The position numbers and the translations under genes were made by a program. A stretch of DNA of 64,000 nt. It comes from Oxalobacteraceae bacterium CAVE-383. GTDB lineage: Bacteria; Pseudomonadota; Gammaproteobacteria; Burkholderiales; Burkholderiaceae_D. How positions within the stretch are numbered: position 1 is the first letter of the stretch; the number at the start of each line of letters is the position of its first letter. The stretch is taken from positions 1,116,001-1,180,000 of the forward strand of contig REGP01000002.1 of the NCBI GenBank assembly GCA_004134995.1, in the 5' to 3' direction. Shown piece by piece: positions 1 to 64,000 of this stretch. A model generated the notes under the pieces. The model was not told where the DNA came from and did not search any database. It was given only the letters and a program-made list of their open reading frames with translations.

Positions 1-1214
1 AGCAGTCCGACATCGTCGCAACCACCTACGGCATCGCCAACATGGCCTTCGGTCCCGAATTCATCATTCCGAAGCCGTTCGATCCGCGCCTGATGATCAA
101 GATCGCGCCGGCCGTGGCCCGCGCCGCCGAGACCTCCGGCGTCGCTGCCCGTCCGATCCAGGACATGGAAGCCTACGTCGACCGCCTGCAGCAATTCGTC
201 TACCGCAGCGGCACCTTCATGCGTCCGCTGTTCCAGCTCGCCAAGAAGGCGCCGGACGACCGCAAGCGCATCGTTTTCGCCGAAGGCGAAGAAGAAAAAG
301 TGCTGCGCGCGGTGCAAGTGGTCATCGACGAAAACCTGGCGCGCCCGATCCTGGTCGGCCGTCCGGCGGTGCTGGAACAGCGCATCGAGAAATTCGGCCT
401 GCGCCTGAAGCCGGGCATCGACTTCGAAGTGATCAATCCCGATTTCGACCCGCGCTACCGCGATTACTGGCAGACCTATCTGGCGATGACCGATCGCAAG
501 GGCGTCACCGAGCAATACGCGCGGCTGGAAATGCGCCGCCGCCATACGCTGATCGGTTCGATGGCGATCCACAAGGGCCATGCCGACGGCATGATCTGCG
601 GCACCTTCGGCACCACCCAATTGCACCTGCATTACATCGACCAGGTGCTGGGCAAGCGCGAAGGCTGCAATGTGTATGCGGCAATGAATGCGCTGATCCT
701 GGCCGACCGCCAACTGGTGCTGGTCGATACCCACGTCAACGAAAATCCCGACGCGGCGCAGCTGGCCGAGATCACCGTCATGGCCGCCGAGGAAATGCGC
801 CGCTTCGGCCTGAAGCCGCGCGCGGCCCTGTTGTCGCATTCGAACTTCGGCTCCAACAACAGCGAATCGGCGGTCAAGATGCGCAATGTGCTGGGCCTGG
901 TGCAAAAGCAGATGCCGGATCTCGAAATCGACGGCGAAATGCATGGCGACGCGGCGCTCGACAATTGCCTGCTGCAAAAGCAGATGCCGAATTCGCCGCT
1001 GACCGGCGATGCCAATCTGCTGATCATGCCGACCATCGAATCCGCCAATATCGCCTACAACCTGCTGAAGACCACCTCCGGCAACGGCGTGGCGATCGGC
1101 CCGATCCTGCTGGGCTGCGCCAAGCCGGTGCATATCCTGACGCCGTCGGCAACGGTGCGCCGCATCGTCAATATGACGGCGCTGTGCGTGGTGGATGCGC
1201 TGTCGGATCGTTGA
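1..1214 (+). CDS. maeB: NADP-dependent malic enzyme, C-terminal part (5' partial)
   Basis: The reading frame is open from the first bases of the window (codons start at base 3), so the gene begins upstream. The visible ~400 residues open with the end of the malic-enzyme NAD-binding domain (IANMAFGPEF, IPKPFDPRL) and continue into a phosphotransacetylase-like domain (FAEGEEEKVLRA; HGDAAL; NLLIMPTIESANI). This domain order is that of the large, ~760-residue MaeB enzymes, which decarboxylate malate to pyruvate with NADP. In MaeB the PTA-like part is generally regulatory rather than a working phosphotransacetylase (family knowledge). It is followed by a strong terminator and ends convergently against the pigment operon. 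The family call is firm; the N-terminal half cannot be checked here. Confidence 0.93.
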   Translation, partial: QSDIVATTYGIANMAFGPEFIIPKPFDPRLMIKIAPAVARAAETSGVAARPIQDMEAYVDRLQQFVYRSGTFMRPLFQLAKKAPDDRKRIVFAEGEEEKVLRAVQVVIDENLARPILVGRPAVLEQRIEKFGLRLKPGIDFEVINPDFDPRYRDYWQTYLAMTDRKGVTEQYARLEMRRRHTLIGSMAIHKGHADGMICGTFGTTQLHLHYIDQVLGKREGCNVYAAMNALILADRQLVLVDTHVNENPDAAQLAEITVMAAEEMRRFGLKPRAALLSHSNFGSNNSESAVKMRNVLGLVQKQMPDLEIDGEMHGDAALDNCLLQKQMPNSPLTGDANLLIMPTIESANIAYNLLKTTSGNGVAIGPILLGCAKPVHILTPSATVRRIVNMTALCVVDALSDR

Positions 1215-1270
1215 TGGATGCTTGAGCGGATTGTTGATCGCGTCGCGGATTGAATGATCTGCGGCAAATA

Positions 1271-1308
1271 AAAACGGCGCCCCTTCGAAAGAAGGCGCGC
1301 CGTTTTTT
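1271..1308. terminator. Bidirectional intrinsic terminator
   Basis: Stem arms 1273-1286 and 1291-1304 form a 14-bp hairpin with one C-C mismatch and a GAAA loop. It is preceded by an A-run and followed by T1303-1308, so it can stop transcription from both strands. It sits between the maeB stop and the last gene of the minus-strand pigment operon, whose stop codon touches the T-run. Confidence 0.9.
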
Positions 1309-2546
1309 CATGGCCGCTTGAAAATCAGCGAAGTATTGATGCCGCCGAAGGCGAAATTGTTCGACATCACATATTCGCAATCGAGCGTGCGGCCTTCGCC
1401 GACGATGTAGTCGAGATCGCCGCACAGCGGGTCGATGTTTTTCAGGTTGATGGTCGGCGCAAACCACTGGTCGTGCATCATGCGGATGCTGAGCCAGGCT
1501 TCCAGCGCGCCGCATGCGCCCAGCGTATGGCCCATGTAGCTCTTGAGCGAGCTGATCGGGGTATTGGCGCCGAATACCTGGGCGGTGGCCTGCGATTCGG
1601 CGACGTCGCCTTGCTGCGTGCCGGTGCCGTGCGCATTCAGATAGCCGATCGCCGAAGCCGGCAGGCCCGCATCGGCCAGCGCCATTTCGATTGCCGTGCG
1701 CATGGTCGGGGCGTTCGGATTGGTGACATGGCAACCGTCGCTGTTGGTGCCGAAGCCGACGATTTCCGCATAGATCCGGGCGCCGCGCGCGCGGGCGTGC
1801 TCCATCTCTTCCAGGATCAGCGTGCCCGCGCCTTCGCCGATGACCAGGCCGTCGCGCTGGGCATCGAAGGGATTGGGCGTCAATTCCGGCGTGTCGTTGC
1901 GCACGCTGGTGGCGTACAGGGTATCGAACACCGCGGCTTCGGTGGCGCACAGCTCTTCGGCGCCGCCGGCGATCATCGCCAGCTGGCGGCCGCTGCGGAT
2001 CGCTTCGAAGGCATAGCCGATGCCCTGGCTGCCCGAGGTGCAGGCGCTGGAGGTGGTGACGATGCGGCCGGTAGCGCCGAAAAACACGCCCATGTTGACC
2101 GCCGCCGTGTGCGACATCATTTTGATATAGGTGGTGGCATTGATGTTCTTGGTGGTTTTTTCCAGGAACATCAAGCTGAAGTCGCCGATCGCCTTGGGCG
2201 TGCCGGCCGATGAACCGTAGGCAATGCCGAGCATGCCGCCGGTCAGCAGGGGATGATCCAGCAGGCCGGCGTCGAGCAGCGCCATTTCGCTGGCGCGCGT
2301 GGCCATCAGCGCAACCCGGCCCATGCTGCGCGTGCTTTTGCGCGTATAGCGGTCCGACAGTTCGAACGCGGCCGCCGGCGCGCCCAGGCGGGTATGCAGG
2401 CCCTGGTAATCGTCCCATTCATCCATCTTGACGATGGCGTTGCGATAGGTGCGCAGGCGCGCGCCGATGGTATCCCAGTCGCAGCCGATCGGGCTGATCC
2501 CGGCCATGCCGGTCACCGCCACGCGGCGTTCCTGGCGGCCGCTCAT
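1308..2546 (-). CDS. Beta-ketoacyl-ACP synthase (FabF/KAS II-type) of aryl-polyene operon
   Basis: This 412-residue condensing enzyme has an intact thiolase-fold active site: the cysteine in SSACTSGSQG, histidine in NAHGTGTQ and histidine in YMGHTLGACGA. It would perform decarboxylative Claisen condensations that extend the polyene chain on an acyl carrier protein. It is the last gene of the operon and overlaps the ketoreductase by 4 bp (ATGA), which suggests translational coupling. Length and motifs match FabF-like ketosynthases of aryl-polyene clusters, so I place it there rather than in primary fatty-acid synthesis. Substrate is inferred from context. Confidence 0.88.
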   Translation of the reverse strand: MSGRQERRVAVTGMAGISPIGCDWDTIGARLRTYRNAIVKMDEWDDYQGLHTRLGAPAAAFELSDRYTRKSTRSMGRVALMATRASEMALLDAGLLDHPLLTGGMLGIAYGSSAGTPKAIGDFSLMFLEKTTKNINATTYIKMMSHTAAVNMGVFFGATGRIVTTSSACTSGSQGIGYAFEAIRSGRQLAMIAGGAEELCATEAAVFDTLYATSVRNDTPELTPNPFDAQRDGLVIGEGAGTLILEEMEHARARGARIYAEIVGFGTNSDGCHVTNPNAPTMRTAIEMALADAGLPASAIGYLNAHGTGTQQGDVAESQATAQVFGANTPISSLKSYMGHTLGACGALEAWLSIRMMHDQWFAPTINLKNIDPLCGDLDYIVGEGRTLDCEYVMSNNFAFGGINTSLIFKRP

Positions 2547-3280
2547 GCCAGTCCGCCGTTCACGGAAATGACCTGGCGCGTGATGTAGGCGGCGTCTTCC
2601 GCCATCAGGAAACTGACGGTGGCGGCCACTTCTTCGGGCTTGCCGACGCGACGCGCCGGGATCAATTTAAGGATGTCATCCATGGGTGCGTCTTCCAGCA
2701 TCTCGGTTTGAATCACGCCGGGGGCGACGCAGTTGACGGTGATATTGCGTTTCGCCAATTCCAGCGCCAGCGCCTTGGTGGCGCCGATGATGCCGGCCTT
2801 GGCCGCGCTGTAATTGACCTGGCCGCGGTTGCCGACCAGGCCGGAAACCGAGGCCAGCGTGACGATGCGGCCCGGCTGGCGGCGCTGCACCATCGGCATG
2901 ACCAGCGGCTGCAGCACATTGTAGAAGCCGTCCAGATTGGTTTTGAGCACGCTGTCCCAGTCCTCGCCGGACATCATCGGGAAGGCGTTGTCGCGCGCGA
3001 TGCCGGCATTGCAGACCACGCCGTAATAACAGCCGTGCGCGGCGATGTCGGCGGCCAGGATATCGGCGGCATCGGCGCGTTGGCCGATATCGAATTGCAG
3101 CACGCGCGCTTTGCGTCCCAGCGCTTCGATCTCGCGCGCCACGCCGTCGGCGGCGTCGCGCCGCTGATGGCAATGCAGCACGATATCGAAGCCGTCCCGC
3201 GCCAGCCGCAGCGCGATCGCCTGGCCGATGCCGCGGCTGGAGCCGGTTACCAGAATCGTTTTATTCATACTTATACTCAT
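2543..3280 (-). CDS. 3-oxoacyl-ACP reductase (FabG-type SDR)
   Basis: A 245-residue short-chain dehydrogenase. It shows the nucleotide-binding motif GSSRGIGQAIA near residue 13, an NAG motif (VCNAGIARDNAF) and the catalytic Ser...Tyr-x3-Lys set (ASVSG; YSAAKAG). It reduces 3-ketoacyl-ACP to the 3-hydroxy form with NADPH and would act after each condensation. It overlaps both neighbours by 4 bp (stop/start ATGA). FabG paralogues inside aryl-polyene operons are standard, so the pigment role comes from the operon rather than from the protein itself. Confidence 0.9.
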   Translation of the reverse strand: MSISMNKTILVTGSSRGIGQAIALRLARDGFDIVLHCHQRRDAADGVAREIEALGRKARVLQFDIGQRADAADILAADIAAHGCYYGVVCNAGIARDNAFPMMSGEDWDSVLKTNLDGFYNVLQPLVMPMVQRRQPGRIVTLASVSGLVGNRGQVNYSAAKAGIIGATKALALELAKRNITVNCVAPGVIQTEMLEDAPMDDILKLIPARRVGKPEEVAATVSFLMAEDAAYITRQVISVNGGLA

Positions 3281-3807
3281 ACTGCGCCTTCATCAAGAAA
3301 CGCCGTCAGGTCGGGCGGTTGGAATACGGTCAGCGTCGCGCTGGCGATGCGTTCGCCGCCCTCCGCGATGGAACAGTCGAACGACCCCAGGCCGTTGTCG
3401 GCCTGCAGCAGCCGCTGCACATGAATGCGCAGCGTGCTGCCGGGCGCGAAATGGCCGCGGCTCGCAGTATAGCGGCGGCTGCCCAGCAGGAAACCGATTT
3501 TGCGCGGCGCTTGTTCATGCGCGCCGCCGTCCTGCAGGCCCTGCTTCCGGGCTTGCTGCATGGCCTGCACTCCGGCGAACGCGGCCACCGCCTGCGCCAT
3601 GTATTCGATGCCGATCCAGCTGCCGACACCGTCCTCGCCGCAGAACAGGGCAGTGGCGGTGATGTCGACTTCGGCCTGCAGGCTGTCGGCGTCGGCATCC
3701 ACCACGCGGTCGAGCAACAGCATGCTGGCGCTGTGCGGGACCAGGCTGGCGACCGGCGGGAACACTTTTTCTTGCCTGGATTGACCGGGTGTTTGCATGA
3801 TCGTCAT
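3277..3807 (-). CDS. 3-hydroxyacyl-ACP dehydratase, COG4706/ApeP-like hotdog protein
   Basis: 176 residues with the family core: LVPHSASMLLLDRV near residue 25 and WIGIEYMAQAVAAFAG near residue 65, typical of the small hotdog dehydratases of aryl-polyene clusters. It would remove water from the 3-hydroxyacyl-ACP to build the conjugated double bonds. The start at 3807 is chosen because its ATGA overlaps the stop of the upstream ketosynthase, as at many other junctions in this operon. An ATG three codons later (3798) is possible. A longer frame exists upstream but would lie inside the ketosynthase gene and is not believed. Confidence 0.84.
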   Translation of the reverse strand: MTIMQTPGQSRQEKVFPPVASLVPHSASMLLLDRVVDADADSLQAEVDITATALFCGEDGVGSWIGIEYMAQAVAAFAGVQAMQQARKQGLQDGGAHEQAPRKIGFLLGSRRYTASRGHFAPGSTLRIHVQRLLQADNGLGSFDCSIAEGGERIASATLTVFQPPDLTAFLDEGAV

Positions 3808-4988
3808 TGTCTGCCGAAAATCAGCGCCGCGTTGACGCCGCCGAAGGCGAAGGAATTGCTGAGCACGCGCCGCAGCGGCCGTCCCAGGCTTTGCCGGTCG
3901 GCGGCCAGTTGCAGCTTCGGCAGCGCCGGGTCCGGCACGCCGTCCCACAGGTGCGGCGGCAGCCGGCCTTGCGGATTGTCGTCCTGCATCGCCAGCCAGC
4001 ACAGCCCCGCTTCCACCGCGCTGGCCGCCCCCAGCGCATGGCCGGTCAGGGGCTTGGTCGAACTGGCCGCCACGCGCTCGCCGAACAGGGCCGCCACCAC
4101 CAGGCTTTCCATGGCGTCGTTTTGCGGCGTCGCGGTGCCGTGCAGATTGATGTAATCGATGTCGTCCGCCCGCAGTCCGGCGCGCCGCAGCGCCTGCCGT
4201 ATCGCCAGGCCGGCGCCGCGCCCGCCGGGATCCGGCGCGGAAATATGGTGGGCATCCGATGCTTCGCCCCAGCCGAGCAGCGCCACTGCCGCTTCATCCC
4301 GGCTCATCAGGAACAGCGCGGCCGCTTCGCCGATATTGATGCCGTCGCGGTTCGCGCTGAACGGCCGGCAGCGGCTGCCGCTGATCGATTCCAGCGCGCC
4401 GAAACCGGCCAGGGTAAACGCGCACAAGGTATCGATGCCGCCGCTGATCACGGCGTCGCACAGGCCCATGTTGATCAGGCGCGCCGCGCTCGCCATGGCC
4501 TTGGCGCTGGAGGCGCAGGCGCTGGAATGGGTATAGGCCGGCCCGCCCACGCCCAGGGTCTGCGCCAGCGCGGCCGCGGGCGATCCGAGTTCCTGCTGGC
4601 TGTAATTGAATTGCGCCGGCAGCGTGCCGTCGCGGTCGTATTGGCGCAGCGCGGCTTCGCCTTCGGCGATGCCGGAGGTGCTGGTGCCGACCACCACGCC
4701 GACCCGGTCCGGGCCGTAGCGCGCGATGGCGGCGTCCACGGCGGGCCGGATTTGCGCCAGCGCTGCCAGCGCCAGGCGGTTATTGCGGCTGCGGTCGCGC
4801 AAGGGCAGGTGATCGACCGGCGGCAACGCGGCATCCGGCACGTCGACCGCGCCGATCGGCAGCGCCAGTTCCGGCAGGTAGCGCGTATCGGTGCGCAGGC
4901 CGCTGCGGCCGGCGTACATGGCGCCGGCGATGGCGGGAAGGCTGTCGCCGAGCGCGCACAGCATGCCGAGTCGGTTCAGGTAAATCAT
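3804..4988 (-). CDS. Beta-ketoacyl-ACP synthase, second copy in operon
   Basis: 394 residues from the ATG at 4988, beginning MIYLNRLGML as KAS proteins do. The frame is open 75 codons further upstream, but that part overlaps the lipoprotein gene and has no family resemblance. The active site is complete: Cys in HSSACASSAK, His in NLHGTATPQND, His in LTGHALGAASA. It is a distinct subtype from the 1308-2546 enzyme, and the two together with the chain-length-factor-like protein at 17639 are the three condensing proteins of the operon. Which step each catalyses cannot be read from sequence. Confidence 0.87.
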   Translation of the reverse strand: MIYLNRLGMLCALGDSLPAIAGAMYAGRSGLRTDTRYLPELALPIGAVDVPDAALPPVDHLPLRDRSRNNRLALAALAQIRPAVDAAIARYGPDRVGVVVGTSTSGIAEGEAALRQYDRDGTLPAQFNYSQQELGSPAAALAQTLGVGGPAYTHSSACASSAKAMASAARLINMGLCDAVISGGIDTLCAFTLAGFGALESISGSRCRPFSANRDGINIGEAAALFLMSRDEAAVALLGWGEASDAHHISAPDPGGRGAGLAIRQALRRAGLRADDIDYINLHGTATPQNDAMESLVVAALFGERVAASSTKPLTGHALGAASAVEAGLCWLAMQDDNPQGRLPPHLWDGVPDPALPKLQLAADRQSLGRPLRRVLSNSFAFGGVNAALIFGRQ

Positions 4989-4990
4989 GT

Positions 4991-5653
4991 TCAGGCGCCG
5001 TCCGCGGCGGAGACGATCGTCAGCCGGTAGTGATAGCGCAGGTTGTTCAATACGACCTTGCCGCCCCAGCGCCGCGCGCCGGGATAGTCGATGACCGTGA
5101 TCGGCCGGCCTTCGAGGGACAGGGTGCGGCGCTGCGCCGTGCCCGCACCCTCGGCCGCATCCTGGATATCCCAGCCCGGCGGCAATGCCGCGCGCAGGGC
5201 CGCCGCCGGCCACAGCGTGAGCTGCAGATCTTCCAGCACGTCTTCGCCGCGCACTTGCGGCGGCAGCATGAAGTGGCGCCAGGTTTTCAGTTCCTTTCCG
5301 TCGTATTGCAAGGTCATCACGCGCTGGCCGAACGCCAGTCCAACCAGGGTCAATTGATTGGCGTCGGCATCGATTTCCAGCGCGGTGTCGAGTTCGTCGG
5401 TGCGGCCTTCGCGTTCCACGATCAGATGCTGTTGCAGGCTCAGGGATTGCCCAAGGGTGGCCGGCGCCAGCTTCAGGCCAAGCCTGGCCGGTGCGGCAGG
5501 CTTGCCGGCGGGCGCCATGCCGGCGCAGGCGCTCAATGCCAGCAACGCCGGCAACGTTATCAATGCCAGCCGGCCGCGCAGCGTCGGCAAGAGCGGCCGC
5601 GCGGCCGGCCTGCGGGCAGGGAGCGGGAACTTGCGATTTACTCCGGCTTGCAT
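4991..5653 (-). CDS. DUF3261 outer-membrane-type lipoprotein
   Basis: 220 residues with a basic, proline/arginine-rich N-tail, a hydrophobic stretch and a lipobox (LSACAG, residues ~41-46), so it is probably lipidated and periplasm-facing. The body resembles the DUF3261 lipoproteins found beside LolA-like and MMPL proteins in aryl-polyene operons, where an outer-membrane insertion or carrier role is assumed. An SD-like GGAG lies just before the ATG. It overlaps the oxidoreductase end by 16 bp and stops 2 bp before the ketosynthase start. Biochemical role unproven. Confidence 0.8.
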   Translation of the reverse strand: MQAGVNRKFPLPARRPAARPLLPTLRGRLALITLPALLALSACAGMAPAGKPAAPARLGLKLAPATLGQSLSLQQHLIVEREGRTDELDTALEIDADANQLTLVGLAFGQRVMTLQYDGKELKTWRHFMLPPQVRGEDVLEDLQLTLWPAAALRAALPPGWDIQDAAEGAGTAQRRTLSLEGRPITVIDYPGARRWGGKVVLNNLRYHYRLTIVSAADGA

Positions 5654-6867
5654 AAGGTCTCCAGCGCCGCCAGCCGCCGCTGGCTTTCTTTTACGAACGG
5701 ATTGCTTTCATCCCATGCATAACCGGCCAGAATCGAAGAGATCATGCGGCGGATTTCCGGTTGCTGTTGCTCATGAAAAATAATGTCCTGGAAACCGCCC
5801 GCGTACCACGATTCGACAAAGGTGCGGAAAGTATCCACGCCCTTTTTGAGCGGTACGGCGAAATCGGCGTTCCAGTCCGGTGTTTCGCCGTCGAGTTGCC
5901 GCTGCAGGCAGGCGACCGCCAGGCTGGCCGATTTTACCGCGATGGTGACGCCCGAGGAGAAAACCGGATCGAGGAATTCGCCGGCGTTGCCGAGCAAGGC
6001 ATAGCCCTTGCCCCACAGCCGCTTGACGTTGGACGCATAACCGACGATCTGGCGCGCCGGCGTGTCCCATTTGGCATTGGCCAGCAACAGCCGCTGCGTC
6101 GGTTCGGCATGGACCAGCGCCTGCAGCCGCTCGGTTTCGCTGCCCTGGTATTGCGCCAGGAAGGCCTGTTCGGCCACCACGCCGATCGAACAGCGGCCGC
6201 CGGCGAACGGGATCAGCCAGTACCAGACATTGCAATGCTCGGGATGGACGCAGACGCGGATTTTGTTGCGGTCGAAGCGCGCATCGGCAATGCCGTCTTC
6301 GATATGCGTAAACAGCGCGCCGCGCACCGGGAAATTGGACGGTTGTTCCAGATCCAGCAGGCGCGGCAGCACGCGCCCGAAACCGCTGGCGTCGAGCACG
6401 AAGCGGGCCCGGATGCGATAGGGATCGCCGTCGGGACGGGTCACGTCCAGCACCGCGCCCTCGCCGGAAAAATCGGCGGCCGTCACCTGATGCCGGTAAC
6501 GCAGATCGGCGCCCTGGCGCGCGGCCTCGGTTGCCAGCACCAGATCGAAGGCGGCGCGCTGCACTTGATAGGTGGTGCCCCAGCCGGGCGAATGCTTGTC
6601 GCGGAAATCGAAAGCGGTGTAGCGATCGCCGCGCACGAAGGCGGCGCCGTTTTTGTATTGAAAGCCGGCTTCGACCACGGCCCGCAGCATGCCGGCCTGT
6701 TCGATGTATTGCATGCTTTGCGGCAGCAGGCTTTCGCCGATGGAGAAGCGTGGAAACTGCTCGCGTTCCAGTACGATGACGTGCCGCCCGCGCTGCCGCA
6801 ATAATGCAGCCGCAACCGCACCGGCCGGACCGGCGCCGATAACCACAACCTCGCATTGCTCAATCAT
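5638..6867 (-). CDS. FAD-dependent oxidoreductase, halogenase/geranylgeranyl-reductase-like
   Basis: 409 residues starting MIEQCEVVVIGAGPAG, a Rossmann FAD-binding motif at the very N-terminus, followed by a GDRYTAFDF segment and a second FAD-contact region (GYALLGNAGEFLDPVFSSG). This is the layout of the tryptophan-halogenase/PHBH superfamily; the halogenase WxWxIP motif was not recognised. The start at 6867 overlaps the MMPL stop (ATGA). Such flavoproteins recur in aryl-polyene operons, where they might modify the aryl head or polyene; the reaction is unknown. Confidence 0.8.
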   Translation of the reverse strand: MIEQCEVVVIGAGPAGAVAAALLRQRGRHVIVLEREQFPRFSIGESLLPQSMQYIEQAGMLRAVVEAGFQYKNGAAFVRGDRYTAFDFRDKHSPGWGTTYQVQRAAFDLVLATEAARQGADLRYRHQVTAADFSGEGAVLDVTRPDGDPYRIRARFVLDASGFGRVLPRLLDLEQPSNFPVRGALFTHIEDGIADARFDRNKIRVCVHPEHCNVWYWLIPFAGGRCSIGVVAEQAFLAQYQGSETERLQALVHAEPTQRLLLANAKWDTPARQIVGYASNVKRLWGKGYALLGNAGEFLDPVFSSGVTIAVKSASLAVACLQRQLDGETPDWNADFAVPLKKGVDTFRTFVESWYAGGFQDIIFHEQQQPEIRRMISSILAGYAWDESNPFVKESQRRLAALETLCKPE

Positions 6868-9317
6868 GTTCCGCTTTCTTCTTTGCTTGATTCGGTACAG
6901 GGTGCAATCAGCCACACGCTGGCCATGCCGATCAGCATGGTCAAGCCGAAGGCATGCAGCGGCGGCGTCCGGCTCAGCGCCAGCAGGCCGAACGCCAGCA
7001 GCGCGCTGACCGCCGACAGGCCGACCGCCAGCCAGGCGAAGGGGTCGCGCCGATTCAGCCCGTGATTCGATCCATGATCCGGCCCATGATCCGGCCCCTC
7101 TTGCAGGAAAATGCCGTAATCGACGCCGAGGCCGAGAATCAGCATCAGCGCCAATACATGGAACAGCTGCAGCGGCAGGCCCAGCAGGCCGAGCGCGGCC
7201 AGCGTCGCGATGCTGGCCAGGGCCGGCGGCAGCAGCACGCGCCATGCCGCTGAACGGTAGCGCCAGAACAGCAGCGCATAAATCGCCAGATAAGCGCCTA
7301 TGGCGGCCCAGCCCATATAGCGGCGGTAACTGCCGAGCACGCTCGAAATTTCGCCGACCTTGTCGACCCATTGCACTTCCTGCGAGGCATCGGCGGCGCG
7401 CGCCAGCAAGGGCAGGTTGGCGTAATCGTTCAATCCGCGCAGCGCCACGATGCTGGCGTATCTGCCTTCGACTTTGCCCAGCCATAAATAGCGTGAAGGC
7501 TCGCCGGCGGCGGTTTCCAGAAAGCGTTCCGGCGTCAACGGCGCTTGCGGCGCCGCAATGGCCGTCTTGATTTTGGCGATCCAGTCCGCGTCTTCGCCGA
7601 TCTGTTTTGCGATTGCCGGCAGCGGGCCGTCATCGCCGAGCAATGCAGTCTGCGCCAACTGCCGGTTTTCCTGTTGCCGCCGCAGCGACGGCGCCCAGTT
7701 GGAGATGGCCTGGTAGCCGCTGATGAGCTTGCGCTCGACCAGGGGCTGCAGGCGGTCCTGCAATGCTTCTTCGCGTTGCAGCAATTGTTCGACGGAATCG
7801 GCGCGGATCAGATAGAACTGCACCGGCGTCGGCGCATCCAGCAGGCGGCCCAGCTTGATCTGATCGGCCAGCAACTCGGCCGGCGGCTTTTGCAATGAAC
7901 GGATATCGTCGCTGACCTGCAGGCGGCCGATGCCGGTTATAGCGAAGATGGCAAACAGCGCCAGTACGGCAAAGCTGGCCCGGTTACGCTGCAGGCGCGG
8001 CCAGCGCGCGCGGCTGGCGCCGAAAGCCTGCGCCAGCCGGCTGGCGCGCAGCGCGCCCGGCGCGGCGAACAGGGGAAACCAGCACAATACGGTCAGCCAC
8101 GCGAAGACCAGTCCCAGTCCCGAAAACACCGCCATCTGGCGCAAGCCCGGAAACGGCGTCAGCGCCAGGCCGAGGTAGCCGATCAGCGCCGCCGCCAGGG
8201 TCAAGCACAGGCCCGGCCAGATGCGGCGCAGCAGATCGGCATCCGGCGTACGCTGGTCTTCGCGCAGGCGGCTGCACAGATAATAGATGCCGTAATCCTG
8301 CGCGATGCCGATCAGGCTGGCGCCGAACACCAGCGTCAGCAAATGGATCTGGCCGAACAGCATCCAGCAGACCGACAGCGCGCCGAGGCAGCCGATGGCG
8401 ATCGATGTTGCGATCAGCGCAATCGGCTTGAGCGAGCGGAAAGTCAGCCACATCATCAACACGATGCCGAGCAGCGAACCGATGCCGATGGTCGACATTT
8501 CGCCGGCCGCCTGGGCGCTGGCCGCGGCCGCATGCAATACCACGCCGGCGCTGATGACGTCGCTGCCCGGCACGGCCTGCAGCGCGGCCTGTTTTGCGGC
8601 GGCGATCAGCGGCGTCACCGCTTCCTGCGTCGACATGGCGAACGCGGGCGGACGCAGATGCATCAGCAGCACCACATACGAGCGGCCGCCGGCTTCGACG
8701 AACAGGCGGCCGTCGCGCGGCCGCACCGGGGTTTCCTGCGCGCGCGCCTGGACCCAGCCGCTGAACAGCCCGAACGGATCGTCCTGCCATGCGCCCAGCC
8801 GCGGACCGCCGAAAGCGCCGTACAGGCCGGCGAGCGCGCGCTGGCTCCAATAGGCGGCGGGCCGGGTTTGCAGATCGCTGCGCTGCTGCGGCGTCAGCAG
8901 GCCAAGGCGGCTGCCGGCAAACGGCGCCAGCCAGTCGCGCTGCATTTGGTCGGAGGCGGCGTCGTCCTGCGCCAGCAGATCGGCATGCGGCGCCAGCACC
9001 GCCTGGTAAGCATCGGCGGCGCGCCGGGCCTGCTCCCAGTCGGGCGCGCCGACCAGCGTCACCAGGCGCTGCTGGGCCGAGTCCACCATATGGTCGAAGG
9101 CTTGCTGCTTGATCGGATCCTGCTGCTGCGCCGGCAGCAGCGCCAGGATGTCGGTATTTGGCGCGATGCGCTGCACCAGCCACAGATAGCCGTTGTGGCC
9201 GAGCAGCAGTGCGGCGACCAGCAGCCAGAGCAGGGCGGCATATCGTTGCCATCGCTGCCATTGCCGCCACTGCGGCCATGGTTGCCGCTTGCCATGGTTG
9301 CCGGTGCTATTGGGCAA
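6864..9317 (-). CDS. MMPL/RND-family exporter
   Basis: About 817 residues with the two-fold RND/MMPL plan: TM helix near residue 25, a large periplasmic loop, a block of TM helices including FGASLIGIAQDYGIYYL, a second loop and a second TM block with LMLILGLGVDYGIF. It should move the lipid-linked pigment or its precursor across the inner membrane, using the LolA-like and DUF3261 partners for onward transfer. Start: a TTG at 9317 has GGAG six bases before it and overlaps lolA-like by 11 bp. An ATG at 9404 would overlap that gene by 98 bp, so I prefer the TTG. Confidence 0.83.
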   Translation of the reverse strand: MPNSTGNHGKRQPWPQWRQWQRWQRYAALLWLLVAALLLGHNGYLWLVQRIAPNTDILALLPAQQQDPIKQQAFDHMVDSAQQRLVTLVGAPDWEQARRAADAYQAVLAPHADLLAQDDAASDQMQRDWLAPFAGSRLGLLTPQQRSDLQTRPAAYWSQRALAGLYGAFGGPRLGAWQDDPFGLFSGWVQARAQETPVRPRDGRLFVEAGGRSYVVLLMHLRPPAFAMSTQEAVTPLIAAAKQAALQAVPGSDVISAGVVLHAAAASAQAAGEMSTIGIGSLLGIVLMMWLTFRSLKPIALIATSIAIGCLGALSVCWMLFGQIHLLTLVFGASLIGIAQDYGIYYLCSRLREDQRTPDADLLRRIWPGLCLTLAAALIGYLGLALTPFPGLRQMAVFSGLGLVFAWLTVLCWFPLFAAPGALRASRLAQAFGASRARWPRLQRNRASFAVLALFAIFAITGIGRLQVSDDIRSLQKPPAELLADQIKLGRLLDAPTPVQFYLIRADSVEQLLQREEALQDRLQPLVERKLISGYQAISNWAPSLRRQQENRQLAQTALLGDDGPLPAIAKQIGEDADWIAKIKTAIAAPQAPLTPERFLETAAGEPSRYLWLGKVEGRYASIVALRGLNDYANLPLLARAADASQEVQWVDKVGEISSVLGSYRRYMGWAAIGAYLAIYALLFWRYRSAAWRVLLPPALASIATLAALGLLGLPLQLFHVLALMLILGLGVDYGIFLQEGPDHGPDHGSNHGLNRRDPFAWLAVGLSAVSALLAFGLLALSRTPPLHAFGLTMLIGMASVWLIAPCTESSKEESGT

Positions 9318-9957
9318 ATGCGGCTCCGTCTTCTGCGTTGAGCGCCTGGGCGCCGCTGTGGATATCGGAGAAAAGAATCTCGGTATGATCCCCGCCGGCC
9401 TCATCGATCGTGACCTTTTTCACATAGTCGCTGCCCTCCAGCGACAGCTTGCCGATGGCTTTGGCCAGCGCCGGCGAACGCGCATTCAGCGCCACTTTCC
9501 ATTGCCTGCCCTGGATGCCGCCGTCCATTTCAAACAGCTGATCGAGCTGGCTCAGGTCGCCCGACAGCAGCGAAAACAGCACGCTGTTGATCATCTTGAC
9601 CACCGGCTCCTGTTTGGCGTCGAGCCGCATGGCCACGCGATCGCCCTGCATCTGCACGATTTCGTCGCGCGTCAGGCGCAGCGTCGCCGGAAACGGCTGC
9701 AAGGTGCGCCACAACACGCCCTTGCCGGCGACCACGCAAAAGCGTCCGCTCGAGGCCAGCGGCTTCTTGATGCCGACCAGTTGCTTGTTCTGGTCGAAGC
9801 GGCCGCACATCACATCCGGCCGCGCCAGCACCGCCTGGATCTGCGCCACCGGCGCGGCGGCGTGCGCGTTGAAGCCGGCGCCGCAGGTCACGGCCAGCAA
9901 TAGCGCGCCGAGAATGTTTTTTGCTTTTCGGCTGTCGTTTTTCATATCGGCGCTCAT
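9307..9957 (-). CDS. LolA-like outer-membrane lipoprotein carrier
   Basis: 216 residues with a cleavable signal (basic start, hydrophobic ILGALLLAVTCGAGFNAHAAA, cleavage near residue 34), then a LolA-type beta-sheet domain (VKMINSVLFSLLSGDL; GIQGRQWKVALN). LolA-like proteins bind acyl chains in the periplasm. In aryl-polyene operons they are thought to carry the lipidated pigment between MMPL exporter and outer membrane. The start at 9957 is chosen because ATGA overlaps the thioesterase stop; the ATG at 9945 is the alternative. Confidence 0.83.
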   Translation of the reverse strand: MSADMKNDSRKAKNILGALLLAVTCGAGFNAHAAAPVAQIQAVLARPDVMCGRFDQNKQLVGIKKPLASSGRFCVVAGKGVLWRTLQPFPATLRLTRDEIVQMQGDRVAMRLDAKQEPVVKMINSVLFSLLSGDLSQLDQLFEMDGGIQGRQWKVALNARSPALAKAIGKLSLEGSDYVKKVTIDEAGGDHTEILFSDIHSGAQALNAEDGAAFAQ

Positions 9958-10397
9958 GTCGGAATTCCCAGTTTTTGCAGCAGGACCGGCGGCGAGGCAA
10001 AGCACATTTCGCCGCTGGCCAGGTCGACCGCGACCTGCACGCTGGAAGCGCGCGTCAGGCGGCCGCCGCTTTCGGCGTCGCTGATCAGATAATCGATTTT
10101 CAGGCGGTTCTGCCATTCCACGATGGTGGCGCGCACCTTGATGCGCTGCATGAACACCGCCGGGGCGGCATAGCGCAAGTGCAGATCGATGATGGGCCAG
10201 GCATAGCCGGACGCCTTCATCTGCGGATAGTTGTAGCCGATCTGTTCGAACAGGGCGCAGCGCGCGTTCTCCAGATACTGGACATAGCGCCCGTGCCACA
10301 CCACTTCCATCGGATCCAGATCGTAGAACTGGACCTGGATGTCGACTTCGGCGCGCCAGTTGGCCGGCGCCTGGGTATCTTTGATTCTCATGTTCAT
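9954..10397 (-). CDS. Acyl-CoA/ACP thioesterase, 4-hydroxybenzoyl-CoA thioesterase (YbgC/FadM) family
   Basis: 147 residues, a single hotdog domain with the family signature FYDLDPMEVVWHGRYVQYLE near residue 22, where the aspartate is the catalytic residue in 4HBT enzymes. It would hydrolyse an acyl thioester, either releasing the finished polyene or editing stalled chains. The start at 10397 overlaps the ammonia-lyase stop (ATGA); another ATG lies two codons downstream. Typical length for the family; substrate inferred only. Confidence 0.85.
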   Translation of the reverse strand: MNMRIKDTQAPANWRAEVDIQVQFYDLDPMEVVWHGRYVQYLENARCALFEQIGYNYPQMKASGYAWPIIDLHLRYAAPAVFMQRIKVRATIVEWQNRLKIDYLISDAESGGRLTRASSVQVAVDLASGEMCFASPPVLLQKLGIPT

Positions 10398-12019
10398 GCT
10401 TCGTACAAAGGCCATTTGCGGCCGGCGATGCACGCCAGCAGGCGGCGCAGGTCCGGTTCCAGCATGCGGTCTTCCTCGACCAGCGGGATGTCCGCGGCAA
10501 GCATGCGCTGCATGGCCGCCAGCCGGCCGTCCGGCAATGTTTCCAGCGCCGCGGCCGGCGCCGTCGCCGCCGCGGAGGCCGGAATGGAGGCGCGCAGCGC
10601 CACGCCCTGGCGCACGGCGATCAGCATGGCGGCGGCGACCTGTTCGGTCAGCGTCAGCACGCGCAGGCAATCGCGGGCGGCGATGGTGCCCATGCTGACC
10701 TTGTCCTGGTTGTGGCATTCGGTCGAGCGCGAAAATACCGAGGCCGGCATGGTCAGTTTCAGGGCTTCGGCGGTCCATGCCGAGACGCTGATCTGCAGCG
10801 CCTTGAGGCCGTGGTTGATGGCCGCGCGCGGACCGGATGCGGCCGAGAGGTTGGACGGCAGGCCGTTGCTGTAGCGGGTATCGACCAGCAGCGCCATCTG
10901 GCGGTCCAGCAGGTCGGCGATATTGGCCACGGTGTTTTTCATGCTGTCCATGGCGAAGGCAATGTGGCCGCCGTAGAAATGGCCGCCATGCAATACGCGT
11001 TCGTTGTCGGCGTCGATGATCGGATTGTCGTTGGCGCTGTTGAGCTCGTTTTCGATCGAGTCCCGCATCCACGGCAGCGCGTCGGCCAGCACGCCGATGA
11101 CATGCGGCGCGCAGCGGATCGAATAGCGGTCCTGCAGCCGTTTTTCGTTGCGGTGCGGCTGTTCGCAATCGAGGTCCTGCCGCAGCCAGGCCGCGATCCG
11201 CTGCTGGCCGGCATGCGGCTTGACCGAAAACAGGGTCTCGTCGAAATGGTGGGCGTTGCCGTCCAGCGCATAGCTGGCCATGGCCGTGATGCGCGTGGCC
11301 AATTGCATCAGATAGCCGGCGCGTTCATAGGCCAGGCAGGCCAGCGCGGTCATCACGGCGGTGCCGTTCATGATCGCCAGGCCTTCCTTCGGACGCAGGC
11401 GCAGCGGCCGCAGCCCGGCCTCTGTCAGCGCCTGCACCGCGGGAACGCGCTGCTGCGCGCGCCAGACGTCGCGCTCGCCGCACAGCACGGCCGCCAGATA
11501 CGACAGCGGCGTCAGGTCGCCGCTGGCGCCGACCGATCCTTCCGACGGCATCAGCGGCAGCAGATCGTGCTGTAGCAATTGCGCGATCTGCTCCAGCAGG
11601 CCGATGCTGACGCCGGAATAGCCTTTGCACAGCGAGGCCAGCCGTGTCGCCAGAATCGCCCGCACCTGCGGCGCGTCGAAGTATTCGCCGAGGCCGCAGC
11701 CGTGGTAGGTGTACAGATGATGCGGCAGTTCGGCGATCAGTTCCGGCGGCACGGTGACGGTGCAGGAATCGCCATAGCCGGTGGTCACGCCGTAGATGGT
11801 GCCGTCTTCGCGCAGCAGGCGGTCGAGGAAATCGGCGCCGCGCGCAATCGCGGCGCGGAAGGCCGGATCGTCCGACAGTGCCGCGGCGGCGCGGCCGGCG
11901 GCGATGGCGGCAATGTCTTCGATGCGCAGGCGGTTGCGGTCGAAAACTACGGCCGCGGCCGCTGCTGCGGAAACGCCGGGGGCGGCTTGCGCGCGGACGT
12001 TGGTGTCAGGATGATTCAT
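10394..12019 (-). CDS. Aromatic amino acid ammonia-lyase (HAL/PAL/TAL family)
   Basis: 541 residues. The ASG triad that cyclises into the MIO cofactor lies in GSVGASGDLTPLSYLAA, and further family blocks are present (SANDNPIID; SRSTECHNQDKVSMG). The enzyme removes ammonia from an aromatic amino acid to give an arylacrylate, which the operon's AMP-ligase could load on the ACP as starter. The selectivity pair in the LPHHLYTYHGCG segment reads Tyr-His, unlike the usual Ser-His of histidase, His-Leu of bacterial TAL or Phe-Leu of PAL. The substrate is thus open, though tyrosine is the likely guess. Start at ATG 12019, 14 bp inside the acyltransferase end. Confidence 0.9.
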   Translation of the reverse strand: MNHPDTNVRAQAAPGVSAAAAAAVVFDRNRLRIEDIAAIAAGRAAAALSDDPAFRAAIARGADFLDRLLREDGTIYGVTTGYGDSCTVTVPPELIAELPHHLYTYHGCGLGEYFDAPQVRAILATRLASLCKGYSGVSIGLLEQIAQLLQHDLLPLMPSEGSVGASGDLTPLSYLAAVLCGERDVWRAQQRVPAVQALTEAGLRPLRLRPKEGLAIMNGTAVMTALACLAYERAGYLMQLATRITAMASYALDGNAHHFDETLFSVKPHAGQQRIAAWLRQDLDCEQPHRNEKRLQDRYSIRCAPHVIGVLADALPWMRDSIENELNSANDNPIIDADNERVLHGGHFYGGHIAFAMDSMKNTVANIADLLDRQMALLVDTRYSNGLPSNLSAASGPRAAINHGLKALQISVSAWTAEALKLTMPASVFSRSTECHNQDKVSMGTIAARDCLRVLTLTEQVAAAMLIAVRQGVALRASIPASAAATAPAAALETLPDGRLAAMQRMLAADIPLVEEDRMLEPDLRRLLACIAGRKWPLYEA

Positions 12020-13034
12020 GGTCTGCTTTCGGGGATGCAAGATCGGCTGCGGCCGCCGGCAAATGCCAGAAGTCGTAGAAATTGAACCATTGCAGCGGCG
12101 CGCGCAGGCAATGGTGCTGCAGGCGCTGCGCATAGGCGGCGGTGAGGGTGTCGAACGCGGCTTCGCGCGCATTGCGCGGCAGCACGATGCGGTCGCGGAA
12201 ATGCTCGAAATCGAGTTCGGCGCCGTCGCGCGTGCGCCGTGAAAACATCAGGTAGACCCGGCATTGCAGCAGGCTCGCCAGTACATACGGCCCGACCGGA
12301 AACGGCGCGTTGCGGCCCAGGAACGGCGCGAAGCTGACGCGCGGCCGGGGCGATACCGGAATGCGGTCGCCGGCGATCACCACGAATTCGCCGCGCGCCA
12401 CGCGCTCGCTGAGGTCGATCGCGGTGGCGGGGGACATCTCGGTGACCTGCATCAGGTTGAGCGTGCTGTCCGGCGCCAGCTGCGCCAGCATCTTGTTGAA
12501 GGCGCGCGCGTGTTTGGTATGCACCAGCACGGTCAGCTTCATGGCCGCGCTCTGGAGCGACACCACGCGGCACAGTTCCAGATTGCCGAGGTGGGTGCAG
12601 ATCAGCAGGCCGCCGCGGCCGGCGGCGACATCCTGCTCCAGCAATTGGCGGCCGTTTTGCCGGATCGACGCCATGTCGAACAGGCCGCCCCAGACCATCA
12701 TTTTGTCGAGAATGCTTTCGCCGAAGGAAGCGAAATGCCGCATTACGCCGAACCAGTCGCCCCTGACGCCGATGCCGCCGCCGGCCTTGGCGCCAATGGA
12801 GGCAATCGCAGCATGGCCGGCGCTGGCGTTACGATAACGGCCCAGCTGCCGCAGGAAATCGAGCGACGCCTGCCGCGCCGAGGGCTTGGCCAGCACGTAC
12901 CAGGCAATCACCGGATACAGCATCAGCCGGAACGGCCAGCGTCCGAAAATACGATAGATCGCGAACAGCAGCCGCATGCCGCCCACGAAGCTGACTTCGT
13001 TGATCTGCGCCCAGTGCGTGCCGCGCCGTTTCAT
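12006..13034 (-). CDS. LpxL/HtrB-like lysophospholipid acyltransferase
   Basis: 342 residues with an N-terminal hydrophobic anchor (residues ~18-50) and the acyltransferase HX4(D/E) motif in CTHLGNLEL near residue 150, followed by VVIAGDRIPV. It belongs to the lipid A late-acyltransferase superfamily and should acylate or anchor the glycosylated pigment at the inner membrane. It overlaps the glycosyltransferase by 4 bp. A second, PlsC-type acyltransferase sits at 16815, so the operon has two acyl-transfer steps. Confidence 0.83.
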   Translation of the reverse strand: MKRRGTHWAQINEVSFVGGMRLLFAIYRIFGRWPFRLMLYPVIAWYVLAKPSARQASLDFLRQLGRYRNASAGHAAIASIGAKAGGGIGVRGDWFGVMRHFASFGESILDKMMVWGGLFDMASIRQNGRQLLEQDVAAGRGGLLICTHLGNLELCRVVSLQSAAMKLTVLVHTKHARAFNKMLAQLAPDSTLNLMQVTEMSPATAIDLSERVARGEFVVIAGDRIPVSPRPRVSFAPFLGRNAPFPVGPYVLASLLQCRVYLMFSRRTRDGAELDFEHFRDRIVLPRNAREAAFDTLTAAYAQRLQHHCLRAPLQWFNFYDFWHLPAAAADLASPKADHESS

Positions 13035-13810
13035 TGCGGTCCGTTCAAGGTATGCAGGGTATGCGGCGGGCGGCGGCCGAAGCGGCGCAGCAACAGCTTC
13101 GGCGCGCGCGGCAGCATGCCGGCGAAATGCAATACATGCATGCGGGCGATCAGGAGATTGTCGCGCAGCAGGCGGAAATGCGATACGCCGTCCGCCGGAT
13201 AACCTACCCGCGCCGGCACGTTGACGACATCCAGTCCGCTCCAATACAGGCGGACCAGCACGTCGGTATCGAAATCCATGCGGCGGCCGAAGCGGCGGCG
13301 GCGATTCAGCGCCAGCGTCGGCGCCAGCGGATAGACGCGCAGGCCGCACATGGAATCGGTGATGGCCATCGACAGGGTGTTGATCCAGACCCAGACGTGC
13401 GTGAGGTAGCGCGCATACAGGCGGATTTTCGGCACGCTGTCGTCGTATTGCGGGCAGCCGGCGATGACTGCCCCCGGATAAGCCTGGGCGATCGCCAGGA
13501 AGCGCGGGATATCGTCGGCGCGGTGCTGGCCGTCCGCGTCGATCTGCAGCGCGTGGGTATAACCATGGTCGGCGGCGCGCTGGAAGCCGGTCAGCACCGC
13601 GCCGCCCTTGCCCTGGTTGACGGCATGGCGCAGCAGTTCGACCCGGCCCGGATACGCCGCGGCGATGCGGTCGAGTTCGGCGGCACAGCCCGGTTCGCTG
13701 GCGTCGTCCACCAGAATGCACGGCACATGCTGCGCCAGCACCGCGTCGACCATCGCGCCGATGGCATGCTGGTGGTTATAAACAGGGATGACGACGCAGG
13801 CTTTAAACAT
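13031..13810 (-). CDS. Family 2 glycosyltransferase
   Basis: 259 residues with the GT-A fold signature: VVIPVYNHQHAIG at the N-terminus, the nucleotide-sugar contact LVDDASEPG, and the DxD-like QIDADGQH near residue 95. It resembles dolichyl-phosphate-mannose-synthase-type GT2 enzymes used in aryl-polyene operons to build the lipid anchor. Start at ATG 13810, just inside the end of the ligase gene (8 bp overlap). Sugar and acceptor are unknown. Confidence 0.84.
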   Translation of the reverse strand: MFKACVVIPVYNHQHAIGAMVDAVLAQHVPCILVDDASEPGCAAELDRIAAAYPGRVELLRHAVNQGKGGAVLTGFQRAADHGYTHALQIDADGQHRADDIPRFLAIAQAYPGAVIAGCPQYDDSVPKIRLYARYLTHVWVWINTLSMAITDSMCGLRVYPLAPTLALNRRRRFGRRMDFDTDVLVRLYWSGLDVVNVPARVGYPADGVSHFRLLRDNLLIARMHVLHFAGMLPRAPKLLLRRFGRRPPHTLHTLNGPQ

Positions 13811-15728
13811 CGCCGCCCTCGATGAAGACGATGCGGCCGCTTGCATGCGGGCCCGCGTCGGAATACAGGCGGAAATGCAGCGCGCCCTTGGAAGGTTCGT
13901 GCTGCAGTTCCAGCATGATGCTGCTGCCGGGCGCGATGATCTGCTGGAATTTGAGCGCGTGCACCGCGGCAAATACCGGCGGCAGGCGGAAATAGCGGCG
14001 GCCGAGCGTAATCGCCCAGTTCAGTTGCGCGACGCCGGGCAGCACCGGCGTGCCGTCGAAATGGCCGTCGAAATACAGCAGATCGGCATCGATGCGCAAT
14101 GCCAGCAGCACGTTGTAGACGTCCTGGCGCAGCAGCGAGATGCCCGGCAGGATGGGACGCGGAGGTGGTGGCGGATGCGGCGGCGCCAGCAGGGCCAGCA
14201 GTTCGGCCTGGGTGGTCTTGCCCTGCGCATTCTGCGGCAGCGCATCGAGATAGCGCCAGCGGCGCGGCAGGGCGATGGCGGGAACGGCGCCGGCCAGGGC
14301 TATTTTCAATTGCCGGTTCAGCGCCGGTTTGCCGGCCGCCTCCAGTTCGGCGCGGCCGCTCGCGCTGAGCACGATGAAGGCGGCGATGCCGGCGCGCATC
14401 GATTTCGCGCCGGGGGCAGGGGTGTGCAGCATGACGCGGACCGTTGCCACCAGCGGCGAGGCGCCCAGGCGGCGTTCGATCGCATCCAGCGAAATTCTTT
14501 TTTCGGCCAGTTTGACGATGCGGTCGGTGCGGCCCAGCAGGATGAAGTGCGGGGCATTGCCGAGGCTGTCGGCGTCGCCGATTGCCGCCGCGCGATCGGC
14601 CATGCGCAGCCATTGCGTGTCGCGCAGGTGCGCCGAGCGCACTTCCAGCACGCCGGTTCCCGCCGCGCCGCCATCGATATCGGCATGGCCGCCGCTGTCG
14701 TTTTCGTTTTCGTGTTCACTTCCCAGCCGCCATTGCACGCCCGGCATGGCGCTCCAGCGCTCGGCGCCGCTGCGCCAGGCGATGCCGCCGGTCTCGGAGC
14801 TGCCGTAAATTTCGATGGGCGCGCTGCCGAACAATGCGGCGGCGGCTTCGGCGGCCGCCGCCGGCAACGGTCCGCCGGAAGAAAAAACGGCGCGCAGATG
14901 CGGCGCATCGGTTGCCGCCGGCAAGGCCGCGCTGTCCGGGAAGCGCGTCAGGTGCGCCGGGCTGGACACCAGCGCGCACGGGCGGCTTTGCATCCACGGC
15001 AGCAGTTCCTCCAGGAATACCGCGCTGCCCGCATGCACGATGCGCTGCGCGGCCAGCGGCCACAATACCTTGAACAGCAGGCCGTAGATGTGCTGGTGCG
15101 ATACGGTGGCCAGCACGTCGGCCTCGCCCAGGCGGGCGCCGAACAGGCGCTCCAGCGTGGTGACTTCGGCGGCCAGCTGCGACAGGCGTTTCGGAATCGC
15201 CTGCGCCTGGCCGCTGCTGCCGGAGGTATATACCACCAGCCCTTCGAAATCGGCGGGCAGGCGGAACGCCGGCGGCGGCAGCGCGGCGGCTTCGAGTGCA
15301 GGCGGCGATGATAACGAAGGCAGGGGCGACAAGGGCGACAAGGGCGACCATACCGGCTCGAAATCGCCGAGGAAGCCGTCGACCGTCATGCTGAGCGCGG
15401 CGCAAGTGGCCGGAAGGGCGTCGCCGGGCAGGTAGATCGTCTTGCCTGCAAGCCAGGCGCCGTAAAGGGCGGCGCCGAATTCGAGGCTGTCTTCGAGGAA
15501 CAGGGCGAAGCGGCAGCCGGGGCGGTCCGTCAATAATTGCCGCCAGGCGGCGATGCGCGCATGGAAATCATCTGCATCGACAAGCTGCGCGCCGCGATAA
15601 GCCACCGTTTGCCCGCCGCCGCAGCCGGCATAGGGCAGGCGCAGCATGTCGGCCGGGTTTGCGGGCATGGATGGCGCGGGGGCGGCCGGAAGCGTCGCCG
15701 ACGGCGCGTGCAGCGCGGCCTCAGACAT
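13803..15728 (-). CDS. Aryl-AMP ligase fused to C-terminal hotdog dehydratase
   Basis: 641 residues in two parts. Residues ~1-510 are an ANL adenylating enzyme: P-loop VYTSGSSGQAQAIPKR, IYGSSETGGIAWR, the hinge-like ILLGRTDRIVKLAEKRIS, and a C-terminal QNAQGKTTQ lysine. Residues ~530-641 are a FabZ/FabA-type hotdog with HFDGTPVLPGVAQ, the catalytic-histidine motif. It would activate the arylacrylate as an AMP ester for ACP loading and also dehydrate 3-hydroxyacyl-ACP. A short Pro-Leu-Ser repeat (PLSPLSPLPS) near residue 130 reflects a small DNA repeat around 15325-15355. The fusion order is unusual enough to note. Confidence 0.85.
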   Translation of the reverse strand: MSEAALHAPSATLPAAPAPSMPANPADMLRLPYAGCGGGQTVAYRGAQLVDADDFHARIAAWRQLLTDRPGCRFALFLEDSLEFGAALYGAWLAGKTIYLPGDALPATCAALSMTVDGFLGDFEPVWSPLSPLSPLPSLSSPPALEAAALPPPAFRLPADFEGLVVYTSGSSGQAQAIPKRLSQLAAEVTTLERLFGARLGEADVLATVSHQHIYGLLFKVLWPLAAQRIVHAGSAVFLEELLPWMQSRPCALVSSPAHLTRFPDSAALPAATDAPHLRAVFSSGGPLPAAAAEAAAALFGSAPIEIYGSSETGGIAWRSGAERWSAMPGVQWRLGSEHENENDSGGHADIDGGAAGTGVLEVRSAHLRDTQWLRMADRAAAIGDADSLGNAPHFILLGRTDRIVKLAEKRISLDAIERRLGASPLVATVRVMLHTPAPGAKSMRAGIAAFIVLSASGRAELEAAGKPALNRQLKIALAGAVPAIALPRRWRYLDALPQNAQGKTTQAELLALLAPPHPPPPPRPILPGISLLRQDVYNVLLALRIDADLLYFDGHFDGTPVLPGVAQLNWAITLGRRYFRLPPVFAAVHALKFQQIIAPGSSIMLELQHEPSKGALHFRLYSDAGPHASGRIVFIEGGDV

Positions 15729-16281
15729 GGCGCTTCCTGACCCTGAGCCGGACCAGGTACTCGGCCGCGAACAGCAGGCCCATCAGCACGTAGGAAATGA
15801 CGCCGGTATACAGCGACCAGATCGCGGCCGGCGCCCACAGCGCGGTGCCCAGCGCGATGCTGCCGTTGACCAGAAAGAAGAGACACCAGACCTGGGTGAC
15901 GCGGCGCGTATAGGCGACCACGAACGGCGGCAGGGCCGCGCCGCGTCCGCGCGCCATGCGTTCGATGACGGTCGGCGGAGACAGCAGGCTGTACCCGAAT
16001 ACGCCGAGAAACGCCGCGCTGACCATGGCCGGATACAGCTTCAGCGGCAGCAGCGCGTTGAACCATACCGCCAGCGCCGCCAGCACCAACGCGGCCAGCA
16101 GCCAGCAGCGCGCCAGCGTGCCGATCTTCAGCATCGGCAACCGCGTCAGCGCGACGGCCACCAGCACCATGGCCAGCAGGCGCGGTTCGATGCGGTCATG
16201 GCCGAACCAGATCAGCAGCGGATACAGCAGCGTGATCAGGGCGGTGAGAACCGTCGCGATGGAAGGTGCGGTGCGTTTTAT
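15721..16281 (-). CDS. COG4648-type integral membrane protein of aryl-polyene operon
   Basis: About 186 residues, five or so hydrophobic helices, with the family's charged block between helices (ERMARGRGAALPP). The first in-frame ATG (16170) would remove the first helix. The frame upstream encodes a clear hydrophobic segment with LYPLLIWFG, as expected at the family's N-terminus. No ATG, GTG or TTG precedes it before the frame runs into the ACP gene. An ATA at 16281 is preceded by GGAG with an 8-base spacer, so initiation at AUA is my best reading. A sequence error is the alternative. Function: accessory membrane protein of unknown activity. Confidence 0.68.
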   Translation of the reverse strand: MKRTAPSIATVLTALITLLYPLLIWFGHDRIEPRLLAMVLVAVALTRLPMLKIGTLARCWLLAALVLAALAVWFNALLPLKLYPAMVSAAFLGVFGYSLLSPPTVIERMARGRGAALPPFVVAYTRRVTQVWCLFFLVNGSIALGTALWAPAAIWSLYTGVISYVLMGLLFAAEYLVRLRVRKRHV

Positions 16282-16286
16282 ATTCG

Positions 16287-16565
16287 CTACTCCTGCAGCA
16301 GCACGGCCAGAACCTCGACCACGTCGCCCACGGTGCGCACGCTGCGGAAGACTTCGGGCTGGATGCGCTTGCCTGTGGTCTGGTTCAGCTTGACCACGAT
16401 ATCGACGGCGTCGATCGAATCGATATCGAGATCGGTATACAGATTCGCCTCCGGCGTGATCGCGGCGGCGTCGAGTTCGAACATATCCTGCAGCAGCGCG
16501 CTGACCCAGTCGCCGATCTCGGCCTTGCTCATCTGGCCGTTCAATGGGGTATTCAACACGGTCAT
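16287..16565 (-). CDS. Acyl carrier protein (first of pair)
   Basis: 92 residues, four-helix ACP pattern. The phosphopantetheine serine lies in LDIDSIDAVD near residue 49. It carries growing acyl chains as thioesters; a host phosphopantetheinyl transferase must activate it, since none is encoded in this operon. It overlaps the second ACP by 4 bp. Twin ACPs are standard in aryl-polyene operons, one usually being preferred for the starter. Confidence 0.88.
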   Translation of the reverse strand: MTVLNTPLNGQMSKAEIGDWVSALLQDMFELDAAAITPEANLYTDLDIDSIDAVDIVVKLNQTTGKRIQPEVFRSVRTVGDVVEVLAVLLQE

Positions 16566-16828
16566 TGCGGCTCCTTGCGTTGTTCGCCGAGCATGGCGAC
16601 CAGCGCCGCGACCGATTGGAAATGGCGGCGCGTTTCTTCCGAATTGGCGGACAGCGTAATGCCGTAGCGTTTCTGCAGCGCCACGCCGAGTTCCAGGGCG
16701 TCGATCGAATCGAGTCCCAGGCCGTCGCCGAACAAGGGCGCGTCGGTATCGATGTCGGCGATTTGCATGTCTTCCAACTGCAGCACGTCGATGATCAACT
16801 GTTTTACTTCGTTTTCAAGCTGCTGCAT
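16562..16828 (-). CDS. Acyl carrier protein (second of pair)
   Basis: 88 residues with the classical DSL-type attachment site GLGLDSIDALE near residue 40 and acidic helices around it. It is closer to ordinary fatty-acid ACPs than its neighbour. It starts inside the 3' end of the PlsC-like acyltransferase (14-bp overlap) and overlaps the other ACP by 4 bp, so all three are probably translated in a coupled way. Confidence 0.88.
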   Translation of the reverse strand: MQQLENEVKQLIIDVLQLEDMQIADIDTDAPLFGDGLGLDSIDALELGVALQKRYGITLSANSEETRRHFQSVAALVAMLGEQRKEPQ

Positions 16829-17642
16829 GGCCGAGTGTCGCTTTCATAAAATAATTTTGGAGATAGTCGGTCAGGTGGCGGGCAGCGAGAATCTCGCTGA
16901 CGCCGTTTTGGAGAAAGGGGGCGATCGCGATGTCTTCCTGCACGGCGATGCTGAAATGCGGCGCCGTTGGCGGCACCCGCCACCATTTTTCGCCCTTGCC
17001 GAGCGTCGGCGGGCGGCAGGTGATCAGCACCGGCGTGATGTCGCGGCGGCCGCGCACCGCGACATTGGCGGCGCCGCGCTTGAACTGCATGGCGCCGCCG
17101 GGCGGCGTGCGCGTGCCCTCGGGAAAGATGATCAGATTATTGCGGTTGGCCAGCGAAGCCAGGCAGTCGCCGATCAGGCCGGGACCGTTGGCGTTGCTGA
17201 TATAGCCGGCCGAACGCACCGGGCCGCGCGTGACGGGATGGTTCCACAGCGATTGCTTGACGATGCAGTCGGCATGCCTGACGAAGGCCATCAGGAATAC
17301 GGTATCGATCAGGGTCGGATGGTTGGCGAGGATCAGCAGTCCCTTGCGCTGCAGCCGTTCCAGGCCGCTGACTTCATACCGCAGCACGCCGAGCAGGCGC
17401 ATCATTTCGATGAAGGCGCGAAATCCCAGGCGGATGGTGTCGCGGGCCAGCCGCACTTTCAGCACGCGGTCGTGCACCAAGAGGCCCAGCAATGGAAATA
17501 CCAGGCTGCGCAGCAGCAGGCCGCTCAGGCCGAAAATGAAAAAGCTGAAGCCGGTGCCGGCCACGCGCAGGGCGCGGTCGATGCGCTGCCGCGGCGGGCT
17601 TGAACGGCGCTTGCGCATGGAGGATGTCACGTCGGCCTTCAT
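16815..17642 (-). CDS. PlsC-type 1-acyl-glycerol-3-phosphate acyltransferase
   Basis: 275 residues with a hydrophobic N-terminal segment, the HX4D catalytic motif in ANHPTLIDTV (~residue 115) and the substrate motif IFPEGTRTPPGG. It should acylate a glycerol- or sugar-type acceptor in the inner membrane, probably making the pigment's lipid anchor. The start at 17642 overlaps the upstream gene's stop (ATGA). A longer upstream frame overlaps the ketosynthase-like gene and is rejected. Confidence 0.85.
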   Translation of the reverse strand: MKADVTSSMRKRRSSPPRQRIDRALRVAGTGFSFFIFGLSGLLLRSLVFPLLGLLVHDRVLKVRLARDTIRLGFRAFIEMMRLLGVLRYEVSGLERLQRKGLLILANHPTLIDTVFLMAFVRHADCIVKQSLWNHPVTRGPVRSAGYISNANGPGLIGDCLASLANRNNLIIFPEGTRTPPGGAMQFKRGAANVAVRGRRDITPVLITCRPPTLGKGEKWWRVPPTAPHFSIAVQEDIAIAPFLQNGVSEILAARHLTDYLQNYFMKATLGHAAA

Positions 17643-18409
17643 TGCGGCCTTTCGCGGCGCCAGGTCCAGAGCCGGCGATCGGCATGGCGCTGCAAAGTGT
17701 CCTCGCCGTTCAGGAAAAAGCGCATGACCTGCAAGCCGCCGGATTGCGCCTTGCCGTCGGTCGCGCAGTCGTTCTCGGCGGCGCTCCAGCACAGGCTGAT
17801 GGTATCGGTATCCGGCACGGCGGCGTCCGGGGCGGCCGTCAGCAGCCAGGCCCAGCCGAACGGCTGTTCGTCGCAATCGGCGAATTCGCGGTACATGGGC
17901 GGAAGCGGGCCGTCGGCCATTGCCAGCAGCACCGCCGGCGCGCCATCGGCCAGCAGGCTGCAGGCTTCGATGGCCGCATGTTCCACCGTGCTGCTGCCGG
18001 CCGCCAGGGCCAGGCTGTTGGCATGATCGCGGCGGGCAATCGAGAACAGGCCGCCGGTTGCGTTGTGCACGGACAGGCTGAAGGCCGTCGGCGACAGGGG
18101 CAGGCCGCGCGCCAGGTCGATCAGCAGATCGGCGGAACGGCCGCACTCGCCATGGCGGGAACAGAAGATGACGGGAATGTCTTGCCGGCCGGATTCGGGG
18201 AATGCTGCAGATTCGGCCGCAGGGGCAGGATAGGCGGCATAGGCCGCCTGCAAGGCCATTTTGCCGGCCATGCTTGCGCGGCGGCGCAGCATGGCCGGCA
18301 TGGCCGCCAGGGCGGTTTCCTCTCCCGGCGCCCAGGCGGCATGCGCGGCGACGCTGAACCGGATCCGGTTCACCGGCAAAGGACGATTGGACTGGACTAT
18401 GTCGGTCAC
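17639..18409 (-). CDS. Beta-ketoacyl synthase-like chain-length factor, first gene of aryl-polyene operon
   Basis: 256 residues matching the N-terminal-like ketosynthase fragment family of aryl-polyene clusters: FCSRHGECGRSADLL, then SVHNATGGLFSIA, where a true ketosynthase would have its cysteine. Catalytic Cys and His motifs are absent, so it is likely a partner that shapes chain length, as in ketosynthase/CLF heterodimers. The start is GTG at 18409 with AGGA eight bases before it. Upstream DNA holds the operon's only sizeable non-coding leader. Confidence 0.8.
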   Translation of the reverse strand: MTDIVQSNRPLPVNRIRFSVAAHAAWAPGEETALAAMPAMLRRRASMAGKMALQAAYAAYPAPAAESAAFPESGRQDIPVIFCSRHGECGRSADLLIDLARGLPLSPTAFSLSVHNATGGLFSIARRDHANSLALAAGSSTVEHAAIEACSLLADGAPAVLLAMADGPLPPMYREFADCDEQPFGWAWLLTAAPDAAVPDTDTISLCWSAAENDCATDGKAQSGGLQVMRFFLNGEDTLQRHADRRLWTWRRERPQ

Positions 18410-18830
18410 ACTATGTTTCCTGAACGTTTGATCTGCCAGTGACTTGAATTCTATTTATGTTCACATCGGCAGCCGCCGCAGCGGTCATCTGATTTGGTTC
18501 TGCAAAAATTCTGAACATGGTGCGTTTAACACTGTAATCAGGAGGAAATCGTTAATAAAACTTCAATTTATCCCCAAAGTGTGGCGATTATAAGGGAATT
18601 CATCGCGCCCTTTGGCGCAGATGGGGAGCCATCAACAGATAATTCTTAAATGATGCATTATCACGGCGGCAAGTTACTTTTTCATGACCCGGCCCTCGCG
18701 TACTCCTACAGAGAGATGATTGGAGCATCTGGATCATGATTGGTTGCGAGAAGTGAATAATATTGATGCCGGATGAGAATGAAAAATTATTGCATGTAGG
18801 AAATCACCTTGCGGCAATGTTATGTCGTCC
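18410..18830 (-). promoter_or_regulatory. Upstream region and promoter of the aryl-polyene operon
   Basis: A 421-bp gap, AT-richer than its flanks. On the minus strand a perfect TATAAT (18592-18587) lies ~178 bp before the GTG start; no convincing -35 was found 16-18 bp upstream of it. A GC-rich inverted repeat (18605-18609 / 18614-18618, GCGCC...GGCGC) covers part of the expected -35/-10 spacer and could be an operator or activator site. The end of the GGDEF/EAL gene forms the other border. No gene is seen inside. Confidence 0.5.
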
Positions 18831-21461
18831 CTACTGGCAGGCTTCCGACACCAGCAGCGTCTCGAAACGGGCAATCGGCACTGGCGGGCTGAACAGATAA
18901 CCCTGGTACGAAGAACAGCCGTGCTCCAGCAGGAATTGCCGCTGTTCGACGCTTTCCACCCCTTCCGCGATCACTTCCAGTCCCAGGCTGCGCGCCAGCG
19001 CCACGATCATGATCGCAATGGCGGCGTCGTTGCTGTCGGTCAAGACGTCGCGCACGAAGGATTGGTCGATCTTCACCTGTTTCAGCGGCAGGCGCTTCAA
19101 ATACGACAGCGAGGAATAGCCGGTGCCGAAATCATCCAGCGAAAATTCGACGCCGCGCGCCCTGAGCGTGCTCATCTTGGCGGCGGCGATTTCCATGTCG
19201 GTGACGAACAGGCTTTCGGTCAGTTCCAGTTTCAGCCGGTGCGGATTGGCGCCGGTCTGTTCCAGCACCTCCAGCAGCACGTCGACGAAATGCGGATGCT
19301 GGAATTGGCGCGCGCTGACATTGACCGAAATCGACAGCGCATCGCTGCGCGGATCGGTCGACCATAGCGCCAGCTGGCGGCACGCGGTATTGAGCACCCA
19401 AAGCCCGAGCGGAAAAATCAGCCCGCACTCTTCGGCCATCGGAACGAATTCGGCCGGCGACACCAGCCCGTGGCGCGGATGCTGCCAGCGCACCAGCGCC
19501 TCCGCCCCCGTGATGCTGCCCTCGCTGTCGACCTGCGGCTGGTAGTGCAGCACCAATTCATTGCGGCCCATGCCGTCGCGCAGATCGGCCTCCAGCAGGG
19601 CGCGGCGCGAAACGGCGGCCTGCATGGCCGGGCTGAAGAAGCGCATCGTATTGCGCCCGGCGGCCTTGGCCTGGTACATCGCCATGTCGGCGCGCTTGAG
19701 CAGGTCGTTGGCCTGGTCCTGGTTGCCGTAGAACAGGGTAATGCCGATGCTGGCGCTGGTATGGTGCAGCGCGCTGCCCAGTTCGAACGGCTGGCTCAGG
19801 GCGTTCAGGACCTTCTCGCCCACGGTATGCACCTGGTTGCCGGCGGTCTGTTCCAGGTCGGCCAGGTCTTCCAGCATCATCACGAATTCATCGCCGCCCA
19901 GCCGCGCCACCATGTCGACGCGGCGCGCATTGGCCTGCAGGCGCGAGGCGACTTCCTGCAGCAGCATGTCGCCCTTGTCGTGGCCGAGCGTGTCGTTGAT
20001 GGTCTTGAAATTGTCCAGATCGATCAGCAGCAGTGCGCCGGGGCGGCCGGTGCGCGATGCGCGCTCCAGCGCGCCGGCCAGGCGATCGTGCAGGAACAGG
20101 CGGTTCGGCAGGCCGGTGACGCTGTCGTAATAGGCAAGATAATGGATTTTGCGTTCGGCGATTTTGCGATGCGAGATATTGGTATTGATTTCAAAAATCG
20201 ATTGCTCGGCATGGCGCTCTTCGCCCGAGACCAGCGCCCAGTGCCCTTCGACCGTGAACTGGGTGCCGTTTTTATGGCGCTGCACGATTTCGCCGCGCCA
20301 TTCGCCGTCCCGGATCACGGCCTGGGTGGCGTTGTCGCTGAGCTGGCTGTCGGCCGGCAGCAGCGCGCTGATTTCCTTGCCCAGCGCTTCCTTGGCCGTC
20401 CAGCCGTACAGGCGTTCGGCGCCCTGGTTCCAATAGACGATCTTGTGCGACAGGGTGCGCACGATGATGGCGTCCTGGGCCTTGTCGAGCAGTGCGGCCT
20501 GGTTGCGAATGTGCTTTTCGGAGCGGCGCTGGCGCAGCAGGATGACGGTCAGCATGCCGCAGAACAGCAGCACCACCGCGGTTTCCATGGCGGCTTCCAT
20601 GACCAGGTCGCGGCCCTGGCGCTGCGCATTGGCCAGCGCTTCGGATTCGACCGTGGAAATGACCACCGACAAAGGATAGTCCCTCAGGGGGCGGCCGCTG
20701 ACGAAGCGCGGCGCGCCGGCCAGTTCGGTCTTGATGCTGAAGCCGGTCGGGGATGCGTTGCGCAGCTGCGCCAGCAGCGCCTGGCTGCGGATGCTGGTTT
20801 CCTGCGTGCTGTACAGCGCGATGCGGCGCGCCAGGATGCCGCCGTCGCTGGCGATCAGCGAAATAATGGTGCTGGGGCTGAGATGGGGTTTTTCGTATAG
20901 CTGGCTGAAAGCGCGCGGATCGATGCCGATGATGACCACGCCGCCGAACGCGCCGTCGGGTTTGTTGATGCGGCGTGTAAACAGGATGACGCGGCGCCCC
21001 GTAAAGCGGCCTATGCGCGGCTTGCCGATCTGAAGCTGGTCGCTCGGATCCTGTTTGTGATACTGGAAATAATCGCGCGCGCCGACGTTGGCGATCAGCG
21101 TCGGCAGCAGCGAGGCCACCACATCGCCGTTGGCATTGGCGACGCCGGCGAAAGAATAGGTATCGGTATCGATCACCTTGGCCTTGATCAGCCTTTTCAG
21201 AACGTCGCTGCCGCCGGTCTGCTCGGTCTGGTCCTTGATGATCAGCAGCAGCTGATCGATATTGCGGATGACGCGGATGGTCTGTTCTTCCATCGCCAGC
21301 ACCAGATTTTCGTTTTTTTCGACTTCATTGCGGGCAGCGGCGGCGGTTCCGTCGCGCACGTGATTGATCGCATAGTTCCAGATGCCGGCGGTCAGGAACA
21401 ATCCTATCAATGCGATTGCGGCGCAGCCCGACAGTATGTTCGCTTTGATTTTTCTTAGCAT
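18831..21461 (-). CDS. Membrane-bound sensor protein with PAS, GGDEF and EAL domains
   Basis: 876 residues. Order: TM helix ~8-28; periplasmic PDC/Cache-like sensor ~35-285; TM helix ~288-308; PAS ~320-430; diguanylate cyclase with intact GGDEF (522-526); EAL phosphodiesterase with EALVRW (654-659) and DDFGTGYSSL further on. Both catalytic signatures are intact, so it may make or break cyclic di-GMP, probably biased by its sensor. It lies directly upstream of the pigment operon on the same strand. A link between c-di-GMP and envelope pigment is plausible but not shown. Confidence 0.92.
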   Translation of the reverse strand: MLRKIKANILSGCAAIALIGLFLTAGIWNYAINHVRDGTAAAARNEVEKNENLVLAMEEQTIRVIRNIDQLLLIIKDQTEQTGGSDVLKRLIKAKVIDTDTYSFAGVANANGDVVASLLPTLIANVGARDYFQYHKQDPSDQLQIGKPRIGRFTGRRVILFTRRINKPDGAFGGVVIIGIDPRAFSQLYEKPHLSPSTIISLIASDGGILARRIALYSTQETSIRSQALLAQLRNASPTGFSIKTELAGAPRFVSGRPLRDYPLSVVISTVESEALANAQRQGRDLVMEAAMETAVVLLFCGMLTVILLRQRRSEKHIRNQAALLDKAQDAIIVRTLSHKIVYWNQGAERLYGWTAKEALGKEISALLPADSQLSDNATQAVIRDGEWRGEIVQRHKNGTQFTVEGHWALVSGEERHAEQSIFEINTNISHRKIAERKIHYLAYYDSVTGLPNRLFLHDRLAGALERASRTGRPGALLLIDLDNFKTINDTLGHDKGDMLLQEVASRLQANARRVDMVARLGGDEFVMMLEDLADLEQTAGNQVHTVGEKVLNALSQPFELGSALHHTSASIGITLFYGNQDQANDLLKRADMAMYQAKAAGRNTMRFFSPAMQAAVSRRALLEADLRDGMGRNELVLHYQPQVDSEGSITGAEALVRWQHPRHGLVSPAEFVPMAEECGLIFPLGLWVLNTACRQLALWSTDPRSDALSISVNVSARQFQHPHFVDVLLEVLEQTGANPHRLKLELTESLFVTDMEIAAAKMSTLRARGVEFSLDDFGTGYSSLSYLKRLPLKQVKIDQSFVRDVLTDSNDAAIAIMIVALARSLGLEVIAEGVESVEQRQFLLEHGCSSYQGYLFSPPVPIARFETLLVSEACQ

Positions 21462-21778
21462 TGAAAAATTTCCGTTCTAACGGCTATCCGGCCGGCGTCG
21501 GGAAATGCGGCGCCGGGTAAATGAACGTAGTAATCACAGGCTGGTATGGCAATGACGTAAGTTAGAACGCTGACTTGAGAGCGGCCCCCGTTTGTTTTGT
21601 TATTAATAATCACATTGAATTACATTGTTCTTCCGCCGCATTGATGCCGTTAATTTTTTTACGCGACGAAAACGAGAATACATTATTTTGGCGTTGCATA
21701 GGAGCAAGACGGCATTGAAACGCTGCAATAATGTAAATTTTTTAAAGGTCATGCCGGAAGCTGCCGTAATCAAGAAAG
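21462..21778. other. AT-rich intergenic region before the GGDEF/EAL gene
   Basis: 317 bp between the start of the GGDEF/EAL gene and the stop of the unrecognised gene at 21779, both on the minus strand. It is distinctly AT-rich and should hold the GGDEF/EAL promoter, but I see no element good enough to name, and no believable small gene. Confidence 0.4.
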
Positions 21779-23032
21779 CTACTGTTGCGCCGCGTATCGT
21801 TCGCTGATGGAAGGCAGGGGTATTTCCGGCGCATGGCCATAGTTATTGTTATCGATTCCCATTTCGGCCAATTCGATTGCCCGGGCCTGCCGCTGTCCTT
21901 CGACGATCGGCGCGACGGCCGCTTCTGCCTGCCGATGCAAATTGCGGGGATCCCAGCAGCCGTCATGACCGTGCCACCAGATGCGCGGATATTCGGTAAT
22001 CCGGCCGATGCCGCTTGGCGGCGTCGCCGCATTCACGTCGGCGGCGCTGAATGTCGCCCCGGCCCAGGTCACGACTTTATCCGGGCGCAGCGCGGCGCTG
22101 CCGCATTGCAAGCCGTGCGCCGCCATCTGGCCGAGCATGGCGCCGCCGTGCATGAGCAGCATGGCATTGCCGCCGCCGGCCAGGGCCGCCGCCATGCCCG
22201 CGCCGACGCCGGCCACATTGCCGGCGGAACTTGCCGCAAAAGCCCATTTTGCATTGGGATTGCTCATCGCCCATTTGAAATGCACGCCCAGTTCAAGCCC
22301 CAGGGTCGCCTGTATCGGCGTTCCCGGATATTTCAGATCCAGTTCGGTCGGGCGGATGACCCATTCTTCCAGGTATTCGGCGCCGTCGGCATCATCCGGT
22401 CCGAGCGCCCGCCATCCCGCATCGGTATGGACAATCGGCACATTGAAGCCGTGATTGCGGATAATCTGCGCGCTCAATCCGCACCATGCGGGCAGGCAGT
22501 TTTCAGGCAATACACCGCGCAAGGTTTGCGGCAGGTTGAATCCGATTTCGTCGTGTACCGGAAACAATTGCAGATAGTAATTGCCGGTATGCGGATAAAT
22601 ATCGGGTTTGACGATATTGACCTGGACGCCGTACTTTCCCGACAAGCCGAATAAATGCATCGGTATTTCCGCCGCAATCTGATTGACGTTGAACAGGCCG
22701 GTTTTATCCACCGCAATCCGCCCCGGCGATCCCGGTTCCATATGCGGAGCGATCAGGTCGGTCATCGCCTGCATGAAACCGGATGAACGCATTGCCGCCA
22801 GCAATCCCTGTGCCGGCGGGGCGGTTTGCCGCTCGGGGAGTTCGATTGCGCATTCGAAACCGTCTTCGTCGGTAATCGTGATGACGACGGCATGGTTGCC
22901 GGAAGGCTTGGAAGGTGCTGATTGTGAACCAGGCTGGGGAGGCGGGGCGAATGGCGGCGATGGCAGCGGCGGGCGCGGCGGGATGGAAGAGAAAAATGAA
23001 ACGGGCAAAACGGTCTCCGGCTTGTTGATCAA
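21779..23032 (-). CDS. Unrecognised protein, proline-rich N-terminus and glycine/alanine-rich hydrophobic segment
   Basis: Up to 417 residues from a TTG start at 23032; no ATG precedes it in frame and no good SD is visible, so the true start may differ (a CTG further upstream has AGGGAA six bases before it). Residues ~15-45 are proline/serine-rich. A globular part follows, with a Gly/Ala-rich stretch (VAGVGAGMAAALAGGG, ~270-290) that could insert into membrane or pack in a core. I recognise no family and no signal peptide. Its unusual composition and single-gene setting are compatible with a secreted effector or a phage-derived gene, but nothing proves that. Confidence 0.62.
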   Translation of the reverse strand: MINKPETVLPVSFFSSIPPRPPLPSPPFAPPPQPGSQSAPSKPSGNHAVVITITDEDGFECAIELPERQTAPPAQGLLAAMRSSGFMQAMTDLIAPHMEPGSPGRIAVDKTGLFNVNQIAAEIPMHLFGLSGKYGVQVNIVKPDIYPHTGNYYLQLFPVHDEIGFNLPQTLRGVLPENCLPAWCGLSAQIIRNHGFNVPIVHTDAGWRALGPDDADGAEYLEEWVIRPTELDLKYPGTPIQATLGLELGVHFKWAMSNPNAKWAFAASSAGNVAGVGAGMAAALAGGGNAMLLMHGGAMLGQMAAHGLQCGSAALRPDKVVTWAGATFSAADVNAATPPSGIGRITEYPRIWWHGHDGCWDPRNLHRQAEAAVAPIVEGQRQARAIELAEMGIDNNNYGHAPEIPLPSISERYAAQQ

Positions 23033-23135
23033 GGCGGAATGACAGGATGCGAACAGGAAGGGTTCCCTGCCGCCGTGCAGATGAAATTTTATTATCGGCG
23101 GCCAAAAAAATAGCGGGAATGGGGCGAATGGTGTT

Positions 23136-23285
23136 CAGTCAAGGCGCGAGGCGCCGGCGGGAAAAATGCGGGCGGGCATTGTACTTCGTTCGTGTCCTCC
23201 GTCGGCCTGCGGCCGCCTCCCCCTTTACCTCACTGCGCACAATACCCGCCCGCATTTTTCCCGCCGTCGCCTCGCGTCTCGACTG
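23136..23285. repeat. Long imperfect inverted repeat downstream of mmsA
   Basis: Arms 23136-23182 and 23239-23285 (47 bp each) match when folded, with about five mismatches, around a 56-base loop. Transcribed from either strand, it gives a very long GC-rich hairpin. It starts 5 bp after the mmsA stop codon on the minus strand, and so may end or stabilise that transcript. No T-run or target-site duplication was found. Confidence 0.75.
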
Positions 23286-23290
23286 ACGGT

Positions 23291-24841
23291 TTATTTCGCA
23301 GTCGGCATCGCAAATTCCGCGCCCTTGGCGATGCTTTCCGGCCAGCGCTGCATGATCGATTTCTGCCGGGTGTAAAAGCGTACGCCTTCTTCGCCGTAGG
23401 CGTGCATGTCGCCGAACAGGCTTTTCTTCCAGCCGCCGAAGCCCTGCCATGCCATCGGCACCGGGATCGGCACGTTGATGCCGACCATGCCGACCTGGAT
23501 GCGGCGGCCGAATTCGCGCGCGACATGGCCGTCGCGGGTGAAACAGCTGACGCCGTTGCCGAATTCGTGCGCATTGACCAGATCGATGGCCTGCCCCAGA
23601 TCGGCCACATGCACGCAGCTCAGCACCGGCCCGAAAATTTCTTCCTTGTAGATGCGCATCGATGGCGTTACGCGGTCGAACAGGGTGCCGCCGGTCCAGA
23701 AGCCGTGTTCGCAGCCGGCGCCGGCATCGGCGGCCTTGAAGCCGCGGCCGTCGACCAGCAATTGCGCGCCTTCGGCCACGCCCGATTCGATATAGCCGTG
23801 GATGCGCGCCAGCGCGGCGCTGCTGACGATCGGTCCCATTTCGGCTTCGGCGTCGGTGCCGTTCCTGACCTTCAGCGTGCGTGCGCGTTCGGCCAGCATC
23901 GGCAGCAGGCGCTTGCCGACATCGCCGACCAGCACCGCCACCGAAATCGCCATGCAGCGCTCGCCGGCGGAACCGTAACCGGCGCCGACCAGCGCATCCA
24001 CCGCCTGTTCCAGATCCGCATCGGGCATGATCACCATATGATTCTTGGCGCCGCCCAGCGCCTGCACGCGCTTGCCGTGGCGCGCGCCGGTCTCATGGAT
24101 CGCGTTGGCGATCGGGGTCGATCCGACGAACGAGACCGCGCGCACCTGCGGATGGGCCAGCAGCGCGTCGACCGCTTCCTTGCCACCCTGCACCACGTTG
24201 AAAACGCCGTCGGGCAGGCCGGCCTGGCGCAGCAGATCGGCCATCATCAGCGACGGGCTCGGATCGATCGGGCTCGGCTTCAGGATAAAGGTATTGCCGG
24301 TCGCGATGGCCAGCGGAAACATCCACATCGGCACCATCACGGGGAAATTGAAGGGCGTGATGCCGGCCACCACGCCGAGCGGCTGGCGCAGCGTCCAGTT
24401 ATCCATGTCGGTCGAGACCTGGTCGCTGAAATCGCCCTTCAGCAACTGCGGCGCGCCGCAGGCGAATTCCACGATATCGATGCCGCGCGCGACTTCGCCC
24501 TGGGCGTCGGAAAACACTTTGCCGTGTTCAGCCGTGATCAATTGCGCCAGCGCATCCTTGTGCCGGTTCAGCAGCTCGAGAAAGCGGAACATGACGCGCG
24601 CGCGGCGGATCGGCGGGGTATCGGCCCATTGCGGAAAAGCGGCCTGCGCCGCGGCCACCGCCAGTTCGACTTCGGCGGCGCCGGCCAGCAGCACGCTGCC
24701 GCTGACCGCGCCGGTGGCCGGGTTGAAGACATCCTGTGCGGCAGGCTGTGAAGCCGGGGAAGAAGATGCAGCCGCCGCCGAATGGCGCTGGCCGCCGATC
24801 CAGTGCGCAATCAGGGTGGGGGTGGAAATCGGTGCGTTCAT
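23291..24841 (-). CDS. mmsA: CoA-acylating methylmalonate-semialdehyde dehydrogenase
   Basis: 516 residues of the aldehyde dehydrogenase superfamily. The catalytic cysteine context [12 protein letters not shown] is the MmsA signature (CM instead of the usual CT), and [13 protein letters not shown] is the cofactor-site block. The enzyme converts methylmalonate or malonate semialdehyde with NAD and CoA to propionyl- or acetyl-CoA, late in valine, beta-alanine or inositol breakdown. ATG 24841 with GGAG six bases before it is preferred over the in-frame TTG at 24853. It is divergent from the nitronate monooxygenase gene. Confidence 0.92.
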
Positions 24842-25001
24842 GGGTGTCTCCAAATATATGTACGGTCAGTATAAGGCGCTGGAAGGGTTGGCTGGATGCA
24901 TAGAATTCATCTCTTGCGCATGAGATGCGTTCTGTTCATTTAAATGTATAGTATGGCAACGCTTTCCATAAGTTTGCCGCCAATTTTTCCGGAGCATTAT
25001 T

Positions 25002-26072
25002 ATGTCGACTTCATCTTCGCTGGGCAGCCGCTTTCCCATCATCCAGGCGCCGATGGCCGGCGTGTCGACGCCGCAGCTGGCGGCGGCGGTATCGAATGCC
25101 GGCGGTTTGGGATCGATCGCGCTGGGCGCCGGCAACGTGGCGCAGGCGCGCGCAATGATCGAGCAGACCCGCGCGCTGACTTCGGAGCCGTTCAACGTCA
25201 ATGTATTTTGCCATGCGGCGGCGCAGGCACGGCCCGGGCGGGAAGCCGAGTGGCTGGCGTATCTGCAGCCGGCCTTCGCCGAATTCGGCGCGCAGCCGCC
25301 GGCGGCGCTCAAGGAAATCTATCGCAGTTTCAATGACGACGATGCCATGGCGGCGCTGCTGGTGGAAACGGCGCCGGCTGTGGTGAGTTTTCATTTCGGG
25401 CTGCCGCCGGCATCGATCATTCAGGCGCTCAAGCAGGCCGGCGTTGTGCTGCTGGCGACGGCGACCGATCTGGAAGAAGCCACGCTGATCGAAGAGGCCG
25501 GGGTCGATTGGGTGGTGGCGCAGGGCGTCGAAGCCGGCGGCCATTACGGCATGTTCGATCCGGGACGCAGGAAGGCCGGCGACGCCATCGGCACGCTGGC
25601 GCTGACGCGGCTGTTGTCGCAGCGCATCGGCATCCCGGTGGTGGCCGCCGGCGGCATCATGGACGGCAAGGGAATCGCCGCGGCGATGGCTTTGGGGGCG
25701 AGCGCGGTGCAGATGGGAACGGCGTTTATCCTGACGCCGGAATCGGCGGCCGATGCTTCGTATCGCGCGCTCCTGCAAAGCGACGCGGCGCTGCATACGC
25801 GCCAGGTGACGGCGGTATCGGGCCGCCCTGCGCGCGGCATTGTCGGCCGCTGGATGACGCAGATCGAAACCGTGGGCGCGCCGGCGATTCCGGATTATCC
25901 GATTGCCTACGACGCCGCCAAAGCGCTGCATGCCGCCGCCCTGGCCAAGGGCAACCACGACTTCGCGGTCAACTGGGCAGGACAGGCCGCCGCCCTGGCG
26001 CGCGCCATGCCGGCCGGCGATATGCTGCGCACGCTGGTCGATGAATGGCGGCAGGCGGCGGGATTGATTTAA
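25002..26072 (+). CDS. Nitronate monooxygenase (2-nitropropane dioxygenase family)
   Basis: 356 residues, FMN-binding TIM barrel. N-terminal [25 protein letters not shown], a phosphate-binding [23 protein letters not shown] block, and the GVEAGGHYG segment with the active-site histidine support the call. It oxidises alkyl nitronates, such as the natural toxin propionate 3-nitronate, to aldehyde and nitrite. A partner in detoxifying nitro compounds next to mmsA (malonate semialdehyde removal) would be chemically consistent, since propionate 3-nitronate yields malonic semialdehyde. Clear SD (GGAG) seven bases before ATG. Confidence 0.9.
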
Positions 26073-26085
26073 AGGGTACGTGTCG

Positions 26086-26191
26086 GCCGGAGAAAGCGCG
26101 AGCCGGAAGCGAGGGCGCGCGCCTCCGTCTCTCGGCTTCAAACGTTCGTCGGAGGCGCCCACCCTCGCTTTCGGCTCGCGCTTTCTCCGGC
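26086..26191. repeat. Long near-perfect inverted repeat downstream of the nitronate monooxygenase gene
   Basis: Arms 26086-26127 and 26150-26191 (42 bp) differ at three positions and flank a 22-base loop. It begins 13 bp after the stop codon of the nitronate monooxygenase gene. Same architecture as 23136-23285 but different sequence. Probably a transcript-end hairpin; no transposon hallmarks. Confidence 0.78.
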
Positions 26192-26306
26192 TATGAGGTT
26201 TGTTTTGTGGCTGGCGCGACGCGTGTCTTTTCCGCCAGCGCCACTTGCCGAGCCGGTATGCCAGCCACGCCCGCGCGCAGATCCTTGAAAATTCAGGAGC
26301 GATGTA

Positions 26307-26945
26307 CTATGCGATGTCGGCCAGCCGCGTTGCATAGGCGGCGACATCGGCCGGCCATTTCCCAATATGTTGACGGAATTGCGCGCCGTCGTCGGCGAAC
26401 AGCGCGCGGCAGGCTTCTTCGAAACCGGGCAGATCGCCGGCCAGGGCCGACATGAAATGGTAGGCGGCTTCCTGCGCTTGGCGGCGCTGCTGCTTGCCGC
26501 CGGCAATATCGCCGCGCCGCGCCTGTTCGACCAATCGCCGCAAAGTAACCGAAGCGCCGCCGGTTTGCGCCGCCAGCCATTCCCAATGCCGCGGCAGCAG
26601 CGTGACTTCGCGCGCGACCACGCCGAGTTTGGGGCGGCCGCGGCCGCGCTGGGCGCCGCTTGCCTCGGTATCTGATGCCGGCGACGGCGCCTCGTCGTCG
26701 CCGGCAATTTTTTCCAGTTGCGCTTCGACCGCGCGTCGCAGCAGGCGTTCGATAACGTCGGCGCGGCTGCCGCGCAGATCGAAATCGATCACGCGGCCGG
26801 TTTGGTCATCGAAAGCGAGGATGGTTTCCGTGGATTTTTTTGCCTCGGCGGCCTTGATCGCCAATGCGACTTCCAGGAGAGAACCGGCGCAAAGCAGGGC
26901 ATGGCCGCCGAAGGCGGTGGCGCGGTGGGAAAGCGGATCTTTCAT
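26307..26945 (-). CDS. DUF2239 family protein
   Basis: 212 residues from ATG 26945. It shows the family's blocks: an N-terminal domain ending with TGRVIDFDLRG, then GRGRPKLGVVAREVTLLPRHWEWLA (~115-140), and a helical C-terminus rich in Ala/Arg. COG3644/DUF2239 proteins are widespread in Proteobacteria; to my knowledge the function is unassigned. The GRGRPKLG stretch is AT-hook-like, so DNA or RNA contact is possible (inference). The gene stands alone behind the composite repeat at 26964-27009. Confidence 0.82.
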   Translation of the reverse strand: MKDPLSHRATAFGGHALLCAGSLLEVALAIKAAEAKKSTETILAFDDQTGRVIDFDLRGSRADVIERLLRRAVEAQLEKIAGDDEAPSPASDTEASGAQRGRGRPKLGVVAREVTLLPRHWEWLAAQTGGASVTLRRLVEQARRGDIAGGKQQRRQAQEAAYHFMSALAGDLPGFEEACRALFADDGAQFRQHIGKWPADVAAYATRLADIA

Positions 26946-26963
26946 GGGGTGGCTCGCGGGTTG

Positions 26964-27009
26964 TTTAATTAATACCCGGATTATAATCATGTTTAATTAA
27001 ATCCGGGTA
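26964..27009. promoter_or_regulatory. Composite direct/inverted repeat, candidate operator of DUF2239 gene
   Basis: TTTAATTAA occurs at 26964-26972 and again at 26992-27000. The flanking 9-mers TACCCGGAT (26973-26981) and ATCCGGGTA (27001-27009) are perfect inverted copies. The element starts 19 bp before the DUF2239 start, where a repressor would block transcription. Regulator unknown. Confidence 0.55.
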
Positions 27010-27095
27010 AAAATATTTATTTTACGAAATTTCTTAGTTTGCTTAGTTGAATCTGATTGGTGACTTGCTCTTATTCTGCTGTCAAGGTTGATCAC

Positions 27096-27123
27096 TTGGC
27101 CGCTGCTTGAACGAGAGTAAAAT
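27096..27123 (+). promoter_or_regulatory. Candidate sigma-70 promoter of the small-protein/ART-like pair
   Basis: TTGGCC (27096-27101), 16-base spacer, TAAAAT (27118-27123), 30 bp before the ATG at 27154. The -10 is good and the -35 partial. Confidence 0.4.
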
Positions 27124-27153
27124 CGCATCACCGGATTTTCTTGAGGACCAACC

Positions 27154-27378
27154 ATGACCACTAAAGCTTCTTCGAAGCCGAAACTTTCGGGGCGCCGGCA
27201 ATTCGAGCCGGGAACCATGATATCGGCTGCAGGTGGGTCAGACTCGGCTGATGATTGCTCTCCCTTGAGCGCAATTCTTGCGATGATTCTGGCCAATCCG
27301 GCACTAGGTGAGCAGGCAGCTATAGATGCCGGCATTATTACGAAAACCGGGAGATTAAAAAAGTCCTACAGTTGGTAG
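27154..27378 (+). CDS. Small unknown protein, candidate antitoxin/partner of ART-like protein
   Basis: 74 residues, no recognised family. The first half is polar and probably loose; the second half (residues ~38-74) looks helical and ends with TKTGRLKKSYSW. The ATG has GAGG eight bases before it. It overlaps the next gene by 7 bp, so the two are probably co-translated. Local GC is lower than in surrounding genes, pointing to acquisition. The antitoxin idea rests only on size, order and overlap with a PARP-like partner. Confidence 0.6.
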   Translation: MTTKASSKPKLSGRRQFEPGTMISAAGGSDSADDCSPLSAILAMILANPALGEQAAIDAGIITKTGRLKKSYSW

Positions 27379-28025
27379 TAGTGCTCGACAATCAATACTC
27401 CAAGACTTTGGTGCTTGGCTTTCATGGATGTGATGTATCAACCGGACGTCGATTGATAACAGGCGAATTGAATCATCTTTCGCCTAGCAAAAATCCTTAT
27501 GATTGGATTGGAGACGGCGTTTATTTTTTTGAAAATGATCTCGAAAGAGCGTGGCACTTTGCCGCAACAGCAGCTGCACATCCTCTAAAAAGTTTCACGC
27601 ACAGACCGATCAATACACCTTTTGTAGTCGGTGCAGTTATTGATTTAGGTCACTGTCTCGATCTGTCAAACCAACGGGGAATTAATGAGTTATCACATGC
27701 CTGTAAGGCATTTTTAGCTTTTAGGGGTGAAAATAAGGTCCCGGCCAATCACAAAGCATCTGATGACGATGACGACGTCATCCTGCGAAATTTCGATCGA
27801 GCAGCCATAAATTATTTACATCAATTACGCAGGTTTGATCCATCGCTCATGCCATACGACACCGTACGGAGTCCATTTCCCCAAGGTAAGCCGATAGCGG
27901 AATCGTCCGCTTTCCAACAATATTCCCACATTCAAATTGCGGTTAGAAATGCGAACCGCATCGTAGGCTATTTTTTACCGAAGCAACCTCTAGTGAAGCC
28001 ATATCAAGGATGTGAACCAAATTGA
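27372..28025 (+). CDS. PARP/ADP-ribosyltransferase-like protein, candidate toxin
   Basis: 217 residues from a TTG at 27372 (a GTG at 27381 is also possible). Near the N-terminus it reads LVLGFHGCD, then SKNPYDWIGDGVYFFEN about 20 residues on. That HG...GxGxYF order is what PARP-fold ADP-ribosyltransferases use for NAD binding (H-Y part of the H-Y-E triad). A third catalytic residue is not obvious. Such enzymes modify proteins or nucleic acids with ADP-ribose and are common as toxins. The lower GC, non-ATG start and overlap with a small gene fit a mobile toxin module. Activity is inference. Confidence 0.6.
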   Translation: MVVVLDNQYSKTLVLGFHGCDVSTGRRLITGELNHLSPSKNPYDWIGDGVYFFENDLERAWHFAATAAAHPLKSFTHRPINTPFVVGAVIDLGHCLDLSNQRGINELSHACKAFLAFRGENKVPANHKASDDDDDVILRNFDRAAINYLHQLRRFDPSLMPYDTVRSPFPQGKPIAESSAFQQYSHIQIAVRNANRIVGYFLPKQPLVKPYQGCEPN

Positions 28026-28066
28026 TGGATTAGGCATTTTCTGATTTTGAAAATTTTCTAATCCAT
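28025..28066. repeat. Hairpin at the stop codon of the ART-like gene
   Basis: Arms 28025-28033 (ATGGATTAG) and 28058-28066 (CTAATCCAT) are perfectly complementary around an AT-rich 24-base loop. The left arm begins on the last base of the stop codon. No T-run follows, so a terminator role is only possible. Confidence 0.45.
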
Positions 28067-28242
28067 TAATATCGCATTCTCGCTATGAGAGTCGCTTTCC
28101 AAAACTTCAACATTTTGTCGTGACTCCAGAAAACGTGGATTGGCGTTGACCCGGGAAAACAGGCGCAACTAAGATGTCTTTGGTGCTGAACACACTAAAA
28201 CCACCGGAATTGTCGCCCCGAAAGTCAGCGACATTTTTTCAT

Positions 28243-28368
28243 CCGTAGTCTTTCTACGGTCGGGTAGCGCGCAACGATACAAGACCTTCGGGAAAAGTTG
28301 CGGGCCGTGTGGTTTCGGTGTTCAAGTACCTGGCCACCCTTTTAATAAGGGTGCATTTGAACAAATGC
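28243..28368 (+). ncRNA. Structured RNA / 5' leader, possibly C4-antisense-like
   Basis: Four stems follow each other: 28243-28248/28254-28259 (CCGTAG), 28270-28275/28297-28302 (CGCAAC, enclosing CCTTCGGG), 28336-28341/28347-28352 (ACCCTT) and 28353-28358/28363-28368 (GCATTT with a 4-base loop). The last ends just before the SD of the gene at 28381. The pattern and the GGTTTCGGTGTTC stretch remind me of phage/ICE-type C4 antisense RNA, but I cannot verify this without a covariance model. It may instead be a cis-acting leader. Confidence 0.45.
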
Positions 28369-28380
28369 CAGGAATCTCCC

Positions 28381-28686
28381 ATGACCGTAAAACCACGTCC
28401 TCCTCATCCCTCCAGTCACAAAGCCCCCGTTTTCAGGCTCGTTCCCACCATTAACAAACCGTTAAATGCCGATTGCAGCGAAGTCGCCCGCAAATTGAAG
28501 AAGGCGCTCACAACGGCACAATCGGGCGCCACTGCAGGTGCGCTCATCATTGCTATCGATCAAGCAGGAGAATGGAACGTTGATCTTGCAGGGCAATTGG
28601 TGCGGGACAGGGATACTCTGTGTCTGATCGCATGCCGTGTGTTGGGAGCGTGTCTGGCGCATAGCCAGGGCTGCGAAACAGATTAA
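28381..28686 (+). CDS. Unknown 101-residue protein of accessory type
   Basis: Begins at ATG 28381 with AGGA eight bases upstream. Residues 1-25 are basic and proline-rich; the rest looks alpha/beta (GALIIAIDQAGEWNVDLAG; TLCLIACRVLGACLAHS). No family recognised. A longer frame starts at 28309 but that part is the structured leader. Its setting (structured RNA, low-GC flank) suggests phage or integrative-element origin. No integrase or attachment site was seen. Confidence 0.55.
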   Translation: MTVKPRPPHPSSHKAPVFRLVPTINKPLNADCSEVARKLKKALTTAQSGATAGALIIAIDQAGEWNVDLAGQLVRDRDTLCLIACRVLGACLAHSQGCETD

Positions 28687-28733
28687 TAAGGGCGCCGAGA
28701 AATTTTGATACGATCTGGATCAAGGAGAAAATC

Positions 28734-29312
28734 ATGCGAAAAATCGTCTCGTTTGTACATGTGTCACTGGATGGGTTTGTTGCTTCCGCCGATGCGGGCA
28801 TGGCCAGCCTGGGCTGGATAAGCCTGAGCGCCGATTTGTTTGAATACGTGGAGCAGCGGGTCCAGCAGACCGACGCCGCGTTATACGGGCGGGTAACTTA
28901 CGAGATGATGGAATCGTACTGGCCAACTGCCGCCGAACAGCCCGACGCCAGTGCGCATGACCGTACGCATTCGCGCTGGTACAAGACCGCCCGCAAAATT
29001 GTGCTGTCCAAAACCCTGTTGGGGAAAAATCATCCCGATACCCAAATCATCGGCAGCAATTTAAGCAATGAAATCAACCAGATCAAGCAAAGCGCGGGCA
29101 GCGAAATCCTGATCTTCGGCAGCCCCTCCGCAACGCACGCGCTGATGGCGGAAAACCTCATTGACGAATATTGGCTATTCGTCAATCCGGTTTTGCTGGG
29201 AGGCGGCATCCCCTTGTTCAAAAACATCAGTGACAGGACACACCTCAAGCTGGCCAAGAGCAAAATTTTTGCATCGGGCGTGGTGTGCCTGCATTACGAA
29301 GTAAAACGTTAG
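28734..29312 (+). CDS. Dihydrofolate reductase-like (RibD C-terminal domain) protein
   Basis: 192 residues: VHVSLDGFVAS at the start, ALYGRVTYEMMESYW, then SEILIFGSPSATHALMAENLIDEYWLFVNPVLLGGG. This is the YyaP/RibD_C family, NADPH-dependent reductases of unknown substrate related to DHFR. It is a stand-alone domain, so a role in riboflavin synthesis is unlikely. SD: AAGGAG eight bases before ATG. Converges on cynS. Confidence 0.86.
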   Translation: MRKIVSFVHVSLDGFVASADAGMASLGWISLSADLFEYVEQRVQQTDAALYGRVTYEMMESYWPTAAEQPDASAHDRTHSRWYKTARKIVLSKTLLGKNHPDTQIIGSNLSNEINQIKQSAGSEILIFGSPSATHALMAENLIDEYWLFVNPVLLGGGIPLFKNISDRTHLKLAKSKIFASGVVCLHYEVKR

Positions 29313-29337
29313 CGCCAGGGGCCGCCTTATCCTCGCC

Positions 29338-29808
29338 TCAAAACGGCTTGTACGGCAAAAACTTCCCGTCCAGCGTAATCACCGCGCGCGAGCCGCCTTC
29401 CGGATCGTCGACCTTTTTGATGTCCAGCTTGAAGTTGATGGCGCTGATGATGCCGTCGCCGAACTGCTCGTGCACCAGCGCTTTCAGCGTCGAGCCGTAT
29501 ACCTGCACCATTTCATAGAAACGGTAAACCGTCGGATCGACCGGCACGCCGCCGTCGATGCTGCCGCGCAATGGAATGGTCTGCAGCAGCGCAATATCAT
29601 CGCTGTTCAAACCGAGCTTGTCGCCGACCAGTTTCGCGGCGTCGGCCGGCAGCGGGTGCTGTCCCAGCAAGGCGGCGGTGACATAGACCAGGCTCAGGCC
29701 GGTGCCCTCGGCCAGCGATTCCCAGGAAAGATTCTTGTGCATCTTGGCGTCGATGACGGCGTCGGTCAGCGCCTGGCGGGGATATTGCGAATATTGGGAT
29801 TGGAGCAT
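29338..29808 (-). CDS. cynS: Cyanate hydratase (cyanase)
   Basis: 156 residues, the usual length. The N-terminal half is a helix-turn-helix-like oligomerisation domain ([21 protein letters not shown]). The C-terminal half holds the catalytic set known from E. coli CynS: Arg and Glu in [11 protein letters not shown] and Ser in DGIISAINF. It converts cyanate and bicarbonate to ammonia and CO2. It lies downstream of the MocR regulator and across from the Nit1C cluster, which fits use of cyanide/cyanate as nitrogen source. Confidence 0.96.
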
Positions 29809-29907
29809 GATGTTTCCTTTTTCAGTGAGGTGCGAGCGGTTGATGAGGTGAATAAAAGTAATGCTTGGCCGAATAAGTGAACAGGCAAGTCAATAAACAG
29901 GCAGCCG

Positions 29908-31302
29908 CTACACGATCGCCGGCGCCGCAATCGGCGCACCCTGCAGCGCTTCGGCAATCAATTCCAGCGCATGCTGGATATGTTCGCGGTCGGCAACGCC
30001 GCCTATGCATACGCGTACGGCTTCCGGCGGCTGCACCGAAACCGCGAACGCATCGCTGGCCACCACGCCGACGCCGGACGAGCGCATGTGCGCCGCGAAC
30101 GCATTGCGGTTCCATGGCGCCGGCAGGCTGATCCATAAATGGAAGGCTTCCGGCTTGGATGTGTAGCTGCCGGCCGGCAGGATGCGCGCGGCCAGTTTTT
30201 GGCGCGCCATGGATTCCTTGCGGATGGCGTTCAGCGCCAGATCGGCGGTGCCGTCGCGGATCCAGCGCGTTGCCAGCGAGGAAGTGATCGGCGAGGCCAT
30301 GACCGTGGTGGCGCGCAGCGCGGCCGCCAGCCGCGAGGCATATTGCGCGTCCGGCGCCACCAGGTAGGCAATGCGCAGGCCGGCGCCGACGCATTTGGCC
30401 AGCCCCGCTATATAGAAGGTGATGTCGGCGCCGATGGCGGCGATCGCGGGCGGCGTCACGCGCGGCAGGAAGCCGTAGGCGTCGTCCTCGATGATGGGCA
30501 CGTTGTAATTGCGCGCCACATCCACCAGCGCGCGCCGGCGCGCTTCCGACATCACGGCGGTGGTCGGATTGAGCAGGGTCGGATTGCAGTACAGCGCTTT
30601 CGGCGCGTATTGCGCGCAGGCGGCGGCAAAGGCCACGGCGTCGATGCCCTCGCCATCCATCGGCAGGCCGATCAGCTTGATGCCGAGCTGCGTGGCCAGC
30701 GCCTGCAGGCCGGGATAGGTCAATTCTTCGCAGCAGATGACCGAGCCGGCGCTGGCCAGCGTGGTCAGCACCGCCAGCAGCGCGCTTTGCGCGCCCGGCA
30801 CCACCAGCAGGCGGGCCGGATCCACGCTCATGCCGCGCCGGCGCAGCCAGAGTGCGCCGGCGGCGCGATCGTCCGGGGAGCCGCCAAAATCCTGATAGCG
30901 CATCAAATCGCGCAGCTGGCCGGAAACCGCCGCAAAGCCGCCTTGCATCAATTCCAGCAGTTCCGCCGAATAGGGTTCCGGCGGCATGTTCATGGACATG
31001 TCGATATTCGGCCGGCCTTCGAACACGCGCGGCATCTTCAGGCGGCGCCGGCCGCAGACGAAGGTGCCGCGCCCGACCACCGAATCGATCAGCCCGCGCC
31101 GGTGCGCTTCGCTATAGGCCCGCGCCACGGTGGTGAAATCGATGCCGAGCGCGTCGGCCAGCTTGCGCTGTGGCGGCAGGCGCTGCTCGGCGGTCAATTG
31201 TCCCGTCGCAATATCTTCGGCGATGGCGTTGGCGATCGCCAGATAGAGCGGCGCGGCGCCCTTTTTAATCTTGGGCTGCCATCCGCCCTGTGTTTTTACC
31301 AT
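29908..31302 (-). CDS. MocR/PdxR-type regulator: GntR HTH fused to aminotransferase-like domain
   Basis: 464 residues. An N-terminal GntR winged helix (LYLAIANAIAEDIATGQL; LPPQRKLADALGIDFTTVARAYSEA) is followed by a fold-type I PLP domain (LVVPGAQSALLAV; IIEDDAYGFLPR). The usual PLP-lysine region reads YIAGLAKCVGAGLRIAYL, with Lys present. MocR proteins are PLP-sensing transcription factors. AAGGA lies eight bases before the ATG. It is divergent from Nit1C, 440 bp away, and upstream of cynS, so either may be its target. Confidence 0.9.
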   Translation of the reverse strand: MVKTQGGWQPKIKKGAAPLYLAIANAIAEDIATGQLTAEQRLPPQRKLADALGIDFTTVARAYSEAHRRGLIDSVVGRGTFVCGRRRLKMPRVFEGRPNIDMSMNMPPEPYSAELLELMQGGFAAVSGQLRDLMRYQDFGGSPDDRAAGALWLRRRGMSVDPARLLVVPGAQSALLAVLTTLASAGSVICCEELTYPGLQALATQLGIKLIGLPMDGEGIDAVAFAAACAQYAPKALYCNPTLLNPTTAVMSEARRRALVDVARNYNVPIIEDDAYGFLPRVTPPAIAAIGADITFYIAGLAKCVGAGLRIAYLVAPDAQYASRLAAALRATTVMASPITSSLATRWIRDGTADLALNAIRKESMARQKLAARILPAGSYTSKPEAFHLWISLPAPWNRNAFAAHMRSSGVGVVASDAFAVSVQPPEAVRVCIGGVADREHIQHALELIAEALQGAPIAAPAIV

Positions 31303-31742
31303 ATCGATCTTCCTTAACTTGTCCGAGTTCTGCGTGATTCATGCCGGATGCAAATGAATGCATTTTCCGTTCCATGCAATCCGGGCGGTAAACGCATCAT
31401 CAATGCGCATTGACTGCATGTTTTCGCACGCTTTTAAAGCATCGCCGCACATCGCGGTGCAGCCATGGCGGAGCGCGGCTTCCGGGATTGAATGGGTCGA
31501 TTGAATGGATCGTATTTTCCGGTGAAGAAATTTTGAAAACCGCGCGCGGCCGCGGCCCAGCGACGATGCCGTCTTTCGGGGCTGGACTACAAATTGCCTG
31601 CATTTTTCTCCAGTCAATCCGGTGTTTCATGGCGATTGGATGGCACGCCTGATGCATTCAATCCGGGTGTCGCGACAAGGATCGGGCGATTTAACAGAAA
31701 CGGATTCCGTTCAATTTTTCATTCACTTTCAGGAGCCTCACC
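31303..31742. promoter_or_regulatory. Divergent regulatory region between mocR-like gene and Nit1C cluster
   Basis: 440 bp without a believable gene. It contains the sigma-54 element described separately and, ~180 bp upstream of it, a dyad GCAC-N6-GTGC (31447-31460). The dyad resembles half of an NtrC or MocR site but has N6, not the N7 expected for NtrC. The plus-strand leader runs from the sigma-54 promoter to the SD (AGGAG, 31730-31734) before 31743. Confidence 0.5.
31641..31656 (+). promoter_or_regulatory. Candidate sigma-54 promoter of the Nit1C cluster
   Basis: TGGCACG (31641-31647), four bases, ATGCA (31652-31656). GG and GC are exactly 10 bases apart, as sigma-54 holoenzyme requires. 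One mismatch to the TTGCA -12 box. It lies 86 bp before the first Nit1C start codon, which suits genes switched on by nitrogen shortage. Confidence 0.62.
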
Positions 31743-32225
31743 ATGCCAGCAGTCAATAAACCAGCCCACGCCAAAGGCGATTTTTTCGTTGATTACGAAG
31801 AAAAGGTATTCGAAGACGTCAAGGCCAAGCCCGGCGAAAAAGCGCTGGTCACATTCCATACAGTCGCTTTCGAAGGCTCGATCGGCTTCGTCAACCTGCT
31901 GCAGGCCACGCGCCTGCAGCGCAAAGGCTATGAAACCTCGGTGCTGCTGTACGGCCCGGGCGTAACCCTCGGCATCCAGCGCGGTTTCCCGACGCTTGGC
32001 GACGAAGCCTTCCCCGGCCATCTGAACCAGAACAACCAGCTCGTCAAATTCATGGCCGAAGGCGGCAAGGTCTATGCCTGCCGCTTTGCGCTGCAAGCGC
32101 TGTACGGCCACGGCGAAGCGTCGCTGATTCCGGGCATTCGCGCCATCAGCCCGCTGGATGTGCTCGACATCAAGCTGCTGCATACACGCGACAACGCCGT
32201 GATCCTCGACACCTGGACGCTGTAA
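31743..32225 (+). CDS. Nitrogen-starvation response protein, MSMEG_0572/Sll0783 family
   Basis: 160 residues, DsrE-like alpha/beta fold by appearance: [31 protein letters not shown] style core, then [17 protein letters not shown]. It is the first gene of Nit1C clusters in cyanobacteria, mycobacteria and Proteobacteria. Sll0783 of Synechocystis is strongly induced on nitrogen depletion (literature knowledge). Its biochemical role is unknown. AGGAG precedes the ATG. Start of an eight-gene collinear cluster. Confidence 0.88.
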
Positions 32226-32244
32226 GCAAGGCAAGGGCGGAATC

Positions 32245-33303
32245 ATGACAACGGTAAAAAAGACAGGAAAGATCGTGCGGGCCGCGGCGATCCAGATCGC
32301 CCCCGATCTGGAGAGCGCGACCGGCACGCTGGACAAGGTATGCACGGCGATCCAGGACGCGGCCGCGCAGGGCGCCGAACTGGTGGTGTTTCCCGAAACC
32401 TTCGTTCCCTACTATCCGTACTTCTCCTTCATACGGCCGCCCTTCCAATCCGGTCCTGAACACCTGCTGCTGTACGAACGCGCAGTCGTGGTGCCGGGGC
32501 CGGTGACCGACGCCGTGGCCGCCGCCGCGCGCAGCCATGGCGTGGTGGTGGTGCTGGGCGTGAACGAACGCGATCACGGCACCCTGTACAACACGCAACT
32601 GGTATTCGACGCCAACGGCGAACTGGTGCTGAAGCGCCGCAAGATTACGCCGACCTATCACGAACGCATGATCTGGGGCCAGGGCGACGGCAGCGGATTG
32701 AAGGTTGTGCCGACCGCCGTCGGCCGCATCGGCGCGCTGGCCTGCTGGGAGCATTACAACCCGCTGGCGCGCTATGCGCTCATGGCGCAGCACGAAGAGA
32801 TTCATTGCGCGCAATTTCCCGGCTCCATGGTCGGACAAATTTTCGCCGACCAGATGGAAGTGACGATCCGCCATCATGCGCTGGAATCGGCCTGCTTCGT
32901 GGTCAACGCCACCGGCTGGCTGACCGACGAACAAATCATGTCGATCACACCGGATACGGGCGTGCAGAAAGCGCTGCGCGGCGGCTGCTGCACCGCGATC
33001 GTCTCGCCTGAAGGCGTGCATCTGGCCGAACCGCTGCGCAGCGGCGAGGGCATGGTGATCGCCGATCTCGACATGTCGCTCATCACCAAGCGCAAACGCA
33101 TGATGGATTCGGTCGGCCATTATGCGCGCCCCGAATTGCTGAGCCTGGTGGTCGACGGCCGCCGCGCCGCGCCGACATCCTCCCTGTTTCCGTCCGGCCC
33201 CGGCCCCGGCCTGGAAGCCGCCGCCGCATCCATACCTACGTCAACCTTAGTGAGCGCACATCATGCAAACAGTCACCAAACCGAACCAGCAACTGATCAC
33301 TGA
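32245..33303 (+). CDS. Nit1-type nitrilase (Sll0784 family)
   Basis: 352 residues with the nitrilase triad: Glu51 in [12 protein letters not shown], Lys133 in [10 protein letters not shown] and Cys167 in [10 protein letters not shown]. It hydrolyses nitriles to acid plus ammonia. Within Nit1C this enzyme has been tied to bacterial growth on cyanide (NitC), so free cyanide or a cyanide-derived nitrile is the likely substrate here. The last ~30 residues are loose and overlap the next gene by 41 bp, an unusually long overlap. Confidence 0.93.
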
Positions 33304-34378
33304 ACTGCAATCGCTCGGCCTGCGGCTGCACGATCCGAATGCCGGCGCCGCCAGCCGGCGCGGCGGCGCCGGGCCGTCCGATCACAAGGCGGTGGTGGTG
33401 GACGGCCATACGGTCATGATTCCGGTGCATACGGCCAGTTCATTCTCGTCGCCGTTTGCGGCCGCGGCGCTGGGGCCGGACGGCAACAGCACGCTGACGC
33501 GGGACGGCGTGTCGGTCGGCGTGATTTCATTTCCGCGCCAGCCGCGCTTCTATAAATTGCAGACGTTGGACGGCGTGGCCTATTCCAAGATCGCGACGCT
33601 GCACGGCTCGGATGTGCTGGCAACCACCGTTCTGCAAAGCTGCATCCGCTACGAGAGCCGCAAGAAGTCCTGCCAGTTCTGCGCCATCGGCCAGTCGCTG
33701 GCGGCCGGCCGCACCATCCTGCGCAAGACGCCGGAACAATTGGGCGAAGTGGCGCGCGCCGCGGTGCTGTTGGATGGCGTCAAGCATATGGTGATGACCA
33801 CCGGCACGCCCAATGCTACCGATCGCGGCGCGCAAATCCTGTGCGAAAGCGCGTTCGGCGTGAAAAGCGCGGTCGATCTGCCGATCCAGGGCCAATGCGA
33901 GCCGCCGGACGACGACGCCTGGTTCAAGCGCATGCACGACGCCGGCATCGATTCGCTCGGCATGCATCTGGAAGCGGTCACGCCGGCGGTGCGCGCGCGC
34001 ATCATGCCGGGCAAGGCCACGGTGTCGGTGGAGCGTTATTTCGATGCGTTCGAAAAAGCCGTCGACGTGTTCGGCCGCGGCCAGGTCAGCACCTACATCC
34101 TGGCCGGGCTGGGCGATACCGACGAGGCCATTCTGCGCACCTGCGAAAAGCTGGTCGCCATCGGCGTCTATCCCTTCGTGGTGCCGTTCGTGCCGATCGC
34201 CGGCACGCCGCTGGAAGACCATCCTTCGCCATCGCCGCAGGCCATGCGCGAACTGTTGTCGCCGCTGGCCGCAATGCTCGACGCCGGCGGGCTGCATTCC
34301 GGCGAGATCAAAGCCGGCTGCGGCCGCTGCGGCGCCTGCTCGTCCTTGTCCACTTTCGAAAAGAAGAGGCCGTCATGA
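33263..34378 (+). CDS. Radical SAM protein, MSMEG_0568 family
   Basis: 371 residues. Candidate cluster cysteines are Cys127, Cys137 and Cys140 (C-x9-C-x2-C in [14 protein letters not shown]), not the classical C-x3-C-x2-C, as is known for this family. A C-terminal CGRCGAC motif (~355-361) may bind a second metal or Fe-S cluster. It should use S-adenosylmethionine radical chemistry on an unknown Nit1C intermediate. Start at ATG 33263 lies within the end of the nitrilase gene. It shares ATGA with the GNAT gene. Confidence 0.88.
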
Positions 34379-34950
34379 ATACGAATATCGACTGCGGCAG
34401 CGCGGCAGCGGTTGGCGCCATCGATGCCATCGATTCCGCCGAACGCGTGGTCCGCATCAAGCTGGCGATGACGCCGGCCGAACGCCAGGCCACGCGCCGG
34501 TTGCGGCGCGCGGTGTTCTGCGAAGAGCAGGGCATTTTCGACGGCGACGATGCCGATGTGATCGACGTCCTGGCCTTGCCGATCGCCGCCGTGATCAGCG
34601 TGCCCGGCATGCCGGACGAAGTGGTCGGCACGGTGCGCATCCATGAAACCGAACCGGGCGTCTGGTACGGCTCGCGGCTGGCGGTGGCGCAGCACGCGCG
34701 GCGCATCGGGTCGATCGGCAGCGGCCTGATCAAGCTGGCGGTCGGCACCGCGCACGCATACGGCTGCAAGACCTTCCTGGCGCAGGTGCAGAGCCAGAAT
34801 GTGCCGCTGTTCCGCCGCCTGCACTGGGATACCCTGGCCGAGATCGACGTGCACGGCCGGCCGCATCATCTGATGCAGGCCGATCTGGCGCACTATCCGC
34901 CCATCGCGGACGGCGACGTCGGCTTCATCGTCAAGCGCGGCGCGCCATGA
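34375..34950 (+). CDS. GNAT N-acetyltransferase, MSMEG_0567/Sll0786 N-terminal type
   Basis: 191 residues with the GNAT pattern: TRRLRRAVFCEEQGIF early on, VVGTVRIHE, and the acetyl-CoA loop-like RLAVAQHARRIGSIGSGLIKLA. It acetylates an unknown amine in the Nit1C pathway. The start at 34375 overlaps the radical SAM stop by 4 bp and its own stop overlaps the next start by 4 bp. In mycobacteria this and the next domain are fused in one protein; here they are separate genes. Confidence 0.87.
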   Translation: MNTNIDCGSAAAVGAIDAIDSAERVVRIKLAMTPAERQATRRLRRAVFCEEQGIFDGDDADVIDVLALPIAAVISVPGMPDEVVGTVRIHETEPGVWYGSRLAVAQHARRIGSIGSGLIKLAVGTAHAYGCKTFLAQVQSQNVPLFRRLHWDTLAEIDVHGRPHHLMQADLAHYPPIADGDVGFIVKRGAP

Positions 34951-35993
34951 ATGCCCGCGCCGACGCGTCCAGCCTGGCCGGCGGCGAACCGCCGCTGGCC
35001 GAGCTGGCGGCGCAGTTGCGCGCCTCGCGCGGGATTGCGCACAAGCGCGATATCGATGCGGTGATGCGGACACTGGGCGTCGGCGCCGTGCATGAAGGCG
35101 CCGCGGCGATTCTGGTTGGCGACGACTGCGCCGCCATTCCGGATGCCGACGGCGAGGGCTATCTGCTGTTCGCCATCGAAGGATTCATCAACGAATTCGT
35201 CGAGAAGGAACCGTGGTTCGCCGGCTATTGCGGCGTGATGGTCAATGTCAGCGATATCTATGCCATGGGCGGGCGGCCGCTGGCGATCGTCGATGCGTTG
35301 TGGAGCCGCGGCGGCGACGCCGCGCAGCCGATCCTGCAGGGGCTGGCGGCGGCGTCGAAGGTCTATGGCGTGCCGATTGTCGGCGGCCACAGCAATCGCC
35401 GCAACGACAGGGAGCAGTTGTCGGTGGCCATCGTCGGCCGCGCCGCGCGCTTGCTGACCAGCTTCGATGCGCGGCCCGGCCAGAACCTGGTGGCGGCGAT
35501 CGATCTGCGCGGACGTTTTCATGAACCGCATAACTATTGGGACGCCAGCAGCGGATCGCCGGCCGAGCGCTTGCGCGCCGATCTGGAACTGTTGCCCGCC
35601 ATCGCCGAGGCGGGCTTGTCCGAAGCCGCCAAGGACATCAGCATGGCCGGCGTGGTCGGCACCGCGCTGATGCTGCTCGAATGTTCGGCGCTGGGCGCGG
35701 TCATCGATCTCGACGCGATCCCGAAGCCGGATGGCGTGCCGCTGCAGCGCTGGCTGGCGGCATTTCCGAGTTTCGGTTTCCTGTTGAGCGTGGCCGACCG
35801 GGACCTGGACGCCGTGCTTGCCCGTTTCCGCGGACGCGATATCGCCTGTGCCGCCATCGGCCGCACCGACGCTACGCAGGAAGTCCGCCTGCAACGCGGC
35901 GCCGAGACGGTGTCGTTCTGGGATTTCAAACAGGAAGCGCTGATCGGCTGCGGGCCGGCGCGCATCGACGCGGCGGCGCCCGGCCATGTCTGA
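34947..35993 (+). CDS. AIR synthase-related protein, Sll0787 family
   Basis: 348 residues resembling PurM/selenophosphate-synthetase-type ATP enzymes: DDCAAIPDADGEGYLLFA near residue 55, GYCGVMVNVSDIYAMGGRPLAIVDAL, VGGHSNRR, and MAGVVGTALMLLE later. This superfamily phosphorylates or activates oxygen with ATP to form C-N or C-Se products. Here it likely acts on a nitrogen-containing intermediate of Nit1C; substrate unknown. 4-bp and 8-bp overlaps with its neighbours. Confidence 0.88.
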   Translation: MNARADASSLAGGEPPLAELAAQLRASRGIAHKRDIDAVMRTLGVGAVHEGAAAILVGDDCAAIPDADGEGYLLFAIEGFINEFVEKEPWFAGYCGVMVNVSDIYAMGGRPLAIVDALWSRGGDAAQPILQGLAAASKVYGVPIVGGHSNRRNDREQLSVAIVGRAARLLTSFDARPGQNLVAAIDLRGRFHEPHNYWDASSGSPAERLRADLELLPAIAEAGLSEAAKDISMAGVVGTALMLLECSALGAVIDLDAIPKPDGVPLQRWLAAFPSFGFLLSVADRDLDAVLARFRGRDIACAAIGRTDATQEVRLQRGAETVSFWDFKQEALIGCGPARIDAAAPGHV

Positions 35994-37287
35994 ACGTGCG
36001 CTCAATATCGCCTTGCTGGCGCACTCCACCAATCCGCGCGGCGGGGTAGTGCATGCGATCGAACTCGGCGATGCGCTGCAGGCGGCCGGCCATGCCGTCA
36101 CCTTGCATGCGCCGGATGCGGGCGGACGCGGCCTGTTCCGCGCCACGGCGTGTGCATTCAGCCCGGTAACGGCGACCGCGCTTGCCGCCGGCGCCGATCT
36201 GGAAACGCTGGTGCGCCAACGCATCGATGACTATATCGCCTGGTTCGAGCGCCCTGAAACGCCGCATTTCGATATCTACCATGCCCAGGACTCGATCAGC
36301 GCCAATGCGCTGGCGACGCTGGCCGAGCGCGGCGCCATTCCGGGCTTCGTGCGCACCGTGCACCATCTCGATCAGTTTGACGACGCGCAATTGACGGCCT
36401 GGCAGACGCGCGGCTTCATGCGCGCCGACAGGGTCTTGTGCGTCAGCCGATTATGGCGCGCCGGGCTGGCCGCCGATTACGGCGTGCAGGCCAGCGTCGT
36501 CGGCAACGGCGTCGATACCGCGCGCTTCACGCCGGACCCTGATGAAAACGACAAGGCGCTGCGCCTGAAGTACGGCCTGCGGACATCGGCCGATAACGCC
36601 GGCGCACCGGTGTTCCTGGCGGTCGGCGGCATCGAGCCGCGCAAAAATACGCTGGGAATCCTGCAGGCGTTTATCCGCATCTTGCGCGTATTTCCGACGG
36701 CGCAACTGATCGTCGCCGGCGGCGCCAGCCTGCTTGATCACGGCGACTATCAGCGCCAATTCCATGCGCAGCTGCAGCAGAGCGGCATTGAAACCGGTCC
36801 GGGCAAATCCCTGGTTTTCATCGATCGCGTCGAAGATGCGCAGATGCCGGCCCTGTTCCGCAGCGCCGATGCGCTGGTGTTCGCCTCCCTGCGCGAGGGC
36901 TTCGGCCTGGTCGTGCTGGAAGCGATGGCCTGCGGCACGCCGGCGGTGGTGTCGCGCATCGCCCCATTTACCGAATATCTGAAAGGCGGCGACTGCGCCT
37001 GGGCCGATCCGCTGGAACCGGCCTCGATCGCCGCCGGCATGGCCCACGCCTGCGGCATCGGCGTGCGCCAGGCCTTGCGCAGCGCCGGCTTCGCGGCGGC
37101 GGCGCGCCATACCTGGGCGCAGTCGGCTGCGCAGCATCTGGCCGTGTATTACGAATACCTGGCGTCGCGCTCGTATCCGTTTGCCGATGCCGATGCGCGA
37201 TTAATGTCCTTGTCCGCGGCGGCTTCGCGCGCGCAATCCCAATCCTTATCCAATCCTCAATTTCAATCGGAGAAACCACATGCCTGA
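35986..37287 (+). CDS. Glycosyltransferase family 4-like, MSMEG_0565 family
   Basis: 433 residues, GT-B fold: N-terminal [25 protein letters not shown], then [12 protein letters not shown] in the linker, [13 protein letters not shown] and the C-terminal donor-site stretch [25 protein letters not shown] with the E-x7-E motif. A glycosyltransferase is a constant member of Nit1C clusters and suggests that the pathway passes through a sugar-linked intermediate or product. The C-terminal ~25 residues are low complexity and overlap the next gene. Confidence 0.88.
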
Positions 37288-37564
37288 AATGCACTTCAGC
37301 GTCCGCTGGCCGGACAACAGCACCAGCGACTGCTACTCGCCGTCACTGGTCGTCAAGGAATACCTGGAAGTCGGCAAGAGCTACAGCGTCGCCGAATTCG
37401 TCGAAAGAAGCCGCACCGCGCTCAATATCGGCAGCGAGCGGGTGCGCGAGAAATTCGGCTATGCCTGTTCGTCGGCAATGGACCAGCTCGGCCGCATCGA
37501 GCAGGAAGCCAGCCGCTTCGATCAGCAGAACGCGCAGGTGGTGGTCGAGGCTTTCAAGCCCTGA
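37280..37564 (+). CDS. Small nitrogen-starvation protein, MSMEG_0570 family
   Basis: 94 residues: [21 protein letters not shown] start, then [37 protein letters not shown], a hallmark of this family of Nit1C-associated proteins. It has no known activity and may be a chaperone or structural partner. ATG at 37280 lies in the end of the glycosyltransferase gene, with GGAG eight bases before it. Confidence 0.86.
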
Positions 37565-37608
37565 CCGCTGTCTTTTATCTCATTCACCATCGCCCATCGG
37601 AGGCAATC

Positions 37609-38928
37609 ATGCACGCACCCTATCCCGCCGCGCAGGCGAAACCGCCGGCCAAGCATTACCCGGTATTGATCATCGGCGGCGGCCAGGCCGGCCTGTCGAT
37701 CAGCTATTACCTGAAACAGCAGGGCATCGCCCATCTGATCCTGGAAAAGAACCGGCTCGGCCATGCCTGGCGCAGCGAGCGCTGGGACACCTTTTGCCTG
37801 GTCACGCCGAACTGGCAATGCACCTTGCCCGGCTATGCCTATGCCGGCGATGATCCGTACGGCTTCATGAAGAAAGAGGAAATCGTCGAATACATCGACG
37901 GTTACATCGCCTCGTTCCAGCCGCCGGCGGCCGAAGGCGTGGCCGTGACGCGGCTGCAGCGCAACGCCGATCATGTGTTCGAGGTGGAAACGTCGCAGGG
38001 CGCGCTGACGGCCGACCAAGTGGTGGTTGCCGTCGGCGGCTATCACCTGCCGGTGATTCCGCGCGTGGCCGAAAAGCTCCCGCCGAGCGTGATGCAACTG
38101 CATTCCTGCGATTACCTGAATCCGGAATCGTTGCCGCCGGGCGAAGTGCTGGTGGTCGGCACCGGCCAGTCGGGCTGCCAGATCGCGGAAGATCTGCATC
38201 TGAGCGGGCGCCGCGTGCATCTGTGCGTGGGCGATGCGCCGCGCGTGGCGCGCCGCTACCGCGGCAAGGACGTTGTCGAATGGCTGGACCTGATGAAATA
38301 TTACGACCTGCCGGTCGAACGCCATCCATTGGGCACCGGCGTGCGCGAAAAGACCAATCACTACGTCACCGGCCGCGACGGCGGGCGCGACATCGATCTG
38401 CGCAGGTTCGCATTGGAGGGCATGCAGCTGTACGGACGCTTTGAGAACATCGAGGACGGCGTCGCCACCTTCGGCGACGATCTCAAGCGCAATCTGGATG
38501 GCGCCGATGCGGTCTCCGAAAGCATCAAGGACGGCATCGACAAATACATCGCCGCCGAAGGCATGGACGCGCCGAAGGAAGCGCGTTACGTGCCGCTGTG
38601 GGAGCCGCCTGCCGATATCGCGCGCAGTCTCGACGTGGCCGGCGGCAAGATCGCCGTGGTGATCTGGTGCATCGGCTTTCGCACCGACTTCGGCTGGATC
38701 AAGGCCGACATTTTCGACGAACGCGGCTATCCGGGCCATGCGCGCGGCGTGACCGAGGTGCCGGGCCTGTATTTCCTCGGCTTGCCGTGGCAATACACCT
38801 GGGGCTCGGGCCGCTTCTCCGGCATTGCCCGCGACGCCGGTTATCTGATGGGGCATATCGCGGCGCATGCCGCGGCAAACACAGACAGCAAGCAGGCGCG
38901 CCATGCCGAAACATCGAGAACAGCTTGA
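37609..38928 (+). CDS. Flavin-dependent oxidoreductase, MSMEG_0569 family
   Basis: 439 residues with two Rossmann motifs as in flavin monooxygenases: FAD site [16 protein letters not shown] (~residue 17) and NADPH site [17 protein letters not shown] (~residue 180). The family is the oxygenase member of Nit1C and could oxidise an N-containing intermediate. It begins 44 bp after the previous gene with GGAGG as SD, and its end overlaps the acyl-CoA synthetase start by 26 bp. Confidence 0.9.
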
Positions 38929-40819
38929 CGCCGCATTGAGCGATCGCGCCGCTTTCTGGGGCGAACAGGCGCGCCGGATCGATTGGGAAACCGATTTTTC
39001 CTGCGTGCACGATGCGTCGAATGCGCCGTTTTCGAAATGGTTTGTGGGCGGGCGCACCAATCTTTGCCATAACGCCGTGGACCGGCACCTGGCCGGCCGC
39101 GCCGGTCAGCCGGCATTGATCGCGGTATCGAGCGAAACCGGCGACGCCGCGACCTATCGTTACAGCGACCTGCATCGGGAAGTCAACATCATGGCCGCCG
39201 CGCTGCTGGCGCTGGGCGTGCGCAGCGGCGACCGCGTCCTGATTTATCTGCCGATGATCGCCGAAGCCAATTTCGCCATGCTGGCCTGCGCCCGCATCGG
39301 CGCGGTGCATTCGGTGGTGTTCGGCGGATTCGCCGCCGCCGGGCTGGCGCTGCGCATCGACGATGCGCGGCCGATGCTGGTCATCAGCGCCGATGCCGGA
39401 TTCTCCAATGGCAGGATCGTCCCCTACAAGCCGCTGCTGGACCAGGCCATCGGCATGGCCCTGTGGAAACCGCCGCATGTGATGATGATCGATCGCGGGC
39501 TGGCGCCGTTCGCCATGCTGCCGCGGCGCGACTGCCTGTACCGCGATCTGCATGCGCAATATGCCGATGCCTCGGTGCCGTGCGAATGGCTGGAGTCGAA
39601 CCGGCCGTCGTATATTTTGCATACCTCCGGCACCACCGGCAATCCGAAGGGCGTGCAGCGCGACGTCGGCGGCTATGCGGTGATGCTGGCCGCGTCGATG
39701 GATAAATTATTCGGCGCGCAGGCCGGCGAGACCATGTTCGCCACCTCCGACATCGGCTGGGTGGTCGGCCATAGCTATGGCGTGTATGGTCCGCTGTTGA
39801 CCGGCATGACGACCTTGATGCATGAAGGCACGCCGCTGCGGCCCGATGGCGATGTCTGGTGGCGGCTGGCGGAGCGGTATCGCGTCAATCTGATGCTGAG
39901 CGCGCCGACCGCGATCCGCCTGCTGAAGCGCCAGGGCAGGGGATTGGGACGGGATGCGGACCTGTCCTCGCTGCGCGCACTGTTCCTGGCCGGCGAGCCG
40001 CTCGATGCGCCCACCGCAAGCTGGGCCGAAGCCGCGCTCGGCAAGCCGGTGATCGATCATTACTGGCAAACCGAATCCGGCTCGCCGATGCTGGCGCTGC
40101 CGCATGGCGATGCGGAACTGCCGCGCAAGACCGGCTCGCCGGGTTTGCCGGCCTTCGGTTTCGATCTGGAAGTGGTGCGCCATGGCGAATCGGATATCGA
40201 CGGCAAAACGGAGGCGGCCGGCTCGCCCTGCGCCGCCGGCGAGCGGGGCGTCATCGTGGTGCACTATCCCTTGCCGCCGGGCTGCTTCAGCACCCTGTGG
40301 GAAAACGACGCGGATTTCAGCCGCATCTACTGGTCGCAAAGAAACGGCCGCTGGGTTTATTCGACCTTCGACTGGGGCGTGGCCGACGAGGACGGCCATG
40401 TGCATGTGCTGGGGCGTTCGGACGACGTCATCATCGTCGCCGGCGGCCGCTTGGGCACGCGCGAAATCGAGGAGGTGATGCTGGGTCATGAGGCCGTGGC
40501 CGAAGTCGCCGTGCTCGGCGTCAGCAGCCGCCTGCGCGGCCAGGTGCCGATTGCGCTGGTGGTGTTGAATCGCGCGGCGTCGCCGGCATACGATGGCGAT
40601 GCCGGCCGCGGCCGGCTGGAAATCGCGCTTGGTGCGGCCGTCGCGGCAGCCCTGGGCACACGTGCCCGGCCCCGGAAAATCGTCTTCGTGGACGCTTTGC
40701 CGCGCACCCGTTCCGGCAAAGTCCTGCGGCGCCTGATCCAGACGCAGATCGGAAAAACGCCGGGCGCCGACCTGGCGCAGGCGGTCGAGCAGGTGCATGC
40801 ACTGGTGGCGGCCGGCTAG
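38903..40819 (+). CDS. PrpE-like acyl-CoA (propionyl-CoA) synthetase
   Basis: 638 residues, full acetyl/propionyl-CoA synthetase architecture: an N-terminal FSKWFVGGRTNLCHNAVDRH block, ATP-site TSGTTGNPKGVQRD, YWQTESGSP, hinge LGRSDDVIIVAGGRLGTREIEE and the C-terminal catalytic lysine in PRTRSGKVLRR. Closest in style to PrpE, so it probably activates a short carboxylic acid as CoA ester. The start at ATG 38903 lies inside the flavoprotein gene, so it is co-transcribed with Nit1C. I do not know it as a core Nit1C member; it may use the acid released by the nitrilase. Confidence 0.88.
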   Translation: MPKHREQLDAALSDRAAFWGEQARRIDWETDFSCVHDASNAPFSKWFVGGRTNLCHNAVDRHLAGRAGQPALIAVSSETGDAATYRYSDLHREVNIMAAALLALGVRSGDRVLIYLPMIAEANFAMLACARIGAVHSVVFGGFAAAGLALRIDDARPMLVISADAGFSNGRIVPYKPLLDQAIGMALWKPPHVMMIDRGLAPFAMLPRRDCLYRDLHAQYADASVPCEWLESNRPSYILHTSGTTGNPKGVQRDVGGYAVMLAASMDKLFGAQAGETMFATSDIGWVVGHSYGVYGPLLTGMTTLMHEGTPLRPDGDVWWRLAERYRVNLMLSAPTAIRLLKRQGRGLGRDADLSSLRALFLAGEPLDAPTASWAEAALGKPVIDHYWQTESGSPMLALPHGDAELPRKTGSPGLPAFGFDLEVVRHGESDIDGKTEAAGSPCAAGERGVIVVHYPLPPGCFSTLWENDADFSRIYWSQRNGRWVYSTFDWGVADEDGHVHVLGRSDDVIIVAGGRLGTREIEEVMLGHEAVAEVAVLGVSSRLRGQVPIALVVLNRAASPAYDGDAGRGRLEIALGAAVAAALGTRARPRKIVFVDALPRTRSGKVLRRLIQTQIGKTPGADLAQAVEQVHALVAAG

Positions 40820-40927
40820 TGCTTAGCAGCGGCGCCGATTGGGGCGGCGAAAAATGCTCGATGATGCGATGGATATTTATTGCGTTGAATTGATGCCGGG
40901 CGCTACGGCTTGCTCTGGCGATTTTCT

Positions 40928-41308
40928 TTATATGGTGATCACAAGATCGGTGTAGGCTCCAAGATGGCCGTCTGCAGTAATAAGTCGAAGCGGCTCGGAC
41001 AGTGCTTGCGCCACTAAAATGCGATCGAACGGATCGCGATGAATATCTGGCAGATCGCAGACCAATGCGGCGTGCGCCGCACGCACCGGAAGCTCCTTGA
41101 ATCCGCTGGCCTCTATTTCCTCCACCAGCTGGTGCACGTCTGCATCCAGTTTTCCCAAGCCAATTTTTATCGACGCTTCCCATATGCTGGCGCTGCTGAC
41201 GAAAACTTCATCTGCGTCCGTAATGAGTTTCCGGGTGGCCTTGCTCAGTTTTCGGCTGCCCGTGACTGCCCATAGGTAAATGTGCGTATCCAGAAGCAAT
41301 CGCATCAA
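40928..41308 (-). CDS. VapC-like PIN-domain toxin
   Basis: 126 residues with the PIN acidic set: LLDTHIYLW (first Asp), SASIWEASIK (Glu), HRDPFDRILVAQA (Asp) and LITADGHL (Asp). PIN toxins are Mg-dependent ribonucleases that cleave tRNA or rRNA. It overlaps the antitoxin start-to-stop by 4 bp, the usual order with antitoxin first. Convergent with the PrpE-like gene. Confidence 0.92.
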   Translation of the reverse strand: MMRLLLDTHIYLWAVTGSRKLSKATRKLITDADEVFVSSASIWEASIKIGLGKLDADVHQLVEEIEASGFKELPVRAAHAALVCDLPDIHRDPFDRILVAQALSEPLRLITADGHLGAYTDLVITI

Positions 41309-41541
41309 CGACCCTCAAAGGCAGCAAGGATGTCATCAGGCAGCGGAGCGTCGAAATCCTCGGCGATGCGGACCTTGCCTTTCAGTCCGCCAAAACGCCG
41401 CAAGACTTTAGGCGGTTTTATCGAGACCAGCCGCACGGTGGGTATTCCAGCCTTGGCAATGATAATTTCCTCGCCGCCGGCAGCGGCATCCACCAACCTC
41501 GAAAAATTGGTTTTTGCGTCGTGAATATTAATGGTCTGCAT
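41305..41541 (-). CDS. Phd/YefM-family antitoxin
   Basis: 78 residues: MQTINIHDAKTNFSRLVDAA is the Phd DNA-binding start, followed by GEEIIIAKAGIPTVRLV and a looser C-terminal toxin-binding tail ending DDILAAFEGR. It neutralises the PIN toxin encoded next and should repress its own promoter. The TTAGTCCA direct repeat just upstream is a plausible operator. Confidence 0.93.
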   Translation of the reverse strand: MQTINIHDAKTNFSRLVDAAAGGEEIIIAKAGIPTVRLVSIKPPKVLRRFGGLKGKVRIAEDFDAPLPDDILAAFEGR

Positions 41542-41568
41542 GATTGCTCCTGATAGATGAAACGCATG

Positions 41569-41586
41569 TTAGTCCACATTAGTCCA
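41569..41586. promoter_or_regulatory. Direct repeat, candidate autoregulatory operator of toxin-antitoxin pair
   Basis: TTAGTCCA occurs at 41569-41576 and 41579-41586, spaced 10 bp (one helical turn), 28 bp upstream of the antitoxin start. Two sites on one DNA face suit cooperative antitoxin dimers. Confidence 0.5.
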
Positions 41587-41836
41587 GTCGTCAATAAAAC
41601 ATTCTTTTTGGCAATAAATGGTATTGGAACTTATGCCCCAAGGTATGAAAAATTGGAATATCTTGCGGCCCGAAATGTCAATTTACTTGGCGTCCGCCAA
41701 AATATATCGTTCGTCTCACGTAAACACATGTCCGCGGCAGGGTTGATTGGAACCCGCGCGGTGCATGAAAAAAGCATGATTCACAAAATAGTGTAGAGAC
41801 AACGCCGGTCGGGAAAATCAAGCGACGCAACCACGT

Positions 41837-41857
41837 CCGAACGCCATGCGCGTTCGG
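41837..41857. promoter_or_regulatory. Perfect inverted repeat in the leader of the Rieske gene
   Basis: CCGAACGC (41837-41844) and GCGTTCGG (41850-41857) with a 5-base loop, ~75 bp before the ATG at 41933. It could be an operator or a leader hairpin. The rest of the 391-bp gap 41542-41932 is AT-rich near the toxin-antitoxin pair and carries no believable gene; a clean promoter was not identified. Confidence 0.45.
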
Positions 41858-41932
41858 CAGGGGACAACTGCGCCCTCGATTTCCGATGGCGCCCGACGGG
41901 GACATATTCAAGCAGCGACAGGAGAACGATAG

Positions 41933-42298
41933 ATGAAGAAGATTTTCGTGAGCAAGGAGAGCGATCTGGCGGACGGCGCGCGTCAACTGGTGCGCGAAGG
42001 CGAGCTGGAGATCGGCGTGTACCGGCGCGGCGCGGCGCTGGTGGCCTACCGCAATCTGTGCGTGCACCAGGGCGGTCCGGCCTGCGAGGGCATCACCATG
42101 CACAAGGTGGTTGAAGTCATCCGCCCGGACAAGACCTCGGCCGGCCTGCGCTTCGACATGAATGAAGAACATATCGTCTGCCCATGGCACGGCGTCGAAT
42201 ACGAGCTCAAGACCGGCGCCTGCGTGGCGGACAAGAAACGCAAGCTCAAGAAGTACGAGGTTGTCACGGAGGAGGGAAATATCTATGTGCTCGCCTGA
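41933..42298 (+). CDS. Rieske [2Fe-2S] protein
   Basis: 121 residues. Cluster ligands are visible as C-V-H (CVHQGGPACEG) and C-P-W-H (VCPWHGVEYELKTG), i.e. CxH...CxxH, but the spacer is ~43 residues, much longer than in most ferredoxins (15-17). It has no membrane anchor. It may be an electron donor or a subunit of an oxygenase, though no Rieske oxygenase alpha subunit is encoded nearby. First gene of the 41.9-49.2 kb plus-strand run; SD AGGAG eight bases before ATG. Confidence 0.85.
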   Translation: MKKIFVSKESDLADGARQLVREGELEIGVYRRGAALVAYRNLCVHQGGPACEGITMHKVVEVIRPDKTSAGLRFDMNEEHIVCPWHGVEYELKTGACVADKKRKLKKYEVVTEEGNIYVLA

Positions 42299-42620
42299 TA
42301 CCACAATGGATGCCGCTTCCGGAATGGCCGGCGTCGCAGCCTATCTGGAGCGCCAGATCGAACGCGCCAACGCCGTCATGGAAACCGACCACGAATTCTA
42401 TCCGGAGCCGATGGAAGACGTACAGAAAGTGCTGGCATTGGCGGTGCGCCTGTACGTCGCCAATTACCACGCCGGCCAGAATATTTCGATCTTTCCGGAA
42501 AAGAGCGGCGTCTCGGCCACCGACGTCATGATCGCTTGCACCCGCATGCTGGAAGCGGTGAACGTGCAATTGTTCGAACTGGGCATGTTCCAGACCTGGT
42601 CCAACCATTCCAATCATTGA
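42285..42620 (+). CDS. Unrecognised 111-residue helical protein
   Basis: Starts inside the end of the Rieske gene (14-bp overlap), with GGAGG seven bases before ATG. It looks all-helical (AAYLERQIERANAVM; VQKVLALAVRLYVANYHAG; VMIACTRMLEAVNVQLFELG), with no signal peptide or cysteine motif. No family recognised. Tight coupling to the Rieske gene and the amidohydrolase suggests an enzyme subunit or chaperone. Confidence 0.72.
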   Translation: MCSPDTTMDAASGMAGVAAYLERQIERANAVMETDHEFYPEPMEDVQKVLALAVRLYVANYHAGQNISIFPEKSGVSATDVMIACTRMLEAVNVQLFELGMFQTWSNHSNH

Positions 42621-42652
42621 GCGGCGCATTCGTCAAAATTAAGGAGATGCAA

Positions 42653-43858
42653 GTGGAATTACCTACCAGCGGCGCCAATCACATCATCAACGAGGATTTC
42701 GATACCTCCAGCCACCTGGCGCACGCGCGCAAGCAGGCCATCGAGCGCAATTACAAGGATTTCCTGATCGTCGATGTGGATTGCCACCACTATGAAACCG
42801 AACGCTTCGCCGAGATCATCGAGTACATCGAGGATCCGATCCTGAAGCAGCTCGCCAAGTCCGCCCAGCGCACCGGCAAGACGCTGATGGCGCGGCGCGA
42901 AGGCCATCAGGACATGGGCGGCCGCGTGCTGCGCTATCCGATGCGCAAGACCGAAAAAACGCCGCCGGGCCAGGACCGCGACGCCGCGCTCAGCCATCGC
43001 TACATGAATGCCTTCGGCGTCGATTATGCCGTGCTGTTCCCGACCGCGATGCTGTCGCTGGGCCTGCACCCGCAGCCGGAGTTCGAAGTCAGCCTGGCCT
43101 GGGCCTATAACCGCTGGCTGGTCGAACGCGTGCTGGCCGACAACCAGCCGCGCATCAAGTCGCTGCTGTACCTGCCGTTCAACGATCCCGAAGCCAGCTA
43201 CGAGATGGTCAAGGCCTTCGCCGGCAAGCCGGGCGTGGTCGGCTTCATGGTCACCACCGTGCGCTACAAGCCGGTGCACGACAACGTCTACATGAAGGTG
43301 TATCGCCTCATGGAAGAGCACAACCTGCCGCTGGCCTTCCATGCCGGTTTCAATTCCGCCGACCGCAGCTTCGAGCAGGCCAACCGCTTCATTACCGTGC
43401 ATGCGCTGGGCTTCACCTTCTACAACATGCTCAATATCTTCAACTGGGTGGTCAACGGCTTGCCCGAGCGTTTCCCCAAGCTGAAGGTGATCTGGCTCGA
43501 AAGCGGACTGGCCTGGCTGCCGTTCTGCATGCAGCGCATGGACAACGAATACATGATGCGCAGCTCGGAATGCCCGGCGCTGAAGAAGCTGCCGAGCGAA
43601 TACATCACCGATATGTTCTACGGCTGCCAGCCGATGGAAATGACGGCCAATTCGGAAATGCTGGAGCAGACCTTCAAGTTCATCAAGGCCGATACGCAAC
43701 TGCTGTACGCCTCTGATTATCCGCACTGGGATTTCGATGCGCCGAGCGTGATCTACGACCTGCCGTTCCTGAACGAAAGCCAGAAGCGCGCCATCCTGGG
43801 CGGCAATGCGCAGCGCGTGTTCAATCTACCGTTCACGGAGAAGCTGGCGAAGATTTGA
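42653..43858 (+). CDS. Amidohydrolase 2 family (ACMSD/resorcylate-decarboxylase-like) protein
   Basis: About 402 residues, TIM-barrel metal hydrolase. Blocks: FLIVDVDCHHYETERF, LPLAFHAGFNSADRSF (histidine ligand), VIWLESGLAWLPF and LLYASDYPHWDFDAP (Asp/His). In this family the reactions are decarboxylation of aromatic acids or hydrolysis. Start: AAGGAG touches the ATG at 42647 directly, while a GTG at 42653 has the right 6-base spacing, so the GTG is preferred. It follows the small helical gene by 32 bp. Confidence 0.86.
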   Translation: MELPTSGANHIINEDFDTSSHLAHARKQAIERNYKDFLIVDVDCHHYETERFAEIIEYIEDPILKQLAKSAQRTGKTLMARREGHQDMGGRVLRYPMRKTEKTPPGQDRDAALSHRYMNAFGVDYAVLFPTAMLSLGLHPQPEFEVSLAWAYNRWLVERVLADNQPRIKSLLYLPFNDPEASYEMVKAFAGKPGVVGFMVTTVRYKPVHDNVYMKVYRLMEEHNLPLAFHAGFNSADRSFEQANRFITVHALGFTFYNMLNIFNWVVNGLPERFPKLKVIWLESGLAWLPFCMQRMDNEYMMRSSECPALKKLPSEYITDMFYGCQPMEMTANSEMLEQTFKFIKADTQLLYASDYPHWDFDAPSVIYDLPFLNESQKRAILGGNAQRVFNLPFTEKLAKI

Positions 43859-43905
43859 GGTTTCTTTTTTTGATTCTCTTTTAATTCCAAAAAGATGGAG
43901 AAGAC

Positions 43906-44955
43906 ATGAAATTGAGCAGGCGCTCGGTGATCCGCGGTTTGGGGCTGTGCATGCTGGCCGGCGCGCTGATGCCGCCGGCCGGGGCGCAATCGTCGCATGC
44001 GATGGCGAGCTATCAGGGCGGCGACCGCGAACAGAAACTGGCGGCGGCCGCCAGGAAGGAAGGTTCGCTGCTGCTGTATACGGCCATGCCGCGCGAATAC
44101 GTCACGCAGCTCAACGATGTGTTCGAAAAGAAATACGGCGTCAAGGTGATCGTCTGGCAGGCGGTCGGCGAATCGATCCTGCAGCGCGTGCTCAACGAAA
44201 ACCGCAGCGCGCCGGCGGTCGACGTGATTCACAGCACATCGACCCTGCTGGAAGCGCTGGCGCGCGAAAACATTCTGCAGACGATCCATTCGCCGGTCCA
44301 GAAAACCCTGATCCCGGCCGCGCTGCCGAAGAATCACATGTACGCCTCGGATTTGCAGTACGTCATCGTGCAGGCCTACAACACCAACAAGGTGAAAAAG
44401 GAAGACCTGCCGAGAACCTATGAAGATCTGCTGGATCCGAAATGGAAAGGCAAGCTCAGCATCGAAGCGTCGGACAACGACTGGCTGGCCTCGGTCATCA
44501 ACGACATGGGCACGGAAAAGGGCACGCAATACTTCAAGGATCTGGTGGCCGGCAATACGCTGTCGGTGCGCCAGGGGCACACGCTGCTGACCAGCCTGGT
44601 GGCCGCGGGCGAAGTGCCGCTGGCTCTGACGGTGTATCAGTACAGCGCCGAGCAGGCCAGGAAGAAGGGTGCGCCGGTCGACTGGTTCGCCATCGAGCCG
44701 GCGGTCAGTATTTTCAGCGGCGTGGGCGTGGCCAGGAAAGCGCCGCATCCCAACGCCGCGCTGCTGTACTACGACTACATGCTGGGGCCGGACGCGCAGG
44801 CGATCCTGGCCCGGATCGGCTACCCGCCGACCAGCACGCTGGTCGAGTCGCCCCTGAAAGGCCTCAAGATCAAATATCTGGACGGCGCCGAGCTGCTGGA
44901 CGGGCAGGCCAGGTCGGAAGCGCAGTTCAAGACCTTGATCAACAGCAGCCGCTAG
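43906..44955 (+). CDS. Periplasmic ABC substrate-binding protein, family 1 (orphan), copy A
   Basis: 349 residues with a Tat-like or Sec signal (two arginines early, hydrophobic LGLCMLAGALMPPAGAQS). It then has the Fe/2-aminoethylphosphonate-type binding fold: EGSLLLYTAMPREY, VFEKKYGVKVIVWQA, DLLDPKWKGKLSIE, GAPVDWFAIEPAV, APHPNAALLYYDYML. Three more copies lie at 50344, 51467 and 53928. No permease or ATPase of the matching type is nearby; the ABC genes that follow are of the metal type. Ligand unknown. Confidence 0.88.
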   Translation: MKLSRRSVIRGLGLCMLAGALMPPAGAQSSHAMASYQGGDREQKLAAAARKEGSLLLYTAMPREYVTQLNDVFEKKYGVKVIVWQAVGESILQRVLNENRSAPAVDVIHSTSTLLEALARENILQTIHSPVQKTLIPAALPKNHMYASDLQYVIVQAYNTNKVKKEDLPRTYEDLLDPKWKGKLSIEASDNDWLASVINDMGTEKGTQYFKDLVAGNTLSVRQGHTLLTSLVAAGEVPLALTVYQYSAEQARKKGAPVDWFAIEPAVSIFSGVGVARKAPHPNAALLYYDYMLGPDAQAILARIGYPPTSTLVESPLKGLKIKYLDGAELLDGQARSEAQFKTLINSSR

Positions 44956-44987
44956 GCTGCACAGCACAAGGACAGAGGAAAAACGGC

Positions 44988-45956
44988 ATGCGGCGCATCT
45001 TCAGCCATGCAGGTTTCGAAGCCGCCGGATTGCCGCGGCTGGCGCAGCGGCTGTTGCTGTTGTTGCTGTTGTTACTGTGTACGGCGCTATTTTCGATGCA
45101 GGCCGCGCACGCGCAGCAGCCAGTACCGCTCAAGAAGCCGCTGCACGTGGTGACCACCTTCACCATCATCCAGGATATCGCCCAAAACGTGGCCGGCACC
45201 GCGGCAGTGGTGGATTCGATTACACGGCCGGGCGCGGAAATCCACGATTACCAGCCCACGCCGCGCGATATCGTCAAAGTGCAGTCGGCCGATCTGGTGC
45301 TGTGGAACGGTCTGAATCTGGAGCGCTGGTTTCTGAAGTTCTTCGATAACGTCAGGAACGTGCCCAGCGCGGTGCTGACGGACGGCATCGCGCCGATCGG
45401 CATCGGCGAAGGGCCGTATGCGGGCAAGCCCAATCCGCATGCGTGGATGTCGCCGGCCAACGGCCTGCTCTATATCGAGAACGTGCGCCGCGCCTTGAGC
45501 AAGGCCGATCCGGCCAATGCCGATGTGTATGCGCGCAATGCGGCGGCCTACGCGGCCAGGGTCAAGGCGCTGGATGCGCCGCTGCGCCAGCGCCTGGCGC
45601 GCATTCCGGCCGCGCAGCGCTGGCTGGTGTCGAGCGAAGGCGCGTTCAGTTATCTGGTGCGCGATTACGGCATGCGCGAGGCGTATCTGTGGCCGATCAA
45701 CGCCGATGAGCAGGGCACGCCGCAGCAGGTTCGCAAGGTGATCGATCTGGTGCGCGCGAATCGGATTCCGGTGGTGTTCAGTGAAAGCACCATCTCGGAC
45801 CGGGCCGCCAAACAGGTGGCGCGCGAAGCCGAGGGGACGCGCTACGGCGGCGTGCTGTACGTCGATTCGCTGAGCGCCGCGGACGGCCCGGTGCCGACGT
45901 ATATCGATCTGCTGAAAGTCACGGTCGAAACCATTGCAAAAGGATTTTGTCAATGA
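44988..45956 (+). CDS. Metal ABC transporter substrate-binding protein (cluster A-I, SitA/MntC-like)
   Basis: 322 residues with a leucine-rich signal peptide (cleavage near AHAQQ, ~residue 42). Metal ligands fit the A-I group: His in [12 protein letters not shown], His in NPHAWMSP, Glu in [14 protein letters not shown] and Asp/Glu in FSESTISDR. The His-His-Glu-Asp pattern points to Mn2+ or Fe2+ rather than Zn2+ (ZnuA has a third His and an acidic loop). First gene of a four-gene transporter; GAGG precedes ATG. Confidence 0.9.
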
Positions 45957-46831
45957 ACACTATGAACAATAAGGTCACCCGTCTGGTCTTGAACAGGCCC
46001 GCCCCGTCGAAAGCGGCGGCGGCCGGCATTGGCGTCGCCGCCGGTCTGTCGGTGCGGGAAATCACGGTGGTCTATCGAAACGGGCATCTGGCGCTGTCGG
46101 ACACTTCGTTCGCGTTGGGCGAAGGCAGCATCTGCGGCCTGATCGGCGTCAACGGCAGCGGCAAGTCGACGCTGTTCAAGTCGATCATGGGCCTGGTCAG
46201 GCCGGCCTGCGGGGCCATCAGCTTGTGCGGCATGACGGTGGAAGCCGCCTTGAAACGCAATATCGTGGCCTATGTGCCGCAGAGCGAGGAAGTCGACTGG
46301 AATTTTCCGGTGTCGGTGCAGGATGTGGTCATGATGGGCCGCTACGGCTATATGAATTTCCTGCGCATGGCGTCGAAAGAGGATAGGCGCAAGGTCGATG
46401 AGGCCCTGGAGCGGGTCGGCTTGAGCGCGCTGCGCGAACGCCAGATCGGCGAACTCTCCGGCGGCCAGAAGAAGCGGGTGTTCCTGGCGCGGGCGCTGGC
46501 GCAGCAGGGCCGGGTGATTCTGCTGGACGAGCCGTTTACCGGCGTCGACGTCAAGACGGAGGCGACGATTATCGATCTGCTGCGGGATCTGCGCGAGCAG
46601 GGGCATCTGATGCTGGTATCGACCCACAATCTGGACGCGGTGCCGGATTTCTGCGACCAGGTGGTGCTGCTGAACCGCACGGTGCTGGCCGCCGGGCCGA
46701 CGCGGGAGGTGTTTACCAAAGAGAATCTCGAACAGGCCTTTGGCGGCGCCTTGCGCCATTTCCGGCCTGACGCGCCTTCGCTGCCGGAAAGCGATCGCGT
46801 CACGCCATTGCGCCCCGTCAAACTGGGATAA
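45953..46831 (+). CDS. Metal ABC transporter ATP-binding protein
   Basis: 292 residues. Walker [13 protein letters not shown], signature [17 protein letters not shown], Walker [13 protein letters not shown] and the switch histidine in VSTHNLD are all intact. It overlaps the binding-protein gene by 4 bp at ATG 45953, which has AGGA at 8 bases; a TTG six bases earlier is possible. It drives Mn/Fe import with the two permeases downstream. Confidence 0.92.
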
Positions 46832-46833
46832 GC

Positions 46834-47706
46834 ATGATGCCGAGCTCAATCCCGATCTTGCATGCGCTGCTGGTGCCTTTTACCTACGACTATATGTTCA
46901 AGGCCATGTGGGTGAGCGCGCTGGTCGGCGGCGCCTGCGCTTTCCTGTCGGTGTATCTGGTGTTGAAGGGCTGGTCGCTGATGGGCGATGCGCTGGCGCA
47001 CTCGGTGGTGCCGGGCGTGGCGGCGGCTTATATCCTGCAATTGCCGTATGCGGTGGGCGCTTTTTTTGCGGGTTTGCTGGCGTCGTCGGCGATGGGGCTG
47101 ATCAAGCAGAAGACCCGTTTGCGCGAAGATGTGGTGACCGGACTGGTCTTCACGTCCTTGTTTGCGCTGGGGCTGTTGATGGCTTCGCTGCATCCGACGG
47201 CGGTAAATATCCAGTCGATCGTGCTGGGCAATATCCTGGCGATTTCGGATGACGATGTGGTACAGGTGGCGGCCATCGCGGCGGTCTCCCTGGCGATCCT
47301 GTGCCTGAAGTGGCGCGATCTGATGGCGGTGTTCTTCGACGAGCAGCATGCGCGCATTGCCGGGATCAATGCGATGCGCCTGAAGCTGCTGTTCTTTGCT
47401 TTGTTGACGGCTTGTACGGTGGCGGCGCTGCAGACGGTGGGCGCGGTGCTGGTGGTGGCGATGCTGATCACGCCGGGAGCGACGGCATATCTGCTGACGG
47501 ATCGCTTCAAGACCATGCTTTTGATCAGTATGGTTGTTGGCGTTGCAGGAAGTTTTATTGGGGCTTATCTGAGTTATTTTCTGGATGGGGCGACGGGCGG
47601 GGTGATTGTGGTGGTGCAGGTAGCGATCTTTGTGACAGCGTTTGTGTTTGCGCCCAAGCATGGATTGCGGGCGGCTCGGCGGCACGGCCTTGGGATGGCG
47701 TCATGA
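46834..47706 (+). CDS. Metal ABC transporter permease, first subunit
   Basis: 290 residues, eight or so TM helices of the ABC-3 family: VSALVGGACAFLSVYLVLKGWSLMGDALAHSVVPGV near the N-terminus and VGAVLVVAMLITPGATAYLLTDRF near the C-terminus. Starts 2 bp after the ATPase stop. It pairs with the next gene as a heterodimeric channel, as SitC and SitD do. The last third has noticeably more T than the flanks. Confidence 0.9.
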   Translation: MMPSSIPILHALLVPFTYDYMFKAMWVSALVGGACAFLSVYLVLKGWSLMGDALAHSVVPGVAAAYILQLPYAVGAFFAGLLASSAMGLIKQKTRLREDVVTGLVFTSLFALGLLMASLHPTAVNIQSIVLGNILAISDDDVVQVAAIAAVSLAILCLKWRDLMAVFFDEQHARIAGINAMRLKLLFFALLTACTVAALQTVGAVLVVAMLITPGATAYLLTDRFKTMLLISMVVGVAGSFIGAYLSYFLDGATGGVIVVVQVAIFVTAFVFAPKHGLRAARRHGLGMAS

Positions 47707-48587
47707 GCGGCGTTACCGGTTTTCTGATGGATTGGATTATGGCGCCGATGTCGTATCCGTTCATGCAGCGCGCTTTGGTCATCGCATTATTGGTGGGTGC
47801 TGTATGTGCGGTGCTGTCCTGTTATTTGGTGCTGCGCGGCTGGTCGCTGATGGGCGACGCCATTTCGCACGGGGTGTTGCCCGGCATCGTGATCGCGGCA
47901 ATGGCGGGAATTCCGCTGGCGATCGGTGCTTTCGCGGCGGGCTTGTCGTGCGCGGCGCTGACGGGGTATCTGAAAGAGAACAGCAGGCTGAAAGAGGATA
48001 CAGTCATGGGCATTGTGTTCTCGGGCATGTTCGCGCTGGGCATCGTCCTGTTCGCGCGCATGCAGACCGATCTGCATCTGACCCATATCCTGTTCGGCAA
48101 CATGCTGGGCGTGGATGGCGAGGATCTGCTGGAGATGGGAATCATCGCTGGCGTGACCTTGCTGCTGGTGCTGGTGAAGCGGCGCGACTTGCTGCTGTAT
48201 TGCTTCGATCCCAGCCATGCGCGCGTAGCCGGATTGCCGGTGCGGGTCTTGCATTACGGCTTATTGGTGCTGTTGTCGCTGACCGTCGTGGCGGCGCTGA
48301 AGGCGGTCGGCATCATCCTGGCGGTGGCGATGCTGGTGGCGCCGGGAGCGATCGCGTATCTGCTGACGGACCGCTTCGAGCGGATGCTGGCCATCGCCAC
48401 GGCGGTGGCCACCGGCGCCTGCGTGGCGGGTACGCTGCTCAGTTACCATATCGACGGCGCCACCGGCCCCTGCATCGTGCTGATCCAGGCCGGCGTTTTC
48501 ATCCTGGCGTTCCTGTTCGCGCCCAAGCGCGGCATGCTGGCGCTGCGGGGCGCCGCGGCCGCGGCCGAAGCTGCGCCGGCGCATTGA
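47703..48587 (+). CDS. Metal ABC transporter permease, second subunit
   Basis: 294 residues, ABC-3 family, paralogous to the preceding permease: VLRGWSLMGDAISHGVLPG and VGIILAVAMLVAPGAIAYLLTDRF align with it. Overlaps it by 4 bp (ATGA at 47703). Together with the ATPase and binding protein, a full Mn/Fe importer is encoded. Last ~15 residues are alanine-rich and disordered. Confidence 0.9.
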   Translation: MSGVTGFLMDWIMAPMSYPFMQRALVIALLVGAVCAVLSCYLVLRGWSLMGDAISHGVLPGIVIAAMAGIPLAIGAFAAGLSCAALTGYLKENSRLKEDTVMGIVFSGMFALGIVLFARMQTDLHLTHILFGNMLGVDGEDLLEMGIIAGVTLLLVLVKRRDLLLYCFDPSHARVAGLPVRVLHYGLLVLLSLTVVAALKAVGIILAVAMLVAPGAIAYLLTDRFERMLAIATAVATGACVAGTLLSYHIDGATGPCIVLIQAGVFILAFLFAPKRGMLALRGAAAAAEAAPAH

Positions 48588-48620
48588 ATATTGCATCATC
48601 ATCGGAGTGACGGAGAAAAT

Positions 48621-49202
48621 ATGTCGAGCGCTTACAACACCAACAAGAACCGCATTTTCGTGCGCGGCATCGAAGGTTCATACAGCCTGAAGGATGAGCT
48701 GACGCGCCTGCGCGGCATGCCCCGCGTGCGCAAGGCCGCGGCGATTCCGTTTACCGACGGCACTCAGGTTTTCAGCCGCCATTTCATCGAGCCGAAAGAC
48801 GGCGTCACGCAGACTTTCCATCTGCATCTGGAAGAGTACGGCCCGGGCGGAAAATCGGGCAAGCACGGCCACGTCAACGAGGCGGCGTTTTATATCCTGG
48901 ACGGCATCGGCTATGAAATCCACGACGGCATCCGCTACGACTGGGAAGCCGGCGACATTGCTATCGTGCACAACAACTGCGTGCACCAGCACTTCAACCG
49001 GGACCCGCTCAAGCCGGCACGCGCGCTGGTGATCAAGACCAAGCCCATGTATCTGTTCATGAACCTGCTGTTCCAGAAGCAGGTAATCCCGCGCCCAAGC
49101 GAGCCGATGCCGGGCTATGAAGACTACAAGCCGCGCGATCTGGATGAAAATTATAATTACGCGGCGATTGCGGTGAAGAATGTGGAAGCGGGAACGGCGT
49201 GA
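48621..49202 (+). CDS. Single-domain cupin protein
   Basis: 193 residues from ATG 48621 (GGAG seven bases upstream). Cupin motif 1 is GKSGKHGHVNEAAFYILDG (His, His, Glu ligands) and motif 2 follows at WEAGDIAIVHNNCVHQHFN. It should bind Fe2+ or Mn2+ and may be a dioxygenase or isomerase. It closes the transporter run, hinting that the metal importer serves this and the other cupin at 52605. Confidence 0.82.
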   Translation: MSSAYNTNKNRIFVRGIEGSYSLKDELTRLRGMPRVRKAAAIPFTDGTQVFSRHFIEPKDGVTQTFHLHLEEYGPGGKSGKHGHVNEAAFYILDGIGYEIHDGIRYDWEAGDIAIVHNNCVHQHFNRDPLKPARALVIKTKPMYLFMNLLFQKQVIPRPSEPMPGYEDYKPRDLDENYNYAAIAVKNVEAGTA

Positions 49203-49216
49203 GTCGACGATAGTTT

Positions 49217-50158
49217 TTATGCCCGTCCCGCCAGGGCATTTTCCCGCATGATATCGATCAGGATTTCCATTTCAGGGGAGGGCGTGAAGTTGGCGCGCAT
49301 CATCAGGCCGGTCGAGCGGGCGGCCTGGCCGATGGATTCCTTGGCCGCCTTGGCCGGCGGGGTGAGCTTGACCAGCGTGCCTTGCTCGACATCGAGCTTT
49401 ACCGCGCACCAGGGAACGAACCAGACCGCGTCGCTATTGAGCGTGTAAGTGCGGCCGAACGAGATCGAACGGCTTTCGACGAAGTGCGCGATCGGTCGCA
49501 GATCGAAGGCCATCGCCAGCGGCGAAGCGGCGCGGCGGTTGATCGAGGTCTTCGGCGGCAGGATGGAAATGAAACGCCGCGGCTCGCCGTCATCCCCAGC
49601 CGGCGCAGCCAGCAGCGGATGGCCCGGCCGCACCACCACCACCAGCGGATCGGCATACAGGAATTCGAAGGAAAAACCGATCATCTGCTCGGCGTCCAGA
49701 TGCCGGCACAGGATCAGGTCGAATTCGTCGTCCCGCAAGCGGTCCAGCAGATAGCCGGTTTCGCCGGTCAGGATGCTGACCTGGACGTTCGGAATGCGGC
49801 GCTCGAATTCCATCAATACCTGCGGCACGAACGAGACGGTCATGGAAGGCGTGGCGCCGATCCGGATCACGGAATTCGGCGTTTTCCGGGCCGGCCCCAT
49901 GAACTCGGCGGCCTGCTGCAGCGCATTGACCGCCGCTTCCGCATAGGTAAAAAAGACTTCCGCGCGCTGCGTCATCTGCATGCCGCGATAGCCGCGGTCG
50001 AACAGGAGGATATTCAGGAATTCCTCAAGCTCCTTGATGGTTTTGGATACCGCCGGCTGCGTCAGGGATAAGGCCACCGCGGCTTTTTGAACGCTGGCGT
50101 GATTGGCGACAGCAAGAAAACATTGGAGATGCCGAAATTTGATGCGTCCGTCGATCAT
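49217..50158 (-). CDS. LysR-family regulator, PcaQ/GbpR-like
   Basis: 313 residues from ATG 50158, opening MIDGRIKFRHLQCFLAVANHAS, the HTH start typical of PcaQ/GbpR-type LysR proteins of aromatic or sugar metabolism; AVALSLTQPAVSKTIKELE is the recognition region. The effector-binding domain has RIGATPSMT and LILCRHLD. An ATG 11 codons upstream (50191) is possible. It ends 14 bp from the cupin stop (convergent) and lies behind the orphan binding-protein genes, which it may control. Confidence 0.88.
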   Translation of the reverse strand: MIDGRIKFRHLQCFLAVANHASVQKAAVALSLTQPAVSKTIKELEEFLNILLFDRGYRGMQMTQRAEVFFTYAEAAVNALQQAAEFMGPARKTPNSVIRIGATPSMTVSFVPQVLMEFERRIPNVQVSILTGETGYLLDRLRDDEFDLILCRHLDAEQMIGFSFEFLYADPLVVVVRPGHPLLAAPAGDDGEPRRFISILPPKTSINRRAASPLAMAFDLRPIAHFVESRSISFGRTYTLNSDAVWFVPWCAVKLDVEQGTLVKLTPPAKAAKESIGQAARSTGLMMRANFTPSPEMEILIDIMRENALAGRA

Positions 50159-50343
50159 GTTGGTCCCAAGGCGTCCAGGCTGCGACTTCATTGTTTTTCG
50201 ATAGGCCCGATAATGAGCCGAAAGAAATGAAGTGTAAAGCTGCATCCCGTTATACGGACCGATGTTCTGGAAAACTCTCCCTGTATTGGTTGGCCGGCGA
50301 TGCTCGTTCAGCCTTATTGAGCCTAATTCAGCCTAGTCCCGCC

Positions 50344-51414
50344 TTATTTGGATTGCTTGACGATAATGTCGTCGTAGACCTTGTTCCACTTCTGGCTTTC
50401 ATCGAGCGAGATCTTGGCGTCGATGAATTTCATCGGCATCTTGTTCAGCCGGGTGTCGAGATTTTTACTGGTCGGCACGTAATTGCGCTTGAACAGTATC
50501 GGCTGGGCATCGCTGATCATGAAATCGTAGAACAGCACCGCGGCATTCGGATGCGGCGCGCGCCGGAAAACGGCGACGCCCTGCGGCGCGGCCAGCGTCG
50601 GTTCCAGCGAAAACCATTCGACCGGCGCGCCCTTGGCCTTGCGCTGTTCCACATTGTAGTTATAGACGTCCATCGCCATTGGCACTTCGCCCGAAGCCAC
50701 CAGGTTGATCAGCAGCGAATGCCCCTTGCGTACCGAGATGCCGTTGGTCGCCACCACGTCGCGGAACAACTGCTCGCCCTTGGCGACGCCCATTTCGTTG
50801 ACGATGCCCGCCAGCCAGTCGGCATCGTCGGCCTCGATGCCGAGCTTGCCCTTCCATTTCGGATTCAGCAGATCCAGATAGTTCTTCGGCAGATCTTCTT
50901 TCTTGATCAGATTGGTGTTGTAGGCAAAGGTGTAGACGTTCAGCCGGGTGCTGATCCATTCGCGGTGCGGCGTGATCGCCGACGGAATCAGCTCGCTCGC
51001 ATAGGGCGAGTCGACTTCCTGCAGCAGCTTCTCGCGGCGCAGCGATTCCAGCTGCATGCCGTTGGTTTCGACCACGTCGGCGTCGAAGCGGTTGGCATGG
51101 CCTTCGGTCACCGCGCGCTGCACCACGTTCTCGCCGCCGGAGCGCCAGACCTTGACCTTGATGCCGTATTTCTTTTCAAAGGCGGCAGTCAGCTCGGCCA
51201 AGTCGTCCACCGACAGCGAGGTATACAGCAGCAGCTCGCCTTCCTTTTTGGCGCCCTCGAGCAGATGCTTCTGGCGATCGGCGCCCTTGTACAACGCCGG
51301 CAGCGCCGCTTCGGCGCCGCCGGCACGTTGGGAGAATGCGGCGCCGCCGATGGCCAGCAGGGCGAGCGAACCGGCCATGGCGGCCGCGATGGTTTTCTTC
51401 TTATTGTTCAACAT
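50344..51414 (-). CDS. Periplasmic ABC substrate-binding protein, family 1 (orphan), copy B
   Basis: 356 residues, signal peptide (KKKTIAAAMAGSLALLAIGGAAFS). Same fold blocks as copy A: EGELLLYTSLSVDD, FEKKYGIKVKVWR, DLLNPKWKGKLGIE, GAPVEWFSLEP, APHPNAAVLFYDFM. GAGGA precedes the ATG. Together with copies C and D it forms a minus-strand series without transporter core genes, so it may deliver to permeases elsewhere or act in sensing. Confidence 0.87.
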   Translation of the reverse strand: MLNNKKKTIAAAMAGSLALLAIGGAAFSQRAGGAEAALPALYKGADRQKHLLEGAKKEGELLLYTSLSVDDLAELTAAFEKKYGIKVKVWRSGGENVVQRAVTEGHANRFDADVVETNGMQLESLRREKLLQEVDSPYASELIPSAITPHREWISTRLNVYTFAYNTNLIKKEDLPKNYLDLLNPKWKGKLGIEADDADWLAGIVNEMGVAKGEQLFRDVVATNGISVRKGHSLLINLVASGEVPMAMDVYNYNVEQRKAKGAPVEWFSLEPTLAAPQGVAVFRRAPHPNAAVLFYDFMISDAQPILFKRNYVPTSKNLDTRLNKMPMKFIDAKISLDESQKWNKVYDDIIVKQSK

Positions 51415-51466
51415 ACGTCTCCTCTTTGACAGGGCGTGCGTTATTTCCTGAAGCTATTTTTTGACG

Positions 51467-52528
51467 TTATTTTTTTAAAAACAGGCTATTCCATTGCGTT
51501 TGCCATTTTTTGTCTTCGTCGAGCAAGGTGACCGAGTCCATCATGATGAAAGGAAAATTCTTCAGATAGCTTTTGACTTTGATGCTGGCCGGCACGCGGC
51601 CCATGGCATTGAGCAATTCCTGCCCTTCCGGCGACAGGATGAAATCGGCGAACAGCAGGGCGGCGTGCGGATGCGGCGCATTCTTCGCCAGGCCCAGGCC
51701 CAAGCCCTCGCCGACCACCGGCTCCACCGGCACCCAGTCGATCGGCGCGCCGCGCCGCTTCAGCGATTCCACCGCCGAATTCGAATTGGTCAGCGACACC
51801 GGCACTTCGCCGGCCGCCACCAGCCCGGTCAGCACGATATGGCCGGTGCGCACGTCGGGCTTCATCTCGCTCAATTGCCGGAACAGGCTGGCGCCGCGTT
51901 CCGGTCCCAGCTTCTTGACGATGGTCGCCATCCAATAGGCATCGTCGACTTCGATGCCGACCTGGCCCTTCCATTTCGGATCGAGGAAACCTTCGTAAGT
52001 AGCCGGAATATCCTCGCGCCTGAATTTGTTGGTGTTGTAGGCCACCACAAAGAAATTGATGCGGTCGGATACCCAGAGGCCGCTTTTCGGGATGGCGTCC
52101 GGCGGCAGATCGGCGAGGTAGGGGCTGAAGAACGGCGACAGCAGCTTTTCGCGCGCGATCATTTCGACCGCGGCGCCGCTGGTTTCCACCACGTCGAACG
52201 TAAAATGCCTGGCCTGCCCTTCGGTGATGGCGCGCTGCATGACCTTGTTGCCGCTGGCGCGCCAGATGTCGACCTTGACGCCGTATTTCTTTTCGAAGGC
52301 CTGCGCCAGCGGGCCGGATTCGGGCGGCGTCATCGAGGTGTACCAGGTGAAGGTGCCTTCCTGGCGCGCGCGGTCCAGCAATTGCCGGTCGCGGTCGGCG
52401 CCGCGGTATTGATACAGCGCATCGTTCGGGCCCGGGTCGGCCGATTGCGCATGCGCGGCCGAGGCGCACAGCAGCAGCGCGGCGGCAATCAGGGCGGTGA
52501 TGGCATTGCGTGGTCTGGTGCGGTTCAT
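51467..52528 (-). CDS. Periplasmic ABC substrate-binding protein, family 1 (orphan), copy C
   Basis: 353 residues from ATG 52528 (GAGG upstream), signal peptide ending AHAQS near residue 28. Blocks: EGTFTWYTSMTPPES, FEKKYGVKVDIWRA, GFLDPKWKGQVGIEVDD, GAPIDWVPVEP, APHPHAALLFADFIL. It is the most divergent of the four paralogues in the ligand-contact segments, suggesting a related but different ligand. Confidence 0.87.
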   Translation of the reverse strand: MNRTRPRNAITALIAAALLLCASAAHAQSADPGPNDALYQYRGADRDRQLLDRARQEGTFTWYTSMTPPESGPLAQAFEKKYGVKVDIWRASGNKVMQRAITEGQARHFTFDVVETSGAAVEMIAREKLLSPFFSPYLADLPPDAIPKSGLWVSDRINFFVVAYNTNKFRREDIPATYEGFLDPKWKGQVGIEVDDAYWMATIVKKLGPERGASLFRQLSEMKPDVRTGHIVLTGLVAAGEVPVSLTNSNSAVESLKRRGAPIDWVPVEPVVGEGLGLGLAKNAPHPHAALLFADFILSPEGQELLNAMGRVPASIKVKSYLKNFPFIMMDSVTLLDEDKKWQTQWNSLFLKK

Positions 52529-52604
52529 GCCTACCTCAGGAATACACTTCGCTAAAGGCAATGCTGTCTATTATTTTTTTGGCCGGCGCCGGGGCTACTT
52601 GCGG

Positions 52605-53807
52605 CTATTTACGTTCCGGCGGCAGATACCAGGCCGGATCCATCCGGTTGGCGACGCCGGCTTCCTTCAGCTTTGCTTCGTATTCGTTGCGGATGTAGGG
52701 ATCTTCCATCCAGTAGGGAATCGCGTTGCCGCCTTCGGTGATGTCGATGGCGCCGGCATCGGTGACGATTTCGCCCGGCACGCCCGGCATGCGCGAACGG
52801 CTGTTCGGGCCGAACCAGGCGGTCAGGCGCAGCGGATCGGAACCGGAACTGAAATGCTGGTGATACCAGTTGGCGGCGCCGGGCGCCGCCGTGACCATGC
52901 CGACCGGCTCGTAGTCGATGCGGCGCACGCGTTCGGCACGTCCGTCCTTCCAGGGCGTTTCGCCGATTTCCTCGGGCCAGGTATAGGTGTAGCCCTTGCC
53001 GTTCAGGCAGATCAGCACCGCCGCCGAACTGTGCGCGTGCGCTTTCGAATAGCGGCCGTTCTCATGCTGGCCGATCCAGAAATAGAAGCAGTTGTTGGTC
53101 ATGAACGGTTCGACGCGACGATAGCCGGGCGAGCGCCGGTTGTCCAGCGGCAGGTCGCAGTTCATCGCGTCCGGAACCAGATTGGTGCGGCGCATCGCCA
53201 GGCCGCGCACCGGATCGGTTTCGATGCTGTCGTTGGGCTTGAAGAAATCGTCCGCGCCGCTGAAGCGGTTCTTGAAAATATAGGGATTATTGAATACGGC
53301 GCCGAAATCGTTGAGCAGATTGATCACGTTCGGGGCGGTGGTGCCGGCCAGCAGCAGGGCGCCGCCGGAAGTGCCGTTGACGACGCGGTACCAGGCGTTC
53401 ATCGGGATCGAGAACATTGATCCTTTCTGCCATTCGAAGACGTGCTTCCTGGTATCGCCTTCCTGCCAGACTTCCGTGGTGCCGCGGCCTTCGACGACGA
53501 GGAAGATTTCCTCGTACATGTGCTTTTCCGGATTGAGCGCGCCGGCCGGCGGCACTTCGATCACATAGCAGCCCCATTTGCCTTCGGTGCCGTACAACTG
53601 GATGAAATGGCCCTTGCCGCCCTTGCGCTTCCATGGCACCAGCGGCAGGTTCTGCACTTTGCTGATGCCGATATCGCGGAATACCGGAATGCCTTCTTCC
53701 TCCATGAATGCATCGTAGGGCGTCGGCTTCTTGGCGAACTTGCCGAAGCCCGCCTTCTTGCTGCCCGCGGGCTCATGCCAGTGGGTTTGATCCTTGTCAT
53801 GGGGCAT
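52605..53807 (-). CDS. Two-domain cupin (bicupin) protein
   Basis: 400 residues. First cupin near 105-190: KHMYEEIFLVVEGRGTTEVW, then SMFSIPMNAWYRVVNG. Second near 245-350: SKAHAHSSAAVLICLNGKGYTY, then AAPGAANWYHQHFSS, with His ligands in both motifs. Metal-dependent dioxygenases of the gentisate/bicupin type have this layout, but no exact family is recognised. GGAG seven bases before ATG. Sits between binding-protein copies C and D. Confidence 0.83.
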   Translation of the reverse strand: MPHDKDQTHWHEPAGSKKAGFGKFAKKPTPYDAFMEEEGIPVFRDIGISKVQNLPLVPWKRKGGKGHFIQLYGTEGKWGCYVIEVPPAGALNPEKHMYEEIFLVVEGRGTTEVWQEGDTRKHVFEWQKGSMFSIPMNAWYRVVNGTSGGALLLAGTTAPNVINLLNDFGAVFNNPYIFKNRFSGADDFFKPNDSIETDPVRGLAMRRTNLVPDAMNCDLPLDNRRSPGYRRVEPFMTNNCFYFWIGQHENGRYSKAHAHSSAAVLICLNGKGYTYTWPEEIGETPWKDGRAERVRRIDYEPVGMVTAAPGAANWYHQHFSSGSDPLRLTAWFGPNSRSRMPGVPGEIVTDAGAIDITEGGNAIPYWMEDPYIRNEYEAKLKEAGVANRMDPAWYLPPERK

Positions 53808-53927
53808 TGCGTGTCTCCGAAATCGTTATTCTTTTGCAGCGAGTGTATATTTCACAAGCCGCCAAGTAAAATAACATTTCGGGAGACAAGCTATTCCTAT
53901 TATTTATACCCCGGGATTTCGCCGGCC

Positions 53928-54947
53928 CTAGCGCTTGATGATCACATCGTTGAAGCTGTCTTCCCACTTTTGCCGGTTTTTCAGGGCGGTGGTGGAATCG
54001 ATGAACGTGACCTTGGCGCCCTTGAGCGGCGACGCCACCTTGGTGTTGCTCGGCATATCGTCGATGCTGGCCATCACTTCCTGGCCGTCTTTCAGCATGA
54101 ACTCATAGAACAGGCGCGCGGCGTTCGGATGCGGCGCATTCTTCAGCATGCCCACCGAGGTCGTGAACGCCAGCGCAGGTTCCAGCGCCAGCCAGTCCAC
54201 GGGGGCGCCGCTGCGCTTGAGCTGGATGGCCTTGTACTGATACACGTTGAGCGCCATCGGCACCTCGCCGGCGGCGACCATATTGGCCAACAGCGAATGG
54301 CCGGTGCGAACGGAGAGATCGTTCTTGGCTTTCAACTGCCGGAAAAACGCCAGTCCGGAATCGCCGCCCAGGCTGTCCGCGACCACATGCAGCCAGATGG
54401 AATCGGTCGATTCGATGCCCAGCTTGCCCTTCCATTTCGGATCCTGCAGATCGCGATAGCTCTTGGGCAGATCCTCTTTCTTGATCAGATTGGTATTGTA
54501 GGCAAGCACATACAGCGTAATCTGGGCGATGGCCCACTGATGATGGGACGGCACGGCGCCGGGGACCAGATCGGGATAGGAAGGCGATTCCACCGGCGTC
54601 AGCATCTTTTCCTGCGACAGCGCTTCCATATTGTCCGTCTGTATCTGGGCCACATCGACCTTGTAGGTCTTGCCGTTCGCCTCGGTGACGATGCGCTGCA
54701 GAACGTTGTCGTCGCCGGAACGCCATACCACGACCTTGATGCCGTATTTGTCCTCGAAGCGCTTGATGACCTGCGCGGAGTCGCCCGGCGCCAGGCTGGT
54801 GTACCACGTCAGCGTGCCTTCCTTTTTCGCCGCCGCGATCAGCTGCGCCGGGTTATCCGTGTAAGGATCCGCCGATGCCGCCGTTGAAAACAGCGCGCCC
54901 AGCATCGACGCCAGCAATACCCCGTAAAACCCCGTATTTATTTTCAT
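53928..54947 (-). CDS. Periplasmic ABC substrate-binding protein, family 1 (orphan), copy D
   Basis: 339 residues, signal peptide ending near AASA (~residue 26). Blocks: EGTLTWYTSLAPGD, FEDKYGIKVVVWRS, DLQDPKWKGKLGIESTD, GAPVDWLALEPAL, APHPNAARLFYEFML. Strong SD (GGGGG) five bases before ATG. It follows the cysteine hydrolase gene on the same strand by 30 bp, so hydrolase and binding protein are likely one transcript. Confidence 0.87.
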   Translation of the reverse strand: MKINTGFYGVLLASMLGALFSTAASADPYTDNPAQLIAAAKKEGTLTWYTSLAPGDSAQVIKRFEDKYGIKVVVWRSGDDNVLQRIVTEANGKTYKVDVAQIQTDNMEALSQEKMLTPVESPSYPDLVPGAVPSHHQWAIAQITLYVLAYNTNLIKKEDLPKSYRDLQDPKWKGKLGIESTDSIWLHVVADSLGGDSGLAFFRQLKAKNDLSVRTGHSLLANMVAAGEVPMALNVYQYKAIQLKRSGAPVDWLALEPALAFTTSVGMLKNAPHPNAARLFYEFMLKDGQEVMASIDDMPSNTKVASPLKGAKVTFIDSTTALKNRQKWEDSFNDVIIKR

Positions 54948-54977
54948 GTATTCCCCCCTGAAAAACGTAAAAAAACC

Positions 54978-55652
54978 TTACTCCAAACGCGCAATCGCCT
55001 GATCCGCCGTCATGACGTCGCCGAAGAAGAGCTGGAAATTGTTCAACGAGGCGGTGTGTTCCTCATCGTATCTGGTGGCGCAGCAGTCGGACAGCATGGC
55101 GACGCGGTAGTCCATCATCATCGCATCGCGGCCGGTCGATTCGCAGCAGACGTTGGTGGTGGTGCCCGCGATCAGCAGGAATTCGATGCCGTTCTCCCGC
55201 AGCACGTCGCGCAGATTGGAAGAGCATTCGATGATGGCGCTGAACATGATCTTGTGAATGCGGATGTCATTTGCCTCGACTTCCAGCGCCGGGAACAGCT
55301 TGAAGCCTTCCGCGTTCTCGTCAAGGCTGACCAGCCGCCGTTTCGCGACTTCCGCGGTGAGGCCGAAATTGTGATGCTTCTCCCAGTGTTCAAGCGCGCC
55401 CGTTGCCGTGGTCTGGATCCAGATGACCTTGCCGCCGGCCTCTCGCACTTTCTTGGCCATGAGATTGATCTTGGGGACGATATCGCGCGCCTGCGGCACT
55501 TCGGAAGGAAAGCCTTCGGCCACGAAATGGTTCTGCATATCGACCACGACCAGCGCGCAGGCGGCCGGGTTGATTGCCTCGATCGAAATAGGGCGTCCTT
55601 TACGGCGCAGCACGCGTTCCGCGACGGATGGGGTAATGACATAGTTTTGCAT
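54978..55652 (-). CDS. Isochorismatase-family cysteine hydrolase (amidase type)
   Basis: 224 residues from ATG 55652. The catalytic triad of the superfamily is visible: Asp in LVVVDMQNHF, Lys in the HKIMFSA region and Cys in GTTTNVCCEST. The sequence style is that of RutB/N-carbamoylsarcosine-type amidohydrolases that hydrolyse C-N bonds to release ammonia. It could open or trim an amide in the pathway of this locus. Preceded by a 213-bp divergent gap to the LysR gene. Confidence 0.88.
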   Translation of the reverse strand: MQNYVITPSVAERVLRRKGRPISIEAINPAACALVVVDMQNHFVAEGFPSEVPQARDIVPKINLMAKKVREAGGKVIWIQTTATGALEHWEKHHNFGLTAEVAKRRLVSLDENAEGFKLFPALEVEANDIRIHKIMFSAIIECSSNLRDVLRENGIEFLLIAGTTTNVCCESTGRDAMMMDYRVAMLSDCCATRYDEEHTASLNNFQLFFGDVMTADQAIARLE

Positions 55653-55865
55653 CTGGGTGTCCTCGTTATATTCGTTATGGTGTTCAATTGCGTGCGGTAT
55701 CGGCTTAAGATGGCGCCAATGCCAGGTCGATGCCACGCAATCAAGTTTTACACTTGATGACGCGCAGCACCATATCTATTCGTTGTAAAAGCCATCTAAT
55801 TTTTTGATTGATTGAAATTGCATCGCACAATCGCGGTGCGGTTGCCGCACCAAATTCTTGCTCCG

Positions 55866-57110
55866 ATGACAAATCGATCCAACGCCGATACCGCTCCGTA
55901 CCATGGCCTCAGCCTTGCCCACTTGTGGACATTCACCCACGTGGCGCAAACCGGCAGCGTGACGCAGAGCGCGGCCATGCTGTTTCGAACGCAGTCGGCG
56001 GTGACGCGCGCCATCCAGATCCTGGAATCGGAAGTCGGCGAGCCGCTATTCGAACGCCGTCCTTCCGGCATGCTGCTGACCCCTGTAGGACATTGCGCGC
56101 TGGCCAGGGCCAGGCGGGTCTTTTTCGAATTGGACGCATTGGCCCGCTGGTGCGCAGCGCAGGGCGCGCGCGCCTTTCCCAAAGGCAGCGTGCCGGCCTA
56201 TCTGATGAACACCCGCCGGCTCGATTTGCTGGTGGCGCTGGCCAGGACGCAGCACATGCCGACCGCGGCCGCATCCGTGGGCATCACGCAATCGGCCGTG
56301 AGCGGAGCGGTCAAAGTGCTGGAAGCCGGCGCCGGCCTGAGCCTGTTCCAGCGCAGCGGCAGGGGCATCGTCCAGACGCCGCATGGCCAGGCCTTCGTGC
56401 TGCATGTGCGGCGCGCCCTGAACGAATTGCGGCTGGTGCGGGACGACATCGCCGCGCTGCAAGGCAATTTGCGCGGCACGGTGGTCATCGGCGCGCCGCC
56501 GTTGGCGCGCACGCTGATCCTGCCCAAGGCGATTGCCGGCGTCAGCGCGGCGTTTCCGGGCATTCGCATCTGCACCAATGAAAGCCCCTACGAAATATTG
56601 ATGGCCGAATTGCGGGCCGGCGATCTCGACTTCATCCTGGGAGCCCTGCCGCCAGAACAGGAAGCGCCGGGCCTGATCAACGAATTGCTGTTTTACGATG
56701 ACCTGGTGGTGGTCGCCCGCAAAAACCATCCGCTGGCGGCGCGCGCCAACCTGAGCATGAAAGCGCTGCAAACCGCCCGCTGGATCCTGCCGCGCAGCCA
56801 TACGCCGGCGCGTCCCGTCATCGACGAGCTGTTCCGGCGCGAACATTTGCCGCCGCCGGCGCCCACCGTCGAATCCGTCGACACCACCGTATTGCGCGGC
56901 ACCCTGGTCCATTCCGATATGATCGCCGCGGTCTCGGCGCAGCAACTGCATCTGGAGATCCTTTCAGGCGAACTGGTGGTGCTCGACGTGCGCATGTCCG
57001 GCACGCAACGCGCCATCGGCCTGCGGCGCAGGGAGGGCGCGCCGGCGCCGGCCGCGCAGGCCATGATGGAGGCGATCAGAAAAATCGTGGTGGAAATGGG
57101 GTTGGGATAG
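55866..57110 (+). CDS. LysR-family regulator with two N-terminal HTH modules
   Basis: 414 residues from ATG 55866, about 110 longer than a usual LysR protein. Two LysR HTH blocks occur in tandem: residues ~18-75 (LWTFTHVAQTGSVTQSAAML...RTQSAVTRAIQILE) and ~118-175 (LDLLVALARTQHMPTAAASV...ITQSAVSGAVKVLE). A normal effector domain follows (GTVVIGAPPLARTLILPKAI; GDLDFILGALPPEQ). The open frame can be extended to a TTG at 55812. Divergent from the cysteine hydrolase gene, which it probably regulates. Confidence 0.88.
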   Translation: MTNRSNADTAPYHGLSLAHLWTFTHVAQTGSVTQSAAMLFRTQSAVTRAIQILESEVGEPLFERRPSGMLLTPVGHCALARARRVFFELDALARWCAAQGARAFPKGSVPAYLMNTRRLDLLVALARTQHMPTAAASVGITQSAVSGAVKVLEAGAGLSLFQRSGRGIVQTPHGQAFVLHVRRALNELRLVRDDIAALQGNLRGTVVIGAPPLARTLILPKAIAGVSAAFPGIRICTNESPYEILMAELRAGDLDFILGALPPEQEAPGLINELLFYDDLVVVARKNHPLAARANLSMKALQTARWILPRSHTPARPVIDELFRREHLPPPAPTVESVDTTVLRGTLVHSDMIAAVSAQQLHLEILSGELVVLDVRMSGTQRAIGLRRREGAPAPAAQAMMEAIRKIVVEMGLG

Positions 57111-57186
57111 GACGCGGGGCGGGGCAGGGCGGGAAAGAGAAAGGAAGGGAACGGCGTTTTATTGCCTTGCCGGCGGAAGCGGCAAG

Positions 57187-57423
57187 TCAGTAACCGCTGC
57201 CGATGTTGGGTTTGCCTTTGTTGCTTTCCTTATCGTTGCTTTCCTTGTCGTTGCTCTCCCCGTCGTTGCTCTGTACATCCAGCTCGGGATCGGGCTCCAC
57301 TTCAGGCGAGCGTATCGGCGCCTCCTTTTCGGGGGCGGGCTTGCCTTGCTGTTCCGGTGCGTTCTTCTGGGGTTTGGCGGTTTCCTTATTCGGGACATCG
57401 TTTTCATGCGGCTGGTTTGCCAT
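57187..57423 (-). CDS. Small acidic, low-complexity protein
   Basis: 78 residues, AAGGAG before ATG 57423. Almost all residues are polar or proline; the C-terminal part repeats ESNDK/SNDGE units (DNA repeat around 57215-57260). Probably disordered and soluble; no family recognised. The stop is followed by a small hairpin (CTTGCCG / CGGCAAG) with no T-run. Confidence 0.6.
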   Translation of the reverse strand: MANQPHENDVPNKETAKPQKNAPEQQGKPAPEKEAPIRSPEVEPDPELDVQSNDGESNDKESNDKESNKGKPNIGSGY

Positions 57424-57653
57424 GGCACTCTCCTTGAATGAGCTTCGATCGTAGCGGGCTGCCTCGGGAATGACCATCGGACAAGGAATTATTCGCGCGT
57501 AAGAATGGATGCGTCGGACGCCCGCGGAACTGTCCACGCCTCTGAAGCGCGTCCTCCCGTGATCTTTCGTTTCCGACAGCGCCGGCCTACGCCGCATTGC
57601 GGCAAGCGGCGATAGTGGCCGCCATGCGCCGCGCGATACGATGGCGACGCGGC

Positions 57654-57709
57654 TTTCAATCATTGAAACGCATCCGATGCGCAAGGGCGATTCGATCATG
57701 CCCTTGCGC
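57654..57709 (+). promoter_or_regulatory. Palindrome and perfect hairpin in the leader of the Gly/Ser-rich protein gene
   Basis: TTTCAAT-C-ATTGAAA (57654-57668) is a perfect palindrome. GCGCAAGGGC (57679-57688) pairs perfectly with GCCCTTGCGC (57700-57709) across an 11-base loop, ending 25 bp before the ATG. They lie in the 311-bp gap 57424-57734, which otherwise shows no gene. Operator plus leader hairpin is the simplest reading. Confidence 0.5.
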
Positions 57710-57734
57710 CATATTCATTTTCAAGGAGACAGTC

Positions 57735-58124
57735 ATGAAGCAAACAATCGCAACTATCGTTGTTGCAGCAGCGGTGTGCGCAGCCGCGCCGATGAGCTAT
57801 GGCCAAAGTTACGGCGGCTCGGGCAGCACGGGTTCGGGCAGCAGCGCCACCAGCGGCCAATCGTCCGGAACGGGAAGCGCAACGGATTCCAAAAATTCCA
57901 GAAATAAAGCCAAAAAGAATAATAGCGGCACCGGAAATACATCGGGCGGCTCAAGCGGCGGCAGTTCGTCGGGCGGCTCTTCGGCCAATGGCGCCAATAC
58001 CGGCAGCGGCGCCGGCGGCATGAGCTCCGGCAGCGGCATGACCGGCGGCAACGGCGCCGGCGGACAAGGGGCCACCGGCAGCGGCGCGAGCTCGGGCAGC
58101 GGATCGTCAGGCAGCGGCCGCTGA
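57735..58124 (+). CDS. Secreted glycine/serine-rich low-complexity protein
   Basis: 129 residues. Signal peptide with cleavage near SYGQS (~residue 24), then a tail dominated by Gly, Ser, Thr, Asn and Ala, with a short lysine-rich interruption (KNSRNKAKKNN). AAGGAG six bases before ATG. Probably an extracellular or periplasmic flexible protein; no family recognised. It overlaps the convergent CinA-like gene by 18 bp. Confidence 0.68.
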   Translation: MKQTIATIVVAAAVCAAAPMSYGQSYGGSGSTGSGSSATSGQSSGTGSATDSKNSRNKAKKNNSGTGNTSGGSSGGSSSGGSSANGANTGSGAGGMSSGSGMTGGNGAGGQGATGSGASSGSGSSGSGR

Positions 58125-58634
58125 TCGTTGGTCCCGGCCGCCTATCAAAGCGGCCAGCCGCCGATGATGATATGCCGCCCGGTCGATGGCATAGGCGGCG
58201 GCCGCTTTTCTGACCTGTTCCCGATCCCCTCTGAAAAACTGGGTTTCCGATACGCATTCGCATGACCGGCCGTTTGACATGCTCCACGCAAAACAGACGG
58301 TGCCGGGCGGAATGCCGTCCTTGCTTTCAGGGCCGGCCACGCCGGTATTGGCGATCGCGAAGTTGGCGCTGGAAATCTTCAGGGCGCCGCATGCCATTTC
58401 CTGCGCGACCTGTTCGCTGGTCAGGCCGAAACGCCGGATGCTCCCGTCATTCACACCCAGCAGTTGGCATTTTTCCGCCGGCGAGTAAGTCACCAGGCCG
58501 CCTTCGAGCCACTCGGCGCAACCTTCCAGCCCGCCCAGCAGTGAGGCCACCAATCCGGCCGTACAGGACTCGGCCGTCATCAGTTTCAAGTTGTTCTGTT
58601 TCGCATAATCGGAAAACTGTTCGAGATTTGCCAT
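58107..58634 (-). CDS. CinA C-terminal domain protein (nicotinamide-nucleotide amidase type)
   Basis: 175 residues, a stand-alone CinA-C/PncC domain: LKLMTAESCTAGLVASLLG with the catalytic Ser/Cys region, LVTYSPAEKCQLLGV, and IANTGVAGPESKDGIPPGTV. Such enzymes hydrolyse nicotinamide mononucleotide to nicotinate mononucleotide and ammonia in NAD recycling. Many stand-alone paralogues are not tested, so exact substrate is uncertain. The downstream residues are alanine-rich. Follows the SDR gene by 29 bp on the same strand. Confidence 0.88.
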   Translation of the reverse strand: MANLEQFSDYAKQNNLKLMTAESCTAGLVASLLGGLEGCAEWLEGGLVTYSPAEKCQLLGVNDGSIRRFGLTSEQVAQEMACGALKISSANFAIANTGVAGPESKDGIPPGTVCFAWSMSNGRSCECVSETQFFRGDREQVRKAAAAYAIDRAAYHHRRLAALIGGRDQRSAAAA

Positions 58635-58663
58635 TATTGTCCTCCGGGTCTCATGGATGTTTT

Positions 58664-59665
58664 CTAATGGGGGATAGTTGGGATAGTCAGTTGTCTTTCC
58701 GTTGCCGGCGTCGCCGGCAAATGCACCATCCTGAAATAATCGATGGTATCGCTCAAGCCTTTTTGCATGGAAATCCTGGGTTCCCAGCCGAGGCGGTCGC
58801 GCGCCAGATCGATATTCGGACGCCGCCGCGCCGGATCGTCCATGGGAAGCGGCAGGAACCGCAAGGTGGAACGGGAATCGCACAGCGCGATGATGGTTTG
58901 CGCCAGTTGCAGCATGCTGCATTCGACCGGATTGCCGATATTGACCGGCCCGCAGAAATGGTCCGGGCTGCGCATGAGCCGATGAAAGCCGTCGATCAGG
59001 TCGTCGACGTAACAGAAGGAGCGCGTCTGCCGGCCGTCGCCATGGATGGTGATCGGCTGGCCGGCCAGCGCCTGCATGATGAAATTGGAAACCACGCGGC
59101 CGTCGTTCGGATGCATGCGCGGGCCATAGGTATTGAAGATGCGCGCGATCTTGACCTGCACGCCGTGCTGGCGGTGGTAATCCATGAACAGCGTTTCGGC
59201 GCAGCGTTTGCCCTCGTCGTAGCAGGAGCGCAGGCCGATCGGGTTGACGTTGCCGCAATACCCTTCGATTTGCGGATGAATCTCAGGATCGCCGTACACT
59301 TCGCTGGTGGAAGCCTGCAGGATTTTGGCCTTGACGCGCTTCGCCAGCCCCAGCATGTTGATCGCGCCGTGGACGTTGGTCTTGGTGGTCTGCACCGGAT
59401 CCAGCTGGTAATGCACGGGCGAGGCCGGGCAGGCCAGGTTATAGATTTCGTCGACCTCCACATACAGCGGAAAAGTGATGTCATGACGCAGCAGTTCGAA
59501 AGTGGGATGGCCGAGCAGATGGGCGATGTTGCGTTTGCTGCCGGTATAGAAATTATCCACGCACAGCACGTCGTGCCCTTGCGCTATCAGTGAATCGCAC
59601 AGATGCGAGCCGAGGAAGCCGGCGCCGCCGGTCACCAGAATGCGTTTGCAATATCGCTCTTTCAT
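58664..59665 (-). CDS. UDP-glucuronate decarboxylase-like SDR (UXS family)
   Basis: 333 residues from ATG 59665 (GGAGG seven bases before). NAD site [14 protein letters not shown], catalytic Tyr-x3-Lys in [13 protein letters not shown], and the UXS-style [19 protein letters not shown] and [14 protein letters not shown]. It makes UDP-xylose or a related sugar for surface polysaccharide. Clustered with carbamoyl-, deacetyl- and glycosyltransferases. Related dTDP-sugar epimerases/dehydratases share the fold, but CYDEGKR favours UXS. Confidence 0.9.
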
Positions 59666-59713
59666 GGTTTCGCCTCCGTATGGATTTCGCCTTCGCATGC
59701 AGCGCGGCCCGCT

Positions 59714-61477
59714 TCATGCGCTCCCGCGCATCAGCCCGTGTTTTTCCAGCAGGAAAGGGCCGATGGCCAGCACGTCCAGCGGCGTGGTGCAAAACGATTC
59801 GAGCGCGTCGCGCGGTGTGCAGACGATCGGCTCGCCGCGGGTATTGAAGGAGGTATTGATCAATACCGGCACGCCGGTGCGCGCCGCGAAGGCCTGCAGC
59901 AGATCGTAATAGGCGGGATGTTGCGCGCGGTTGATGGTCTGCACCCGCGCGGTGCCGTCGACATGGCGCACCGCAGGGATGCGTTCGGCCTTGTCGGGCC
60001 GCACGTCATAGACGAACAGCATGAAGGGCGAGACATCGCCGTCGACAAACCATTCGGCCGCCTGTTCTTCGAGCACCACCGGCGCCACCGGCCGGAAGTC
60101 TTCGCGGTCCTTGATCTGGTTCAAATGGCCTTGCATCTCGGGATCGATGGGGGAGGCGAGAATCGAGCGCGCGCCGAGCGAGCGCGGACCGAATTCCATG
60201 CGGCCCTGGAACCAGCCCACCACTTTGTTTTGCGCCAGCAGCTCGGCAGTGGCCTGCGCGATATCGGGCACGCGGCGGTAAGGCAGCCGCGATTCGCGCA
60301 ATTGCCGTTCGATCGCCTCGTCGTCATAAGCCGGGCCGAGGAAGACGTCATCCATTTGCCAGCGCCGGCTGCGATCCGCGCGCTGTTGCAGATCGACCCA
60401 CAATGCGGCGCCAAGGGAGGTGCCGGAATCTCCCGCGGCAGGCTGCACCCATACGCGTTCGAACGGACCGCGATCACGCAGCCTGGCATTCATGACGCAG
60501 TTCAGTCCGACGCCGCCTGCCATGGCCAGATCGGCCATGCCGGTTTCGCCGTGCAGCCAGCCGGCCATCTGCAAAACGGTTTCTTCCAGCACCGCCTGCA
60601 AGGAATGGGCGATGTCCATGTGCTGCTGTTCCAGCCTGGCGCCGCGCTGCCGGCGCGGCCCGAATGCGTCGCGCCAGTCGGCTTTGGCGACCGAATAGGC
60701 GCCTTCGCCTTCATATTTGACCAGCTCGCGCAGGCGCGGCAAAAACGCCGGTTTGCCGTAGGACGCCAGCGCCATGACCTTGTATTCGTCCGAAGAGCGC
60801 AAGAAGCCGAGATGTTCGGTGATCTCTTCATACAGCAGCCCGAGCGATTGCGGATAATCGATCTGCTTGAGCCTGCGGTATTGGCCGCCCCGGAAGACGC
60901 CATAGCTGGTGGTGGCGCGTTCGCCGCGGCCGTCGATGGTCAGCACCGCGCATTCCGCAAAAGGCGCCGCCAGGAACGCGCTCGCTTCATGCGCCAGATG
61001 GTGTTCGATGAAATGCCAGCGGTAGGGCGCGGGACCGTCGGCGCGGCCGTTGCCGTTATTCTTGAGGAAGCGCCGCTGCAGATGATGCGGCGCGCCGTCG
61101 GCCAATTGACGCGGTGCGTTGACGACGTAAGACAGCGCCAGCGGCTCCCACGGCGCGTCCCATTCGCCGTCGCGCTCGAACGCCGCGGACGGTTCAAGCG
61201 GCAGCGCGATGGACGCCTCGCGGCGGCGCTCGCCGAGCTGCAATGCAGGATCATAGGAGTAGGCCACGTGCGCCACGTCCGACAGCGCAATGTCCGCTTG
61301 CGCGAGGCAATAATCGATCGCATGAAAAGGCAATTGCCAGACCGTGAAGGGAAGCGGCCGCTTGCCGTGCTTGATCCGGGTAAAGCGTTCTTCTTCGGCG
61401 GCCGCGACGACGACGCCATCCTTGACCAGGCAGGCAGAGCAGTCATGGAAGGCGGCATTGATGCCAAGCGTATACAT
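59714..61477 (-). CDS. Carbamoyltransferase (NodU/CmcH family)
   Basis: 587 residues from MYTLGINAAFHDCSACLV. It has the HSP70/actin-like N-domain with VVAAAEEERFTRIKHG and EHHLAHEASAFLAAPF (HxxH metal/substrate site), and the C-terminal YrdC-like-associated domain with GRMEFGPRSLGARSIL and LINTSFNTRGEPIV. It transfers a carbamoyl group from carbamoyl phosphate to a sugar or polyketide hydroxyl. Context indicates decoration of a surface glycan. 48 bp upstream of the SDR gene in the same operon direction. Confidence 0.92.
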   Translation of the reverse strand: MYTLGINAAFHDCSACLVKDGVVVAAAEEERFTRIKHGKRPLPFTVWQLPFHAIDYCLAQADIALSDVAHVAYSYDPALQLGERRREASIALPLEPSAAFERDGEWDAPWEPLALSYVVNAPRQLADGAPHHLQRRFLKNNGNGRADGPAPYRWHFIEHHLAHEASAFLAAPFAECAVLTIDGRGERATTSYGVFRGGQYRRLKQIDYPQSLGLLYEEITEHLGFLRSSDEYKVMALASYGKPAFLPRLRELVKYEGEGAYSVAKADWRDAFGPRRQRGARLEQQHMDIAHSLQAVLEETVLQMAGWLHGETGMADLAMAGGVGLNCVMNARLRDRGPFERVWVQPAAGDSGTSLGAALWVDLQQRADRSRRWQMDDVFLGPAYDDEAIERQLRESRLPYRRVPDIAQATAELLAQNKVVGWFQGRMEFGPRSLGARSILASPIDPEMQGHLNQIKDREDFRPVAPVVLEEQAAEWFVDGDVSPFMLFVYDVRPDKAERIPAVRHVDGTARVQTINRAQHPAYYDLLQAFAARTGVPVLINTSFNTRGEPIVCTPRDALESFCTTPLDVLAIGPFLLEKHGLMRGSA

Positions 61478-61710
61478 TTTCGGTTTCCTGTAACTGTGCC
61501 GTTCGCGCAAGCCCGCATGCAAGCGCTGCCGGGCCGTTACGATAAGACTGGCCTCCCTTGAAAAGTTCAGTCGCGCGGGCGCTGCGGCGATGCGTTGCAA
61601 ATGCCGGAACTAAGACGGCGCCGCGCTCATCGAATCGCGTATCGATTGCAGCCCTGCATATTTTTTTCAGGATTGATTTCCATGGATCCATCGGCCTCCC
61701 TTCCGGCGGG

Positions 61711-62475
61711 ATGTTCGCGGTGAACGCCGCATTTTCCGGCGGCAAACTATTGGTGTTTTCGCCGCATATGGACGATGCCGTATTGTCCTGCGGCGAACTG
61801 ATCGCGCAGCATCCGGAGACGTGCGTGGTCACGGTGTTCGCCGCCGCGCCGCCCGGCTTTTCGCGCCTGACCGACTGGGACGCCGCATCCGGATTCCGTG
61901 ATGCGCGCCAAGCGATCGAATGCCGCCGCCGCGAAGACGGCCGGGCCTTGTCCCTGCTTGCGGCGCGTCCGGCATGGCTGGACTTTTGCGATGCCCAATA
62001 TGAGGCCACGCCGACGCTGCCTTGTCTGACGGCGGCTTTGCTGCAGGTGCTGCGCGCGCATGCGCCGGATACCGTACTGTTGCCGGCCGGCCTGTTTCAT
62101 TCCGATCATGTGCTGCTGCATCGCGCGCTGCTGTCGGCGCGGCGCGCCAAGCGGTCTGCGGCAGGGTCCGCGCCGACAGCCTGGCTGATGTATGAAGACG
62201 CCCTGTACCGACGCATTCGCGGTTTGCTGCAACGCCGGCTGGCGGCGCTGGCGCGCGCCGGCGTTGGCGCCACGCCGCTGGCGTTCGAGCAGCGCGACGA
62301 TGCGCGCTCGCGCAAGCGCACCGCACTGGCATGCTACGCCAGCCAGCTGCATGCATTGGATGCGGCCGCCAATGGCCATGACGATGCCTACGCGCCGGAG
62401 CGCTACTGGCGCCTGGATAACGACGCCGATAACGACAGCGACAGCGACAGCAACCGCGATGAGCCGGCGTCATGA
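61711..62475 (+). CDS. PIG-L/LmbE-family deacetylase
   Basis: 254 residues from ATG 61711 (the frame is open further upstream, but that stretch overlaps the divergent promoter region). Zn-site motifs of the family: LLVFSPHMDDAVLSCG (HxDD) and LFHSDHVLLH. It removes N-acetyl groups from sugar precursors, consistent with glycan synthesis. The C-terminus ends in an Asp/Ser/Asn-rich stretch encoded by a short gac/agc repeat near 62430. Overlaps the next gene by 4 bp. Confidence 0.84.
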   Translation: MFAVNAAFSGGKLLVFSPHMDDAVLSCGELIAQHPETCVVTVFAAAPPGFSRLTDWDAASGFRDARQAIECRRREDGRALSLLAARPAWLDFCDAQYEATPTLPCLTAALLQVLRAHAPDTVLLPAGLFHSDHVLLHRALLSARRAKRSAAGSAPTAWLMYEDALYRRIRGLLQRRLAALARAGVGATPLAFEQRDDARSRKRTALACYASQLHALDAAANGHDDAYAPERYWRLDNDADNDSDSDSNRDEPAS

Positions 62476-63350
62476 ACGCGCGTTGGGAAGACCCGCTGCC
62501 GCAGCGAATCACCGTCGTGGTCCTGACGCACAACCGCGCCGATGAATTGCGGCGCACCCTGGAGCGCATGCTGGCCCTGCCGCTGCAACCGCTGATCATG
62601 GTGGTCGACAACGGCTCGGCCGACGGCACCGGCGAACTCATGAAATCGCGCTTTCCTTACATCAGATTGATCACGCTGCCGCGCAATATCGGCGCCGCGG
62701 CGCGCAACGCGGGCGTACGCCTGGCCGATACGGATTACGTCGCGTTTTGCGATGACGATACCTGGTGGGCCGGCGGTTCGCTGGAACGGGCGGTTGCGCT
62801 GCTGGATGCGCATCCGGATCTGGCGGTGTTGTGCGCGCGCGTGCTGGTCGGCCCGGAAGAAAGGGAAGACCCGACCTGCGCCGGCATGGCGGCCAGCCCG
62901 CTGCCGAGCGAGGGTTTGCCGGGGCCGGCGCTGCTCGGCTTTATGGCGGGCGCGTCGGTATTTCGCCGCAGCGCATTCCTGGAAGCCGGCGGCTATGAAC
63001 CGAAGCTCTTCATCGGCGGCGAGGAAACCTTGCTGACGCTGGATCTCGCGGCGCGCGGCTGGCGTCTGGCATATATCCCGCAGATGACGGTGCACCACTA
63101 TCCGTCGTTGCAACGCGATAGCGGCAGCCGCCGCAAATATCTGGCGCGCAATGCATTGTGGGTGTGCTGGATGCGGCTGCCCTTATCGGTCGCACTGGTC
63201 CAGACCTGGCGCATTCTCGGGGCCGCGCGCCGCGACGGCGTATTGGGCGCCGGTTTGGCGGCGGCGCTGCGCGGCCTGCCTTGGGTCATGCGGCGGCGCA
63301 AGGTGGTGCCGCCCGCGGTTGCGCATCAGTATCGAATTTTGCATGGATGA
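62472..63350 (+). CDS. Family 2 glycosyltransferase (rhamnosyltransferase-like)
   Basis: 292 residues. ITVVVLTHNRADELRRTLE, MVVDNGSADGTGELM, and the DxD-type CDDDTWWAGGSLERA (metal/nucleotide site) define a GT-A enzyme. GGYEPKLFIGGEETLLTLDL is the acceptor/base region. The C-terminus is basic and amphipathic. Coupled to the PIG-L gene by an ATGA overlap; acts on the same glycan presumably. Confidence 0.87.
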   Translation: MNARWEDPLPQRITVVVLTHNRADELRRTLERMLALPLQPLIMVVDNGSADGTGELMKSRFPYIRLITLPRNIGAAARNAGVRLADTDYVAFCDDDTWWAGGSLERAVALLDAHPDLAVLCARVLVGPEEREDPTCAGMAASPLPSEGLPGPALLGFMAGASVFRRSAFLEAGGYEPKLFIGGEETLLTLDLAARGWRLAYIPQMTVHHYPSLQRDSGSRRKYLARNALWVCWMRLPLSVALVQTWRILGAARRDGVLGAGLAAALRGLPWVMRRRKVVPPAVAHQYRILHG

Positions 63351-64000
63351 TGCGCCGGCAAGCATGCATCGGCGCCGCTCTCCCGCAACAGGCTGCGCAC
63401 CGCCGCGACGACCTGCGCAGGCTCCACTTTATGCAGGCAATCGTGATGCCCCTGCGGACAGATGCTTTTGTAGCAGAAGCGGCATGGCACGTCATGGAAC
63501 AGTACGCGGTTCCTCACCTGCCATGGCGTGTGCTGCGGATTGGTCAGCGCATACAGGTCGACCACAGGCGTGCCGATCGCCGCCGCGATATGGGCCGGGC
63601 CGCTGTTGTTCGACACCAGGACGGGCGCCAGCGCAATGGCCGCGCCCAGCCCGCCCAGATCGAGTTCGCCGGCCAGCGATTTCACGGTCGCCGGCAATGC
63701 CGTTCCGGCCGCATCGATAATGGCGGCGATCACGCGCGCGTCGCCGGTGTCTCCCGCCAATGCCACATCGACCCCGAGTTCATCGGCCAGCATGGCGATC
63801 ACGCGCGACCAGTGCGCGGCCGGATAGCGGCGCGACGCCGCCGTGGCGCCGGGATGCAGGAGCACCCATGGCCGCTCGACGCCGATCCGGTGCGCCGCCA
63901 GCCTGCGCCGCATCCATGCCAAATCCTCATCGCGCACCGCAAAGGACATGCGTTCGCTGTCGGGGATGCAGCCGATGCTTGCCGCCAGATCCAGTTGGCG
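63326..64000 (-). CDS. Family 9 glycosyltransferase (heptosyltransferase-like), 5' partial
   Basis: The frame is open to the window end, so the N-terminal half lies outside; an internal ATG at 63949 is not the real start. Visible residues show WVLLHPGATAASRRYPAAHWSRVI, LAGDTGD, and VLVSNNSGPAHIAAAIGTPVVDLYALTNPQHTPW, the GT9/ADP-heptose transferase donor site. It ends with a cysteine-rich patch (VPCRFCYKSICPQGHHDC). It overlaps the GT2 gene tail-to-tail by 25 bp. LPS core or related glycan role. Confidence 0.88.
   Translation of the reverse strand, partial: RQLDLAASIGCIPDSERMSFAVRDEDLAWMRRRLAAHRIGVERPWVLLHPGATAASRRYPAAHWSRVIAMLADELGVDVALAGDTGDARVIAAIIDAAGTALPATVKSLAGELDLGGLGAAIALAPVLVSNNSGPAHIAAAIGTPVVDLYALTNPQHTPWQVRNRVLFHDVPCRFCYKSICPQGHHDCLHKVEPAQVVAAVRSLLRESGADACLPAHHPCKIRY

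Follow-up and report, generated by a model that had tools for sequence, protein, structure and literature searches.

Amidohydrolase-related dinuclear oxygenases (AROs) are a large, recently recognised and mostly uncharacterised class in which Mn can take part in C-H hydroxylation. In AibH2 the ligands of the dinuclear site are Asp25, His27, His211, Glu265, Asp337 and His340, and an acidic residue, Asp342, stands in the second sphere; according to the available part of PMC7782822, an acidic residue at the latter position is conserved in dinuclear members only. The SfbO study (PMC10811679, available text) names the structures of four dinuclear oxygenases, 8SM6 to 8SM9. AibH1H2 requires Mn, and Mn/Fe serves SfbO better than Fe/Fe does (available portions of PMC7782822, PMC10401708 and PMC10811679). 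As to how Mn reaches the ARO site, the accessible text of PMC10401708 suggests either high cytoplasmic Mn or chaperones, without data for either.

The locus described here occupies positions 41933..57110 of the window, by which we mean the whole 64-kb stretch of DNA analysed, and consists of two convergent gene runs. The plus-strand run (41933-49202) comprises nine genes with gaps or overlaps of less than 50 bp, which code, in order, for a Rieske ferredoxin, a small protein, a PF04909 protein, a binding protein (SBP1), the four components of a YfeABCD-type importer and a cupin. The minus-strand run extends from 55736 to 49217 and codes for a cysteine hydrolase, SBP4, a bicupin, SBP3, SBP2 and a LysR regulator (LysR1). 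The gene list of an earlier, sequence-only reading is borne out by Pfam and NCBIfam matches: a Rieske domain (PF00355), Amidohydro_2 (PF04909), Cupin_2 in two proteins, an isochorismatase fold, four SBP_bac_1/6/8 proteins, and a ZnuA-family binding protein together with an ABC ATPase and two ABC-3 permeases. The outline drawn by that reading requires some correction. It had two LysR genes flanking the locus, but LysR1 (49217..50245, minus strand; PF00126 and PF03466; PcaQ-like, with 273 bits against a TIGR02424 cut-off of 304) lies inside it at the convergent junction and LysR2 (55812..57110, plus strand; two HTH domains, with PF00126 in two stretches, plus PF03466) at its right end; to the left, no LysR gene is among the three that were tested (37609-41308). 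The small protein, there begun at 42285, starts at 42306, and the 'amidohydrolase', there begun at 42653, at 42647. GC content of the locus is about 0.58-0.63, against a window range of 0.54-0.69, with no clear island. Promoter-like sites number 7, against 5.5 (sd 2.5) in shuffled sequences, and terminator-like sites 24, against 15.8 (sd 3.6).

The gene set is a real cluster, more than a chance assembly, and is shared with a second genus. A 14.7-kb Herminiimonas contig keeps the whole plus-strand run plus LysR1, SBP2, SBP3 and the bicupin, 13 genes in all, with 76-96% protein identity. An additional bicupin sits between LysR1 and SBP2 on this contig, which stops short of where SBP4, the hydrolase and LysR2 would lie.

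At 42647..43858 (plus strand), the PF04909 fold scores 81.5 bits against a Pfam cut-off of 26.4, and the best five PDB matches of the protein are 8sm7, 8sm6 (SfbO), 8sm9, 6m1w/8ful (AibH2) and 8sm8. The AibH2 residues map to D45, H47, H232, E285, D357, H360 and D362 of the window protein, all six ligands and the second-sphere Asp being present. We surveyed 115 ARO loci, picked by similarity to the window protein (E limits of 1e-60 or 1e-80; plasmid matches 48-57% identical). All 115 retain the ligand set plus D362 (D45/H47 are seen in 114, a contig end truncating one frame), a conservation that is partly expected because the loci were picked by that similarity. The survey is weighted towards one family (f256) of the phylum, which contributes 104 of the 115 loci, 100 of these coming from among the matches listed, a non-random draw in which many short-contig or lower-ranked entries were left out; flanks cover at most about 9-12 kb per locus and are often cut by contig ends, and two loci (L009 and L010) are near-copies. 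Within the genome of the window, by comparison, the dinuclear ligand set is found in 0/7 other PF04909 proteins. Two of these controls, C3_691065 and C5_466353, align D and E respectively at the D362 position, and in C3_691065 the equivalents of E285 and H360 are missing. The ligand set and the in-genome control together lead us to reject a conventional hydrolase reading: the protein is most likely an ARO, that is, an O2-using enzyme of the Mn/Fe class. The action on amides that the sequence-only reading had attached to the family is not supported for this member. Its view of the genes as one cluster is supported by the second genus, and a catabolic role fits the LysR regulators, binding proteins, bicupin and cysteine hydrolase.

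The ARO is adjoined by the Rieske [2Fe-2S] ferredoxin (41933..42298, plus strand; PF00355, 5.7e-12), to which we assign a putative AibG-like role. C43/H45 and C83/H86 form its C-x-H ... C-x2-H motif, and the protein is 90% identical in Herminiimonas. A Rieske gene lies within 1.5 kb and on the same strand in 111/115 ARO loci, and tblastn with the window ferredoxin (E<=1e-4) finds nothing in the regions around the 7 other PF04909 genes of its genome. A Rieske-type neighbour alone is nevertheless no proof of an ARO, because in the control locus L179 an ordinary PF04909 gene (4885-5922) is preceded, at a distance of about 0.9 kb, by one for a Rieske-domain subunit of a ring-hydroxylating oxygenase (2715-4004).

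A 104-aa helical protein (42306..42620, plus strand) is the proposed third oxygenase component. Its family is present in 82/115 ARO loci, always between the Rieske and ARO genes (77 in the order Rieske-small-ARO, 5 reversed); the other 33 are without a recognised small gene, and the protein is not obligatory for the class. Database proteins matching it number 25, its own sequence included, and its AlphaFold model has 4 helices (pLDDT 82.5, pTM 0.64). We reject its identification as a known effector: there is no Pfam match at E<=1, Foldseek against the PDB gave 0 matches at E<=10, the sole NCBIfam match (E 0.068) falls far under its cut-off, and a PDB profile search gave a single match (E 0.83), though absence of a match does not amount to a new fold. 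The locus has no AibH1-like partner, 42647-43858 being the only one of 8 PF04909 matches of the genome to lie in the window. Nor was a ferredoxin reductase recognised in the locus with the one query used, the reductase of another ARO locus (L017); the three leading candidates are encoded at other places in the genome.

The importer genes, all on the plus strand, begin with that of a binding protein of YfeA/SitA/MntC type (44988..45956; PF01297, 285 bits), closest to YfeA (E 9e-138) and MntC (E ~2e-107). We take H86, H151, E217 and D293, a His-His-Glu-Asp set, to be its likely metal ligands; identical residues are aligned in YfeA and MntC. For the YfeB/SitB-type ATPase (45947..46831) the best NCBIfam family is 'manganese/iron ABC transporter ATP-binding protein' (NF011630; 388.9 bits, just under the cut-off of 393). 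The YfeC-type (46834..47706; PF00950, 283 bits) and YfeD-type (47703..48587; PF00950, 304 bits over 47727-48587) permeases follow, the start of the latter, read from the sequence, overlapping the YfeC stop. By these matches the importer is of YfeABCD/SitABCD type, with transport of Mn(II)/Fe(II) predicted. Its place in the nine-gene run, which a 193-aa cupin closes (48621..49202, plus strand; PF07883; a weak match to 5-aminosalicylate 1,2-dioxygenase, 24.9 bits against a cut-off of 650), is kept in Herminiimonas.

Such an arrangement is rare: YfeA is found near the ARO in 2/115 loci and NRAMP in 1/115, with no match to either in the remaining 112 (single-query phmmer, E<=1e-4, a search that distant or other importers escape). 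The ARO class thus needs no nearby importer, and a metal importer as a general ARO companion is rejected. The NRAMP case, L017, has genes for the reductase, NRAMP, ARO, small and Rieske proteins in a single run, in which the NRAMP gene overlaps the ARO trio; TGATG marks the junctions of NRAMP with both the reductase and the ARO gene, and the NRAMP protein has DPGN and MPH motifs. Its ARO is far from that of the window on our tree, which derives from a quick search and has the window pair and L017 on long branches. Elsewhere, the genome of the window carries an NRAMP gene and a second ZnuA-family binding protein, 34% identical to that of the importer. It is plausible that the importer supplies the metal of the oxygenase, and does so as a dedicated supply. 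The earlier suggestion that it brings in metal for the locus's own enzymes agrees with the Mn/Fe type indicated by the binding protein and ATPase matches, but the oxygenase is a better candidate recipient than the cupins.

In the minus-strand operon, the structure model of the bicupin (52605..53807) has a bicupin fold, like that of gentisate/salicylate 1,2-dioxygenases. Its N-terminal cupin has H96-x-Y98, the HxH being missing, and its conserved His set (H257, H259, H316/H318) is in the C-terminal cupin only. In gentisate and salicylate dioxygenases the three histidines that bind iron belong to the N-terminal cupin, that is, to the opposite domain, and we reject a plain gentisate dioxygenase since the N-terminal site is missing. 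A profile of the bicupin matched only auxin-binding protein among PDB sequences (E 0.00096). The isochorismatase-fold cysteine hydrolase (54978..55652, minus strand, or 54978-55736 in a longer 252-aa frame; PF00857, 137 bits) presumably has D66-K162-C197, numbered on the longer frame, as its triad; it does not reach the curated cut-offs of RutB (78.1 of 377.95 bits) or BiuH (49.6 of 370 bits). The make-up of this operon points to degradation of an aromatic or N-containing acid.

The binding proteins are SBP1 (43906..44955, plus strand; SBP_bac_6 by Pfam, PhnS-like, with 77.5 bits far under the NCBIfam PhnS cut-off of 395.3), for which no matching permease was seen in the locus, and, on the minus strand, SBP2 (50344..51414; PF01547/PF13416), SBP3 (51467..52561; likely start ATG at 52528) and SBP4 (53928..54947; PF13416, 69.9 bits). 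These four had been regarded as orphans. Counting them, the genome has 50 matches to their family, of which at least 2 are pieces of one gene, and they are rejected as a signature of the locus; nothing relevant on such an expansion was found in the literature searched. Joint occurrence of the small protein, the PF04909 protein and the bicupin, which the sequence-only reading had put forward as a check on a single system, holds for the first two in 82/115 loci but fails for the bicupin, whose family is near 2/115 (the window and Herminiimonas), so bicupin and oxygenase are no obligate pair.

We consider it probable that the plus-strand operon codes for an ARO-type multicomponent monooxygenase with a Rieske ferredoxin, a small helical partner and a YfeABCD importer that raises metal on induction, and that it serves a catabolic route of the following kind. 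On induction of the operon the importer would raise cytoplasmic Mn(II)/Fe(II), and the binding proteins would serve the uptake of the substrate, an aromatic or N-containing acid, via a permease encoded elsewhere. A reductase, likewise encoded elsewhere, would supply the Rieske protein with electrons from NAD(P)H, and the Rieske protein in turn the dinuclear site, where the ARO, with Mn/Fe or Fe/Fe, would activate O2 and hydroxylate the substrate. The bicupin and cupin might then cleave or rearrange the hydroxylated product, and the cysteine hydrolase might take off an amide-type nitrogen group. A bolder version, which we offer tentatively and regard as possible but doubtful, is that the operon builds its own Mn/Fe cofactor, with Mn(II) import confined to times of oxygenase synthesis; the small protein would be a new, third component of many AROs, serving as a substitute for AibH1, as an effector or as a partner in metal loading, and YfeABCD and NRAMP would have been recruited independently.

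How do other explanations fare against the multicomponent oxygenase? A reading of the PF04909 protein as a conventional metal-dependent hydrolase or decarboxylase, with the Rieske protein serving another enzyme, is very improbable. Enzymes of this sort are numerous in PF04909, characterised decarboxylases turn up lower in the PDB match list, and the ordinary PF04909 gene of L179, in the same genome, is also near a Rieske-type oxygenase; the ligand set, the ranking of PDB matches, the in-genome control and the frequency of Rieske ferredoxin neighbours at ARO loci all oppose this reading, however, and the locus shows no other recognised oxygenase for the Rieske protein to serve. The oxygenase trio may instead be correctly read and YfeABCD be a general Mn/Fe importer, in the operon by chance or serving the cupins, rather than a dedicated one, and the chances of this fall not far short of even. 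Cupins too use Fe/Mn, both YfeA occurrences near AROs belong to one lineage and NRAMP occurs once, and, the genome having no other close match to YfeA, the importer may serve the whole cell. Against this, both genera keep the importer between ARO and cupin within a single run, the distant ARO trio of L017 is coupled to a second importer family unrelated to the first, and the NRAMP gene elsewhere in the genome could provide general supply.

The rarity of the bicupin family near AROs also raises the question of whether the convergent operons are separate systems side by side, the ARO operon beside an unrelated bicupin/hydrolase/binding-protein operon, which we think unlikely though well worth weighing. 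At other places in the genome, related cupin and bicupin genes accompany those for binding proteins, a class II aldolase and an ABC permease, in stretches that have no ARO match, and on Sinorhizobium mexicanum pEmeITTGR7c bicupin and ARO are about 250 kb apart. The 13-gene synteny across two genera nonetheless favours a single system, the cupin closing the ARO operon is of the kind that adjoins bicupin-like genes elsewhere in the genome, and 3/4 plasmid records with the bicupin carry an ARO too.

With importer and oxygenase encoded together, gene removal offers a direct test of how Mn is supplied. The small-protein family is a second concrete target, since work on the oxygenase alone would miss such a component. 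At least 6187 of 8000 candidates scored are relatives of the window ARO at E<=0.001, a count of similarity, not of ligands, which suggests that for many proteins the label 'amidohydrolase' may name the wrong kind of enzyme.

Among described enzymes, gentisate/salicylate 1,2-dioxygenases are about 11% identical to the bicupin, which differs in having no N-terminal HxH and a conserved His set that is C-terminal only. RutB and biuret hydrolase share the isochorismatase fold and the Asp-Lys-Cys triad with the cysteine hydrolase, which scores far below their curated cut-offs. We suspect that PicB, of picolinate metabolism (picB1-4, as in Alcaligenes faecalis JQ135), is a possible ARO. It is a four-gene 6-hydroxypicolinate monooxygenase (PMC10142695, available text). 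Riboflavin catabolism, as given in the available part of PMC12746152, involves a different enzyme set from that of the locus. No report of an ARO with an importer or small component was found in the literature searched, including the accessible text of PMC10811679, PMC10401708, PMC7782822 and PMC12141560. The AibH1H2 system of Rhodococcus wratislaviensis, with AibG/AibF (PMC7782822, PMC10401708, available text), is alike in its PF04909 fold, six ligands and Asp342, operon-encoded Rieske ferredoxin and catabolic setting; the window operon is without a recognised AibH1-like partner or reductase and has instead the 104-aa helical protein, a Mn/Fe importer and binding proteins. The AROs of Liu et al. 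2024 (PMC10811679), SfbO among them, are alike in ligand types, Rieske neighbour and orphan substrate, and to these the window adds a putative small third component and a metal importer, neither of them named in the available text there. The importer itself resembles YfeABCD, SitABCD and MntABC in its binding protein, ATPase and two permeases, YfeA being the closest binding protein. Importers of these kinds are usually encoded alone, whereas that of the window is encoded inside an oxygenase operon.

Every gene that the sequence-only reading had listed is present in the locus (window at 1116001-1180000 of contig C4, 4.1-Mb genome G000), arranged in two convergent runs. The plus-strand run (41933-49202) consists of a Rieske ferredoxin (41933-42298), a 104-aa protein (42306-42620), a PF04909 protein (42647-43858), the binding protein SBP1, YfeA, YfeB, YfeC and YfeD (44988-48587) and a cupin (48621-49202); the minus-strand run, from 55736 to 49217, carries a cysteine hydrolase, SBP4, a bicupin (52605-53807), SBP3, SBP2 and LysR1. 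The same reading placed the locus between two LysR genes, but LysR1 lies at the 49217 end of the minus-strand run and the second LysR gene (55812-57110) diverges from that run at 55812, so the pair does not flank the locus. This second regulator has two HTH_1 stretches, then a single substrate-binding domain. Just upstream, 37609-40819 encodes a flavin-dependent oxidoreductase of the MSMEG_0569 family (656 bits) together with a propionate--CoA ligase-like protein (TIGR02316, 871.7 bits), both above cut-off and probably part of a separate cluster; a PIN-domain protein (40928-41308, minus strand) lies between these and the oxygenase operon. At 59714-61600 (minus strand), a NodU-like carbamoyltransferase (195 bits against a cut-off of 1000) adjoins a sugar-nucleotide dehydratase-like gene.

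The PF04909 protein, previously read as an amidohydrolase, is most likely an oxygenase, and taken on its own we consider this assignment strong: oxygenase structures rank first and a dinuclear ligand set is present. In a sequence search of solved structures its top matches are 8sm7, 8sm6, 8sm9, 6m1w/8ful and 8sm8 (E 3e-40 to 1e-25), with the family's decarboxylases well behind all of these. In the available text of PMC10811679, 8SM6 is SfbO and 8SM7-8SM9 are the remaining oxygenases of the SfbO set, while the available text of PMC10401708 ties 8FUM-8FUO to AibH1H2; a 378-aa chain among the structure matches agrees with AibH2 in the accessible gene table of PMC7782822. Residues D45, H47, H232, E285, D357 and H360 align with the AibH2 ligands published there, and D362 aligns with AibH2 Asp342, an acidic position which the accessible part of that paper describes as conserved only in dinuclear members. 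Seven further PF04909 proteins were found in this genome; by alignment none carries the set, and the stretches fetched around their genes contain no match to the window's Rieske ferredoxin at E<=1e-4. In an own-genome control stretch (L179), an ordinary PF04909 gene has a Rieske-domain ring-hydroxylating oxygenase subunit ~0.9 kb away, and the assignment therefore rests on the ligands, not on the neighbour alone; our confidence in it stays the same with this case included. L179 2715-10382 (C4) is another aromatic-type cluster, in which a pair of similar ordinary PF04909 genes, one for a binding protein and a reductase-like gene accompany a Rieske-type ring-hydroxylating oxygenase.

We compared 115 loci of such amidohydrolase-related dinuclear oxygenases (AROs): the window, a Herminiimonas contig (L004), 7 plasmid loci (L008-L014), L017 and L018 from an order search, L026-L029 from a phylum search, and 100 from a family search around genome G1396. 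A same-strand Rieske gene lies <=1.5 kb from the ARO in 111/115; L090, L100, L106 (truncated by a contig end) and L145 have none within that distance. Relatives of the 104-aa protein occur at 82 loci, always between Rieske gene and oxygenase (one order in 77, the opposite in 5). On a quick tree their presence changes 9 times against 28.8 in shuffles, so the small gene tracks lineages, yet with several gains or losses. Pfam gives no match to the protein at E<=1, and Foldseek finds none in the PDB for its predicted four-helix model. Given its proximity, it would likeliest be an oxygenase component (effector, structural partner or metal-loading protein), and many AROs are likely to have such a candidate small third component. 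Elsewhere in the survey, L009 and L010 are near-identical ARO clusters on Phaeobacter and Salipiger plasmids, both followed by genes annotated Mu transposase, TniB and TniQ, which suggests that ARO clusters are mobile. At L026 (4739-11232, minus strand) the Rieske-small protein-ARO trio precedes genes for an aldehyde dehydrogenase, a member of the window's SBP family and a TPP enzyme, hinting at oxidation of an alcohol or aldehyde product.

What, then, of the importer? YfeA (E 9e-138) and MntC are the nearest matches of its ZnuA-family protein, and its ATPase comes nearest to the Mn/Fe family. AibH1H2 depends on Mn (PMC10401708, available text) and the Mn/Fe form of SfbO yielded >7 times as much product as its Fe/Fe form (PMC10811679, likewise), so a Mn/Fe importer in an ARO operon fits cofactor supply. 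That YfeABCD is a dedicated metal supply for the ARO is plausible, though we would put it at somewhat under even odds. YfeA matches lie near AROs at only 2/115 loci (window, Herminiimonas) and an NRAMP match at one (L017), which counts against an importer beside the ARO as a general rule, and G000 encodes both an NRAMP transporter and a further ZnuA-family protein at other sites, so YfeABCD is not necessarily its sole Mn source. L017, from a genome bin (completeness 89%, contamination 6%), holds ferredoxin reductase, NRAMP transporter (PF01566, 382.7 bits; TGATG junction at each side), oxygenase, small gene and Rieske gene in a single run. The L017 ARO, on a long branch of the quick tree, and that of the window fall in separate parts, so importers were probably recruited into ARO operons at least twice; two such events among 115 loci could still partly reflect chance.

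The locus is rare in its own group: the oxygenase was found in 2/392 sampled genomes of the family, 3/399 of the order, 1/369 of the class and 3/398 of the phylum (own genome included each time; E limit 1e-60, order 1e-80), against at least 85/361 genomes of the G1396 family. On the Herminiimonas contig (14,702 bases), Rieske, small protein, ARO, SBP1, YfeABCD, cupin, LysR1, SBP2, SBP3 and bicupin are conserved at 76-96% protein identity; this contig has one bicupin more than the window and stops after the conserved bicupin. The extra copy (L159 about 9283-10371, minus strand, 443 aa, 31% identical to the window bicupin) lies between LysR1 and SBP2, an interval of only 98 bp in the window. We lean slightly towards a single pathway spanning both operons. 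Two more cupin genes on C5 (18.6-25 kb; L181, L182), 72% and 69% identical to the cupin at 48621-49202, each have a further cupin-like stretch and a gene for a binding protein next to them; neither L181 nor L182 has an ARO match. SBP2 has 50 matches in the 4.1-Mb genome (E<=1e-5): SBP_bac_6-like binding proteins are greatly expanded there, in a style similar to the Bug/TctC expansions.
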